From positions 62,001 through 126,000 of the forward strand of contig WBVU01000005.1 of NCBI GenBank assembly GCA_009192285.1: a stretch of 64,000 bases of DNA, in the 5' to 3' direction. The position numbers were made by a program, and so were the translations under genes. Each line of letters starts with the position of its first letter. Position 1 is the stretch's first letter. The stretch comes from Morchella semilibera (taxonomy: Eukaryota; Ascomycota; Pezizomycetes; Pezizales; Morchellaceae). Positions 1 through 64,000 of the stretch are shown here, one piece after another. A model generated the notes under the pieces. That model had not been told where the DNA came from, did not search any database, and saw nothing but the letters and a program-made list of their open reading frames with translations.

Positions 1-3000
1 TAGGATAAACACGCAGACAGCCGAGCGGGCAGGCGTGTGGGCATATATGTACATCACCTACACATATAACCCTCAAGATTTGGCCATATATCATAAGGTT
101 TATTAAAGGAGTCTCAAAGTCCAAGAATAACCACCCCCACAAAACATGTGCCAAGACCTGATATTTGTAGGGGCCTAGCAAAACCCGCCCAGGTCCCGCG
201 AGCTTAGATTTCAGAGCGATGTAGATCCTCAAAGGATTGATAAAAGGGGGTATAACTTGAAGTATATCTTTTAGTTAAAGGATGGGTAAGCTCTCCTTCG
301 TGACGCAAAAAAGTAGTACACAGGGTCAGGGTTAGGGTTAGTCGAGCCGGAAAGTACTTATTTGAATGGGGCGAGAAAACTCTTTGTATGAAAGTTCCGT
401 CGTTATGTTAGGCCCTAGTGCAATCATTGGAGTAGATCTCCCAAATGCCATAGACTAGTTAACTACAAACGCCGAAGATGAAGTAGAATAGAATTATACT
501 TATTGAATGATACCAGGAACATACATTGGAATTTGCGGTAGTGGTGTACGAGGGGCATGGCAAGGACAGATGGAGGTAGGTGAAATGTCTAGCGGAAGTA
601 GAGTGCGATTCGCTCCACCAATTAAAGTGATATGATATCTTGTACGGGAATTCGAGGACTGGAGTGTCATCAGCCAAAACACAAGGACATGTAAAGAATC
701 GTAAAGGTGATCACTGTGACACGATACCAGTGCAAGGACATCAACGCCGAGTTATCAATACATTAACAATTATCTTTATCTATTTTATATTTTAAACAGT
801 GCCAGTACTTGGAGGGGGGGGGGGGGGGCGGGGGCGGTATTGTACGCACCTTAGAGACGCGCCACACTATGGAAACATACCCCACGACTACGAATAAGAG
901 GTGCGGCCTTAACACCGCCAATGCGAGTGACCCCCCATGACGCCCTGTCCCACCGCGGAAACACAATCCGCGCGAGTGCCACCGACATTGGCATCCGTTT
1001 CCGACGACACGGCTCGCGGCCTACAACTGCACGCTAGCTCTATAGTAGCCCCCCTCGAACCGGCTAACCACGTTATCCCAGCACCGCCACCCCCCCCCCC
1101 CTCCCACTCTTTACTCCTGGACACCCCTCCCAATTGCTGTTCCTGGCGAAGCCCTCGCTGGGGGCCACCAGTCCTGCGGCGGTGGAGGCGGTGGGAAAAC
1201 CGGTCTGAGGCAAGCCCTAATACTGCTTTGATGCCGTTACTAGCCCCCACCCCCCTCCCCTAGATGCTGCATGCGCCCAGAAGGTGGCTCTGTCCCACCG
1301 ACTACCGGGTTAAACTTAAAGGTCTGGGAATATAGCGTTGTGGATCACGACTGGGAATTATTACCGCAATTGGAGCTCGCCAGCCCGCCACTTTTCTAGA
1401 CTAAAGAAGCTAGACCTTACAACCCGTTTAATAATAATAAACGTCCCCTTAGCTTACCCCCCCCCCCCCACTGATATGATTTGACCGCTCGTCTAGAGGC
1501 GTGTACTACGGTTCTAGATTACCCATGCCGAGCCATAATAACACCTAAATACTTTCCACCAAACCACTTTCCGGTCTACCCCCTCTCTCTACGTTTTTAT
1601 ATCCAGGCAGGTTGATACTCAGGCATCTCGTAGTTGGATGATAGACACAAAACAGAAATTCGGATCAGGGGGAGGTATCGTGATTTGGCCAACACCCTCT
1701 GAATCTAATATTTAGTTCCTGGCGGCAGGTTTTGGTGTGGAAATCCCGCCAAGAGCACAAAATGTGAGCTCAAAATTTGAAAAACAGGGATTTGCCAAAT
1801 CACTCTAATACTTCCCTAGGACTAAATAGTAGATATAATATGGGGCGAGAACTGTACTGTTGAGAACCCTGCGGAGATGTATGTCGTATGTATGATGTCG
1901 CATGTATGTGTCGGCCGTGTGGTGTTGCATGTGGGTGTCGCATGAACTGTTTCCGGAGCGGAAATCGGGAACCGTTCTGACAGGGTAGGGCACCGACGAC
2001 CTCCCGACCCGACCCGACCCCTCTGCAGGTGCAGACCAGGAGCCAAAAAATGACTGTTTCTAGGCGCAGCTTGGTTACTGTTTCTAGGAGTCGTAAAGTC
2101 ATGTTTTTAGACGTCAAAAGAACATGCGTCTAGGAATCGAAGATTAGGGGGATTAATCTTAATCATGGATTATCACTCGCTTCTTTGCGCGCCCCTCTCT
2201 CCCTACCTCTCGCCTGCCCCTCTGCCCCCCCCCCCCCACCCGCTCTCCGCCTGCAGGATATCGACTATGAAGGATGCTACAGGTGGAGGATCCACATGGT
2301 GTCGCCTCTGTAGGTAGTGGCGAGGCGGCCATCTGGGGGCGTGGGTGCGGGTGCCGGGGTGGTGCAAAGGACAGTTCTTTCACGCACCCGGGCGAGGATG
2401 CGTATGGGCTCCAGTTGGCTGATAAGTATTACGAGCGGTAGCAAAGCCGCAACTGGTCCCGAGAAGAGATAAATTCACTGGACAATATGGTTGTGTCGTC
2501 GAAGATAGTATTCATTAGGGTGAAATAATGGGTTCGGGGGTATGTGTGGGACTGTTAGTGATAGTGGGCACACAAAGGAAATATTCATTTCGGATTTTTT
2601 AAAAATATAGCTGTTTTTTTCTTCCTTGTGGGTGTCAGTCTAATAGTGCAGGAACATGCGATGCGAAAGGAGGTGATACACATAGAGTAACTCAAGGTTC
2701 GCATGTCATAGTAGAAATCAAGAGAGATTCTCGCTGCACTCTTAAGGTTAAAGTCTGACATGATTTCGATAATGGAGATTTATGTTTTAGGTTTTCGGCC
2801 TAATTGAGATGCCGGTAGGGGCGGGGTGGAAAGCTGTAAAAGGACTTTTTAGACACCCTCACCCCCAGGGCCCATGATTTATGAGTAAGGCCTGAAACTG
2901 GCCTGTAGATACCTTCAGGTGCCTAGATACAAGATTCATAATTTCGGGGGAAACGGGGAAGCTCTCGGCATTTTGTGCTCTTTGGTGTGCTTCCTTGATT

Positions 3001-3397
3001 GCGCCATTAGATTCTAGGTATGCAGTAGGGGAGGTATTACTTATAGCGAGTTGTAAGTAATATGGGAGGCCTCTGGTTGGCCTGGCCAGCCATGCAAATC
3101 CTGTTTTCAGACCCCTGCTTCTACAATAAGTCTACTTTTCGCTATGGGCTGTCAGTTAAATGATGACCCTTTTTTCGGTGAAGGCCAAATGTGTGGCTTT
3201 GCTGGCGGATTCCCTGCTTCATTATCCATTAACCGGGCGGGATCAATCTCTAGCCAACCTCACCTGGATTTGCTGTGGGTTTTGGACCCCATGGAAAAGG
3301 GTGAGCAACTGATTTTCTAAGAGATAAGCTTTGGTAGTTGATTTGATAAATTCCGTGTTATTCCCGATCGAACGATCTATCTACTATAGAACACGAA
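1..3397. other. gene-free stretch
   Basis: I see no credible gene here. The short open frames are compositional, driven by homopolymer runs: G-run near 814-830, C-runs near 1088-1100, 1459-1469 and 2227-2237. A telomere-like TCAGGGTTAGGGTTAG lies near 316-331. One short inverted-repeat element is listed separately at 1680-1804. Confidence 0.6.
1680..1804. repeat. short inverted-repeat element, GTGATTTGGCCAA type
   Basis: The ends are gtgatttggccaa on the left and ttgccaaatcactcta on the right, a near-perfect inverted pair. The same ends and the same internal phrase (cctctgaa, aacagggatt) recur at 50160-50235, where the body is shorter. Two copies with the same termini suggest a small non-autonomous DNA transposon. 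The target duplication is unclear; a TA is possible. Confidence 0.5.
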
Positions 3398-5056
3398 CTA
3401 CGACCCATCCGAAAAAGACATTGCATCTCTCCTCAACTGTCCTAAATGCTGCAAATACATCTCCAGATTATCCCTTCCCATTAGATCTAACCCCCTATTC
3501 TGGCCCCAAACCTCCAGGCAACTCCTCACAAACGCCACGTAATTCCTGCCCATCGAACGGCCAACCTTTGCTATCGCTTTCTGCATCGTGAGGTCTGATC
3601 CAGCAGCCGCGCCTTGAAGCTCATCCACCCACAAACTCCCCAACTGTAGTAAGAGATACCCTAGCCTATAGATATCGCGATTCCGATCACCTACTAGTAT
3701 ATCGCTGTCCCCCGGCCGCAGAACTAGATATGGCGTCCACAGACCGATTTCCGCATTTTCGCTCTCCTGCGCTGTGAAGTAGTGTATTGTCCCGATGCCC
3801 CAGTCTCGTATCCAAGGGGAACAATATAGGTGTAGCAGTGATTGAGCAAGGGTTACCGTCACTAGCAACCTATCTTGAACTGTCAAGTCACTGGGACGTG
3901 TTTTGATGACCTGCTGAAGTGAAATATAGCCACCGTTGCCGCCGCTGCCGAGCTTGTGCGGTAACGATGGGGTTAGCCGAAGACGGAAGCCGCCGCTATC
4001 ATCTTGCACGTGCCGCTCATGACCTTCAACCTCACCCGCCACCTGCATACAGATATTTTCGTGCCTGCTTATGTGAGGCTGGGATGCGGCTGTTATATCA
4101 CCGCTGCCGGCGGGTTGAAAGCACAGTAGGGTCGATCCTGGTTTTACTGCTTGCCCGCTACCATACGTAAAGAGGAACGAGAACTGCGGTAATATCTCAG
4201 TAGTGGTATTTTGTAGCTGCGCTGGGTTCTCATTTTGACCCTCCACCGCCCCCACCGCTGGTGTGCCGACGGTCTGCCCGTCAAGACAAAGGTGTACAGT
4301 GTGGCACTGACAGAGTAGTGCATCTGAGATAGCCTTGTGAAGGCGCCCACTAGCCGCATGGATAAACTCTGTATTTCGGCGTGCCTTTGCCATGTTCGAG
4401 GCGGAGGTTACTGGACGTGATGTATCCTCCTCATACTCGATTTCCAAGCGCTGAGATCTTTTAATCAAGTTGAAGATCGATTCCAAGTCGAAGATGTAAT
4501 TCCGGAGTTCTCCGCAGAGTTTGCGAACCTCGTCGACGAGCCCTTTAACAAGGTGCGACAACCGGTCACGTGACAGTTGGGGGTTGCGCGGGCCCATACA
4601 TGGTACACTTGACTTAAGCGAGTGTAGTGCACGACGACGCCTCCCCGTCGAGGTGCCTGGGAGGGATATGGGTGCTCCTGCCTGCGCCAGTTTCTCCTGC
4701 GAGAGCACCTGTGAAGCGTGGATCTTCTTGAGTGTGGATGAGCAATTGTCAATAGCGGCCTTGACCGCGCCGATATGATTGCCCAGCTTGTCCTCGAGGC
4801 GGGCGTTGAGGTCCTCATCTTGCCAGTGCGGGCTATTGAGGTCCTCCAACAGCGCATGGCGCAGCTTCTTCTCTGCAATGCCCCGGAGAAACAGCTCCAG
4901 TTCTTGCCTCAGGATTGATTCAAGAACTGTGGCCGTACGTAGTATCTCCTTCGAGTCCTCACCGTACGATTTGTAGCTTGAGACAAAGGTAGTGACTTGG
5001 CGGTAGCCTTGGAAGACCAACACCGTAAGAGGGAGGACCCCAAGGGTGATGTCCAT
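3398..5056 (-). CDS. DUF7580-like protein with HeLo-like N-terminus
   Basis: A single open frame of 552 aa starts at ATG. The N-terminus (MDITLGVLPLTVLVFQGYRQ) has the hydrophobic helix followed by an amphipathic bundle seen in HeLo-like and DUF7580 fungal proteins. The C-terminal third has a degenerate kinase-like pattern of the DUF7580 family: QDRLLVTVTLAQSLLHLY, then PYLVLRPG, then DIYRLGYLLLQLGSLW. No catalytic kinase motifs (HRD, DFG) are visible, so enzymatic activity is doubtful. Members of this family are commonly uncharacterised, and some are linked to fungal cell-death or incompatibility proteins (family knowledge). The neighbour on the plus strand is divergent, starting about 290 bp away, so a shared promoter region is possible. 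The middle region (residues about 130-180) is basic and low in recognisable motifs. Confident as a gene; function is inferred. Confidence 0.8.
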   Translation of the reverse strand: MDITLGVLPLTVLVFQGYRQVTTFVSSYKSYGEDSKEILRTATVLESILRQELELFLRGIAEKKLRHALLEDLNSPHWQDEDLNARLEDKLGNHIGAVKAAIDNCSSTLKKIHASQVLSQEKLAQAGAPISLPGTSTGRRRRALHSLKSSVPCMGPRNPQLSRDRLSHLVKGLVDEVRKLCGELRNYIFDLESIFNLIKRSQRLEIEYEEDTSRPVTSASNMAKARRNTEFIHAASGRLHKAISDALLCQCHTVHLCLDGQTVGTPAVGAVEGQNENPAQLQNTTTEILPQFSFLFTYGSGQAVKPGSTLLCFQPAGSGDITAASQPHISRHENICMQVAGEVEGHERHVQDDSGGFRLRLTPSLPHKLGSGGNGGYISLQQVIKTRPSDLTVQDRLLVTVTLAQSLLHLYCSPWIRDWGIGTIHYFTAQESENAEIGLWTPYLVLRPGDSDILVGDRNRDIYRLGYLLLQLGSLWVDELQGAAAGSDLTMQKAIAKVGRSMGRNYVAFVRSCLEVWGQNRGLDLMGRDNLEMYLQHLGQLRRDAMSFSDGS

Positions 5057-5349
5057 GCCGGCAGCGGCGTTCCTTTCCCGCTAAGATAGAATAGAGGGCG
5101 GGGCGGGGCGATGCGGGGGTGGGAAAGAGTGGGGGTGGGAAAGAGGGGTGTTGTTGTTGTTGTGGACTGCGGGGCTAGAATTCGGGAATATGTTTGGTCC
5201 TCAAAAGCCTCGGACCAGCGAACCAATCAGGATCTAGCAGATATGTAGGTACACATCTTACGTGACTAAGTACCAACGCGTATTTTCTTTAATCGCAATA
5301 TTGACTCACTCGGCGTGGACCAGGTTCGCCGGTGCATTAATCTGTCTAG

Positions 5350-7496
5350 ATGTCCTCCTCGCAGACACCACGCATTGCCAGTAGCCTGTCACTGCATGCA
5401 CCTCCCACATTCGCGACCTTTCCAAACTCTCCAGCAAACACGGAGAGGTTGATTACAGAACATCTCTCTGTCACGAGTTTGGGCGCTTCCGCCTGTGGAC
5501 GCATGGCTTCGACAAGGCACCTCCACCACACGGGAATATACTGGATGAGGTACTTGAGGAGGCGAAATACCTTAAGGAGCCCACGGTCCTCCTTCTTGCC
5601 TCGTTTGCTAGCTGCCTGCTCCGATAACTGCCTCCGGAAGGGTACCATTCTACTTTGTGATGGGTGGGTAGGGCTAACATCACTTGTAGTTGGCAATAAC
5701 AACACCCGCAAACTCCTCCGCTTATCCCTTCGCGAGGTGATTAGCGCCTACCCGCACTTGGAAGAGAAGTTGAACTGCGTGTGGGATACGCGAGATAAAG
5801 CGATCCAGGAATTGCGCGCGTGCATCGATGCTCTCTTTGACATGGTGCCGACACTTGATAATGTGGTCCATGAGATGCAAGAGGGGACAGACCTACCAGA
5901 GGAGGAACCAGTAGCTTGTCCAATACTTGGGACGGGCAACCACTGGGAGATATACCAACGGTATATTAGAGACAGGTTCCCCCAAGCCATTGAGGGGCTG
6001 AATATCGAAGGGTTTGCGAAGGGGAATGCTCAGTTTTATGGATCGCTGGTAAGGGGGAACGGAGAACTGGGTGTGGACGAGGGTGTACTGCAGGCGGAAG
6101 GTGAGGAGAAGGGAGACTACGAGGAGGAGGACCAGGGGCAGGAGGGGCAGGGGCAGGAAGAGGAGGAGGAGAGGGAGCAGGAGCTTGGGTATGAGGACTG
6201 CGAGCTGGAAGCAAGGTAAGCGTGCCAGAAGCACCCCCTATAATATTAACAAGATTTAAAATCGCTTTTTGATAGTCAGCACCTACCAACTCTACTAGAG
6301 GAGCCCGCCATCAACGATGAAACCGCGCAAACCATCTTAGGGCCGACACAAGGTCCAGCCTCCAGGAACGTCCCCGCAACGTTCAAAGATTCCGGTCTCG
6401 GGAGCTCCGCACCTGGCACTCGCCCCATTAAGTCCATTTGCCCTCTTCCAGTACAACCCAATTTGTTGACCCCCCCGAAGTCTCTCCTCACAGACACACT
6501 CCTTGCACCACCACCCTCTGTCTCAGCGTTCTCTGCATCGACTATCTGTTCCACAACTTCGGAACCAAAGAACCGACGTCTCCTCCCACGAGTTCCAGAT
6601 CATTCGAGGGGATCCTCCGGCTTTACTTGCACATTCTGTGGCCGCATGCAGCTCCCAACCACTCGAGGCCATGCGTGGAGGTGAGCTAATAACCCACAAC
6701 ATTCCCTTCTGCCATATAAACACCACCGAAAACTAATGGATATCATTGCGAATCCTACAATCAGAAAACACGTCTTTGCTGATCTTGCACCATATATGTG
6801 TATACGCTCGCGCTGCCCTAGCGCAGGCACGTTCTACACCTCGAAGAAGGCTTGGGTCGCGCACGACACCCGATGCATACGAGACGCACGCGAGGGCGCC
6901 GGAGAAACTACGACAGAGATGTGTCCGTTCTGCTTGAAAGATTTTGGTCGAGACACGGGACGGTTCTATAGCCATGTTGCACACCACATGGAGGATATAC
7001 GACTATTCGCCCTCCCACCGGCCTTTCGGGAGTATGAGGTGGGAGAGTACATGGATAGCTCGGGGATGGGGAGCAGCGAGCATACGGGGAGCAGCGAGTG
7101 TACGGAGAGCTCTATGGGTAGGAGTCCAATTGGGGTGCATGTTGCGAAGAACAAAGTGATTGATCCCTTGAAAACGAGGGAGTGGGCTATACAAGCACAA
7201 GTCGAGATTGGGGGTTAGTATGCGTCAGTATAGATATTGCTATCATTATACTAACAGGACCACCCATAGCAGCAGAGGGTGTCAGACCAATATCAGTTGC
7301 ATCGTTGGAACCTGAAGATGATCTAATGGGACGTACATACAGGCGGACGCTCGGAAGGGTCACACCCGCAGGGACGAAGGGGCTGTCGAGACATCAAGAG
7401 AGAAACGGATGGGATGAGCGCGTGAGGAGCACAGCAGCTCATACGCCCCCTATTAGAAGTACGTCTAGCTCGGAAGAAAGCAGTGTGGATGGATAA
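5350..7496 (+). CDS. AcuF-type C2H2 zinc-finger protein, spliced
   Basis: Several exons fit one protein. Introns 6216-6275, 6681-6764 and 7214-7269 each have GT-AG ends and keep the reading phase. Exons are roughly 5690-6215, 6276-6680, 6765-7213 and 7270-7496. Family marks: an EFGRFRLW helix near 5475 (another frame, so a further exon), a HI-x-FP-like segment (YIRDRFPQAIEGL), a DSGLGSS motif, then zinc-binding parts CTFC, PYMC and CPFC followed by H-x3-H and LFALP. This order matches the zf-C2H2 AcuF family of fungal proteins, likely nuclear or regulatory; their role is not well known. The 5' end is unresolved: the ATG at 5350 is open, but the EFGRFRLW exon ends in TAA at 5625 with no clean donor before it, so a missed intron or a frameshift remains possible. 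The C-terminal exon is Ser/Thr-rich. Expect an acidic Glu/Gly repeat near 6100-6200. Confidence 0.72.
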
Positions 7497-8297
7497 TGTA
7501 GGAACTAGGGTTAGGGTTATGAATCATATGTAATTTGGATATAAAGTGGCTACAAATTCAACAATATTGTTTGTTATTTCATTGATCTTGTGTAGCCGCT
7601 AAGGATATGAAGATATACAGCATTTTATTCTTAGAAATCCCCTACAACCGTTCCACCAGTCATGACACCGAAAATAAAACAGGCACATAAAACAAAATTA
7701 GGAAACTAGAAGGAACCTGGTGTGCCTGCCCCCCTCCCTATTCCATTTTGGACGAGGTTGCTCCGTGGCTTCCATGGGGGCGACGGGGCCCACAGAGCAC
7801 ACCGGGGGATTTTGTCTCCATGGAGTGACCCTGTTTGCTTCTACTCCGCGAGAGCTCAGCGAGCGGGGACAACCACAGCAAGTTGTCAGCGGGGTAGCAG
7901 GTTTCGCTAGCATCCTCTACTGGCAGAATGAGGTCACACGGCAAAAGGTACATTGACTAGGACAAGGTTTCCGCGCGATTATTATATTTTCTTCGCTGTA
8001 CACTCAGCCAGGTTCGCCGTTGAGCAATGTTCATCGCTTGGTCAGATCACTCCTAAGGAATAAGTATATGTCCCTGCTTGGAGATACATATACTTAGACA
8101 AAACGCTACGCAGGATACCCGTGAAGATCTAGCCAGAGACTAATAAGTGGAACAACGCTAAACTATCCTCTTCAATTAAAATCGTAACAATCTGGAACAT
8201 CGTGCTTTAATATATCCTGCATGCCCCAGAAGGCCTACAATGCCTTCAAGGCTTCATCCCCGAACAGGTATAGAGTGCATAGGCTGACATTCATGTC
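7497..8297. other. gene-free stretch
   Basis: No credible gene. It holds the 3' flanks of two convergent genes. An interstitial AGGGTTAGGGTTA lies at 7507-7519, just after the upstream stop codon. Small open frames near 7700-7950 are short, overlap each other on both strands and show no family pattern. Confidence 0.6.
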
Positions 8298-8981
8298 TCA
8301 AATATCTGCTCCATGGCTAAGCAGCACTTCAACCACGCTCTTATGCCCGCTTTCCGAAGCGAGATCGAGTGCGCTCTTCCCCAAACTGTCCTTGGCGTTG
8401 ATATCTACTCCGCGCCCCAGAAGGATTTTAACCACCCCCCTATGCCCACCCGAAGCGTGATGGAGTGCGGTCATCCCCCACCTATCCTTGGCGTTGATAT
8501 ACGCGCCGTGGCTAAGAAGGGCCTTAGCCACGCCCTTATGCCCGCCCTCCGAAGCCCAATGGAGTGAGGTTGTCCCCCACATGTCCTTGGCGTGGATATC
8601 TGCACCGCAGCTGATAAGGACCTCAACCACACCCTTATCCCCACCACACGAAGCGCAATGGAGTGCGGTCTTCTCCCACTTGTCCTCGGCTCCGATATCT
8701 GCCCCGTGGCTAAGTAGGACCTCAACCACGCCTCTATGCCCGCCCTCCGAAGCGTAATATATTGAGGTCATTCCCCACCTGTCCTTGGCGTTGATATCTG
8801 CGCTGTGGCTAAGCAAGGCCTCAACCACGGCCTTATGCCCGCCTTCCGAAGCCCAATGGAGTGAAGTCGTCCCCCACATGTCCTTGGCGTGGATATCGGC
8901 GCCGTGGCCAAGAAGGACCTTAACCAAGCCCTTATGCCCGCCCTCCGAAAACCAATGGAGTGCAGTCTTCTCCCACCCATC
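8298..8981 (-). repeat. tandem ankyrin repeats, 99-bp unit, duplicated trimer
   Basis: Six repeats follow the order A-B-C-A-B-C, then a seventh, D. A units share WEKTALH, B units share MWGTTSLHWASEGGHK exactly, and C units share RWGMT. The period is thus about 297 bp (three units) on top of 99 bp. The second C unit lacks one residue (a 3-bp loss). The high identity points to recent segmental duplication or gene conversion inside the coding sequence. Confidence 0.85.
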
Positions 8982-10408
8982 CGTAGCGTTGATGTCTGCC
9001 CCAAGCTTTAGAAGGACCTCAACTGCCTGCCCACGCTTGCGTTCCAAATCATAACCGGTCGGGGCTATCTCGGCCCTATCCTCCCCTTCCTCGATATCTT
9101 CGCAAAGCGCAAGTACAAAGGCCTCACCCCCCTCCCCCAAAACATGATGAAGTACGGTCTTTGAATCCCATGTTAGATTGATATCTGACCCATTGTGAGC
9201 AAGTAACTTAAATAGCCGCCAGTCCTCATCTTCCAGTGCTTTCTCGATAGCAGTTTGACCGCGCTGGTTCCTGGCTTCTGGGTCGCCTCCGCACTGCAGC
9301 CACAATTTGAAAAGAGTTAAGCTGTCAAGCACCTCAAGGCTATTCGAGGGATCAGGTGCGAGCGTAGGGTAGGCTGCGCTCATTTCCAGGACGGTTTCCC
9401 AGGGTATGTAATTGGCAACGGCTTTTGTGGTCTCCACATCATTTTGCTTCAGGGCAATCTTGAGGCTCTCTACGAAGCGTGGGATGAGGTGTGTAGTGAC
9501 ATCCTTGCCAAGCGAGGGTTCCCGTGGAGCAATAGGTAAATCACCTCCCATGTACCATTTCGGATCAATGATTAAACCATAAGTAGCATAGTTTGATACT
9601 TCAGCAAGACTAATGCCAGAGAGTATCGACCGTGATCGTTTGATTGATGAAGCGGAGGGCCTTGGCGTTGCCGGCCGGGGTTTATTTATGCCTCTGTATA
9701 CCCGACTGTTCTGAAGGCTGTTCTCAAAGTCTGTCCCGACCGAAGAGGGCGAAAGCATACTACGCCCGGTCACGGAACTCCCAGCAATGCTGGCGCCTGA
9801 TGATCCAACCGCCGCGGCTAAGTCAAGCTTACGTGCCACTTCGGCATCGCTGCGAAGCAGTTCTGCTACTTCCCCTCGCAATTCATTCAAGCCACCGGCC
9901 TGCGGTTCGCTATATCCCATAACGTGTCTCAGCTTATGCCCTCTCGGAGAGGTTGTGACCTCAGGGGAGAGAGCCGGCGCGAGGGGCGGCATCACACATA
10001 CCTAGTAAGGATTGAAAGTATGAGGGTTATACTGGTCCTGTGCCCTTGTAGTCGTTGAACAAGGTCCACCAGGTTGGACTTTGCCACTGCCCACCGCAGC
10101 CGCTGAAGAGTCTTTTGCCATGACCGCAGGCGCTTGATCTCCCTCTCAAGTTCCGAAAATGTGGCCACGCACCTAACTAGCACTGTCACAACCTGGTCTA
10201 GGTCAATAATCGACGCCCGAGCGATGTTGAGAGACCCCGAGTTAATGTATGTATTCAGTTGGAGGATGGTGAATCGGAAGTGATTTATTTCATCATAGAC
10301 CGTCCGGGCATAGTCATGGGTAGGTATGAACTCTGCAAATGACTTAGCTACCTCAATGGAGACTGTTAACAATCCAGCGATGGAGGCGGCGACTGAAAGG
10401 GGGTCCAT
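8298..10408 (-). CDS. HeLo-like / ankyrin-repeat protein, one intron
   Basis: Exon 1 is 10408-10002 and exon 2 is 9927-8298. The 74-nt intron (GTATGT to GAG) restores phase exactly, giving 678 aa. Residues 1-136 (MDPLSVAASIAGLLTVSIEV) match the fungal N-terminal HeLo-like/PigL_N helical domain found at the front of STAND proteins. A Ser-rich linker follows, then about 3 degenerate ankyrin repeats. Residues about 452-678 are seven tidy 33-residue ankyrin repeats ending in HGADI directly before the stop. There is no NACHT or NB-ARC between them, so this is a NTPase-less relative of NLRs. HeLo-like domains are known to insert in membranes in some cell-death proteins (family knowledge); that role here is inference. 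The protein ends within a repeat, so a further 3' exon cannot be excluded. Confidence 0.85.
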
Positions 10409-11043
10409 GGCGTTGTATTGAATTGAACTTTGCGATCTAGGTACTGAGGTGATGATATTTGGTGTGTTGTCGATGCCGCATTACATAACCGTGCGAGGCT
10501 GAAGGTTCAGCGCAAGATCCATACCTGATATGGGGCCTAGATCCGTCAACATTGAATATCGACCAAGGAAGACTCCGCTCTTGGCGATTTCTCCCTGACC
10601 CAATATAGCATAAACCAAAGCTGGCGGGGGGGTTGCTGTACATACGGCTTTATAAATTTAATTACGTATGGAAAGACACTCACCGTCTCTATCTTGTATA
10701 AGGAATAATTTCCCGCATGGCGAAGATGCCGACATTCAATCCGGAGGGCAATGACAGCGGATAAAGCCAATCGATAGGTGCCTGTGCCTGCATAATAAAA
10801 GTGCGCGGTTGCGGGATCCCTAACCCTGTCGGGGTTAGACTGTTGCTAGCAAGGATCGTCCTCTCACTCCCTCTTAAGCTACATGCCTTTCTGCTCTACA
10901 GCTCCCACCCTGCGATCTATCCTCAGCTTCCCCACCACCTTCCGCTCCCCAGTGCGGCAAAGTAGGCGCGACCAAGGCAAGGCGATTGGCACCGAGCGAT
11001 GGTGCTACACTCACAGAACGCCAACATCAGGCTTGGTGATGTA
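10409..11043. other. gene-free stretch upstream of the HeLo-like gene
   Basis: This is the promoter side of the gene ending at 10408. No motif can be assigned with confidence. A single CCCTAACCCTG lies at about 10809-10819. The small open frames here have no family pattern. Confidence 0.5.
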
Positions 11044-11131
11044 TTTCGGGTGTAGGGGTAAGTGAAAAGACACCAAGCTGCCAGGTTTGCATGAAGGGTG
11101 TCTTCTCACTTACCCCTACACCCGAAGTACA
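11044..11131. repeat. imperfect inverted repeat, hairpin
   Basis: The left arm spans about 11038-11073 (core ttcgggtgtaggggtaag) and the right arm about 11096-11131 (core cttacccctacacccgaa). The arms are about 36 nt with two mismatches around a short loop of roughly 22 nt. It could be a tiny foldback element or a transcribed hairpin. Confidence 0.75.
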
Positions 11132-11283
11132 TTGCCTGGGGGAAGGTGCAATGGCTAATGGGGATCTAGAAAAAGGAAATTTAGCAACGGTGATGGTCAA
11201 ATCCTACCCCTTCCAGGCAACGACGTCACCAAACCTGGGGGTCCAGAATCTACTTGTATCACCAGGCCAGGAGATAATCATAC

Positions 11284-11640
11284 ACAATGGGTCGATCCAT
11301 AGCTACTCTAGACAAAATGCGGTTTCTAGGATCAAGGCCGAGCAAGAAGATCGTAGAAGCGCAGTCTACAGCCTACGACCGAGTGCCTACGTGCTGTCGT
11401 TCACAATGGGTCGATCCATAGCTACTCTAGACAAAATGCAGTTTCTAGGATCAAGGCCGAGCAAGAAGATCGTAGAAACGCAGTCTACAGCCTACGACCG
11501 AGTGCCTACGTGCTGTCGTTTACAATGGGTCGATCCATAGCTCCCCTAGACAAAATGCAGTTTCTGGGATCAAGGCCGAACAAGACGATCGTGGAAACTC
11601 AGTCGACAGCCTACGACCGGGTACTTATGGCTCGAGAAGC
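11284..11640. repeat. 119-bp tandem repeat, three copies
   Basis: Copies start at 11284, 11403 and 11522, each with acaatgggtcgatccatag. Copies 1 and 2 are nearly identical; copy 3 differs at about ten sites and diverges at its end. The unit is not a multiple of three, so the phrase MGRSIATLDKMQFLGSRP is read in a different frame in each copy. This suggests a decayed exon duplicated after coding constraint was lost. Confidence 0.85.
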
Positions 11641-12873
11641 TATGGAGGGTAGGTGTGTAAACTTCAGCATTTGCAGCCAATCAGTCTATAGAAATTGGGA
11701 GGTCTACTCCCATAATTGCACTAGTGCCTAGCCTAACGGTACAAAAAAGATTCCTCTGAGGTTTACACACCCACCCCCTATGCCTTCTCGCGCCATACGT
11801 GTTGTCGTTGACTGGGGATGAAAGAAAATTAGGAGTGAAAGATAACACAGCCAAGCTCCTCTTCATTGACTCAAAGTCCTACCCCCGCTATGACCCAGTT
11901 TGATCAACTGCAACTTTGTGTATCTTGGGGCAGTTTCATGATTGATGCCACCACAGAACTATGCTCGATGAGTGCATTATGCAACACCAATTCGCACTCA
12001 TCCGTGGGGACCGGCGATTTGACAACATTTACGAGCGACCATCCTACTCTAGAGGGTCGAACTCGAGCGTCCCAGACCCCTCTGGGGCCGCCGTCCCCGA
12101 GATATAGATGGTTTTCCTAGCCACTCGAACCGCACCCCCCCCCACCCTCCCCGGGGCAACCCCCCTCAATCCAATATTTCGTTCTAATCAGCTTCCATAT
12201 CGCCAACTCCAATCAATCAGTATCAACAGTTTGAGCGAGGGCGGTGTTCTATTTGCTAGGGAACCTGTATTGTTTAGATTATTCGCAGCTTGCCTTTTTG
12301 AGCTAACACTACTCGCAACATCATAGCGCTTCTAAACCCAGCTGCTATGCATGCAATACAAAAATGTAGTATTAGTTGTGTTCAGAAATCTTAAGCAGGC
12401 AGTTAAAAGCTATTTTTGATTGGCTCTAGGGTCATTCCCAATCATCTAGCTCAGTCCGTGCGCGTGCGCGGTCCAGGCTGTGAATTTGACGTGCGCATGA
12501 TTTGCGTAACCCGGCCATAGGAAATACGCAATGCCTTACCCCGCACCCTTTGTATCACATAGTAATGCTGATCGAGGATCTTTCCCAGGGTGCCCACATG
12601 CCTTACCAAGCGAGTCCACCGAGTGTGGGGTCGATCCTTTCGCGCGCAAAGAATGGCCGCAAAAGCTACAGAAGGGGTATTTGGTGCTGCGCTTGGTGGG
12701 TGGTGGACTCGCTGCTCAGGGAAGGAGAGTATTTACAGCAAGACCAGTGATTGTATATATGTCACGGATAATCCGCTTGAAAAGCATAACACATCCCACA
12801 ATACCATACTCAAATTCAAACCATCCCACAATATCACACTCAAATCCAAAATCCCCTATCGATTCCACTCAAC
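11641..12873. other. gene-free stretch
   Basis: No credible gene. An 11-bp inverted pair gcgagtccacc / ggtggactcgc lies near 12610 and 12702. A direct phrase (catcccacaatatcacactc-like) occurs twice near 12790-12850, just before the next ORF. Confidence 0.5.
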
Positions 12874-13221
12874 ATGTCAGCCCCCCCCATCAAAGAGGGA
12901 ATTTATACCATTACCCACTACCCTGCTGGCGACCTTCACGTAGTCAATAAGAATGTTGTGGCTAAGAAGGACGTGGACACCAAGTGGCGCATCGGACGCC
13001 CCAAAGACTCTGACCTAGGATCCTACCAATACGCGATCATCCTTGACACTAAGTTCTGGCCAGAACAATGTATGAGCCTGAATACCGAACCCGGGCCCGA
13101 CGAGAACAATATTGAGATTAGAACCCTTTTGCTCCCGGGGTCATCTGGGCCAGATTTGTGGACCTTTGAGGATTTGACTATAGGGTTTGTACTGTCTCTC
13201 AATAGAGTCCTTTATAGCTAG
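12874..13221 (+). CDS. small hypothetical protein, possibly beta-trefoil-like
   Basis: A 115-aa open frame from ATG in good context (caacatgtc) to TAG. It has no signal peptide or membrane helix. The pattern G-x-Y-x-I near the start (KEGIYTITHYPAG), then KWRIG, YQYAIILD and LWTFEDL, resembles small fungal beta-trefoil proteins such as protease inhibitors and ricin-like lectins. That reading is a guess from spacing and not a family match. The upstream AT-rich stretch with short repeated phrases could be a promoter. It lies just before the LINE insertion at 13264, whose target site is about 45 bp past the stop, so the original 3' flank resumes at 20765. Gene status is moderate. Confidence 0.4.
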   Translation: MSAPPIKEGIYTITHYPAGDLHVVNKNVVAKKDVDTKWRIGRPKDSDLGSYQYAIILDTKFWPEQCMSLNTEPGPDENNIEIRTLLLPGSSGPDLWTFEDLTIGFVLSLNRVLYS

Positions 13222-13282
13222 TTAAGTGGAGAGTCTAGCCGTTTTCGGCACAGACCCGACTTTAAAAGACTCTAATTCCTGA

Positions 13283-13817
13283 GGAAATGGCATATAAAAT
13301 TAGGTGGCTATGTGACGCGGCGAGGACACAGGAGATGAGGGTGAGATTAGAGTGGGTAAAAGCGCATGAAGGAGTGCTAGGAAATATAGAAGCAGACAGA
13401 GTGGCCAAAGCGACGGTTGGGAAAGGGCCTATCGATAAAGATGCATTTATATCGTTCGCATATCTGCAACGAGAATCGAGAGAGACTACTATTCGGGAAT
13501 GGGAGGAAGAGTGGAAACAAAGAAGAAATGAGAAGAAGGCATTGCTGGGACCTCATCAACGGCACGAAATTCAGTTTAAAGCCACAGATAGAGCGAATCG
13601 AGTTCTGATCTCCAGATTACGGACTGGGCATATAAAATGCAACGCATATATGCACCGAATCGGTAAAAGACAGTCGGCCGAGTGCGAATGCGGTGCAGAG
13701 AAGCAGGACGTTGAACATATTCTTACAACATGCCCCTATACCGAATCGAGTCGATGTCAAGAAAGGGAGATGACAAGAATAAGGGCGTTGCTATGGACAA
13801 AACAAGGGATAGAGAAG
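13283..13817 (+). mobile_element. 5'-truncated Tad/I-like LINE, left piece
   Basis: The coding part is the end of a LINE ORF2. The RNase H motif (LEWVKAHEG, then GNIEADRVAKA) is followed by the characteristic RTGHIKCNAYMHRIG and a C-x-C-x-8-H zinc-like motif (CECGAEKQDVEHIL). Upstream domains (reverse transcriptase, endonuclease) are absent, as in a 5'-truncated copy. The insertion is marked by a 19-bp target duplication, aaaagactctaattcctga, at 13264-13282 and again at 20746-20764. The LINE is interrupted at 13817 by the Gypsy element and resumes at 20471. Within this piece the frame is open. Confidence 0.88.
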
Positions 13818-14300
13818 TCTAACGGGGTGGGGTCGGGTTCAGGTACGAGGCGGAATAGACTTCAGGGACAGAGACAGGACAGGGTCGGCTCAGGATATAC
13901 ACAAGGCAAGACAGGTTCGGGTTCGGGTTCAGGTTCGGGTTCAGGGATGAGGTGGAGACAGGAGGGCCGAAGCCAAAGTAATATATTGCTAACAGAAAGA
14001 AGACGTTGCCTAGAGAGGCGGAAACATAGGAAAGAACACATTCTATATATACAACTATCCCCCCGCACCGATGACTCATCCCATAGAATCCCATAGAAAC
14101 TCCTACATTCTCGTATCACCCATACTATTCCCAATAGCTCCAGTTCTATCCCGTTACTCCAAACCTCCTAGCGCTACATTCTAATTCCCGAGGCTCCTTC
14201 CAATCCTTCCATCCTACCCGACATCCACCGATACTGATCCCAACCCGTTCGAAGAGCAGGCTTGGCGCGGGGCGAGATGCAGGAGGCGGAAGCCGTGATA
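13818..14300 (-). repeat. 3' LTR of the Gypsy fossil
   Basis: It matches 19420-20465 at both ends, including ctaacggggtggggtcgggt and gatgcaggaggcgga. It contains tandem ttcggg/ttcagg hexamers. It is shorter than its partner. The termini read TATCAC...GTTAGA in element orientation, not the common TG...CA. Confidence 0.85.
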
Positions 14301-17297
14301 TGTTGCCCTCCTCATTGGTTTCAGGCTCCCCGGTACGAGAGAAACTCCGTCAGGTCTCGGTCTTGGGTGGATAGCTGTATGAAATCGGATCAACAAGCGG
14401 GAAACTTGGTAAGATCTCAGCGTAACCTCCCCAGGTTTGGTGCCGTCGTAGCCCTTCCACTTAACTAAATACTGCAGACGGGAGTAGCGAAGGCGAGAAT
14501 CTAGAAGTTCATCAACTTCCCATTCTTCATCACCCTCGACAATCACCGGAGGTGCCGGAGGAGGAACGTGTCCTGGGAGAGGATCTGTAGCACAGGGCTT
14601 GAGCTTCGAAACATGAAAAACAGAATATATCTTTATCGTAGAGGGCAGATCAAGTTCGTAAGCGTAAGGACTAATAACCGACTTAATCTTAAATCGACCG
14701 ATACGTCTCCAATCGAGCCTTCGGGAGGGCCTAGTAGTCTGAATATTTTTGGCATTAAGCCATACCTCATCGCCCACCCTATACATAGGAGCAGGAACTC
14801 GGCGGGTATTAGCATTAGTCTCCTGTCGATCCTGGGCGTAGCGTATCTCGGCTGGCAGCTGATCGTGGATTTCGGCCATCTTCTGAACAAGGGCATTCGT
14901 ATCCTGAGGAAGGCTCGTGAGCGGAGACAATGTTAGGTTCTCCGTAAATCGTGGATCAAAACCATAGTTAGCCATAAAAGGAGAGACCTGAGTCGTTTCC
15001 GAAGCATGATTATTAGAGGCAAACTCGGCGAGCGGTAACCAATCCACCCAGTCATCCTGTTGATAGGACACATAGCTCCTCAAATACTGCTCCATTACCG
15101 CATTAATTCGTTCTGTCTGGCCATCGGTTTCGGGGTGGAAGGCAGAGGATAAGGCCACATTAACCTTCAGTGCCTTGCAGAGAGATTTCCAAAATTGAGA
15201 TGTAAACTGAGTACCTCGATCGGAGACAATACTAGTTGGAAGACCATGGAGTTTCCAAACGTGATCAATAAACAATCGTGCAAGATCTTCGGAACCAGTT
15301 GTAATATTGCAGGCAATATAGTGTCTCATTTTCGATAGACGATCAACTACCACGAGAATCGCATCTCTCCCTTTACTTTCCGGTAATCCCGTAACGAAAT
15401 CCATAGAAATATGTGTCCAAGGTCTCTGGGTGATCGGAAGAGGACGAAGCACTCCATAAGGGGCGTGGCGAGCCGTCTTACTACGACTGCAGGTATGACA
15501 ATTCCTAATATAGCGGTCCACTGTATTGCGCATCCCTGGCCAATTGTAGGAGCGGGCGAGAAGCTGAAAGGTTTTAGCTTTCCCGGGATGGCCTGCAGAG
15601 GGAGCATCATGGTGTTCTTTCAACAGGTGCAATTGCAACGGCGCATCGTTTAGAACAAAAAGTTTCCCGCGATAGGTTAGGAGACCTTTCCTGGTTGAAC
15701 ATTCCGCTAGAGTAATTTCTCGGGAGTGTCTAACGCCATCTCGGAGGAGTCCTAAGATTTTATTTGGGTATGGGTCAGTGACATAAGCCTGTTCAAAAAG
15801 TTTTTCTAGGGGTGACTGTCCTCGGACAGCCGGAATGGCTGCCAACAAACCCAAATTATGGGACTTCAACACTGTCTGACTTTGCTGCGTCAGGCGTTCA
15901 TCCCCCTCTTTAGGCAGATCTCCTGATCTCCTAGTCAATGCATCTGGTTTTCCCCCTTGCTTTCCTGGCCGATATTTAATCACATAATTAAACCGCGACA
16001 GGAATTCTGACCAGCGTGCCTGTCGGCGATTCAAGTCTCTCTTGGTCATAAAATACTCCAAATTCCGATGATCGCTCAGGACTTCAATAGGTTCGGCTAC
16101 ACCCATAAGTTCAGCTCTCCATTCTTCGAAACACTTAATGATTGCCAGCAGCTCTTTATCATAAATCTCGTAGTTGCATTCGGCAGGCGAATGAGTTCCG
16201 GAGAAGAAGGCAACAGGATGAAGAATATTCTCATCGCTGTACTGAGAAAGAGTACCACCGGAGACATAATCGGAAGCATCTGATTCCACGATAGCTTTAC
16301 AATCGAAATCAAAATGACGAAGAATCGGGGCCGTAGTAAACGCAGTTTTTAGTCCTTCAAACGCCGCTTCACAATCCGAAGACCATATAAATGGCACACT
16401 CCCTTTAGTAAGCGTCGTAAGAGGCCGAACAATACCAGAATAATTTTTAATAAAGCGCCGATAAAAATTTGCCCAGCCGTTAAAAACCTGTATATCCCGA
16501 ACATTTAGAGGACGAGCCCACTTAATAATGGTCTCAATCTTCTTGGGGTCGAGCTTCAAGCCTTCGGTAGTAACAATCATACCCAGGTACTTCACTTCCT
16601 TAACCTGGAACTCGCACTTCTCAGGGGAGCAGTAAAGATCGGCATCGGTAAGGGCTTGCAGAACTTGATTAACATGATCGCGGTGAGATTCCAGATCCTC
16701 ACTATAAATAAGGATATCGGCCAGGTAGGCAGTACAAAAGCGATCCAGGAAGGGGCGAAGAGTATCGTTAATAAGATGCTGGAAAACGGCGGGAGCATTG
16801 GTCAATCCGAAGGGCATCACCCTATACTGGAAATGGCCCACTCTGGTACGGAACGCGGTTTTCCACTCATCTCCAGCTGCCACCCGGACCAGGTTATAGG
16901 CATTTTTCAGATCCAACTTGGTGTACCATTTAGCCTTGCAGAGTTGATTAAACGTTTCCTTGGGCAGCGGCAGGGGATAGCGATTCTTAACAGTAATCGC
17001 ATTCAGGCTTCGATAATCCACGCAAAACCGAAGTCCGCCACCAGGCTTCTTCACGAACAACACGGGAGATCCGGCGGGGGAGGAGCTAGACTCAATAAAA
17101 CCCTTCTTTAGCATATCATCGATGTATTCGATCAATGCAGCCAGTTCATCTCGAGACATGCTATATAAAGGACCGAAGGGGGGTTCCTTTCCCTCATGAA
17201 GATTAATCCGGATATCATAGGGACGATGAGGGGGCAGCTTCTGGGGGCCTTCTTTTCCAAACCGTTGCCAGAAGTGGTGATGTTCGGGGGGAACCAA
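14214..17297 (-). CDS. Gypsy Pol: RT, RNase H, integrase, chromodomain
   Basis: A long open region whose tail runs into the LTR. Recognisable parts in order: the reverse transcriptase entry motif (GFIESSSSPAGSPVLFVKK), the RT palm (FCVDYRSLN), the catalytic YLADILIYS region in place of the usual Y-x-DD, RNase H (DASDYVSGGTLSQY), the integrase zinc-binding segment (H-H-C-C), the integrase core (MDFVTGLPES, DRGTQFTS, FHPETDGQTER) and a C-terminal chromodomain (YLVKWKGYD). It serves copying and insertion of the element; the chromodomain is known to steer integration to heterochromatin. Part of the fossil. Confidence 0.9.
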   Translation of the reverse strand: MVPPEHHHFWQRFGKEGPQKLPPHRPYDIRINLHEGKEPPFGPLYSMSRDELAALIEYIDDMLKKGFIESSSSPAGSPVLFVKKPGGGLRFCVDYRSLNAITVKNRYPLPLPKETFNQLCKAKWYTKLDLKNAYNLVRVAAGDEWKTAFRTRVGHFQYRVMPFGLTNAPAVFQHLINDTLRPFLDRFCTAYLADILIYSEDLESHRDHVNQVLQALTDADLYCSPEKCEFQVKEVKYLGMIVTTEGLKLDPKKIETIIKWARPLNVRDIQVFNGWANFYRRFIKNYSGIVRPLTTLTKGSVPFIWSSDCEAAFEGLKTAFTTAPILRHFDFDCKAIVESDASDYVSGGTLSQYSDENILHPVAFFSGTHSPAECNYEIYDKELLAIIKCFEEWRAELMGVAEPIEVLSDHRNLEYFMTKRDLNRRQARWSEFLSRFNYVIKYRPGKQGGKPDALTRRSGDLPKEGDERLTQQSQTVLKSHNLGLLAAIPAVRGQSPLEKLFEQAYVTDPYPNKILGLLRDGVRHSREITLAECSTRKGLLTYRGKLFVLNDAPLQLHLLKEHHDAPSAGHPGKAKTFQLLARSYNWPGMRNTVDRYIRNCHTCSRSKTARHAPYGVLRPLPITQRPWTHISMDFVTGLPESKGRDAILVVVDRLSKMRHYIACNITTGSEDLARLFIDHVWKLHGLPTSIVSDRGTQFTSQFWKSLCKALKVNVALSSAFHPETDGQTERINAVMEQYLRSYVSYQQDDWVDWLPLAEFASNNHASETTQVSPFMANYGFDPRFTENLTLSPLTSLPQDTNALVQKMAEIHDQLPAEIRYAQDRQETNANTRRVPAPMYRVGDEVWLNAKNIQTTRPSRRLDWRRIGRFKIKSVISPYAYELDLPSTIKIYSVFHVSKLKPCATDPLPGHVPPPAPPVIVEGDEEWEVDELLDSRLRYSRLQYLVKWKGYDGTKPGEVTLRSYQVSRLLIRFHTAIHPRPRPDGVSLVPGSLKPMRRATYHGFRLLHLAPRQACSSNGLGSVSVDVG

Positions 17298-17456
17298 GGT
17301 AGCAATTTCCGGGGGTATCGACTCCGTAGAACCACCAAGGAACAGGGCATAGACAGTCGATCCCTGAGTGGTCTCGGCAAAGGTAACAGCACTGACGATC
17401 TCAAAGTCGTGATGAGCAGGAAGCGGTGAGGTAATTCCCTTAACATAAACAGAAAC

Positions 17457-17900
17457 TTAATCGTCATTGCAACGTTGAAGACAGCGAGGGGACCCAAAGG
17501 TTAACGAATTATCGGCAAAATTAATAGCAACATTATGTCGGCGCAGCCAGGGAATTCCTAGCACCAACGGATAATGTCCTAAGCGGGTAACATAGGCGGA
17601 GATTTTTTCCATATGACCTTGAATACGAAGCGAGAAATGAGCAATGTGGGTAATGCTACCAGAGGAGATTTCTCTTCCATCGATAACATGAAGGGCGCGA
17701 GGATTAGGTAGAGCAGTAGTGGGGATTTCCTTGTGGCGTACAAATAATTCATCAATGAATGCAAATCCAGAAGCCCCGGTGTCAACAAGTGAGTAGGTCT
17801 TAACAGTTTTATTTTGATCGGATACGATACATGAAACAACAAGGTGATCATTATCCGAAACCTTCTCACCAGGGACACCAGAAGCAGCAGAAGCAGACAA
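17457..17900 (-). CDS. Gypsy protease region
   Basis: Retropepsin-like segment with the active-site pattern [12 protein letters not shown] and the later [12 protein letters not shown] flap/beta pattern typical of Gypsy aspartic proteases. It lies between gag and pol of the same fossil. Confidence 0.85.
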
Positions 17901-17929
17901 AGAAAGAGGAGGGACCAGGCCTAAGCCAC

Positions 17930-19414
17930 CTAAGACAGGTCCTCGTGAAAACCCGACTGATCCGGGGCAGTCACCGACATCGAACCAGGAGAACCCAAAC
18001 CCAAAGATCCAGAGCCAGAAGAAGAAGAAGCACCAAAAGGAAACCCAAAAACATAACCAGGAGAAGAAACAGGACGAGAGGCTTGATTAACAACAGGAGG
18101 CGCGCCGGCCCCAGACATAACAGGAGGTGCACCGACCTCAGAAGTAGCAGCAATACGAGCGGGACGAGCAACAGGACGAGCAGGACATTCAGCAGCAAAA
18201 TGCCCAGGACCTCCACAATACATGCAGAGTCCTTGGGCGGCACGTCAGGCACGCTCGGCAGGAGTAATAGGGCCCCGGCGTTGGGGGCGGCGGACACCAG
18301 ACAGATCCATTGGCACCGCACCACCGGGAGAGTAAGAGGGGTGAGAAGCGGGAGCAGCAGAACTAGGAGCGGAAACAGGAACGCGAGCAGGGATAGAGGG
18401 AGCAAAAGATTGACGGGCGGCAAAGGGAGAGGGGCGATCCCTAGCACGAGCATCCCGGAGCCTATTGTCCAATTTTTGGAGTAACAGAACATATTCAGAG
18501 GTGGCGGCAGGGACATCGTGATGGATCATAGCGGAACGGAGCTCGCGGGAGAGGCCTTGAGTGAGTGCGTGTTTTTTAGCCTCATCGTTCCATCTGACCT
18601 CAGCAGCCAAGCGTTGAAACTCGGCGAAATAGGTAGAGAAGTCCCGGCCGCCTTGGGTAAGACGTTCGAGTTCTCGTTCAGCAGTGGCAATACGGTCTGG
18701 GTCTCCAAAGGCGGTTTCCAGAATGGTAATCAAGGCTTCAATATCTTCCAAGTCAATGCGTCCTCCAACAACGAGGGGCATTACCTGGGCAAGGGCACGA
18801 CCAGAGAGAAGATTAATAGCGTAGGCAAGGCGGGCTTGGGCAGCGGGAAAACGATCATGGTTGGCGAGCATCTTGAGGCGAAGTTGAGTAACAAAGGGGC
18901 GAAGCTCCTCCCTCTTCCCATCAAACTTAGGTGGGTCGGGGACCTTCTCGGAACGAGGGGTGGCAGGAGCCGCAGGGGGAACCGCAGGAGGGGCGACGGG
19001 AGGAGCAGCAAGCGGAGCCACCGATGGAGGAACCGCTGGAGGAGGAGGAGTCTCAAAGTGGACTTGACGAACGGGGGGAGCCATTGGGGGAACGGGTTGT
19101 GCCGTAAGCAAGGCATTCAACTGGCGGGTCTCTGCCAGCTGTCGTTCCAGGTCAGCCACCTGTTGTTCGAGTTCAGGAATAGCAGCGGTTTGATTCTCCG
19201 CAGCTTGGCAGGCGGCTGTCATATGGGCTAGATCGGTTCGAGCTTGATTTCTTTCCTCCAGGACTCGGTCCCGGATTTGTGAGATCGCGGTCAGATTGCG
19301 ATGTAGTGCAATAGGGTCAACATTAAACTGTCGCTGAAACTCAGTAAGAGCAGCGGGGAACACCCAGGCTTCTTGGGCGGACATAATGTATATCGGGAGC
19401 CGAAGGCGAGGCAA
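17930..19414 (-). CDS. Gypsy Gag region
   Basis: The likely initiator is MSAQEAW near 19384. A coiled-coil N-terminal part (about residues 25-85) is followed by a Pro/Ala-rich linker. A retrotransposon Gag core follows ([20 protein letters not shown], then [12 protein letters not shown]). Downstream, a zinc-knuckle-like [12 protein letters not shown] occurs in the gag-to-protease stretch. These are the marks of Ty3/Gypsy Gag (structural, nucleic-acid binding). Part of the fossil. Confidence 0.82.
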
Positions 19415-19419
19415 CGTAG

Positions 19420-20465
19420 TCTAACGGGGTGGGGTCGGGTTCAGGGACGAGGCGGAATAGACTTCAGGGACAGAGACAGGACAGGGTCGGCTCAGGATAT
19501 ACCCAAGGCAAGACAGGTTCGGGTTCGGGTTCAGGTTCGGGTTCAGGTATCACGGCGTACCACGGGCTTCGCGGAGGAGGAGGATATCGGAGTATAGGTC
19601 TTCGGGTGTAAGGGTTTCTTTTGGGTCTTGGAGTTTCTATGGGTTTCCGTTATACGGTGTGATGAGTCATGATTGTACAGGGATTAGGAGGGGTATATAT
19701 ATGTTGCTACGGATCTTCCCTTTGTTCTTTTCTTTCTCTTTTCTTTCCTTACGTGTTCTTCCTGTTATCAATCTACGGTTAGTTTCGTCTCGTCTCTTTC
19801 TTTAGTTCTGAAAATATTCGATCATACCATAGTCTCGCCAAGACGCCTCTTGGGTCTTCCTAAGTACGTCGTCTCGTCTTAGTTTCTGCTCGTCTCAGTT
19901 CGCTTTGCCTCACTCATAGTCATGACCGTAGTACGTATCGTCTACTGGTATCTTCGTCTCCACGTTTTCGTCAGAGAGGCATCTGGAACCCTCTGCCCAC
20001 CATCGCTTCTCGTTGTTCCCTCGTCCTTGTATTCGTCCTCGGTCTCTGTCTCTGCTCGGTTGTGTACTCGGCCCTATTGTCTGTTGTCTTTCGGTGTTGC
20101 TCCGTACATCAGGGAATGAGGTGGAAACAGGAGGGCCGAAGCCAAAGTATTATTGCTAACAGAAAGAAGACGTTAGCCCTTAGAGAGGCAAAACATAGGA
20201 AAGAACACATTCTATATTACCAACTATCCCCCCGCACCGATGACTTATCCCATGAATCCATAGGAAACTCCTAATTCTGTTCACATACTATTCCCAATAG
20301 CTCCAGTTTATCTCCGTTACTTCCAATCCCTCCTAGCGCTTACTTCTATTCCCGAGATCCTTCCTAATCCTCCATCCTACTTCCGACATCCACCGATACT
20401 ATCCAACAACCCTGTTCCGAAGACGCCTTGGCGGGGGGCGAGATGCAGGAGGCGGAGCCGTGATA
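19420..20465 (-). repeat. 5' LTR of the Gypsy fossil
   Basis: It pairs with 13818-14300. It is about 1,046 bp, with the same outer ends and the ttcggg/ttcagg hexamer block near 19515-19545. A TATA-like stretch (ggtatatatatg) near 19692 could belong to its promoter on either strand. The primer-binding site just inside the LTR is not obvious. Confidence 0.85.
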
Positions 20466-20470
20466 AGAAG

Positions 20471-20745
20471 GCAAGCAGTATATGGAAACAATGGAGAGGA
20501 TATTGGGCGGAAAGAGGGGAGAGAAGTGAGGAAGAAGTGTCAGAGGAAAATGAATTGAGACAAGGTTGGGGAGATTTAGAGAGAGAGTAATTGGAGGATT
20601 TTATTGGAATGAGTGTTGCGTGTGTTTTGTTTTCTTTCCTTTGTTGAGTCTGGCGGTGGAAGGAGGGAAGTTCCGGGGATAAAATAGTGCGATATCATCA
20701 TAGCCTTATAGGCTGGATATGATTACTGATGTAAACAAAAAAAAA
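20471..20745 (+). mobile_element. LINE right piece with 3' hairpin and poly-A tail
   Basis: It continues the LINE frame after the Gypsy insertion (KASSIWKQWRGYWAERGE, ending DLERE then stop at about 20590). The 3' UTR ends with agccttataggct, a short stem-loop, then gtaaac and a poly-A run, directly followed by the second copy of the 19-bp target duplication. The same 3' end occurs in two other LINE copies in this window (41290-41880 and 58298-58384). Confidence 0.88.
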
Positions 20746-20764
20746 AAAAGACTCTAATTCCTGA

Positions 20765-22363
20765 TTGCCGCCTTGGTATAGGCACTAACGATACCAGAAT
20801 GCCCCCGGCAACTTACACTGCCCGTATTCAGAACGTTGCTAGACCTGGGCTCGCGGCTGGTATCGGGAAGATACTTATAGAACCCCCCAACGTCGAAGGT
20901 GTCGAGAGTAAGCCTGGGGAAGGAAATCAGACATGGATTTTTACATATCAGGGCAGCGACTAATTCGCGGTGCACGTTATGCTATCCGGTTATCGCAGGA
21001 CATGAATGGTTCGGGTCAGAACGTTGGTTATTGATTGCGATGGATGGCCTTTGTTTTGCGAGTGGGGAGGGGGGCGGGGATCAGTGTTTATTACTTTTGT
21101 TTTTTATTTTTCTCTTTTTTGTTGGTCCATTGGTACGGATAAGTTATGTAGTTTGCATCAATGAAAGTCGTTTCTCCCCCTCGATTATACTGGATGTGTG
21201 TGAATGTAAATGCGATTAATGAATCAACAAGAAAAACGAAAATGTGTGCGCGGATGTGAATAAGAACCTGAAAATTCAAAGCAGAGGCCCAATTTTGCGC
21301 AGTTTTTACTAGTAGCGAATTGGAGATTGTTACCATTAAAAGTCATTGTCAAGTTCCTCTTACCTGACCCGAGTAGGTACTCCCCGTCACCCCCGACACT
21401 CCGCGATCGGTCACAACCTTCCACACTGAGTCGCAACTGGACCCAACCGGCACTCCGCAACCTAGCCCGGGTTTGTGTTCTGTAAAAAACAAGTTCAAAT
21501 CTTACTGTAGCATTAACTCTTAGTCTGCCAGTAAAGTGCTTGAAGAATCAACAGATCCCGTTATCAAATAATAGATCTTGCATATAAACCTAACCCCCCG
21601 GGGGTCACCACTGACAGGGCTAGGGATATGCTTGCAGGCGACATTCTCAATGGTGATTCTTTACGAAGAAGTGTAGATATGTTTCTGTGGTCAACGTACA
21701 CGGCGCCAGGTCCCAGGAGAAACGAATTGGAGTGGACTGGATAACTCTCTGCCCATTAAACTAGAAATCATTTTCAATTACCACATCCTAGATACCGAAG
21801 CGAATATAAGAGATAAAGTTGAATGGTAATGTGAATTAACGCATCGATGTAAGAGAGGAAAGCAAGGGGTTTTCCGAGCAGCGCAAAGCTCATTAACCAT
21901 ACGAGACACAGACCATGTGAGACCCTGGAGTACATATCCAGCCATTCCCAATAGCTTCTGCTACATATCCCCTTCCAATTCGCGTTGGCATTAACTTGCG
22001 ACTCTATCTCGACCCGTATTATCATCTCTTTGACTTCTACCTCATCCGCAGTTTGCTCGGCTCTTCTCCTTGACTTTAGACTACCCCTCGCCGTCGACGC
22101 CGCTGGTGTCGGCTCTTGAAACTCCCTATTGTGATCCACCACCACCTCCGGCGCATCACTACCCAGCACCATGTCCTCCGGAGGCGTCTGAGATAACCAT
22201 GCGTCGCGATCTGGACTAACTGAGCCCCATCCGCCCGGTATATCTTTCGCCAGCCCCGCATCCTCGGGCGGAATCCCCAACGCCGCCGTATCTTGGCTGA
22301 AGGAACTCCACAACTACACCAGCTCCATTCTCCCTGTCATCGGTATGGTCATCAACCTCGACT
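20765..22363. other. gene-free stretch
   Basis: 20765 onward is the host flank that the LINE insertion displaced. An open frame at 21774-22313 (minus, 179 aa) has a Pro/Glu-rich front and a hydrophobic tail. It may be degraded continuation of the HNH pseudogene upstream or chance; I cannot support a function. Confidence 0.4.
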
Positions 22364-23718
22364 TCATGCTGCTCTCTCCCTATAGCGGGTCATCACATTC
22401 CGGGAGATAATCTCATACACTCCCGCCGTCGCTCCCGTCACTCTCGGTCGCGGGATAGCCAGCGGCGGGGTGAGATGGCTGATGGGCGCAAAAACGCTGT
22501 GTAGCCGGAGGAGCAGTGGGTGCGGCAGTTGTAGGCGGGACGGGTCGTGGGTGGTGAGTGTGGGCTTGTGGCCGTTGGCAATGCTGCCGTTGGGCTCGAG
22601 GCCACGGTCGATTGAGGCGTAGCGGGTGAGACCGATGAGTCCCTTCCCGAGGGGACGTACGTGCACGTCGTACTGGACTCGTCTTTAGTGGTAGCTGTAG
22701 TAGGGTGTGGGGTGGGGAGGGGGAGGTCTCATGTGGGGAGGAGAGGTAAGGGGCGGTGAGAAGGGGTAAGAATCGAGGGTCATTGAAGCGCCACAGACCA
22801 ACCCACTGAGATAGGAGCGTGGAATGACGGGCCGAAAGAAAATTGCGATTTACCTTTTCACGTCCGCACATCGTACGGCACCATCTCCTCCGACAGCACC
22901 GGTACGAGCTCCACCTCATGGGCATCGAGGGGGGGGTGGGCCGTGGCGTTTAGTAACATTGCATTCGTCAAACTGTCCGTATCCCCAGCGGCCCCAACGT
23001 TGCAAGCTTCAGTCTCTCCAAACTATCCTCCCCCAGGAACTTTCCAACCAGCGGCCAGAAGATGCCCCCTCACCGATTGTGGAATGATGTGCGCAACGTT
23101 TAGTCTCGTCCTCATTGGGAATGCCCTCACTACACACGTTTCGATCACGCTCGTAACACTCCACTTTTAGGGCATGCAAATGCGGCCGCTTAGTCGACGA
23201 GCCGGGTGGTGGTGGTGGCGTGTATGCAATACTTGGGGCGTCGTCGTCGTCCGGCTTTGTGGGGGTGGTACTTGGCGACGATACACTTCTCCTCCCGCCG
23301 TGCGCTGAAAATACCTTCAGTCCATTATTGACAAGTTCGTAAAGCTCGAGCACACGGCTCATAGTGGTGTCTTCATCAACAAGCTCATAAGGCAACGGAC
23401 TCTCACCATCCCGGGGGTCCGGAAGATGTCTCTGCATGATTGAGACGGCATCTGCGCCTCGAATCCAGCTAGGCGGACGTTGCACCTCTCGAGCCGCTCC
23501 CTAGCCGCAGCAGGGAGTACCTCCATGAAGGAGCTGACATGCTCTGCAAGTAGTGCCGCATCACACGGCACGGTGAGAAAATGGTGGTGCTCCGTAATGA
23601 GATGATGCGGGGCATTCTAGGTGAGGCGGCGGCGCTTATTGCTGGAGAGATTACTGGTAGGCGAGGCACTGGGGGTGGGATCTGAGTCGGGATCAGCTTT
23701 GTTGCTGCGTTTGAGAGA
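22364..23718 (-). pseudogene. decayed HNH-endonuclease-domain gene
   Basis: On the minus strand the pieces read in order as a fungal HNH (HNH_2-like) protein. The start is MSLKRSNKADPDSDPTP at 23718, then VLPAAARERLERC, YELVDEDTTMSRVLELYELV, ALKVECYERDRNVC followed by PNEDETKRCAH (the HNH core), DSLERLKLATLGPLGIRTV, LLNATAH, and a C-terminal RPLGKGLIGLTRYASIDRG-like part. These pieces lie in different frames: stops interrupt after the N-terminal basic patch, and frameshifts fall near the HNH histidine and again around 22900. Some gaps might be introns, but the disruptions inside the HNH core argue for decay. An intact but different HNH gene is at 55490-56427. Confidence 0.6.
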
Positions 23719-25948
23719 CATGGCGGATGTGGGGGGAGATGCACGACGGGGAGAGGCCGAGGAAGGTGGCGGTCATAATGGGTGATCTGATGGGGAGGAG
23801 GGGGAAGGGAGGTTGGGGGGTTGGTGCTAACCTGACAAGCAGGGAGAGGGCAACGATGCGCGTCTTGGAGGGTGGTCGGGGTGGGGATGTTGGTGGAGGG
23901 GCGGCGGCGACGACGTTTTGATCCGGACGCGTTGTTGCTGACGGAGGTGGTGGGCGGGGAGAGGGTTTGGGGGGTTCCATCCGTAAGAAGATCCTTGTTC
24001 AGCCTCAACTGTCCCCACACAACCCTAACCCATGCACAATCTCGCCCCGAACTTTATTACTCCGACTTTTTCGCAGCCAAATTTCGGGCGGCTCCCGGGA
24101 TTCAAATAAAACTCTGCATATAAAAATAAAGTCTGCGCCGCGCAGGATAAATAGGTACAGTTGGACTCTACTATTGGCCTTGAGGGACCAGTTGGGGTTA
24201 GGGTTGAGGTGTGGTACAAGGAACATATCCACGCAATGATCTGTAAGGCGGTCACAACCCACCCCACCTGGGGGGCCGGCTACGGGGTTTAGTGGCGGGT
24301 GCGGAGTTGGGCCGCCGTTGGGGGAGTGCTGTACCATGGCCAATGCCGCACTCTTAACCCCGGTGCTTCACGTGGGCTATAGTCCCACCCCTCCTTTTAG
24401 TACCGCAACTATGTTTAATATAATCAAGACCATACATTAGACGCTCCGCAAGAAAATAATAAGCTCGGCTCGCGACTGGAAGCATGATTGGTTGGCACGG
24501 CGGATTGTTTAGGATTGTTCTCGAAAGTAGGATACCTTTGGCTCCACAGGGTCGTTAATCAAACCTCACTTCTCCCTTTTTCTTTCCATAGCTCAAAGCA
24601 AAGAGCTCCAAGTTTCAATTAACGCAATTTAGGAGTGTTTTGATCTCAATCAGGAAGATTTGCAGTAATTCTGCTCCACTTATTCCTTCATTGTCCAATC
24701 ACATCCCATTCCATATCTAGTCCAAAGCCAGGTTGCGAAACCTCTATTATGGGTATCCCAAAGTATGTAAGCCCTCGGCTCAGAAGGCGCAAGTCAGCTC
24801 CCATCGCAAGCAAGCATGGGAGGGATAAGCGTAATGCTGGGTTCCGGGAGTGTCGCTGGAATATCAATGTGTGCCAGGAAAGAGTATACAGAGGTTCTGC
24901 ATGAAGTCACCTCACGTATTAGAAGAGATTTCATGGAAGTGTGGGGACTCTTGCGCAAACTGCGTGGGATGGGTTGGTGAGTGCACGGCGGGAGGTGGTA
25001 TAGGTGTAGCGGGGTTAGGAGGGGGCGGTGGTGGAGGGTGTCATGAATGAGGCAGGCGGGACGTTCATGCGCTGCATATAATGAGAACCAGGCAGTCATC
25101 AGACATGTAAATAACGGGGACACCGAGCGGCAGCGATGGGTTCCATCCTCTCAGACTTAGGTGATTCGATAGAGCCTCATTTCGCTATTATTGCTTGTCC
25201 TACAACTCCCCCACCCCCCGCCTCCCAGCCTCTATCCCAGGCTTGTTGGTGTGCGGTAGTCCTTACTTACCTCAACACAACCTCTCTCCTATATAGCCGC
25301 CCTAGCTACCACAGGGGCTAGAGCTACTTTAGCGCCAGTCCACATAATAATATAAACCTATATTAAGCCATTAATACTTCTATTATAGGACTTTTTTTGA
25401 TTCCTAATATTTCTTTTTTCTTGCGTGCTGGATTCGCTGGATTAGGTACTAGGTTTGCTGGATTCACTGGATTCACCGCTTGCCTCACCGACCAGCCCAT
25501 GTCTAGACGATAATAGATAGTTGAATTGCAGCGGGGGTGGGGTGTAGATGCAGGCATAGAGATGAAGCCGTAGAGATGGAGGCGTGGAGAGATGGAGGTA
25601 TAGGGGTGAAGGTGAAGGTGTAGAGATGGGGGTGTAAAGATGGAAGTGGGGGTGTCGAGGTGGAGGTGTAGGAGATGGAGTTGTAGGAGGTGTAGAGACG
25701 GAAGGCGTGCGGGTTCAGGTTTGATATCTGCTGAGTGCTAACCCTAACCCTGAATTGTAAAAATCGTTCCCACCCCCTTGGGTCCAATTAATAGCCCTTC
25801 CGAAATTAATGCTTTTTAGGAATCCTACATACCCCCCCCCCCAAAGCCGAAAAAACCTCAGAGAGAAAAAGAAAAAGAAGAGGAGGGGGGGAACGCGCTC
25901 GAGAAATCACGGAGAAGAGTGTCAAGTGCCGGGAGAAAAATGGACAAT
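23719..25948. other. gene-free stretch
   Basis: No credible gene. The frames at 23727-24343 are Pro/Gly-rich on both strands, a sign of composition and not of coding. GGGTTAGGGTTGAGG lies near 24194, and ctaaccctaaccctga near 25739-25754. Purine-rich GGTGTAGAGATGGAGG-like imperfect repeats run from about 25530 to 25700. Confidence 0.5.
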
Positions 25949-26632
25949 CTACGCCGAATAAAGAGCGGAATCCATGGCGGGCGCTTTAGAGCGTCGGCGG
26001 CGATTGTGTGGATTCGGCGGGGGCGCAGACTGTAGGGTGAGGCGGCTCATTTGGCGCGCCAGAGGAGAGATGCGGCCTAGCAAAGGGCCAGAGGGGGGAG
26101 TGGGGGCCGGCGGAGGGCGGCAATTTGGAGTTGATTTTTTTGTACTGCCCTTTGGAAGCTGCACCGTAGGTTGGCAATGGCAGGGGGGGCAAGGGCAGCG
26201 TAGGGACTCCTTGCACCAGATGGGTTCACCACAGGGGATAGCACAGGAGTGTTGACCTTCGTGCAGTTCGGCGTGACATGAGTCACATCCCTTGTGGTTC
26301 GAGTGGGTGCAGTCCTTGCTACGGCAAGCACATTCCACCTCCGCATGTTTTTTGCCCGGGATACCCTTGAGGTGCTCCGGGGTCTTCGTAATTTTTAAAC
26401 GAGGTGATGGGGCGTCAGTAGAGGAAGAGGGGGAAGGGGACGAAACCAGGGAGCGAACGGCGGCGAGTCTTTGCCGAAGGACCAGGACCTTTGCGTTGAG
26501 TGACTCCATACGGGCCTCACAGACCTGATTTTTGCAGGGTGGTCTGATCGGGAGAGTCATGTCGAGGGCCCCGGATTCTGTTAGCTCTCGTCCGGAAAGA
26601 CGATAGCGGGTCACGGTGGCCCTAGGGTACAT
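25949..26632 (-). CDS. cysteine-rich hypothetical protein
   Basis: Open frame of 227 aa from the first ATG (26632); the frame extends slightly upstream without an ATG. Residues about 20-35 carry C-x4-C. Residues about 98-152 carry some 15 cysteines and several histidines in close spacing (VECACRSKDCTHSNHKGC, CDSCHAELHEGQHSC, CAIPCGEPIWC, CPCPPCHC), which looks like a compact metal-binding fold such as a RING/B-box-like module. The C-terminal third is Pro/Arg-rich and likely disordered. A short leucine-rich helix (LNAKVLVLRQRLAAVRSL) precedes the cysteines. I do not recognise the family. The cysteine spacing is conserved-looking, unlike random ORFs nearby, so I favour a real gene, possibly a nucleic-acid or ubiquitin-related protein. 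Confidence 0.5.
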   Translation of the reverse strand: MYPRATVTRYRLSGRELTESGALDMTLPIRPPCKNQVCEARMESLNAKVLVLRQRLAAVRSLVSSPSPSSSTDAPSPRLKITKTPEHLKGIPGKKHAEVECACRSKDCTHSNHKGCDSCHAELHEGQHSCAIPCGEPIWCKESLRCPCPPCHCQPTVQLPKGSTKKSTPNCRPPPAPTPPSGPLLGRISPLARQMSRLTLQSAPPPNPHNRRRRSKAPAMDSALYSA

Positions 26633-26739
26633 CGATTTGTATGGTGACACGGTAATCTATCCTGGGTACGGGGATAAGAAATGATAATTCTGCATGTTTT
26701 GGGCTCAAAAAGTGAAGTTATCTTTCGCACTGGATATAG

Positions 26740-26965
26740 ACCGATATATATCGCCCTGCCAGGATATGTATCATCCTGTTAGGATATGTATCCTATATAT
26801 CGTCCTGTCAGGATATGTATCCTATATATCATCCTGTCAGGATATATATATCCTGACTGGGCAATATATATATCCTGAAAGGGCGATACATATATATCCT
26901 GAAGGGAGGATATATATATCCTCATAGGACGATATATATCCTGATAGGACGATATATAGGCAGGG
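26740..26965. repeat. AT-rich palindromic array (ATATCCTG / CAGGATAT)
   Basis: At least ten copies of tatcctg or its complement caggata lie 12-30 bp apart, in both orientations, joined by tatatata. The first half is dominated by tcctgtcaggatatgtat and the second by atatatatcctgatagga. The array can fold into many alternative hairpins. Confidence 0.85.
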
Positions 26966-27219
26966 TTATGCCGAGCCATCACGAACTTTTTCAGCTTCAT
27001 CACCCGATCATCACAAAACTACTATATGCATCACCGCCATATCATAGTACTTCAATCATCTTTTTCCATCATTGGGCTTGCCAGGTTGGGAACACAATAA
27101 CCACAAGAAGTATTTGCCACATGAATTCGAGCAAACAGGTTGGGGTTTATCTACACTGTTCTAATCAATCTTGAGTAGTTGGGCATTCATGGTGGTGAAG
27201 GTGAGAGCTGATTGTGATA

Positions 27220-27372
27220 GTCATGGCGATGATGGTGATGATGATGATGTTAGTGATTTAGCTTGCTGCCCTGGCGTTCCCGCCGCCCTGCCGTCCCCCG
27301 CCGCCCTGCCGTCCCCGCCGCCCTGCCGTCCCCGCCGCCCTGCCGTCCCCGCCGCCCTGCCGTCCCGCCACT
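27220..27372. repeat. ATG/GATG microsatellite and 17-bp GC minisatellite
   Basis: gatgatggtgatgatgatgatg-type triplets run at about 27229-27250. From about 27281 a 17-bp unit, ccctgccgtccccgccg, repeats about five times to 27372. On either strand the translation is low-complexity (Ala/Pro/Arg), so frames over it are not genes. Confidence 0.9.
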
Positions 27373-27537
27373 CTGCCCCCCTGCCGCCTACATGATAGCT
27401 TATACCCCCCTATATGATACCTTACCATACAGCGATGATAGAAGGGCTCTAGATATCGGGGAGTGGAGATATGCCTATCCCGAAAACTCGTGAAAGTGCA
27501 CGAGTTACGCAACTGGAGGTATAAAGCATCCTTGGTT

Positions 27538-27972
27538 TTAGGATACATTAGTATGGGAAAAGGACTCGAGATTTTCATCCTCTATAGACAATAAGTTATC
27601 TTTTCGACTCGTGTACCACAGGGTGGGAAGAGTGGGTCTGGGAATTGACTGCCTTCGAAGGGCACGGACACCACAGGTTGCCTCGTTGATGGATGTCTGG
27701 TTGCAATTGGCGAAGAATGTTGCGATCCGGCTTACCCGGAGAGACTGAGCGAGCTCCTGAGGGAACTTGTCGTAGAGGGTCTCTAGGGTTGCAATGGCCT
27801 TGAGGGCTTCATGCAGCGGGTAAGTCTGGGCCGGATTGCTGATTTGACGGCAGGGGTACATGAGGGGGGCAGCGGAGCGCTCTTTGCCTTTCAGGTTTGC
27901 TAGCAAACACTCGTGATGGGGTCCCTCAAGGTAGGACATGGAGGGGAGGTGACCGCGATAGTAGGCTGCCAT
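27538..27972 (-). CDS. hypothetical protein, 144 aa
   Basis: Open frame from ATG (27972) to stop with ordinary amino-acid composition, unlike the low-complexity frames around it. No signal peptide, membrane helix or known motif. A central helix-forming region (HEALKAIATLETLYDKF, then ELAQSLRVSRIATFF) is followed by a Cys-containing stretch (ANCNQTSINEATCGVRALRR). The region upstream of the start is purine-rich. It sits between the minisatellite and an inverted-repeat element, so it could be the last exon of a larger gene or part of an unrecognised repeat. No function can be assigned. Confidence 0.35.
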   Translation of the reverse strand: MAAYYRGHLPSMSYLEGPHHECLLANLKGKERSAAPLMYPCRQISNPAQTYPLHEALKAIATLETLYDKFPQELAQSLRVSRIATFFANCNQTSINEATCGVRALRRQSIPRPTLPTLWYTSRKDNLLSIEDENLESFSHTNVS

Positions 27973-28075
27973 GGTTCCGATGATAGAGAGAGAGAGGAGA
28001 GAGAAGGGAAAGGGGGAACAAGCAGAAGCAGTAGGGCGACTCTAGCAGGTCGACCAACAGAACAGACGTACATTA

Positions 28076-28324
28076 GAGTCTTTTAGCCATCGAAGAACAA
28101 AAATTTATTCCCAAGACTTCCAAGACATGCAGATAGGATGTGATATAATATTTTCAACTACAGGACTTGAAGGTACGCATGGAGATATAATCCTTATGCC
28201 TATGATTTCCTTCTCAGAGTACTTGCGGGCCCTTATGTGCGCCAAGAGGCAAACACATGCAGCATTGTCTTGGGAATTAATAATTTTTTGTTCGTTGCCT
28301 TTCACACCCGTGGCTAAAAGTCTC
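28076..28324. mobile_element. MITE, GAGTCTTTTAGCCA termini, TA target
   Basis: The 249-bp element has inverted ends gagtcttttagcca / tggctaaaagtctc and a TA on each side. The same element, 270 bp and about 80% similar, is at 47308-47577, and an inverted fragment is near 40755-40862. The TA duplication and short ends fit a non-autonomous Tc1/mariner or pogo relative. Confidence 0.85.
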
Positions 28325-28539
28325 TATTAGCGCCAGTCCGTATATTTCCATAAGTACCATTTTGAGCACTAACACTGCGGCATGGTTTTAAAGAGCCTTA
28401 ATTTTGAAAAGACTATTAATTGAACCCAAAAGAGTGGAAAAGATGATGTTTGGTGACCAATTTAGACCCGTTAAGACAATGTAATTAAGGACAGAATCAT
28501 ATATAATTCAGGGTTAGGGTCAGGATTTAGCAGATATCA

Positions 28540-29985
28540 AACTCTTGGTGAGATCTCTTGAGAGCTCTCCGACGTCGGAGAGGCTGCTGCATGGCGGAGG
28601 TCGGAGGGCTGTCGGAGTCCGATTTACATACAAGAAATAAATTTTGTTTAGCTTCCGACAAGAAGGTTTTAGACTCCGACACAGCAGTTAAGGTTTATTC
28701 TGAGGGTTTTACATCATATTTGACATAGGGAATGGAGAGAGTCGAGGTTTTCTCCGACACACTTAATTGTCTGAAAGATATTGCTCCAGACTCTAGTGGA
28801 GGCTACTCTACACCCCGCCGTATCCCAAAGCTGTATCCTAAGGCCGTTAAGTGCTTGGCATGCTCTGCAGCACTTCGACTGCATTATCGCGGGAATCTCA
28901 TCGGATGCTCTTTAGGCGCCTGCCAAGCATCGCCTCTCATCGACCACGCTTTCTCCCCCCCCCCCTCCTCCTCCTCTTCTAAACCCCCACTCCGCACCCC
29001 CTCCCATGTCGACCCTACGCCAACCCCCTCCGATTTCTCCTAGACGCTTCTTCGCCATCCACCATGAACGCCTCCACGACATACTATGCCCCCGCTCACA
29101 CTCCCCCTCCCTACCCCCTAAAGCACCACTGGGTTGACACCTACCTCTCCTCCACGCCACCAGCCCCTGGGACATCCTCCGCTGGCAAGCCCACCCACTC
29201 CTAGACGAAGGTTCTTACCGCGCCCGCAAAGCTGGCTGGTGGCGTGGCCGACGGGGGGGGAAAGGCTGCATAGCTGTAGAGTGACGATCCACTGACCCCT
29301 GGACAGGGTCCAAAGTCCCCGCTCCGCCCCCCGCCTTTGGTGTTGACCGATACCATCACCTCCTACTCCATAAACTTCACCCGACCCGACCCAAACATCA
29401 TCCCCCCGCACCACCCACAAACACTGCTCCACCCCACCCACGCGCAAAAAAACCAGAAAGGACCAAAAAAGACCGCTTTCCCACACACACTTGGCCTCCC
29501 TCACCGCTTCGCAGTCTCCCACCCCTCGCTCCACAATTCACAGGAGTGGCGTCTCCCGAGCGGGAAGAACAGCAAGGACATCCTCTACGCGCCCTTCTGC
29601 GCGCATTCGTGGGTGGTGGACCCGTTTGCCGATTGCGGGCTGGGATGTAATCATACCAGCATGTTAGGAGTTCGGGGGGGCTGGAGGTGGGGCTTGAGGA
29701 GCGCGTAGGAGTGTAGGGAACCGGGTGTAAGGGGGGGGGGAAGGGGCAGAAGAGTTGTTATGGCATCTGTGGGTTTTCCCCTCGAGCCGTATTGTGGAGG
29801 GGATCTGTGGAAGGGGGCAGTCCCCGCTGTATGGGAACCTAGGCTTCCTTATCTAGTGGTCAAGTTATGGTTGGCGTTCTTGCACTGTCGCATGGTTACG
29901 CTTGCGGGGGTGCTTTTGAGCCGGTACCTCCGGGACCCCCCGAAGCTTTACATTTCCTCGCCTGCTAACCTACCCATAGTGGGGA
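28540..29985. repeat. CTCCGAC-rich dispersed repeat, long copy
   Basis: It begins with ctccgacgtcggagag-type sequence, then cagactccgac, a gggaatggagaga motif, a C-rich block, and a stretch with remnants of coding (LPPKAPLG, then a frame reading DILRWQAHPLLDEG). It ends with gagccggtacctccg. The whole order is repeated at 43740-44660. Shorter pieces lie near 32090-32310, 42830-43050, 53935-54150 (reverse), 54330-54490 and 56690-57090 (reverse). It is probably an unclassified mobile element. No termini or target duplications could be fixed. Confidence 0.7.
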
Positions 29986-32900
29986 ATCTATCGCAACGCC
30001 CCCCCTCCCCCCTCCCCCACGTCTCAAGGCCACTGCCACGCCGGCATCCCCGCTACCACTCCATAGTGATTAGTGTTGTCGAGCATAAGTTAGCCCGAGT
30101 ATCATTAAAGGCTACCTCCGGAGAGGAACAATTGCGTAGAAGAGACTCCCATCAAGCGGCCGATTCAGTACCTCTATTGACAGAAGCGACTCCTATCCCA
30201 CCACGCCCAAGAACCAGTAAAGGCCATGTATCACCAATGGTCAATTGAAGCAAGAGAATGTCGATGGTCATGGTACGAGCTGGACCAATTACCTCTGAAC
30301 AAGTAGGTGATTTTCCTACCCTTTAAACAAGAGTGAAAGAGGTACGTTGACAGCTGTCATTATCGTTTCGATCTTTGGTGTGATCCATTTGACAGACGAG
30401 ACCTGGACAGGTCTTGTCTCGTCTTGTAATTTCTGATTCTGGTCCCGGAAGTCTCGAGAATTTGTGGTCATGTGATTTTAGTGCTAGGAAAGGCCAGACG
30501 GGCTATTGCCAAACCCTAACCCTGATTTAGGAGTCTGTATTACCAAACCGCCTGGTGGAAACAAAGTCTAAAAAGTCCCTAGACAAGTCCCGAGATATCT
30601 ATGGCCGGCCTTGCCATGCCTTGTTGACCCAGGTCCCGTCTTGTTTTGCCAAAAGTCCCGTCTCGTGCCCGCACCGACAACGCTATTTTACAAACTAGAA
30701 GACGAGAAACGTCCTTAACCACAAAAACAAAACACCAAGCACCCACAACAAGCTGCCCCAGACAGGCGTACAACTTAACCTGCAGAAAGAACGAGCTCAG
30801 TAAGTAAACACAAGACACGGCCTCTCCGGCGGAACAGAGAAGGGCGAGAGGACATCAGGGAGTCCAACCGACAGGGCCGTTGATCCAATAAAGAAATTAT
30901 TGCGCACCTTACGGTATGTATCCAGGCCGCTGCCTGGTGGGGGGTCGAAATTCCAAGATTCTCTGTTATGTCACTTCTCCGTAGCCCCATTGCCGAGACC
31001 CCCAGTGCAGCGGACACCTACTAGCACCCTTTGCCTGCGGAACAAATACATCAACAACTGGTTAGGCGGAGCGGGGAAGAGGAGGGGGGGCTACCACTCA
31101 GCACCGAGTTATCCTATTGTGTCGCCGCGACATGCCATCTTTGAGTGGTATTCCTGGAGGGGAGTAGTATTCCCCCGGGGTGGGGGGCGGATGGATACCC
31201 CGTCGCTCGCCGTGGCATTATGGGGCCGCAGGGTAGTAGACGCTGGCTATTTACAACATCGTTAAGAGAGGCAGGCTGTGGTGGAATGTATGTAGAGTTA
31301 CCTGTCATGAAACACCATGTCCGCCCCGCCAATCCCCGCGGAGCTGTACTACCTCCTCACCATTCCGCTTGCATGGTTGTCCTACCCCCCATGTACGGCT
31401 GGCCCATCTCCGCCCGCATCGAGCCCATCGCTGTCCGCACTTTGGCCACGAAGGTTCCTGATGGCTGCTGCATTTCCTACGCAAAGGCGGCGGATATGAC
31501 GGCGCCCTGGCGAGCTGATCTCACACTTGAACCCGCCGAGGCACTAGGTGGTGGCGGTGGGGTGCGGTTGCCCGGCGGTGTTGGTGGGGGTATTGTGCGT
31601 TGGGATAGGTTTCTGTGCTATAGGTGCTTGGTCGTACGTACGGGGGCGTGGCGCGCATGGCAGCTGCCGATGCCGACAGCCTACAAGAGAGGGGTAGAGT
31701 TTGGATCGGTGATGGATTGTTTGGATCGGGGGATGGCGAGAGCTATTCGTTCCCAGGTGTCCGCGATGTATTGATAGCTTGAGGGGTGGTTGTAAAAGAA
31801 TAGCGGGGTAGTTGCCAGTTTATGGGGGGTGGAGGCCGTTGTCGGGAGGGTAACTAGCGGTTCTGTTGTTACCCTTGGCACTCCCGCACTCCCTTAGTAG
31901 ACGTAGACTAGCTAGCATATCAGATCCATATTGAACTCTCTGGCCGGGACAAGCCAATTCGATTCCCTGCGTACCCACAGCGGCTTTGGTTGTATATACA
32001 CATGACCTTGGGGAGAGACTTAACCTAGGCTCATACCCAGCTTTCCTAGCCAAGGGGCTGGAGCGTTATGGTCCCGATCCTTGGCTGGGCACCTCTGGGA
32101 ACTCTCCGATACTAGAAAAGCTGCTGCATGTCGGAAGTCGGAGGGGCGCTGTCGGGGCCCAATTTTCATCCCTGTCGGGGTTCATTTTGGCCCTTGGATG
32201 AAAAATAAGTCTGATTTTTGACCCCGATATTACATTTTAGAGCCCAATATCACATTTCAGACTCCGACACGGGAAATTTGAGAGAGTCGGGGGAGGGGGG
32301 GTACGTGCATGTACAGTCGTACCTCGACATACGGAACCCGGGTATGTCAACTCGTTTAGATACGAACCGTTGAGATCGGGACCTGCATGAGCGATCGGGG
32401 ACCTGCAGGGGTTGCGCATGGTTGCGGGGGTCGCACCCGGGGTCGCGGAGGGCGGGATCGCGTGACGAGGTGCCCGCTCAGGGGGTCCGTGCCGGCGCTG
32501 CAGGGACACTACCCCCCCCCCCCCCGCAATCTCAACAACCGCATAAGATATCAAAGCCTCGAGGGGGCGGCATGATCCAGAGTGTGCCCTTTAGCTTATA
32601 TCCAGGAGATCGGCGTTATCAATTAGACGGTTCCCGCCCTCCCGATATCTTTTGAGCCCAGTGCACATTAAAGATGGATACCTGCATTTTACGTCTTTCT
32701 AGGATGGTGCTATACCCCATTACAAGCATGACAACGGAGGATGGTTTTGGTGGATGGACTCTAGACCCCGGGGGGCGGAGTCCGGGCTGGTGTTCAGTCA
32801 ATGTACTTGTGTTTGAAATGGAGTGTACAGTATAGGTTGAAGTAAATTGCCTAAAGCCGAGCTCCTGACCTCAGGATGTAGAGAGTTGAGGCCTCAATTG

Positions 32901-33103
32901 ATTGTTTTCGAAGGGGGGGAAGCCCCATATTTATACTAAAGAAAGGTGGTGCAAAAGAGCTATCACGGGAGACAATATAACGTAAGAAACACGACTCGAT
33001 CTCTGACGACAAATGCAATGACCCAACACAGTATGGCTAAAAGGAAAGTGAGTAATATAATGAACACATGACCCGTATACTATCGCTCACGTGCGAACAT
33101 AAC
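29986..33103. other. repeat-rich stretch without a supported gene
   Basis: It contains GAGAC/GTCTC-rich debris (30390-30680) similar to hAT-like elements at 50552-50717, aaaccctaaccctgatt near 30507, a CTCCGAC-repeat piece (32040-32310), and a single Tigger-like end (tacagtcgtacctcgacat near 32311). An open frame near 31300-31774 (plus) has a plausible stretch (IAVRTLATKVPDGCCISYAK) but no ATG-led full ORF or family match. I leave it as possible remnant coding. Confidence 0.5.
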
Positions 33104-36100
33104 TCAATCAAAACGAGCATGGTCACCGACTTCCTCGCCAAAATCAATGATATCTAGCTCACAAGATCTCGCACCATCAAGTGACCTTCTCCAATCCCTT
33201 CCCCAGCCTTCCCCAATGAACCTCCCCCCAGCGCTTCTTATCCCTAAAAGAACACTTAAAAGGATTTTACTCTCTGTAAGCATAATTGAATCAAAAGGGG
33301 GCGACGGTGTCCCATAGATCGACAACTCAGAGAACCCAGCGGCGCGATCCAGGCCAGAATACCGCTGAGCGTGGAAAATAGATTGCCTGAAGCCAGTAGA
33401 CAGAAGATTAAAGAAGCTCCATGTATGAAGTGTGCAGTTGCCGTACACACCATTCCAGGGCCAGTAATCATTATTGAAGTTGGGGCAACCACTTTTGGAA
33501 ACTTGCACCATGACGTATCCTGGGCTGAGGAGAGATATCAACCTCAGTGGTCTTTTATATATCTTGTTATCAATCCCACTTTCCAATAAAAGCTGAAACA
33601 CGTCACTTTGTCCATGCTCAGCCGCGAAGTACAGTGCGTTGCGATTCTGGTCGTCCCGGGCCTGTACGTCCACACCGCCGCGAAGGAGAAGTTTAATAGC
33701 GGCTACGTATCCTTGGCTAGACGCCAAATGGAGGGCTTTGCAACTCATATCCTGGACCTTTACGTCCAGTCCCTCGCCTCCGTGCCTAACCTGGCCCTGT
33801 ACGTTTTCACTACAGGCAAGGAGAAGTCGAACAATCGCCTCGTGTCCATTTAGAGCCGCCAAATAGAGTCCGTTGCGACCATTCTTATCACAAGCCAGTA
33901 GGTCCACATTTTTGGCAAGAAGGAGTCGAACAACGGGCTCGTGCCCGTGTTCGGCCGCGAAATGGAGCGCGTTGCCACCGTTCTCATCCTGGGCCCGTAG
34001 GTCCGCACGGCTGGCAAGGAAAAGCTGAACAATGGCCTCCTGCCCTTCTATCGCCGCATGGTGCAACGCAGTCCTCCCCCGAATGTCTTTAGCTCCCGGG
34101 TCAGCGCCGGAGTCAAGGAGAAACCTAGTAGCAGCGTAATGCCCGCCTTTCGCAGCCAAGTGTAGAAGGGTTTCTTTTCTGGTATTGTGGGTATTGATGC
34201 TGCCAGAAGCAGCCGCTAGATTGCGGATGGCGGTAAGGTACCCTCCCCCTGTAGAGGCAAGTATTAAGCTATCTAGGCGATCTTGCACATCGACTCCGGA
34301 TCCCTGGGATCTGAGGGTGGGCAATAGCAGGCAATTCAACAGTACGGTCGAGAGCGAGTTATGCGATTCCTTAACACTAGAGAGGAGATGCGACAGCCTG
34401 TCTGTTATCTCCGGTGCCAACCTATCCATGTTCTCTTTCAAGTATTCCAACGAAAATCTAATGAACGGCCTCTTTTCTAGGTACTCGACCAATCTGTCTG
34501 CCCAGAAGCTTGACTGCCCCACTCCCTGAGGGATTTTGTATTTTACCCCTTCCTTTTGCACAACCTCAAGGAAGCGGACACAAGTTAGCTGTATCATGTT
34601 TCGAGCATCCTGGGGGTCGGTGACATCGAGATGAGATCGTCTTATGAGGTCACGAGCGTGGAGGAAAAACTCTCGAACTGTTTGGTGCATAACCTGAACA
34701 ACTGGAGACACTTTCGTACCTGTAAGGGCTTAATGTATTTCACTGGGAAACCGCTCAGGACCGGGTAACCACCCAAGTACATGGTTTGGGCCGAGTTTCA
34801 AGAGAGCTGTCGAGGCCAGCAACAAACACTCAAAATGCCGCGACTAAAGGGCAAGAGATTGGAGGAACGGGAAAGATTGATTCAGCAAGCTATTATCCAC
34901 TATAAACAGTCAGCTAAACCTGCTTTGCGAGTTTCTGCAGAAACCTTTGGTATTTCTTGGTCTACTCTTAGGGATAGACTTAATGGGGCAACAAATAGGC
35001 GAGAGGCTCATCGTTCACAGCAACTACTTACGGAATATGAAGAAATTGCTATTGTGAAATGGTGTGAGCGTATGGATGACTGGGGGTTCCCTTTGAGGCT
35101 CTCCCTTGTTAAGGAAATGGCTACATATTTGGTCAAAAAGCGAGATTTTGCCAGAACACTCGGCAAACATTGGTTACAGAGATTTTTGAGCCGCAATCCT
35201 CAAATATCATCCAAATTCAGTTCTAGATTGGATAGACAGCGAGCGGTTACAGACAATCCGATTCTTTTAAAAGACTATTTTAAAAAGGTATTAGCAGATT
35301 CTATTTATCTTGATAGCTATTTACTCACTAGTGCTAGTTAAAGGATGTCATCGCACTATATGAGATTCTCCCAAAGAATACCTATAATATGGACGAGAAG
35401 GGGTTTATGATGGGCATGGCAGCAAAAGTAAAAGTCATATGCAGAATTGGTCGAAGAAATCCCCGCCTTACCCAATCAGGAAATCGCACCTGGGTAACTG
35501 TAATCGAGGCCATTTCTGCATCTGGCATTGCTATTCCTCCTATGGTAATCAATCAGGGTACAGCACACTATAAAGGCTGGTATGCAGGCGTGGAAAGTCA
35601 GGATGTGGCAACATTTGCCTATTCTGTAAAGGGTTGGACCGATTCGAAATTAGGATTGAATTGGTTGTCAGACAATTTTAATAAATATACAGCTCGAGTG
35701 TATGTCAATCAAATAACATTTTATCAAACTTGATCGCTAATTTAAACTAGGGCTGGTGGCCGGTGGAGGCTCCTAATTTTGGATGGCCATGTCTCACATG
35801 TGACATGGGAGTTTTTTGACTATTGCCTCAACAATAAGATAGTACCGTTCTGTCTACCCCCACACTCTACACATTTATTGCAACCTCTTGATGTTGGCCT
35901 CTTCTCTCCCTTACAAAAACATTACAGCAATGTACTGGATGAAAGTATGGAGCACTGTGGCGGAGATACAGGAATTAATAAAGGTACTTTCCTCCAATAC
36001 CTGTTTGAGGCAAGAAGACGGGCCTACACCACCCATAACATTCTTTCCGCATGGGCAAAAGCTGGTGTTGTCCCCTACAATCCACGCCGAGTCCTGAACC

Positions 36101-39100
36101 CTGTCGCGTCACCTACCAAAAAGAAGAGATTTTCTGTCTCAGCGTCCACAACCCCACGCACCACCCGCATGGCTAGGTCTACAACCAAAGAAGCTCTTGC
36201 TTTAGTCAAGGGCGGGTCCACTAGTGCTCAAAAATTAAGAGATCTCATACATCAGTTGGATAAAGGATTACAAATCTCTTTGACTGAGAAGGATATAGCA
36301 GATCATATTAATAAGCAATTCCGGAAATCTATTGCAAAGAAGGCAAAGACAGCCACTAATGATAGGAAGCAGCTTAGTAAAGCTAGAGTAATCACTACAG
36401 AGGATGTAGTGCGCCTGAGAGAGCAAAGAGAGATAGCAGACAAAAGGAAGATTGATTTAGCATTGGCTAGAGACATGAAAAGGAAATTGAAGAATGAGTC
36501 AGATATAAAAAAGAAGAAGAAAGAAGTCCGGATTTCCGAAAACAGAACTGTATATACTATAGATAACACTGAAGATGGTCAGGAAGAAGATTATAGGCCT
36601 GAGGTGGTTGAAGAAAAGCAAGAAGGGGATTGGTATAGTATTGAAGAATTTCATAGTACACCCCCTATAGTAGCTAGTAGAAGGTCAAGTAGACTTAAAA
36701 AGTAACTTATAAGTATATAGAATTATTATTTAATTATCTCTGATTAAATAAAGCTTATATTTAGGGTCACTTGTTGAGAAATTCCCTGAGTGCGCGCGCC
36801 GCACAGGAAATGATTTTTTGGGCGGTTACCCGGTTCCGGGCGGCTTCACGGTCAGATACGTTATAAGTCTGGGGATTCTAATATATGGGAGAAATTATGG
36901 TACAGTCCTTCTTAGCCTTTGGGGAAGCCTGTGCGATGTTGTGTTACCAGAGACACAGAAGTCAACCCTAGAGACCTCAGGGTAGTCATGCGTCCACCAA
37001 GGAACAAGCTCCCCCAAAGATCCAAAGGGATTGTAGCTACGTTGATATTTTTATACGTACCCTCTTTAACATCTATAAAGCCTCCAATGCAGTGGGTTAA
37101 CATCTTGCGGATGTCCCCTGGTATCTCCGACTCCCAGTATTTGAAATCTAGTTCGTCGTCTTCAATTGAACCCGGGATTGCAAGAGCGTGCTCCAGATCA
37201 ACGAGCTCTATTGCACATTCAGAGAACAAACAAAATTGAAGGATCCGTTTACCGTCCATCCCATCCTGTGGGTTGTTATTGTCTAGTGCTTGAAGCATAC
37301 ACTCATAGAGGCTCTCAAGGCTCTTGGGAAGTGATTTCAAAAACTTGAGTAACGTGCTTTTCCGTGAGCCATTCATCGCAAACCCTGCTAACTCTTTTAA
37401 CACCAGCGAAACCCATAGAAAAACACCATCAGCACACTGTATGACATATTTCTCTATCTCCTCTTTTACATCAACCTTAACTGAGTCGAAATCTTCGTTT
37501 TGTAGGATGCTATGTGCATAGCATTCTATATCGCCACGATTCATGTCTTGTAGCTGGAGTTTCCATCGCCCTGGCCATTTGACGGGTTGGAGCTCGTTAA
37601 TGGGTCGGCTAGCGAGAAAAACGTTGTATAAGCATCCAGTACCATCACCAGCAGCTGGTAGAGACAATTCGTATAGGAACCGAACAATGTCAAGACGATC
37701 CGTACATTCTGACTCATCCATAGCATCAATGATCAGATACACCGTTCGGAGTCGGGGATGGGTCTTGCAGGCGCGCAAGACATCTTTCATATTCTCGGAA
37801 GACCATTCGATTCTACCTGCCCCATTACGACGGTAGATAGACTGAAAGTGTATGAATAGTGACTCGTCAGCCTCCAGCATTTGAAACAAGAGTGCTTTCA
37901 ACATGCTTCGATGATTTCTCTCTGATTCACCATCCCGCGAGTTGTAGAAAAAGCTCGCAACGATAGTCCCTCTCGGAGGATCGAAAAAGTCCGCAAAGTA
38001 CCGTACCAAAGTACTCTTGCCACTCCCCGGTTTTCCTTCTATAAACAGAATACCCGAGTCTGGATAGCTCAGAGAAATCCAGGATTTGTATTCACAAGAT
38101 TCCCAAAGCCATGAAAGCGTATTCCCGTCGCGTAGCCCGATCTTATCATACCGTGAGTTTTTGAAATTGAGAGTATGAAGGCATTCTATAGCAGCATGAG
38201 CCATTCCAGGTTAGACGAAATCAAAGAAGACAAAGGCACAGTGTTTATACCCACCTTGTCTTTCCTGATCATAGGAAACCAGAACCCCCGAAGGCAGTAG
38301 AGGCAGACCGTTCTGCGTATCCGGTGGATGCATAATAAGTAATTTAACAGTGGAAAATCCTGGGCGTAGGTGTTGCATAACCCGACGAAGTTGCAACATT
38401 ATCATTTGCCATTGCTCAACGGGGAGCTGATCAAGGTCAACTATGAACTTTAAGCTTTGTTTTACATGTTGTTGGTTTGGTCCAGGACACATGTACAAAT
38501 CCGCAGCTGCCACAAAGACTTGCTCAAAAGCAGCCCAAATGCTCTCTGGTTCTGAAAGAGTGATGATGTTATCAAACGCAGTCTTGATGTTGTTTTGGAC
38601 TTTCATCATCTCATCGTCACCAATGGTTGTTAAGAGGGCCTGCAGGAACTCCTTTAAAAGGCATTGCTTTTGATCCTCCGGAAGTGTTTCAATGGTCTGA
38701 TGGATGAATGTCCATACCATGCCCGCAATCTTCCTTTTGACGTCACCATGGACGGGTCTGATCATACCACGTCCTATCGAGCTGAAGGAGAAATGCAGCA
38801 ACAAGCAAGTCTCTCCTGTGCTCCGTAAAGTTCGAAGAAGATGGAGAGCTAGGTATGGCAAAGATGGGAACCGTGTATAGACCAAAGTTTGGACCTCGTC
38901 AGTTGTTGAAATCCACTTTTGGTAGTCTAGGTTGTGTAGCAACAAAAAGAAATCTGCTCTTTCCTTAAGGTCAGAGGGCTCCTTAGATTTGTTATAATAA
39001 TCCTGCTGGTCGATATAAAAGGTAGTTTGCCCCGGTAACACTGTCTGGACAAGGGTCTTGATTGCTGTCGCTCGGTCGTATTGCACTGTCACGCCGTCAG

Positions 39101-40107
39101 CGTTTTTGCCTTATCGTAGTTCGCCTACTAAACACGGACTATCCTCACCGATACAAGTAGCCATGCAGGTTACAACATCCTGAAACGCCTTGTCATCAGA
39201 TGACTTGAATTTCACCATGTCGGTGTGATTTGACTGGATAGGAAATCGTAGCTCGTTGGGTAGAAAGAGTTGAGATGACGATCTCTGCACAATCTGGACC
39301 TTCTCGCCTGATCTACTAAACACAGTAGGTGCCACCTATGCAGTTTAGCCAGGGAAACGCTGAAGGGCAGGGAAGAGTTGAATCACCATCTTTACCGCAT
39401 TTGTCATCTCAGTTTCGTAAAAGCTGAACACCTTTGCCTTGAATCCGTTCCACATCCTGCTCAAAGAGTCCTTCTGATTCTCCAAGAATTCGGAGTCTTC
39501 CGCTAGCTGTGACAGTAGGGTCTGGGTTTTATCGCTCCATACCCCTTTACCCACCATTTCTCTAAGCTCTTTGATTCTCAGACCGTTATGGGGTGTTCCG
39601 AAGAAGAATATTCCATGGACGCAATTGAGCATAGACCCAGGCTCTAGATCTAGTGCCCATTTGAGTAGTAACTGCATGGAAGAAAGAGCCCGGTCAGCGT
39701 TTGGTATCAAAGGGCACGGGGTCTCTCCTACCTGTACTACCAAAACACCTCCCATACTATGTCCAATGAATATAATGGGTCTTTCCTGAGGATATAAGAC
39801 AAGTGTTAAGACCCCGGCAGACTAGGAAAGGATCACAAGAGCTCTCATCTGATCATTTAACGAGACATACCGGACAATCTCGTCTAGCATTCATTATGCA
39901 CTGCTCGAGATCTAGTCTATGATCTCTTATGGTACAACCGTTTGGCTTGGAAAGACTACTGTCATAACCATATGTCATGATGCGTGTTTGTGGAAATTTC
40001 TCAGGCAGAGAGTCACGTAGCCACATTGGACGACCGAGAGGGCGATCGCCCACCCGACCTCTCCAGGAACCGAAGGCATGGCCACTGAGACCGGTGATTG
40101 CGATCAC
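33104..40107 (-). CDS. NLR-type protein: hydrolase, degenerate NTPase, NACHT, ankyrins
   Basis: Spliced exons with matching phase: 40107-39871, 39785-39732, 39671-39396, 39335-39149, 39085-38255, 38185-37061 and 34719-33104. The introns are 85, 60 (optional), 60, 63, 69 and 2341 nt. The visible part is 1441 aa. Residues 1-250 form a SesB-like alpha/beta hydrolase: ITGLSGHAFGSWR, nucleophile elbow GHSMGG (87-92), FFFGTPHNGL, FYETE, NHTDMVKF. Residues about 295-510 resemble a NACHT with no P-loop (YQKWIS, LLHFSFSS, FIVDLDQL at Walker B). Residues 530-905 form a canonical NACHT with P-loop GKPGSGKST (580-588), Walker B LIIDAMDE (680-687) and FLASRP. Residues from 905 on start VVQVMHQTVREFFL and carry about six ankyrin repeats, then a non-repeat tail. 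Fungal NLRs sense non-self and trigger cell death (family knowledge); the role here is inferred. The first codon seen is GTG, preceded by an AG acceptor, so a 5' exon is missing, probably within 40120-40600. A pogo-type transposon fills the large intron. Confidence 0.85.
34721..36875 (+). mobile_element. pogo/Fot1-like DNA transposon inside NLR intron
   Basis: About 2.15 kb. Inverted ends share accgggtaacc and flanking similarity: left about 34724-34776 (aaaccgctcaggaccgggta, then accacccaa), right about 36819-36873 (ttgggcggttacccggttcc, then gggcggcttcac). Matching positions continue outward to taatgtat / ttataacgtat, so each TIR is about 45-50 bp and imperfect. The target duplication is unclear; pogo elements use TA. 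It lies in opposite orientation to the host gene. Confidence 0.8.
34835..36705 (+). pseudogene. pogo-type transposase (HTH-CENPB, DDE_1), broken
   Basis: Starts at ATG 34835 (MPRLKGKRLEERERLIQQAI) with a CENP-B-like helix-turn-helix (ALRVSAETFGISWSTLRDRL) and a second DNA-binding helix set (FPLRLSLVKEMATYL, then GKHWLQRFLSRNP). The DDE core follows in later frames: NMDEKGFMMG (first D), LILDGHVSHVTWEFF (second D), LLQPLDVGLFSPLQ (third D). The tail is basic and coiled (36180-36560), with an acidic end and RRSSRLKK. Breaks: a frameshift near 35340 (frame resumes at KDVIALYEILPKNTYN), then TGA near 35733 and TAA near 35745 inside one frame before RLLILDGH. The copy cannot make a full transposase without outside help. 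Confidence 0.88.
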
Positions 40108-42134
40108 ACTATGGATAATTCAGTTATCAGGAATAAGTTGCGCCCGGGAATTTAGGATTATACCCACTCCGCACATATCTGATGTTGTGGGTGGTTCATG
40201 GGTGTTAGACCATAGAAATGTTTATCGATTCTTAGTCGGACTTCTCTGTCTCATTCATTTGCCGGGAAGACGTGATATTTTTCTTGATGGGGACCGATAT
40301 TCAGGTACTCCGTGCACGATTCGACGGTTAGCAGGGCCATTTGAGAGGTGTCACAGCAAGCTGGGGATAGGGCGGAAAGTTGGGAACTGTTGGGATCAAG
40401 TTCCGGATCGATATCCTGCAACGCTGTCCCCAGGTCACCCCCGCTCCAGCAGGAGGGTATTCCACATATCCGGAAGCAGATCGGTCCATGCGGTGAGGGG
40501 TCGGGGGCAATCGTACTTGGGACCCCGGGGTCTCTTGATCGGACTGATGCCGATGCGGTATTTGCTGGCGGCGAACTTGCCATTAAGGCGGCAGGTAATG
40601 ATACGAAGAATATCTCGGGAGTGTCGCCAAAATATCAAAATATTTCCTCAGCTCACAAAGCTCCGGGAGGCTAATTCTGACGATGATAGAACTCTGCTCG
40701 CTTAGTTATCATCGGCGGATAGATAAACCCTGCTTCCTATGTGGCACTCGCGTATAGGCATAAGGATGCAATATTTCTCCATGCGTATCTTTAAGTCTTG
40801 CGGTGTAAAATATTATATCACATCCTACGTGCATGTCTTGGAAGTCTTGGAAATAATTCTTCGTTGAATGCATATTTTGACTAGACAACGCCCAAATACT
40901 TTATCACGATCGTACAGAACCTCTCTACCATACCTAAGTATTTTACTTGATGGAGGGTATCTGCACACCCATATTTACGTTGAAATTACCCGGTGTGGAA
41001 ACTGTCATCCAGCAACCCATACAATCAGTACATACCTGCACTATTCCGGGAGCCCAGCTACGGAGCCGTACCATTATCCCTTCAAACCCTGTATCACCTG
41101 GTATACCATACCTGATCTGTTACTTTTATATTTCGCTTCGATAAATACTTCGCTTATTCGTTACTCAACTAGCCTAACTGGATCCGTGGATACACCTACG
41201 CCTCTGCCTCGGTTGTGTACCTTGACTCGGCACGTCTGTGCCCTTCGACCCCGTAAGAATTGAGACGCCACCAAGTCAAATCCAAGGACATGGACAGGAG
41301 AGACAGAGTCATCAAATCAAGACTCCCGAACATGTCATATGCAACGAATACCTACGTTACATAGGGAAGAAAGAAAGCGTAAATTGCGAATGCGGCCACG
41401 GCAAACAAACAGTTAAACACACTTTGATCCCCCCAGAAGAAATTACTATCGAATACCTCCTATGGAAAGACAAAGGCATTCAAACAGCCCTAAAGATCTG
41501 GAGGAAATTTTTGAAGGCGCGTCACAAAGAGAATGAGAAAACGGACGAAGAAAAGCAGGAGGAGAGAGAACTAGGAAGGGGGCGGAGAGTATTAGAACGG
41601 GAAGGACGAAAGCAGCTGAAGAGGGGGGGAGGGAGCAAGGAAGGGAAGTTGAGCGAAATGGAAAATTGTAACAACTTGTAATTTAAATGTTATTTCTTAT
41701 GTATTTTTTATGTTGTTATTTTCTATGTTTTGAGGGGTAGGCATGGAAAGGGTGAGCTTTGGTCATAGTCTTCCAGCTATATAACGTGTAAACTATGATT
41801 AAATAAATAAATGGATAGATAACTCGACATTGTCATAGCCTAAGGGCTCGGTGCAATTAATGATGTAAACAAGAAAGAAAGAAAACAAGCCTGCTCCGAA
41901 TTTTTGCGAGTGATATTACATGATGCAGCACCGAAAACGCAAATTTCAAAGTGATCCTTTAGACATGTCTGCTGTGAGATTTCAGAACTTTTGAGTATCG
42001 ATAAATCCAGTCTAGTATCTACTATGCCTACCAATTTTTGACGGGCTCGGGACAGGCTCGGACAGAAATTGAAAATGTCTCGAGCCAGACCTATGAGCCG
42101 GCTCGTCTCGTGGGGAACACTACTGTCGTATTCC
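40108..42134. other. NLR 5' flank, MITE fragment and LINE remnant
   Basis: 40108-40600 should hold the missing first exon of the NLR gene on the minus strand; I could not place it. About 40755-40862 is an inverted fragment of the GAGTCTTTTAGCCA MITE (aaaatattatatcacatcct, then catgtcttggaagtcttgg). A LINE fragment follows (listed separately). 41882-42134 has no recognisable content. Confidence 0.55.
41290..41880 (+). mobile_element. Tad/I-like LINE 3' fragment
   Basis: It encodes the end of LINE ORF2: ICNEYLRYIGKKESVNCECG, then a histidine, matching RTGHIKCNAYMHRIG and the CECG motif of the copy at 13283, then LLWKDKGI and a basic coiled tail ending ENCNNL (stop at 41681). The frame shifts just before ICNEYL. 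The 3' end has agcctaagggct, then aattaatgatgtaaac and an A-rich (GAAA)n tail at about 41868-41880. No clear target duplication was found. Confidence 0.8.
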
Positions 42135-42649
42135 TCAGTAATCCTTAAGCTCGTCATACGCCTCCCCCTCATCATACTCCTCCTCCTCCCCATCACCCCC
42201 TTGTGCTGCCAGCTGTCTCTTGATCTCGTTTCCACGACCCTGCCTAAGTGCCAAATCCTCGGCTTCGTTCGTCAATCCCGAAGCCCTTTCCTGTCGTTTG
42301 AAGCTTGTAACCCAGGTGGACTTGACTGTCTCCTCATGATTACTCGCAACATACTTGCGTCGCACCGCCAGTCTCACCTATGTGAGGTAAAGTTAGCGAG
42401 TACAAAATGACGTTAGCGGTGAACCGGTCAGTGGGCGGGGAAGGGGTAGGTCTACTCATGCCTTTCCTCCCTCTGCGCTTCATGGATGGTATAATGATTC
42501 TTTTCGAACCGCTTCGCCTGGTCCTTAGGACCAGACCCACCCCCGAAACCCACCCCCACGCCAGAAAAATCGTGCATCACCGCCTTTCTGGCCACCTCTT
42601 CATCAGTATGTTCGAACCTCTTGGCGCAGTCCTTAGCGGGGTAGGCCAT
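42135..42649 (-). CDS. small acidic-tailed hypothetical protein, one intron
   Basis: Exon 1 is 42649-42456 and exon 2 is 42372-42135, joined by an 83-nt GT-AG intron that keeps phase (194 + 238 nt = 143 aa). The intron contains a CTAAC branch-like site near 42395. The start is ATG in good context. The protein begins MAYPAKDCAKRFEHTDEEVA, with the phrase AKRFE occurring twice (CAKRFEHTDEE, QAKRFEKNHYT). A glycine patch GVGVGFGGGSG lies between them. Exon 2 is basic (RRKYVASNHEETVKSTWVTS, then FKRQERASGLTNEAE) and ends in an acidic tail (EEEEYDEGEAYDELKDY). Composition and the phase-keeping intron support a real gene. No family is recognised and no membrane helix or signal is present. Confidence 0.5.
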
Positions 42650-43739
42650 TATGGTGCGGCCTGTCTTACAGATGACATGTCGGTATCTTAGCTGGGAAAA
42701 TCTTGGCTACTCCGGATTATTTTGATCCAACCTGAGCATTACAATGCAGCTGAAAATCACATCTTAGCCGCAAGTCTGTAATGCAGGGGTATAAATGACA
42801 GTTGTTGTTCCGCCCCCAACCCTCTCCAGCACCACCCCAGAAAATACCCTGACATGAAAATAAGGTTTTTCTAGCCCCCAACCGCAAAATGAGGTTTATT
42901 TTGACTCCGATATCACATTTGAAAGCCCTATATCACATTTCAGGCTCCGACATGGGAAATAGAGAGTATCGAGACATCTGCCCGAAGGTTAATGTCCCAG
43001 ACTCTACGGTGAGCAGCAAGCTGCTTGTAGGGGGTGGGTACGTACGAGACTAGTTGGAATCCTCGTTATACCCTCCGTCTCGCCCGACCCTCCACCGCTC
43101 TACTGCCGCATTCTATGAAAATTGTTCTTGTGTGGCTTTGCAGCCCTAACCCGCACCAAGCCTTTGAACATTGGCAGGTAAAAACATCCGCCTTATGGAT
43201 ACCGTTGGTCAAGAGAAGGCCGCCTATTATTGAATAACTAAACCGAACTAAGCGTGTCGTATTTAAATTATGTAACCTCCCATAACCTCTTACACGATCC
43301 TCCGTTCTCCACAGACTTCTTTCTTACGCCGCATATTCACATGTAGACTATTTCCTCTCTTCACTCGAATAGAACGTTTTTATCTGTACCTACATTTGTT
43401 GAACCACGCTAACCGGAGAAGCGATCCCTGCACTAGCCTGCAGATCCTCGATACTTAAATTTGTTTTACTTGAGCCTCGTCTGTACCCCACCATCAACTC
43501 AAATCTAATGTATCAGTATTAGATTAGACATTTTAGTTAGGCCCTCTTCCTTTACTATGGAAGGGGGGTCGTGGTTGGTTGATCGCAGCCTGATAGCCAT
43601 GCTCTCACGGCTGCACCTGAACACTAAAAGATCTGCATCAGTTTGCTAGTAGAAATGCCAAGCCCCGCCCCTCGCCCGACCCACCACCGCTCTAACTAGA
43701 AATATATAATTGATAGGTATATCAACTACAGAACAATCT

Positions 43740-44660
43740 AATTGAACTACTTAATTTCGGACTCCAACATCAAAATTTAGAGCCCGACATCACAATTCAG
43801 AGCCCGATATCACATTCCAGAGACCGATATATATAGGAAATGGAGAGTGTTGGGCTTCTCCGACAAATGTCAGAAATACATATTATACTGTTCCAGACAC
43901 TACTGTAGCAGCGAGGTACGAGCAGCCAGTAGGGGATGGGTACGCGATCTAATTTGGTATATGGAGTCTACATACTCGGGTAGATTATCGCGGGGATCTT
44001 ATCAGATGCCCTTTAGGCGCCTATCATCGACCGCGCTTCTCCTCCCCTCAACCCCCACTCCACACTCCCTCACGTGTCGAGCCTTCGTTCACCCCCTCCG
44101 ATTTCTCCTAGACACTACTTCACCGTCTACCACCGACGCACCTCGTACTATGCCACCGCCCCCACCTCCTAAAGCACCGCTGGGTTGGCACCTACCTCTC
44201 CTCCACGCCGTCAACTCCTGAGAGGTCCTCGACTATCTCCGCCGCTTTCGCCTTGTCAACAAGTCCTAGGCAAAGGCTTGGCTGCGCCCGGAAAGTCGGA
44301 CGGTGACATGACCGACGAGGGTAGAAAGCCCGCAGAATTGAGTGACGATCTACTGACCCCACGGCCAACAGTGCACGCACCGTACAGCTCCGGCTCCCGC
44401 TCCACCCCCCACGCGCAAAAGCCCAGGGAAACTCAAGGGGGCCGTTGCCCGCATGTACCCACCCACCCCCCCCCCCACCGTTTCACTGCGTCTCGCTCCG
44501 ACGTCCGAGTATCAATCGCTCAATTAACATGGTCAACGTATGGCGGCGTTTATGCACCATACATGATTGGGTTTCGGGAGTGCACTTGAGCCGGTACCTC
44601 CGCAACCCCCCAAAGCTCTTTATACATTGACTCACCTGCTAACCTACCAGTCGAGCAGGG
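43740..44660. repeat. CTCCGAC-rich dispersed repeat, second long copy
   Basis: It follows the same order as 28540-29985: catcacaattcagagcccga-type front, ggaaatggagagtg, tgtcagaaa, a C-rich block with ctccgatttctcctagac, then caccgctgggttg, ending gagccggtacctccg near 44600. Decayed coding-like phrases are shared between the two copies. Internal parts present in the first copy are missing here. Confidence 0.7.
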
Positions 44661-45326
44661 GCACACCTGGACGCAAACGGCGCGCTTCCAGGGGTCGATA
44701 GGGGGTATCTCCGGACAGGGATGATCATGCATAAGAGAGTCGAAGCGAAGCCTAACCCATTGAAAAGTTGGTTCGAATGCGTGAATACATGTCGGCAGCT
44801 GCTGCTGTAAAATAAGGATGTAATGCTTGTCTGGATCGATGTTTTACATTGGGTGCGTCGGGGAAGGTAGCGCGTAATCACTCGTCTCGGTCCCAGCCTC
44901 GAGATTTGGTATGTATAACTGGTATGTTGCTACCTAGCCCTGAGCTCAACAACCATTTTTTTTTTCAGTTTTCTCTCAACGGCAATAAACCATTATGCAT
45001 CATGACGCACTCCCATTTCTTTTTTACACAGGGTTAGACGAGGTTTTTCTTGCACAATTGGCCAGAGCGGAGTTGCAGTCTGCCGGCGCGGCTGCCCAAG
45101 GGGTTGTCTGATTCCTAATAATATATGGGTTTGGAGTTATAAGAGATTGTTATGAGTATACTACAGGTTTCTCTTTAGGTCGATATTTGTAGAGTAATAG
45201 TCTCATTTGATCATCACTATTAACACTCTCCCTATCAAGACCGAAATCATGCACTAAAGCTAGCTCTGCCACTACGATCTAAAACCAAAGGAACATATCT
45301 TTAATAGTGTGATGTTAGAGGAATTA

Positions 45327-45508
45327 CAGTCGCAACTCGATATGCCGGATCTCAGTACGCTGGACCCCCCGCTATCCCATACGAAATCTTGGGGAGATTT
45401 TGGTTTTCTTACTGCAAAATCTATTTGCTATCCTAGATTTCCTGGGGATGTTTACTATCCAGTACAATCCTTAGAATCTTGGCAATCCGGCATATCAAGT
45501 TGCGACCG
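45327..45508. mobile_element. Tigger/pogo-type MITE, TA target
   Basis: 182 bp with inverted ends CAGTCGCAACTCGATATG... and ...CATATCAAGTTGCGACCG, each flanked by TA. A second copy is at 47723-47896. CAGTC-N-CTCG-like ends and a TA duplication are characteristic of the pogo/Tigger group. Confidence 0.88.
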
Positions 45509-46421
45509 TAATTGGAGGTGGAATATGTTCAAATTAACATGCACCAGCGATCGCTCACCAGCCCCCGGGCACTTGTACCACCAACCACCAATGTAGGTGC
45601 GCGGCGGAGGGGCAAAAGCAAGCGGGATAAGAACACAGGCCGCGAGAGTCCCAGCGCAGAAGTGAAGAAAAGCGTTTGGCTACATGTACCTATCCTGCAA
45701 TTGATCTATTCATCGGGGGTACACACACGCTGCAGGCTGGAGTACGTGAAAAGGGGTTTATGAATGAAAGATAACTGTGTGGAGGTTGTGATGAATGCAC
45801 GATTCAATAGTCCTAACGAAACAAAACTTATTCCTAGAACCAATGAAGATTGTGTGATGGTGATGCAAACAACAGGAAGAGAAGCTAGCGAAACGGATCC
45901 TGCCAAGCTGACAACGTGCTGCTAACTAGGCGCTAGGCGCTCACACTATCGCTTGCTTATCTAGCCGCCCAGCGCCAAGACCAGCCTACTAATATATCCC
46001 TGACCAGGCTCCCCACAACACCCCACACCACCTTTGCCCGCCGTGAGTCTTAGCGCGGCATGTTGATATGAGTTTTTGTGGTATCTATTTTGCGGGTCGA
46101 TAATTGTAGGGCAAACCCAATTTGCAGTCACTTGCGAGAATTTTTGCACCCGCGCGCGTGAGCGGACCCGATCGAAATTCAAGCTTCACACCCCCGCGCT
46201 CGCGAGGTGGCCCACTGCTAGTACTTGGGTATTTAAACACCCACACCAACCCTTTTATCGGTGGTTTTCTTTTAATCTTTTACATAAAACGGACGGACGG
46301 ACAATATCTGATTGTTTATTGTGTTCTCACAACTAATACACTTCACACCACGGAAGGCGAAACGTATTTTTGCGACAATAAGTAACGGGCGCGCGATATT
46401 CGAAGAGATCTTGCTGTGAAG

Positions 46422-46841
46422 ATGTCGGCTCCTAACCTCGGTAGCATTGCGAACGATTTACAGTCTATATCGAGGAATTTCTCAAGCTTATGTCTGGAAC
46501 TAAGCAAGCTGGAGAGCTTGCCGTCGGTGGAATTGCTTACACAAATAAAGATTTTGAATGACTCCATTGGCGCCAAAGAAGAGATCCGAAAGGTTGCCGA
46601 TTCTGTGAAGGCCATTGAGGAGAAGTTGGATAGGCGGTTGGATGCGTTAATTGCAGACGTGAAGGCAGTCAAGGGTAGTGTTGAGTCGTTGCAGAATCGT
46701 TTGAGCGGTGTGGAGAAAGCTCACGCGGCGCAGAAAATTCAGACAACGACTGATGCACGTGTTTCTGCAGTGTATTTTTCCTTTATGTTTCTGTTCATAT
46801 ACACACTATGTAGTGTTTTGCTGATATATATGTGTTTATAG
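46422..46841 (+). CDS. small coiled-coil protein with C-terminal membrane anchor
   Basis: Open frame of 139 aa from ATG (46422) to TAG. Residues about 10-100 have strong heptad spacing (LGSIANDLQSISRNFSSL, then IRKVADSVKAIEEKLDRRL, then VKAVKGSVESLQNRLSGVEK). The last 25 residues are a hydrophobic helix (FSFMFLFIYTLCSVLLIYM), so it looks tail-anchored, facing the cytosol. A TATA-like gtatttaaac lies near 46227 upstream, and two 20-30-bp CG-rich phrases occur around 46140-46200. No family is recognised; the design resembles small tail-anchored tethering or regulatory proteins. It lies alone between mobile elements. The clear heptads and anchor make chance unlikely. Confidence 0.6.
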   Translation: MSAPNLGSIANDLQSISRNFSSLCLELSKLESLPSVELLTQIKILNDSIGAKEEIRKVADSVKAIEEKLDRRLDALIADVKAVKGSVESLQNRLSGVEKAHAAQKIQTTTDARVSAVYFSFMFLFIYTLCSVLLIYMCL

Positions 46842-47307
46842 GGAGTATAATTGCTATGCTGGGTATAAGAACTCGAAAAATCCCGGTTATTACGAGCTTG
46901 TTTGTTTTCTGTCGGACGATAATGAGTCTGTTCCGAATTTTCCTTCGGAACTTGATAGTCTAAGTTGTTAGTACTTTGTTATTTCATATGTTATTTTAAG
47001 CTATAGCTAATTTAATCGTGATGTTAAAATAGCAAATGCAGTAAATTATAAGGGCGTTAAAATTGAATTTTCCTGGGAATGAAAGACAGCGGAAAGAGAG
47101 ACTGGAGTAGGTGGTGGCCGTAGCATGAAATCGGGTGGCAGAGTTTTGAGTCTTTTTCACGGTATCTATTTTGATATCATCTATTGTTTCGGAGGGCCCC
47201 ACGAAGTGGGGGGGTGTAGCCCAACATGTGTATCTACTATGATGAATAGAATTTGATGGAGGGAGCGGGGCGACCGGTGGTATTAATACTTTATTTTTGA
47301 GTGAATA

Positions 47308-47577
47308 AAGTCTTTTAGCCATCAACGAATAAAAAATTATTTATTCCCAAGACTTCCAAGACATGCAAGTTGGATGCCAGTAGGATGTGATATAATATTT
47401 TCAACCATAAGACTTGAAGGTAGGCAGGAGATATACTCAATCCTTATGCCTATGATCCCCCTAGTCTCAGAGTACTTGTGAGCCCTTACGCGCGCCAAGG
47501 GGCAAACAGATGCGGCATAGTCTTGGGAATTAATAATTGTTTGTTCGTTGCCTTTCACACCCGCGGCTAAAAGTCTC
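47308..47577. mobile_element. MITE, AAGTCTTTTAGCC termini, TA target
   Basis: 270 bp and the sister of 28076-28324: same ends, same internal phrases (ttcccaagacttccaagaca, gatgtgatataatattttca, gttcgttgcctttcacaccc). TA on both sides. Confidence 0.88.
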
Positions 47578-47722
47578 TAATATCTCTGTTTTCGCTGATT
47601 TCGTTACTTACGTATGTAAATATTAAGGCGGTTGACGTTGTGTTGGTTGCATCCAGAGATTGAATAAAAAAAAACACCTCTGGAGGTGATTATTTTATTA
47701 GGCCCAATCGGTCAACTGAATA

Positions 47723-47896
47723 CAGTCGCAACTCGATATGCCGGATCTCAATACCCCGGATCCCTTGCTGTCCCGTACGAAATCCTCTGGGATTTTTACT
47801 CCTATTACTGCAAAATCAATTTGCTATCCCGGATCTTCTGCTATCCCGTACGAAATCCTTAGAATCTTGGCAATCCGGCATATCGAGTTGCGACTG
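47723..47896. mobile_element. Tigger/pogo-type MITE, second copy
   Basis: 174 bp with ends CAGTCGCAACTCGATATG and CATATCGAGTTGCGACTG, exact complements over at least 25 bp, flanked by TA. It matches 45327-45508 through most of its length. The better end symmetry suggests it is younger than the other copy. Confidence 0.9.
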
Positions 47897-48341
47897 TACT
47901 CTCGTTCCCCACCCAGCGAGTTCACTGCCAATCGAGTCCGGGTGTCTCACTACATCGCAATTGCAGAAAATATGATGGATCACATTGGGCTAGGGTTTTG
48001 GAATATCAAGTTCAACTTGAAGGTGAGCGGTCGCTAGATCTAGAGATTCAAAGTTCTTGCTAACTCATCGCTATAGGAAATATTTTGCATGCCCGTACTC
48101 TACCACCTAAAACTAGAACCTAGACAGCTGGTACTCTATATCTTTCCAGTTCCTGCAATCTTCATAGCCCGGTATCCTGCTTAGAGTGTTCATCCTCGTT
48201 CTTCTCTACTGTACGTACTACCTCAATAGCCATTACACGATGGAAAGAAATCTAGTAGGAACCCAACAAACTAGCGGAGCATACCAAAAAGGTCAGAAAA
48301 AGTTGAGGAATCTAATAGGACAGCGGGATTGATAATACCAG

Positions 48342-49490
48342 CTACTCAATTTCCTCTTTATCCACAAGTTCCATGGGTCCGCTACCTTCAGAAGAATAGT
48401 CTTCGCTCTCTGAGACCTCTGAATTGGAGTTGGCTGATCGGTTCAGGTTGATTTTGGCAAGTTCCGATTCTTTTGCTTTTATTTTTTCTTCATATCCATG
48501 GGCTTTTTCATATTCTGTTGTGACTTCCTCTTGCAATTGAAGGATTGTTTTAAAAACTCGGGATTTTAATCCTTTTTCCAATTTCACTGCCCGTACTTGC
48601 TCTCTTCTTTCTTTCTCACTTGCTGTTAGTGCTTGTACTTTCTCCTCTCTAACCTTCGCTATAGATATCTTTTTCTCAATATCTGCTGCTCTACTGAAAG
48701 CGCCGTCTCGCATCCGCTTCAGCCCCGAAAGTTGTCCTTCAAGTTCGGTATAGGTTGCTTGACTTTGAGCTTCAACAATTCCTCGGATCTCTTTAACACT
48801 TGCAAACGCTCGACCCTGCAAAAGAACTTTCTTGCGTAAACTTTCTTTTCTCTTCTTTCTGTTTTCCTCTTGTTCCAAGGAAACCTGTTTTGAAACCTGA
48901 CGCTGGATATGAGTTGTTGCTAAATAAGACTGTGCAGACTGAAAAAGTCATTCGACCTCATTTAAAACCGTTTCCACATGCTTTAGGGCCCTTGGGGTTT
49001 TTGGATAAGGAATTGATTTGATATTTTGTAGGACTCGCTCCCCTAAACGGTTCAAGGATTTAGGAGTTTCAGGTATTGAAGCAGTCGGATTTGTAGGAAG
49101 TATAGGTAAAGTTGATATAGTTGATATACGAGACTGTATATAGGGAGTAGGATTTGATAGAAAAGAGAGATCTAAAGATGAAGGAGTATTTGAAGTTGTT
49201 GAGCTGGACGGATATAGAGTATCGGCATTGGCAAGACAATCAGAAGAAGAATCATAGTTTGGAAGCCGTTTGAGTACTGATAGTCTATTCAATGGGTAAA
49301 TACCTGTCATTTGAAAGAACTTTTCGATTATTTCAGGTCTAAAAGCCTGTTTCCGAGCCTTTGAGAGAACAGGCCAAAAGTCGTATTTAGACATTCCAAA
49401 TCTCCGAGCAGCAAAGCGTTCTCCTACCGCAAGTTTGAGTCTGTCGTCCATGTTCAAATTGATAGTATCGGAATGGTTTGGTTCTGACAT
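48342..49490 (-). pseudogene. C-terminal part of a pogo/DDE_1 transposase
   Basis: One minus-strand frame runs from ATG 49490 to 48342 with a single in-frame TGA near 48948. The start SEPNHSDTINLNMDDRLKLA, then FWPVLSKARKQAF and TGIYPLNRLSVLKRL are hallmarks of the region after the DDE core in pogo-like transposases (the TGIxPxN motif). A Ser/Thr-rich linker and a long basic coiled coil follow (EQEENRKKRKESLRKK, then KRMRDGAFSRAADIEKKIS), with an acidic end. The DNA-binding and DDE domains are absent. The TGA looks like a C-to-T change at CGA. No TIRs seen. Confidence 0.75.
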
Positions 49491-49635
49491 CTTGGTTCTT
49501 CGCAGTGCTTGCTAGGGTCTTTCAACAACTATTGACGCCTAAGACGTTGAACCAAGACCTCACGTGTGCTGGCTTGCAGGAACTAGCATGCTCAGACTCG
49601 GTTGGCAATGAACTCGCTAGGTGGGGAACGAGGGT

Positions 49636-49773
49636 AGACCAGCTTGCCCATAAACGAGCACGGCCCATCAGCGAGCGTTGCCTGCAATTTTTCCCGTTGC
49701 AACGGATGCTACCCACCAAATTTTGGGTGTACGCTCGTTGAGGGGCTGCGCTCTCTGATGGGCAAGCTGGTCT
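49636..49773. mobile_element. short foldback element, TAGACCAGCTTGCCCAT ends
   Basis: The left end agaccagcttgcccat and right end atgggcaagctggtct are perfect complements. The pairing continues imperfectly inward to about 43 bp per arm, giving a 138-bp near-palindrome flanked by TA. Probably a MITE. Confidence 0.75.
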
Positions 49774-49943
49774 ATTTGCTTACCCCCAAATCAACCGAAC
49801 TCAACCCGGTTTATATAGGTCGGCCTAGATAGCCCATCACTCGTTGAGAGAGTGGGTGTGCCAACTCCGCAAAACCCCGCCCGCCCTCACACAAGAGGCC
49901 GGGCCGGTAGTCCACTCACAGCGCACTCTATCCCGACACAATA

Positions 49944-50078
49944 GAGCGGTGGAGGGTCGGGCGGGAGGCTTGGCTCACGAATGGGAATTCTAACCAAAAG
50001 ATCTGCATCAATTTGCTATTCTAGTAAAAGCTGCCAAGCCTCGCCATACCCTCCCTCTCGCCCGACCCTCCACCGCTC
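49944..50078. mobile_element. MITE, GAGCGGTGGAGGGTCGGGCG ends, TA target
   Basis: About 135 bp. Both ends are exact complements for 20 bp, then share ggcttggc with small gaps. TA on each side. Partial relatives are near 43070-43110 and 43640-43700, which share aaaagatctgcatca. Confidence 0.8.
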
Positions 50079-50159
50079 TACTAGATATTACTAGATGTTG
50101 CGCTGGACATAGACGACTGATTGGTCACGTGGCGCTGACTGATAGAGAGGAGCCTAAAT

Positions 50160-50235
50160 GGAGCGATTTGGCCAATAACCTCTGAAGCTAAATAAGATCA
50201 AAGTTTGGGAAACAGGGATTGGCCAAATCACTCTA
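50160..50235. repeat. short inverted-repeat element, second copy
   Basis: The ends gagcgatttggccaat / attggccaaatcactc match 1680-1804, with a shorter middle. Confidence 0.6.
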
Positions 50236-50296
50236 ATGCCTCATTTTGTTCCTGTTTCCATCAGGATGTGTGTATCATCCCCGGCTAGACATGCTC

Positions 50297-50416
50297 AGGG
50301 CCCGTTTGGCAACAGGCCAAAACGGAGTTTTTACCTTGTAAACTCCGTTTCAACGATCTTTCTGTTAGGCCTTGATGCTTGGAAATTCCATTTTGTCTGG
50401 TTGCCAAACGGGCCCT
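50297..50416. mobile_element. foldback element, AGGGCCCGTTTGGCAAC ends
   Basis: 120 bp with perfect 17-bp inverted ends, AGGGCCCGTTTGGCAAC and GTTGCCAAACGGGCCCT, and a second inner inverted pair (aaacggagttt / aaactccgttt). No clear target duplication. The ends resemble those of small DNA transposons of the hAT or related groups. Confidence 0.8.
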
Positions 50417-50551
50417 AAGTCTTACTCCATTCATTCGAATTCTTGAAATTATGATGCTAGCCTAGGAGTATTGTTCTAATACTCAAATGAGTGTTAGTAT
50501 ATACCCCAATATATAGTGATAGCGCCCTAGTCTAGCTAGGCACAAATCCTT

Positions 50552-50717
50552 TTTCTAAATAGTGATGGGCACGAGACAAGTTATCTCGAGACCTTGCCCC
50601 GAGGCTCTATCAACAACAGGCACTTGTCTCGAGACTTTTGAGACTGGAATGAAAAAATATACAAGACAAGACAAGACCTGTCCAAGTCTTGTCTCGTGCC
50701 CATCACTATTTAGAAAT
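50552..50717. mobile_element. hAT-like MITE with perfect 29-bp inverted repeat
   Basis: 50552-50580 and 50689-50717 are exact complements; the core is tagtgatgggcacgagacaa. The outermost 8 nt (tttctaaa / tttagaaa) may be an 8-bp hAT target duplication that is itself nearly palindromic. Related GCACGAGACAAG debris is at 30390-30680 and 60064-60246. Confidence 0.82.
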
Positions 50718-51139
50718 AAAGGCTTGGTATTATTATCCCTTAGTCTGTCAGTAAATGCTGACCCCCCCAGAAGATGTGCGTTTACTAGCAGATCCCCTTA
50801 TCACATAATAGATCTTCCATATAAATTTCACTCCTCTATTATAGGGTCAACATTGACATGTTTCTTACTCCCAGTATCTTACCCTTGTATATTTGACGGG
50901 ACCCTAATCCAGACTGCAGGTACGCCGTACGCGCACGTCCACAGCCAATCGTCCAGGATCAGGGTTGCCACATTCAGGCATCCAACTACAAATGGGGCGT
51001 CTATTTTTGGCGGCTTTCAGCCAAAGCTCCACACTTACCTACCCCACCATCACATTGACACTCACGATCTACAGTTCTCCCTACACCTCTGACTTTATTA
51101 CGAATATTCAATACAGGAGTGAACAGGGAAGTGGACGCC

Positions 51140-52942
51140 ATGCAGATTCCCAACTCCGACGACGAGATTCAAGTGAGTGAATACGAGGACCACGAGAGCG
51201 GAGCTGGCTGCCAGGCTGGCGTGCCGCTCAACAATTTCGACCGTGGGGAGGAGGCGGTGGCGGTATACCGAGCGGAGGAGGCGGCAGTATATCGAGAGCC
51301 TCCAGTGCCCGAAGGCTCCGGAGGGGCAAGCGCGGCCGACCCAATTGCAAACTCCATGCTCTGGACATGCGACATCTGCGACATAAGCGTCAACATCTTT
51401 ACACGCGACGACCACCTTGCCAGCTGTTCTCACATCCGTGCAGCGAGGATAACGGACGGTGTAGCAAACGTACTGCCAGCGGCAACAGCTCCGCCGGCAT
51501 ATCTGCCTATGTGGCGGTGTGTGATCTGCGATGAGGAGATGTCAATCTTCTTGCGGGAGGATCATGTGGCGGGGAAAGCGCACGCACATATGGTAAGGCA
51601 ACAGATGCGCGAGGAGGGATCTGTGGTGTCTGATGCGTCGGCGGGTGGTGGGCTATATGGTGATCCTGCAGAATCGCAGAGCTCCTTCCCGCGCCTGCAG
51701 ACACCCGAGTTCTATACAGCTTCCTCATCGTACAAGCTGCGCAAGACGTTCTACTGCATCACCTGCGCCGGCGAGTTTAATCTCGCCACTGAGGGGCTAC
51801 ATTCCATCGACAGTCTGACATGGGAGTGCACTCTATGCGTCAGGACACTGCACCACGCAGCCAAGGAGATACATCTACAGAGCGAGGGCCATCTTGCAAT
51901 GCAGAGCTGCCCACGGAACATCCACTGCGAGGTGTGTAACACGAGCTGTTCGCGGGTGGAGTGGGAGACGCATGTGGAGGGCGTGGGGCACCAGGTGGCT
52001 CTAGCAAGGATGGAACTAGAGAAGCAGTATCGGAAAGGGCTGGAACAGATCCAGAGGGGGGAGGCGGCGGCGGCGTTGCCTCGTGGGGTGGCCACTATGA
52101 GCATTAGGGAGGGGGCGGAGGTGACGGCGGAGGTGAAGGAGAAACAGGCCAGGGAGAAGGAAAGGGAGAAAGAGAGGAAGAGGGAGCAGGAGACAGTGAA
52201 TGAGAAGCAGAGGGAGGTGGTGAGAAACAGAGATCCAGGGTGGGATAGAATGTTCAAAATGCACGAGGAAAGGCAAAGGGAGAGGGAGGAGGAGATAGAG
52301 GAAGGGGAACGGAGAGCGAAAGAAAGAAAGCAAGAAGAGGCAAGGGAAAGAGAAAAGCGAAAAGAAGAGGCAAGGGAAAGAAAAAAGCGAAAAGAAAATG
52401 AAAGGCAGAAGGAAAAGCAGAATGGCATCGACCAATGGGCATGCGATGTTTGCCACGAACCCCTCCTTGGTGTCCTCCTAAGCAACCATCGCTTGTGGCA
52501 CTGCAAGGCCACTGTCACGTCCAGTAACCAGCACCACCACCGACAGCCACCACCCACCCCACAGCTACCCTACGAAACCTTCTTTTGCGAAACCTGCGAA
52601 AAGCGATCCGGCCCCACCGGCCGCCCAGGCCACCCCGAAGGCCGGGAGCGCCCCGAAAAGGCCGCCGCGAAAGCCCAAGCCGAAGCCGCCGCGAAAGCAA
52701 AAGCAAAAGCAAAGGAAACAGCCGAGCCGCCCCCGACCCTGTCCGCGCCGGAATCCGCGCCTCGACCCGATTCTGTGGGGCAGGTAAGCTGCGACTCGGA
52801 ATGGGTGACGGTCTCGGGGCAGAAGTTCCACTGCGCGGCGTGTAAGCGGGATGAACAGGTTGAGGGGATAGAGCGGCATTTGAGGGGTAAGGGACATAAG
52901 AGGAACGTCAGGCTGGTCAAGGAGGCACGAATGGGGGGGTGA
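51140..52942 (+). CDS. multi-zinc-finger protein with long charged coiled coil
   Basis: The single open frame gives 600 aa from ATG 51140; the frame runs 7 codons further upstream without ATG. Eight units follow C-x2-C-x11-H, five of them with H-x5-H: CDICDISVNIFTRDDH, CVICDEEMSIFLREDH, CTLCVRTLHHAAKEIH, CEVCNTSCSRVEWETH and CAACKRDEQVEGIERH. Three are degenerate (CITC, CDVC and CETC units). This spacing is like U1/matrin/JAZ-type fingers that bind RNA or DNA. Residues about 295-425 are a continuous Glu/Arg/Lys-rich coiled coil with repeats such as REREEE and EAREREKRKEE. A Lys/Ala-rich stretch (AKAQAEAAAKAKAKAKE) precedes the last finger. A nuclear, nucleic-acid-binding role is likely (inference). 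Near 55-60 YRAEEAAVYREPP is a short internal repeat. Strong as a gene. Confidence 0.82.
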   Translation: MQIPNSDDEIQVSEYEDHESGAGCQAGVPLNNFDRGEEAVAVYRAEEAAVYREPPVPEGSGGASAADPIANSMLWTCDICDISVNIFTRDDHLASCSHIRAARITDGVANVLPAATAPPAYLPMWRCVICDEEMSIFLREDHVAGKAHAHMVRQQMREEGSVVSDASAGGGLYGDPAESQSSFPRLQTPEFYTASSSYKLRKTFYCITCAGEFNLATEGLHSIDSLTWECTLCVRTLHHAAKEIHLQSEGHLAMQSCPRNIHCEVCNTSCSRVEWETHVEGVGHQVALARMELEKQYRKGLEQIQRGEAAAALPRGVATMSIREGAEVTAEVKEKQAREKEREKERKREQETVNEKQREVVRNRDPGWDRMFKMHEERQREREEEIEEGERRAKERKQEEAREREKRKEEARERKKRKENERQKEKQNGIDQWACDVCHEPLLGVLLSNHRLWHCKATVTSSNQHHHRQPPPTPQLPYETFFCETCEKRSGPTGRPGHPEGRERPEKAAAKAQAEAAAKAKAKAKETAEPPPTLSAPESAPRPDSVGQVSCDSEWVTVSGQKFHCAACKRDEQVEGIERHLRGKGHKRNVRLVKEARMGG

Positions 52943-55489
52943 AGATGTGTCTATTTACCGGGTAGGAGTTGCTTTGGTTAAAAGGGGCTAGGGGTGTGAG
53001 AAAGGAAGTTGGATGGTGACTGTTTTTTTTGTTTCTCGTTCTTTCTTTTTTTGAACTCCCAGCAATAGCTTGGTACGGGTCATTCATGGATCATGTATAG
53101 TAGCGCTATCAATTGTTAACCGATTTGCTATAATGGCGGTTGTTGCTTGTTTAAGGAATAAGTGACCATGTCATGAAGACTCAATCTTGGAGCTTCGTAT
53201 CAGGTTTGTTTCGACTTCTAGTAGAGGGTTTCTTTTTTTCACTCAGCTTTCGGCGGTCTTATCTCCATGCCCGGCAACAATCACATTAAATAACCCACCT
53301 TATCATCATGATGTGGTCCAGACAAGAGGGGATGCAACGAAACCTTGGGATCTAGGGGAAGTATTCTGCCGACTCCTCACCTGCCAGGATCCACAGGCGG
53401 TGTTCTTGCTGGCAAAACGTACGGTATAAGGTACCGCCCCCCGACACATGAAGTTTTATATTCTTTTCTCATGTCTTTTTCCCATGTCTTTTCCTCATCT
53501 CCTTTTCCCATGTCTTTATCGCATTTTTCTTATGTCATTTTTGTGTAATTTTTTAGAGAAAGTAGGACGTAGGTACTTGAAATGGAGATGGAGATGGTAA
53601 TGCAGGTATAGATACTGGTGAAGGCAAGAGTTGGAGGCGACTTGTCTCATGAATGGCAATATCACCTAGACTGCCCTTCCCATCCACCACCATCCCATTT
53701 TCATAAGCGGCACAATGCGAGCGCAAGCTGATACTTCCATGTGACTTGGGCGGTTGGGACTGGGGCTTGGGGGAGAAGGGCGGGCTGATTGCTCCTAGTT
53801 ACAACTTTCTAAAGCATCCCCAGACCCGAGCAAGGAAGAAATGAAAAATACACACAATCAAGCAGTGAAGAAAACGATAGGGAAGATAACATACATCATT
53901 ATAGGAAAGATAAATAAGGAAACTCGAGGAACCCTAACCTAAACCTTTTAGATACCGACACAGAAGCCGGGTATATCTTAGCACCCCGACACTCCCCATT
54001 TCCCATGTCGAGGCCTGAGTCGTGGTACCGGACCCTGAAATGTGATATCGGGGACATAATAAACCTTATTTTCCCGTCGTGGTCCAAAATGAACTCCGCC
54101 GGGGGCTGAAAAGAACAGGAAAGTTCCGCTGGAGGCTAAATATCTTTTGTAAATCACCACTGGTATTGATATTGAGTTCAACCCGCTCTAAACGTTCTTT
54201 TTTTCCTCCTTCACTTGAGTTAACCTATAATCCTCACTAAACTACTTAGTAAACTCGTCGAATGAGACCGGTATTCATATGCCGATAAATTCACCGATGC
54301 ATTTCCCGGTGATGCATTCATATACACGTTTACGTACTTAGGCCCGTACCCAGCCCTCCTACCGGAAGGGCTGGAGCATCATTGTTCCGGCTTTTGGTGA
54401 CACCAGAAAGGCTCCTGTCGCGGTCGGAGGGCGTCGGAGCTTTAGTCCCCCGTCAGAGTTCATTTTGGGCAAATAAGCCTCCGGCGGAGTTCATGTGGAC
54501 ATGGGAGGCCTCCTCTTGACCAATCGTACCCGTAAGGCGGGTGTTCTTACCTGCCGAAATATCCAAAGGCTTGGCGTGGGTTAGGGCTGCAAAACCCACC
54601 AGAACAATTTCCCTAGAAAGCGGCAGTATGCCAGTTTTGCAAGGGCACATACATATGTACTCGGGTCAGGCAAATAGAACCTGAACATAAAAACGCGCTA
54701 GCAGGGGTCAAAGTGGTTGTTACCAGAAAAACGATGTTCAGGTTCTTCTTGCCTGACCCGAGTACCTACCTACACCATATCGCGCCTACAGGTTATGCAT
54801 ATCAAGCCCTCCGGGAGCCACCTAGACACCCCGGACGAGTGGAAGTCAAGATTTCAACTCCGGTGTGGAGTCGATATGCTTCCCGGGAGCGCTCAAATGC
54901 CATTACTGGTTGTATAAATTACATGAAACCTTTGCTGCCCTCTGGACCGGAATAGTAGACTTCAGATTCTGATCGGTACAAGCACAGATAGAAGGCTTGG
55001 CATTTATTTCAGGTGGCGTTTCACGCGCTATCACTCGATGTGGGTCGCCCTCCTTTATACATCTATGCAACGTGAAGATTATGACATCCTCCATGTCTTC
55101 CCCACATCCCTCGACAACATCTCAGACAACAAGAGCCCAGTCCCCCCCTATCAACCGTTGCCTTCCATCCCCACCCCCGAGTGCACCTGCATATATACAC
55201 AATTCAACTGTTGCCTCTAGATCTTATAGTCGTCCCGGTCAATCGCACATCAGACGACAGCACCATAAATTACAGGGTCAGTAACCTCGCCTACCTCGAC
55301 CTCGCCGATACCCCAAGTTACCAGTTTTGCATAGTATTAGCTAAGAGTTTCATTCATCTAAGGGATAGCAGATTCATTTTATATGGGGACAGAGGGGAAG
55401 TACAGGGATACGTGTATTATTCTAAGAACTCCCGTCCATTAGAGTACACTTGTCCTATCCATTATAGACCCACATCTCAAATAGCCATC
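52943..55489. other. gene-free stretch with repeats
   Basis: It holds a reversed CTCCGAC-repeat piece at about 53935-54150, another near 54330-54490, and the hairpin at 54657-54765. ttttcccatgtc-type imperfect repeats occur at 53465-53545. The plus-strand frame over 55181-55738 is an antisense shadow of the HNH gene. Confidence 0.6.
54657..54765. repeat. 32-bp inverted repeat, small foldback element
   Basis: Left arm 54657-54688 and right arm 54734-54765 pair at 30 of 32 positions (cores gtactcgggtcaggca and tgcctgacccgagtac) around a 45-nt loop. Confidence 0.8.
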
Positions 55490-56427
55490 TCAAGCAGCCA
55501 CTCTGAACCTAGCCGAAAATTCCAACTCGAGCCTCTCTTTTGCACATGGCCCTTCGCTAATCTCTCTTATCATATCCATCCCCGGTGGAAAATCATGCTC
55601 GAATACTGGCTCTCCGGCACCCCTCAGGTTCGCAAGCACAGACTGCCGAAAGTGCCACCGCAAAAGCCTATCAGACACTCTATGAGGATCCGCCGGATCT
55701 CGACACACAGGGTCTATATGCCGTCCATCTACGCCTAGAATATCTATAGTACCAAACACCACAATCTTGTAATTGTCCTATAATCAGTCAGCACTGAGGA
55801 TATCGACCCTAGAACTCTGGAACTATGACTCACATCCGGATTCACCGAAACAAGATACTTATCAAATGCCTGGTGCACGTCCGCTTTGAGCAGAAGCCCA
55901 TTTTGACAGGAGTTGATTTTTGACAGCCCCGTAGTATCGTCCATATCCGTGATGCATCCGCTATAACCCCACTCGATCCACAGATTTTCCTTCTCCAGTG
56001 GAAAAATATGTGCAGCTTCGAACAATGTCCAATCGAATGGAGCCATCCTGTTCACCACACCCGTGATAACACACTTTCCGTCACGAGCCCGGATTCCTTC
56101 ACGGAACTCTTTGTCTCGACCCGATACATTAAACGACATAATGCGTTGCACCCACGGCTCGTCACTGACACTAATCGTACCATCACAATAAACATCGTAT
56201 ATCCCAAGCTGCAGAGGATTGTCGCTCACCGATACCGTCTCGCCCGAGGCTCTATGTTGAACACGTATAGGCTGAGTCCCAGTAATAATAAGAATGATCC
56301 CTAGCATATGGAGGAAATTTGATTCTGTAACCGAGCCATTCTGAATGAGACCACCGAGAGCAGCATCACCAGGATTGGTAGCGTCGTAGAAGTGTACGTT
56401 GCGAAAGTGTGACCGATTTGACGCCAT
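55490..56427 (-). CDS. HNH-endonuclease-domain protein, one intron
   Basis: Exon 1 is 56427-55834 and exon 2 is 55777-55490. The 56-nt intron (GTGAGT to TATAG, CTGAC branch) is in phase 0, giving 293 aa. Residues about 105-185 form the HNH domain: FREGIRARDGKCVITG, then EAAHIFPLEKENLW (the H of AAHI), then INSCQNGLLL and VHQAFDKYLVSVNPD. The second exon carries the conserved tail of this fungal family: YKIVVFGTIDILGVDGRHI, then LLRWHFRQSVLANLRGAGE, then FEHDFPPGMDMI. The front (residues 1-100) is a mixed beta region. Such genes are common and expanded in Pezizomycetes and Agaricomycetes; their substrate is unknown. HNH folds cut DNA in other families, so a nuclease role is likely but unproven. 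All key family blocks are present, so this copy looks intact. Confidence 0.9.
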
Positions 56428-56689
56428 GAATGAATAGAGGACTAGAAAGGAAGGTTACCAGAGGGTGGGCAACACCCCTCTAAATACCTGTGGCTCCTCC
56501 ATCGATCCCAACCTTCCCGATTAGGTAACCTTCCTCATTAGGCAACCCGGGAACGTTCCCAGTTCTCACGTTTACTCTAGTGGTATGGAAAATTTCGCGT
56601 TACACTCCGCAAAATTCAAGCAGCCGGAGCGATGGTCCAGCGTTCCCAGCGCGGGGGCCGGAGGGGGAATCATATATAGATACTCTACA

Positions 56690-57090
56690 ATGGAGAAGGC
56701 TGTAAATAGCCGAGAACCCCGGCGCTCTCCGTTTCCCATGTCGGAGCCTGGAAATGTGATGTCGGGCCCCCAATTGCGATTCCGGTATCAAAATAAACCC
56801 CATTTTTCCGTGGAGGCCAAAGTACACCTGGTCGGGGGCTAGGAAAACCTTGATTCACAAGTCGGAGGCTAAAGGGGCTCCGCTAGAAGCTGAAAAAAAA
56901 CCTTATTTTTATATATTTCCGCTCCGGCAGCCCTCCGACAGCTCCCCGACGCGACCCCGACAGCAGCCCCCCCCGCCCCCCCGCGGGGCGCCGGAGAGCC
57001 CCAAGTACTTCCGCAATAAATTTTCACTAAAAGTCGGAACGATAACGCTCCAACCCCTCTAGATCTGGTAGGAGGGCTGGGCACAAGCCT
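56690..57090. repeat. CTCCGAC-rich repeat, reversed copy
   Basis: Reverse orientation relative to 28540: it ends with cccatgtcggagcctg, then aatgtgatgtcgggc, a Gly/Pro block and ggagggctgggcaca, which matches the gtacccagccctcctacc start near 54340. This copy shows the family's outer edge best. Confidence 0.65.
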
Positions 57091-57246
57091 AATAAAGTAC
57101 CAACATTAGCCTCATTAAGACAAAGAATATATCACATATCTACATGTCTATATACTACAGTACGTCCCAGAAAATATGAAAGTGCAACATCTCGATGCGG
57201 TTTGGTTGGTCGGCTAATGGGAGAGGGCAGTTGACTAAGCACCGCC

Positions 57247-57416
57247 AAGAGCTTAATATTTAGACAAAGAGGTGGTTAGCGCCACTTCCCATATAGGCGC
57301 GCTAATGGCAGAAAGTATAATAGTGAGACATGTGTGAGACAGAATCTACGTGATTTGAGATTGATGCCAAGAGTTGATTATTTGGGCACAGAGGTGGTTA
57401 GCGCCACTTCTTAGGC
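57247..57416. repeat. two direct copies of a 50-bp phrase
   Basis: gccaagagcttaatattt... at 57247 and gccaagagttgattattt... at 57368 share gaggtggttagcgccacttc. The period is 121 bp. Confidence 0.75.
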
Positions 57417-57422
57417 ACGGTA

Positions 57423-57648
57423 CAGCCCTGTTCGAAAAGTCCTGGCACCCTACTGTATTCTGTCTGTTTACGAATTCTAACCCACCAACAACCATTTCTC
57501 CTGCGCATACTCAAAATTGATAGGTATGGCCGTAATGAAGATATTGTAGCTCTCTGTTATTATAGTCACAGTAATGGGAGAATTAGAAAACAGAAGAAAC
57601 ACCCTCGTACTTTTGACCCGGGGTGCCAGGACTTTTCGAACGGGGCTG
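57423..57648. mobile_element. MITE with near-perfect 28-bp ends, TA target
   Basis: The left end 57423-57450 (cagccctgttcgaaaagtcc...) and right end 57621-57648 pair at 27 of 28 positions, flanked by TA. 226 bp. Typical of a Tc1/mariner-superfamily MITE. Confidence 0.9.
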
Positions 57649-58297
57649 TACATCAAATCTAAGCAGGTTAATCCCTATACTTTACCGCTGGATACTGTGC
57701 CGAAGGTCTCTGAGCGTACAGTTGAAAATATCGGACGGAACGCCACCAGAATGCGCGTTTGCAGGCAAAATTGTGGCTAGGGTATCCGATGACCTTATTA
57801 CCCACCGCTTTACGTTGATACTGAACCGATGAATTTAATAACTGTCCCATTTATTGACCTGACTATTGTGTTTCTATACAGTTCTGAAACAATAAGTGTT
57901 CCCAAAGATATTATACCCTATTCGTTACTATTGCTAAGATGTCCACTATTAAATGTACAAAATGCAAAAGAAGTGTATTCAAGAATATAATCTCGATTCA
58001 GAAGGCCATCTGCGCTAGAACGTGAAAACTGTTTAGTAAGTAGTTATAAGACAGGAAAGGAACGTTTGACATCTACATCCTCTCAAGATAGTAATGTAAG
58101 GATACTACTCCACTCCTAGCTGTAGTTGATTATGGAAACCGCGGCAGACAGAAGCCGTGAAAATATGCCTCCCAGCAATGAAGTAGCGGTCATTCTTCTA
58201 TATTAATACGGTCAAGCAAGATTTTTCAATATAGTTCTTGCTTACCAGAACCCTACAGAAAATAATCTACTCAGTATAATTAATCCAAATCATGCTG

Positions 58298-58384
58298 GGA
58301 GGAAGGTTGACCTACTCCAGAGGGGAGTGGGCCCATTACCATAGCCCAAGGGCTGGATGTAATTAATGAAGTAAACAAAAAAAA
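58298..58384 (+). mobile_element. very short LINE 3' end
   Basis: Only 87 bp: 3' UTR with agcccaagggct, then ggatgtaattaatgaagtaaac and poly-A. A perfect 16-bp target duplication, AATCCAAATCATGCTG, flanks it (58282-58297 and 58385-58400). It is the same family as the copies at 13283-20745 and 41290-41880. Confidence 0.9.
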
Positions 58385-61224
58385 AATCCAAATCATGCTG
58401 CCTCTATGCCATTGCATTACGTCTTGTTGTGATTTGGGTTACCATCGGAGTTTAGACCCACCAAATGATAGAGTTGTATGGAAAAATCTCCAAATAGGTC
58501 AGCGAGCTTTTTACGGGTAAATTTGACTCTTTGATTCTTTGATGAGAACAGGTCTCAGTTGTTTGCTACTATAGTTTGCTTGTTATCAGGGCTGTTTTGT
58601 AAATTAAACCTCCTATATTCACCAATTTTACTAATATACTTCACTCATTACTACCTGCACTTGGAGCTCGCGCAGCTCGCGGTCGCGAGGTGACCTACCC
58701 CTAATTTACTATTCTTAGGGGGTGTAAGATTATAAGCTTCTTTCCGCAGAGTAAACTATAACCGCTCCCGCATCAGTATCTAATCCCGGTGAAGCCGCTT
58801 TCCATCATGGAGGGGCTTGTTTTGGTATCCTGAAGTCAATGGTAGTGCATAGAATCCCCCTTTCTTGGCAAACATACACTGTCTGGCCCTTTCAGGCGAC
58901 TTGGAACACCACGAAATCAACTACATGGCTTCACCTTGGTCTTAGCTATCATCAATACTATTCGGTGCTATATAATATTTAGCAATAGATACCTTGAAGC
59001 GCTTGATAGGGTAGGAAGCATGCCACATCCGATTGGTAAAAAGATAGGTTAGTCAGATATTTTCATGACGGTGGTAGCCGTGGTAGTAGAGGGTGCAGCA
59101 TTCTGTGAGCTATATCACGAAGCTAGCTAGTTCTCATAACCATGTTTCAGAAATGTGATCGACTGCCACTTTCCAAATGCAACCGACGGTGGACGTTATG
59201 TGTTTTGTGGCCATTCCCACGCTTTTTGGACCTGGCGACGAAAGGTTGCCAATTTCATTAGAGCGTTTGAGCCAGCGACCACAATAGTCGTTAGCACTAA
59301 ACTGAATACCCAAGACTTTGGTGCTTGAATTAGGGGGGTCCTTGGCCTGCATGCTATGAGGAATACTCGCACAAGAATTGGTATGCTAAGTATTTGACCG
59401 CGTATTCCTAAGCACGGAGTCCAAAAGGTGATATGCGATATGCAATCTGCATGTATTTAGTGTTAACGACCCTCGCGGCCGCTGGTAAAAAGACTCTATC
59501 GCCCTGTAGCTCCAAATCACAGGGCTTGGCATATCCCCTGGTTTAGAACTTGATCGCCGCCAGCGAATGTCGCTTTGATTGTCGCTTCTGCATGATCATA
59601 TGAGCGAGGAAAATGCATGCATATATAGCAGTGTAATGTTGGCAAGGGATACTATATAACCCTAACCCTCTCTTTCCATAGTAACGGGTGTTGAGTAAGT
59701 GACCAGAATCCGACGTGTATTTCGCCTTCTGAGGCTGGGAGTCAATTTCTGGGATTTGGTCTTTCGCTTAGCTGTCGAAACATGCTGAAAGACTGGGGCG
59801 GGCGATCACCAGCCTTGGTTCTAGCCCTGTTAGCTGAACAGAGAGCTCTGATTACATGTGAAGGAGCAATATTGATATCACGCGGAAGCAGCTGTCGCTG
59901 ACACCACGGCACTACCGGCAGAGATTCCCGGCAGGGTGGCTTGACACTACTATCAGCTACCACTCGCACAATTTAGAAAAAACACACATCGCGGTTGATG
60001 TCGAAGGTTAATCCTAGTATACGATCTATTGATTTTGAGAATTGGATATGCCGGCGGCGGTAAGCACGAGACAAGGCGAGGCGAGACATGAACAGGTATT
60101 GACCCTGTCAATTTAGAAAGGTATCAAACCTTGGGTTGGAAGGGGTCAAGAAAGTATGGACAGTTCTTGTTGGCTCCCCCAGGTCTCATCCTTTTTTGCT
60201 AAAGGTCTCGATACAGAATCTCAAGATAGCATGTCTCGTACGTGCCAATGACTAGGCGAAATATAGTGGTAATAATGATTGACATCGTCTAATAAGCTCC
60301 CAGCGGGGTTGTTAAGCTGACAATGATACTTCTAAAATAATCCTGTCACGGGTTCAGTTGCTTTGTTGTATCGCTGGAGCCATGGTCCAGCGTACATGTA
60401 ATACTAGGGGTAGCCACCTCGCGACCGCGAGTTGTAGGGACCCGCTCGTCCTGGGCCTCTACAGCTGCTATTGGGGCCACGGCCCCCCTCCTCCCCCTCC
60501 TCCCTCCATTTCCCACCAGTTAGCTACATGATAATTGCCATATAAAAATGATTTTATTCGATGGAAGATCTTGATGCGCAGGTACAGTTCATAGGCTAGT
60601 ATTCGCACTTGTTCTGCATAGGGAAATTTCACAAATTAAATTTTTATTCATTTCAAAATTAAATGTGTACATGTGTCCAAAAACCTTCACTGCAGCACTG
60701 CCATGCTCGATTCGGTAATGGATATATATCTAAAAAATAGCCTCGAACGGATTCCATCAGCAAGCTCAACTTGTGACTGAACCCTCCCAACAGTCTCCCG
60801 GGTCCCCTGAGAGTCTCCCGAGACTCCTGGGGATTTTTTGGGTCTTCTGGGGCTCAGGAGACATCAGGAGACAGATCAAGTCTTGCTGATGTCCCTAATT
60901 CAGACTTGTGTCGTGGACGACTCTTGCTAGGCAATGACGCTCTACAGGCTCCCACTAATCCTCAAACATATACCACGCCCCCAAAGGTTGGTAATGCATC
61001 CAGCAGTTTGCATGTCAGTGCTCTTTATTAGTACCCGCGGCTGCCAGTACAGCGGCGTTAAAAGTACCCTCGTCGGAACGTGTATCAATCCAAAAGAATG
61101 CTAAGTGGGGGTTACCCACCTTTAAACATCAATGAAGGCATAGAGATGAAGGTCTGGAGGTAGGGATGTGGAGGTGAAGGGTAGCCTGATATACGGGTCC
61201 CCAGCCCTAACCCTGAGGCACTAA

Positions 61225-61335
61225 ACCGGGTAACCCTCAGGCGTGCAAACCGGGTAACCTGCCACAATCAAACCGGGTAATCTGCCACAATCATACCGGG
61301 TAACCTGCCACAATCGAGCCGGGTAGCCTGCCGGG
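61225..61335. repeat. 22-23-bp minisatellite, ACCGGGTAACC unit
   Basis: About five copies of aaccgggtaacctgccacaa, with small differences, followed by a (GC)n run near 61334-61346. The decamer ccgggtaacc also occurs in the TIR of the pogo element at 34721. Confidence 0.88.
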
Positions 61336-62387
61336 CGCGCGCGCAAAAAGACCACTTTCCAGTAGAAGATCAAGCGGTCCAGTAGGTGTTGTATATCATA
61401 ATAGATCTGCGGACTCCTACATTTCGTATGGTGTTTCTATTGTGCTAGATATGTACACTACCGGTCCTGGTTATGATTCATGATGTATGTGGGCTGGGCG
61501 CCGTCTCCTCCCTGGTTTTCGCTGGTACGAATGAGCCTTGGCGCCAAGTCGTTTAGGCTGGTTAAGAGATGGTAGTAAGTAGGTCCACGCTTGTAGCGCT
61601 GAAGAACGGAGGGTGGCCAAGATGGCAGCCTCAACTTGGAAATCTCCTAGCTCATGGAACAATGTCGAGTGATATACCATGGCCGAGTGATAATATATGA
61701 CCATATCGTGGTGAACAGGTGCTACAATAACTTGACACATCGCTCGCCCCGTCCGGGATTAGGTGGGACGCGGCAAGCGTTACCAAGCCCCGACAGCTTT
61801 CAAAGCCAGCATAACTCACCCTAGCTAACTGGAAGATATCCTAGTCACCCACTATATGCATGTAGCGAGGAAAAAAGACGGCTCAATCCGGGAGTGGCAA
61901 ACGCTCGGCTTAATGTACTGGGACAGACTACGATAGATGGTGTGTCGGACTGTATATCTGTGTGTATGAAATCATGGAGCATCACTCGACGCCAAGAACT
62001 CTCCTTTCCGAGGTTATGCAGGTACGGGGCACGCACCGATGCCAAGCCACCAAGCACCTAATCCCGCAATGACGAACGGGGCCGGGCTGAGCAGGGTGAA
62101 TAGAGTCTTTTATCCACGGGCGTTCGAGCGTTGCAATGAGAAATCGAGGTAGAAGAGCTAGGGCCCTGGCACATACATGCAGCTTGCATGAGAACTTGGT
62201 CTAAATAAGTAATATCTCAATATCAGGCGGGGTGAGTTGGGAAGTATAGGTTGGGGTTGAGAAGCGGAGGTAGAGAAAGATCAACACCACAATCATTTCA
62301 ACCTCAACCCCATCCAACCTTAACCGTGCTCTCGCTATTGAGGATTTCCGATCTAGAACTATACCTTTCTTCCTATAATCACATACA

Positions 62388-63452
62388 ATGAGTAGAAATA
62401 TTCTTGAAGAGGTTCCTGTCCAGCATCGGGAGATACTACAAAGGTCCAGACCCGAGTTGATGTTCCTCTATCTGACAGAAACTCTTTTCTTCTGTCAAGC
62501 TCCTAGAAAGTGTCGCATCGATTTCTCTACTTTGACCGACCATGAATTTGTCCACTTTACCCGATTCAGCTCATACGACATTGTCTCAATATCTACTCTA
62601 CTTCGGCTACCCAAAAAGTTCACTATTCCTGCTGGTTCCCCTTTTACCGGTCAAGAAGCCCTCTTCCTACTTTGCGCTCGTCTTGCTTGGCCAACCCGTT
62701 TGGAAACCATGCAATACATGTTTGGATATCATTATACCGCAATATCTCAATGTGTAAACTGGATTTTACAGTTTATTTTACAACATTGGGACTTCCTTTT
62801 GACAAACTTCGATTCAGGCCATTTGTCACCCAACCGTCTACAACACTTTGCACAAAAAATCAGAGAGAAGGGTGCTCCTCTAGATAAATGTTGGGGATTT
62901 ATCGACTGTACTATACGGAAAATATGCCGACCATCTAAATGGCAGCGTGACTGTTATAATGGCTATAAACATATGCACGCTCTTAAATATTCAGCTGTCA
63001 AGTGTCCAGATGGTCTCATTTATCATTTATATGGTCCATTGGAGGGAAAAAGAAACGACAATTCGCTTTTATATGAGAGTGGGCTTCTGGATCGCTGCTA
63101 TAAGCATGCAAATAGTTATTACATGTTTGGTGACCCCGCATACCCTCTCTCGACGGTCCTACTATCTCCTTTTAGTCATTTGGTACGTGATTCGACCGAA
63201 GATGAAAAATGGTTCAACAAAAGTATGAGTGCATGTAGAGAAGCGGTAGAATGGGGATTTGCAGATGTGTTAAGACTGTGGACATCATTAGACTTTTCTT
63301 CAACTCAACGTCTATTTAATTCTCCTGTTGCAACTCAGTATCGCGTTGCAGTACTGCTTACAAATATTCATATTTGTCTTTACGGCTCAGAAACTACTTT
63401 ATATTTTGATTGCGCTCCACCGTTACTGAAGGACTATTTAAAATGTACTTAA
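62388..63452 (+). CDS. PIF/Harbinger-type transposase (DDE_Tnp_4)
   Basis: Intact ORF of 354 aa with ATG in context acaatga. An N-terminal helical domain (residues 1-130) includes a helix-turn-helix-like segment (TGQEALFLLCARLAWPTR). The DDE_Tnp_4 core has all three acidic residues in family context: FIDCTIRKICRP (D173), YYMFGDPAYP (D249) and CREAVEWGF (E288). It is further marked by CYNGYKHMHALKYSAV, PDGLIYHLYGP and LLTNIHICLYG near the end. It cuts and inserts its own element, usually with the help of a second Myb/SANT-like protein, here probably the convergent ORF downstream. No stop or frameshift is seen, so this copy may be active or recent. Its inverted ends and TWA duplication could not be located; the right end is outside the window. 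Confidence 0.92.
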   Translation: MSRNILEEVPVQHREILQRSRPELMFLYLTETLFFCQAPRKCRIDFSTLTDHEFVHFTRFSSYDIVSISTLLRLPKKFTIPAGSPFTGQEALFLLCARLAWPTRLETMQYMFGYHYTAISQCVNWILQFILQHWDFLLTNFDSGHLSPNRLQHFAQKIREKGAPLDKCWGFIDCTIRKICRPSKWQRDCYNGYKHMHALKYSAVKCPDGLIYHLYGPLEGKRNDNSLLYESGLLDRCYKHANSYYMFGDPAYPLSTVLLSPFSHLVRDSTEDEKWFNKSMSACREAVEWGFADVLRLWTSLDFSSTQRLFNSPVATQYRVAVLLTNIHICLYGSETTLYFDCAPPLLKDYLKCT

Positions 63453-63567
63453 ATCATTATCCCCTTATATCCTTCAAGTTTAAAATTTCAAGTATATTCC
63501 TCAACAAGCCTCTGATCTCATCCCTATATTCCACCTCCCGTTCATGGTATGATTGTGTCAATTGTTC

Positions 63568-63998
63568 CTATAACGCTGGTAATGCAGTTGATGGAATGCT
63601 TCGTCCGTGTCTATTAGAAGTAGTTGAGCTCGTTGGAGGAGGAGAAACCGCTGTTTCAATTGGTGCACTTAACTGTGAATTGCCGAATTTATTTTCTTCC
63701 ATAAGTACTACCCGTCCATTATCCAATCTCCTGATTTTCCTCAGTAAACTTGAAGAATATGGACGGGATCTTCTTTTCCTTTGTGAGTTAACTGATTCAA
63801 CCTCCACCTGTGAAGAAGAATTTAAACAAGCAATAGAAACCCGTCCTTCAAGGGCTGACTGCCGAATGATTGTAGCTCTGTCTCGTTCTTCATCCCTATT
63901 TTTTTCTTTTTCAAGTCGCTCCTGTTCTTTCCCCCCATTTACCCTCCGTATATCATGTTGAAGAAACTCCAAAGTAGAGGCAATACCGTTTGCTAACT
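63568..63998 (-). CDS. Harbinger accessory (Myb/SANT-like) protein, C-terminal part
   Basis: Open on the minus strand from the window edge to 63568. It reads LANGIASTLEFLQHDIRRVN at its front, just after a TAG that looks like an intron acceptor. A charged coil follows (KEQERLEKEKNRDEERD), then a Ser-rich tail ending STALPAL. Convergent to and about 115 bp from the end of the Harbinger transposase, the usual arrangement for the two-protein elements of this group. The DNA-binding domain would lie upstream, beyond the window. The assignment rests on position and the coiled C-terminus; it could also be an unrelated gene. Confidence 0.6.
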   Translation of the reverse strand, partial: LANGIASTLEFLQHDIRRVNGGKEQERLEKEKNRDEERDRATIIRQSALEGRVSIACLNSSSQVEVESVNSQRKRRSRPYSSSLLRKIRRLDNGRVVLMEENKFGNSQLSAPIETAVSPPPTSSTTSNRHGRSIPSTALPAL

Positions 63999-64000
63999 AC

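What the first reader, a model, noticed from the sequence alone, without database searches (positions are those of the whole stretch)
33104..40107. NLR-type gene with a degenerate NTPase placed before a canonical NACHT
The protein combines a SesB-like hydrolase (GHSMGG), a NACHT-like region without a P-loop (YQKWIS, HFSFSS, FIVDLDQL), a complete NACHT (GKPGSGKST, LIIDAMDE) and ankyrins. The two NTPase regions align in order (WIS, the FxFxS/FFYNS strand, Walker B, MHPP/SRP), which suggests an internal duplication followed by loss of nucleotide binding in the first copy. Such a pseudo-NTPase/NTPase pair would be an unusual layout, possibly autoregulatory.
Basis: partly seen in the sequence, partly recalled or inferred. 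Interest (0 to 1): 0.72.

Follow-up and report, generated by a model that had tools for sequence, protein, structure and literature searches.

The report
Fungal immune receptor with dead extra NTPase
A fungal immune-receptor-like gene carries, on its own exon between the predicted lipase and the working molecular switch, what looks like a second copy of the switch that can no longer bind ATP, a layout known from a few rice resistance proteins.

Summary
On the minus strand the gene splices to SesB-like hydrolase, a 277-residue region without P-loop, a canonical NPHP3_N-type NACHT, and ankyrins; a modelled frame of 1452 residues runs from an ATG at 40199 to the stop at 33104. Pfam does not recognise the first region in the window protein and single-sequence folding failed for both domains. 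Profile-profile comparison links it to the NBD core of 11 other NACHTs of this genome: probability 91%, four decoy profiles 2.1% or less, above 60 of 60 column shuffles. It looks like a degenerate NBD without Walker A, second Walker-B acid and sensor arginine.

In the window it is one exon, 831 nt, phase 1-1. It was found in three genes (one NACHT clade, 100/100) and in none of 11 other NACHT loci examined. It evolves faster than the NACHT exon (dN/dS 0.46 against 0.18). It shows no special likeness to its partner NACHT, so internal duplication is unproven. All three genes carry a lesion. Closest layout found in print: rice BPH18/BPH26/Pib. New variant of a known kind; function untested.

The parts
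40168..40487 (-). N-terminal exon (5' limit unknown), conserved in paralogs; in-frame TGA at 40253-40251; the ATG at 40199, downstream of the TGA, can start the rest
   Evidence: alignment with C1 and C17 copies and match in L030; no Pfam match for the C1 and C17 copies
39149..40108 (-). SesB-like alpha/beta hydrolase, exons 40108-39871, 39785-39732, 39671-39396, 39335-39149; GHSMGG 39764-39747
   Evidence: splice model in one frame; alpha/beta-hydrolase Pfam matches below cut-off
38255..39085 (-). Exon 5, 831 nt, phase 1-1: degenerate NBD (psi-NBD); no P-loop; Walker-B-like strand FIVDLDQL keeps the first Asp only; MHPP in place of SRP
   Evidence: profile-profile to the NACHT NBD; three-gene alignment A1; phases
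37061..38185 (-). Exon 6: canonical NPHP3_N-type NACHT with Walker A GKPGSGKST 38036-38010 and Walker B LIIDAMDE 37736-37713, plus the helical part that follows
   Evidence: Pfam E 1.2e-26
34720..37060 (-). Intron 6, 2341 nt; about 210 nt by arithmetic without the transposon
   Evidence: GTACGT..TACAG, phase 1
34731..36863 (+). Tc5/pogo-like DNA transposon inside intron 6, inverted ends 78% alike, TA flanks, transposase frame broken
33104..34719 (-). Exon 7: end of the NACHT module (MHQTVREF), linker and ankyrin repeats; stop codon 33106-33104; the part after the ankyrins could hold a further intron
   Evidence: Pfam Ank_2 E 4.6e-40

Best explanation
The gene encodes a fungal NLR-type STAND protein: SesB-like lipase effector, psi-NBD, working NACHT switch, ankyrin sensor. 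The psi-NBD is the NBD core of a NACHT that came to lie on its own exon in the intron between effector and switch, once, in the ancestor of three genes of this genome, and then lost nucleotide binding. I think it most likely persists as a non-catalytic structural and regulatory module: it packs between the hydrolase and the active NACHT, holds the effector off at rest, and moves with the switch when the ankyrins sense their target. Shown here: layout, phases in the window gene, distant homology, one clade, open frame in two of three copies. Inferred: fold, loss of nucleotide binding (from motifs), the regulatory role. Separate estimates: degenerate NBD 0.85; retained for a function 0.6; this regulatory mechanism 0.35.
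For: Profile of the three psi-NBDs against 11 NACHTs of other genes: global score 40.4, P 1.5e-7, probability 90.7, local 39.4; the best of 60 column shuffles reached 11.3 global and 21.0 local. It matches the NBD part (global probability 91.1, 226 columns); four decoys (winged-helix part, reversed NACHT profile, SesB, the clade's own winged-helix part) give 2.1 or less, local scores up to 24.1. A deeper profile of 84 pieces still exceeds 50 of 50 shuffles. Order of anchors: WIS, FxFxS strand, helix with Q, W, Walker-B strand, SRP position. Leaving the stretch out joins hydrolase to NACHT in phase 1 in all three genes. One clade at 100/100. No stop in 831 and 837 nt of the window and C17 copies, 8-17 in other frames. 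Window-C1 dN/dS 0.46 at dS 1.32.
Against: Pfam finds no NTPase in the window copy, and NPHP3_N at E 0.03 in only one of three members. AlphaFold2 from a single sequence gave pLDDT 38.2, and 46.4 for the NACHT control, so the fold is untested. With the deeper profile the probability falls to 28-30 although shuffles stay lower. Leaving out one member drops the best probability to 52, 43 or 41; the window sequence alone scores no better than shuffles (local 20.8). The reversed psi-NBD profile reaches local 23.4, above its shuffles. Constraint is weaker than on the NACHT; one copy has two frameshifts in just this exon; every copy has a lesion somewhere, so decay is a live rival. No transcripts.
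Confidence: 0.5

Rival explanations
1. Decaying relic: an NBD exon gained long ago that no longer does anything and is being lost, perhaps by exon skipping, since skipping exon 5 leaves the frame open.
For: dN/dS 0.46 against 0.18 for the NACHT exon, pN/pS 0.67 (0.56-0.81) against 0.33 (0.27-0.40); two frameshifts in exon 5 of the C1 copy, read by eye; exon 5 is 831 nt, phase 1-1, and a model without it stays open for 1175 residues; all three genes carry a lesion somewhere.
Against: No stop over 831 and 837 nt in window and C17 copies that share 23% identity with saturated synonymous sites.
Confidence: 0.3
2. Integrated decoy or sensor: the dead NBD is a bait for invader molecules that attack NACHT switches, or binds nucleic acid as proposed for bacterial inactive STAND modules (iSTAND).
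For: The psi-NBD evolves fast between copies. Bacterial iSTAND modules with eroded NTP motifs are proposed as nucleic-acid receptors (PMC8195603, passages). Integrated decoys are discussed for fungal NLRs (PMC12258605, passages).
Against: No ligand known; fast evolution also fits relaxed constraint; a place between effector and switch is unusual for a sensor (general knowledge).
Confidence: 0.15
3. The first region is an unrelated domain or linker and the shared motifs are chance.
For: No Pfam match over cut-off and no significant PDB match; identity in the profile alignment is 11%; single members score weakly.
Against: Three-member profile scores above all shuffles and decoys and collinear over the whole NBD.
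Confidence: 0.13

Closest known systems
Rice BPH18, BPH26 and Pib (CC-NBS-NBS-LRR)
   Same: A first, partial NBD without most ARC parts and with a P-loop far from consensus stands before a complete one (PMC5041133, passages). A wheat Pm40 candidate is also called CC-NBS-NBS-LRR (PMC8508864, search listing only).
   Different: NB-ARC in plants, LRR sensor, coiled-coil N-terminus; in BPH18/BPH26 the first NBS still shows several motifs. Here NACHT, ankyrins, SesB-like hydrolase, and no readable P-loop. Likely convergent (inference).
Fungal sesB-like/NACHT/ANK NLRs
   Same: Effector, NACHT, ankyrin order; eight of 11 other NACHT loci examined had a SesB match upstream. sesB-like is among the most frequent N-terminal domains of fungal NLRs (PMC4986451, passages).
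   Different: One NBD; here a second, degenerate NBD is inserted.
Bacterial iSTAND and iSTAND2 modules
   Same: STAND domains with eroded NTP-binding motifs in immune systems, iSTAND2 recognised by profile-profile comparison; in another bacterial system one of two partner STAND proteins is inactive and a hetero-multimer is predicted (PMC8195603, passages).
   Different: In the passages seen, dead and live domains are on separate proteins; here they are in one chain.

Membership tests
NACHT (NPHP3_N type), region 2 | Family profile match | tested here: met
   PF24883 E 1.2e-26, over its cut-off; PF05729 E 0.0028, below its cut-off
NACHT (NPHP3_N type), region 2 | Walker A and NACHT-type Walker B | tested here: met
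   GKPGSGKST and LIIDAMDE
NACHT, region 1 (psi-NBD) | Family profile match over cut-off | tested here: not met
   No match in the window copy; E 0.03 in one of three members
NACHT, region 1 (psi-NBD) | Walker A GxxxxGK[ST] | tested here: not met
   Absent in all three members
NACHT, region 1 (psi-NBD) | Homology to the NACHT NBD core by profile-profile comparison | tested here: met
   Probability 90.7-91.1 global, 54-63 local, above 60 of 60 shuffles; 28-30 with a deeper profile, above 50 of 50 shuffles
NACHT, region 1 (psi-NBD) | P-loop NTPase fold | tested here: inconclusive
   pLDDT 38.2, NACHT control 46.4
Fungal SesB-like/NACHT/ANK NLR | SesB-like hydrolase N-terminal to NACHT | tested here: inconclusive
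   GHSMGG and alpha/beta-hydrolase matches below cut-off; the name SesB comes from the finding and papers, no SesB profile was run
Fungal SesB-like/NACHT/ANK NLR | C-terminal ankyrin repeats | tested here: met
   PF12796 E 4.6e-40
Fungal SesB-like/NACHT/ANK NLR | Role in non-self recognition or cell death | not testable with these tools
   No phenotype data
Plant psiNBS-NBS (Pib/BPH18 type) | Partial NBD with degenerate P-loop before a full NBD | tested here: met
   Same anatomy by motifs and profile
Plant psiNBS-NBS (Pib/BPH18 type) | NB-ARC type NBDs with CC and LRR | tested here: not met
   NPHP3_N/NACHT and ankyrins: analogue, not member

The most novel reading that the evidence does not exclude
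A subclass of fungal NLRs evolved a paired dead and live NBD, gained by exon shuffling and kept as a regulatory partner domain, independently of the rice Pib/BPH18 type: a convergent solution in two kingdoms that implies a general use for a non-catalytic NBD between effector and switch.
Probability: 0.3. Interest if true: 0.68.

Novelty: new variant of a known kind. Interest (0 to 1): 0.5.

Why it matters
NLR switches are generally thought to act through one nucleotide-binding domain. A dead NBD placed before the live one in a fungal NLR, matching a rare rice layout, would point to a shared use for pseudo-NTPases in immune receptors. The symmetric exon makes the question directly testable, because it can be removed cleanly without breaking the frame.

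Tried and rejected
Relatives from the genome were not handed to the predictor because its stated list does not name loci from whole-genome searches.

Relatives outside this genome: a scan of bacterial and archaeal genomes found 64 pattern matches and no relative; plasmids gave one match at E 4. No eukaryote collection was on hand, so the spread in other fungi is unknown.

Transposon insertion as a knock-out was considered and rejected: it lies in an intron that the C1 and C17 genes also have, about 255 nt and under 92 nt there.

Origin from the partner NACHT: tested with triples and single rows, not supported, not excluded.

Rows dropped: the NACHT tree used 12 of 14 rows; L035 and L036 were left out as 250 residues or shorter, and also from the pool of random triples. 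The 11-row NACHT profile leaves out the three genes of the psi-NBD clade. Of the genome's NPHP3_N matches (142 at E 0.01, 150 of 206 candidates scored) I looked at the gene layout of only 11 loci besides the three.

Print search: of the six terms tandem, two, double, pseudo-, degenerate NACHT and NACHT-NACHT only NACHT-NACHT occurred, in 9 papers, none on fungi by title (listing); searches gave no such report either as far as their listings show.

Full report
Setting. The window lies in a 56.8 Mb genome of 23 contigs, at C21:62001-126000; a second contig, C22, carries the 10 kb that I compared at 100% identity. A search for NPHP3_N gave 142 matches at E 0.01 or better, with intron-split genes and twin contigs counted more than once and only 150 of 206 candidates scored, so the genome is rich in NLR-like genes. 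That it is an ascomycete fungus is my inference from gene structure and content; no call names it.

Observation. On the minus strand six predicted GT-AG introns join seven exons in one frame. A further exon upstream, conserved in two paralogs, ends with a donor at 40167 and joins in phase to the hydrolase exon. It has an in-frame TGA at 40253-40251 in the window copy; an ATG at 40199, after the TGA, opens a modelled frame of 1452 residues that ends at 33104. Pfam gives NPHP3_N E 1.2e-26 and Ank_2 E 4.6e-40; the hydrolase is matched only below cut-offs (Hydrolase_4 E 1.1e-4, PGAP1 6.6e-4), and region 1 of the window has no NTPase match.

What region 1 is. Searching the whole genome with region 1 found three genes: the window gene (twice, twin contigs), one on C1 (42% over the best piece, 36% over 264 codons) and one on C17 (23%); only the best candidates are scored there, so more distant copies could be missed. 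I aligned the three and compared their profile with 11 NACHT domains of other genes of the genome. The global alignment covers 225 columns with score 40.4, P 1.5e-7 and probability 90.7; the best of 60 column shuffles scored 11.3. The local score is 39.4 (probability 54), best shuffle 21.0. Against the profile that also holds the clade's own NACHTs the reversed psi-NBD profile scored 23.4 local and 1.3 global. The NBD part of the NACHT profile alone gives 91.1 global and 62.8 local; its winged-helix part, the reversed NACHT profile, SesB and the clade's own winged-helix part give at most 2.1, with local scores up to 24.1. With a profile of 84 pieces of many more NLRs the scores fall (global 24.9, local 33.6, probability 28-30) but still exceed all of 50 shuffles (13.7 and 26.7). 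Leaving out one member at a time lowers the best probability to 52, 43 and 41; without the window copy the global probability is only 3.6. Single members score weakly: local 20.8 for the window, 35.1 for C1, 24.2 for C17. The positive control, the partner NBDs with P-loop masked, scored 175-177. So the link is real in my view, but distant. The aligned anchors are WIS before the core, the strand of FxFxS, the helix that carries Q, the W before Walker B, the Walker-B strand and the SRP position. Walker A is gone in all three; Walker B keeps its first Asp in all three (invariant column D217); the arginine of SRP is gone.

Structure. AlphaFold2 without an alignment gave pLDDT 38.2 for region 1 and 46.4 for the NACHT, which is a clear NACHT by Pfam; the test is therefore inconclusive and not negative.

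Gene anatomy and origin. In the window region 1 is exon 5, 831 nt, with phase 1 on both sides. In C1 and C17 leaving the stretch out also joins hydrolase to NACHT in phase 1, although C1 allows a phase-2 join too; the exact limits of the exon in those two genes were read by eye, and its start in C17 is not settled. In nine other genes the hydrolase and NACHT anchors lie 263-407 nt apart, against 1052-1084 in the three. Of those nine, five (L028, L029, L030, L032, L035) allow only phase-1 introns at the joint by a simple motif search, one is mixed (L037) and three gave no solution; with a looser donor pattern L029 also allowed phase 0. This fits a cassette that entered a phase-1 intron, without proving it. 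None of the 11 other NACHT loci whose layout I looked at shows region 1 by tblastn. The NACHT tree of 12 rows puts the three genes in one clade with support 100/100. Whether the cassette came from the partner NACHT is open: the psi-NBD profile against the clade's NACHTs has probability 0.7, 30 of 30 random triples of other NACHTs score higher than the partner triple, a test biased by their greater diversity, and single rows show no preference, L027 scoring highest.

Constraint. Window against C1: exon 5 dN/dS 0.46 with dS 1.32, exon 6 dN/dS 0.18 with dS 1.35; pN/pS 0.67 (0.56-0.81) against 0.33 (0.27-0.40). Against C17 synonymous sites are saturated. Exon 5 has no stop in 831 and 837 nt in window and C17, while other frames hold 8-17. 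The C1 copy has two frameshifts, both in this exon, read by eye from the three frames. C17 has a TGA in the linker before the ankyrins unless a small intron removes it, and the window has the TGA in the N-terminal exon. Assembly errors cannot be excluded for any of these. All three genes are therefore possibly broken, and decay of the family is a serious rival.

Transposon. The 2341-nt last intron holds a Tc5/pogo-like element (HTH_Tnp_Tc5 E 5.4e-9, DDE_1 E 3.1e-13) with inverted ends 78% alike and TA flanks; without it the intron would be about 210 nt by arithmetic. Among 18 matches in the genome only the window copy and its twin are full length. It does not interrupt coding sequence in this model.

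How it may work. NLRs of this layout are thought to let the repeats sense, the NACHT switch and the N-terminal enzyme act; SesB-like domains are listed as lipase or esterase and counted as direct effectors (PMC4986451, passages). A dead NBD between enzyme and switch cannot drive nucleotide exchange itself. The plainest role is a structural and regulatory spacer that holds the enzyme off at rest and adds contacts in the oligomer. Other roles are decoy, or nucleic-acid sensor as proposed for bacterial inactive STAND modules (PMC8195603, passages), or none. All of this is inference.

Comparison. The best match that I found in print is in rice: in BPH18, BPH26 and Pib the first NBS is partial, lacks most ARC parts and has a P-loop far from consensus, and only four of 480 rice NBS-LRR genes have two NBS domains (PMC5041133, passages). 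A wheat Pm40 candidate is also named CC-NBS-NBS-LRR (PMC8508864, listing only). Noncanonical P-loops are known in fungal NLRs as single-residue variants (PMC4986451, passages). I found no report of a tandem dead and live NACHT in fungi (listings; PMC12258605 and PMC9815663, passages), in a library that lacks most subscription papers.

Verdict. Observation confirmed; interpretation partly supported; new variant of a known kind; interest 0.5.

Noticed in passing
window 34731-36863: Old Tc5/pogo-like DNA transposon with broken transposase frame, in the last intron of the NLR gene; full length only here and on the twin contig, diverged pieces elsewhere.
   Followed up: partly
window 40487-40168: Conserved N-terminal domain (FRIxGIP...LTPMN) upstream of the hydrolase in the three genes and in L030; no Pfam name for the C1 and C17 copies; window copy has an in-frame TGA.
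   Followed up: partly
L025 from about 5212: The C1 paralog has a long array of ankyrin repeats, many nearly identical by eye, in a 703-residue frame: looks recently amplified.
   Followed up: no
G000 C21 and C22; C12 and C13: Pairs of contigs carry the same NPHP3_N loci at nearly matching offsets: haplotypes or redundant assembly.
   Followed up: no
window 8298-10480 (-): Ankyrin protein frame next to a frame with a weak PigL_N-type N-terminal match, no NACHT match in either.
   Followed up: no
window 3398-5080 (-): Frame with a DUF7580 match just below cut-off, another possible effector-type gene.
   Followed up: no
window 14214-19420 (-): Frames that read like a Gypsy-type LTR retroelement (recognised by eye, no profile run).
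   Followed up: no
window 62379-63452 (+): DDE_Tnp_4 transposase frame.
   Followed up: no
window 55744-56454 (-): HNH_2 endonuclease with DUF7881.
   Followed up: no
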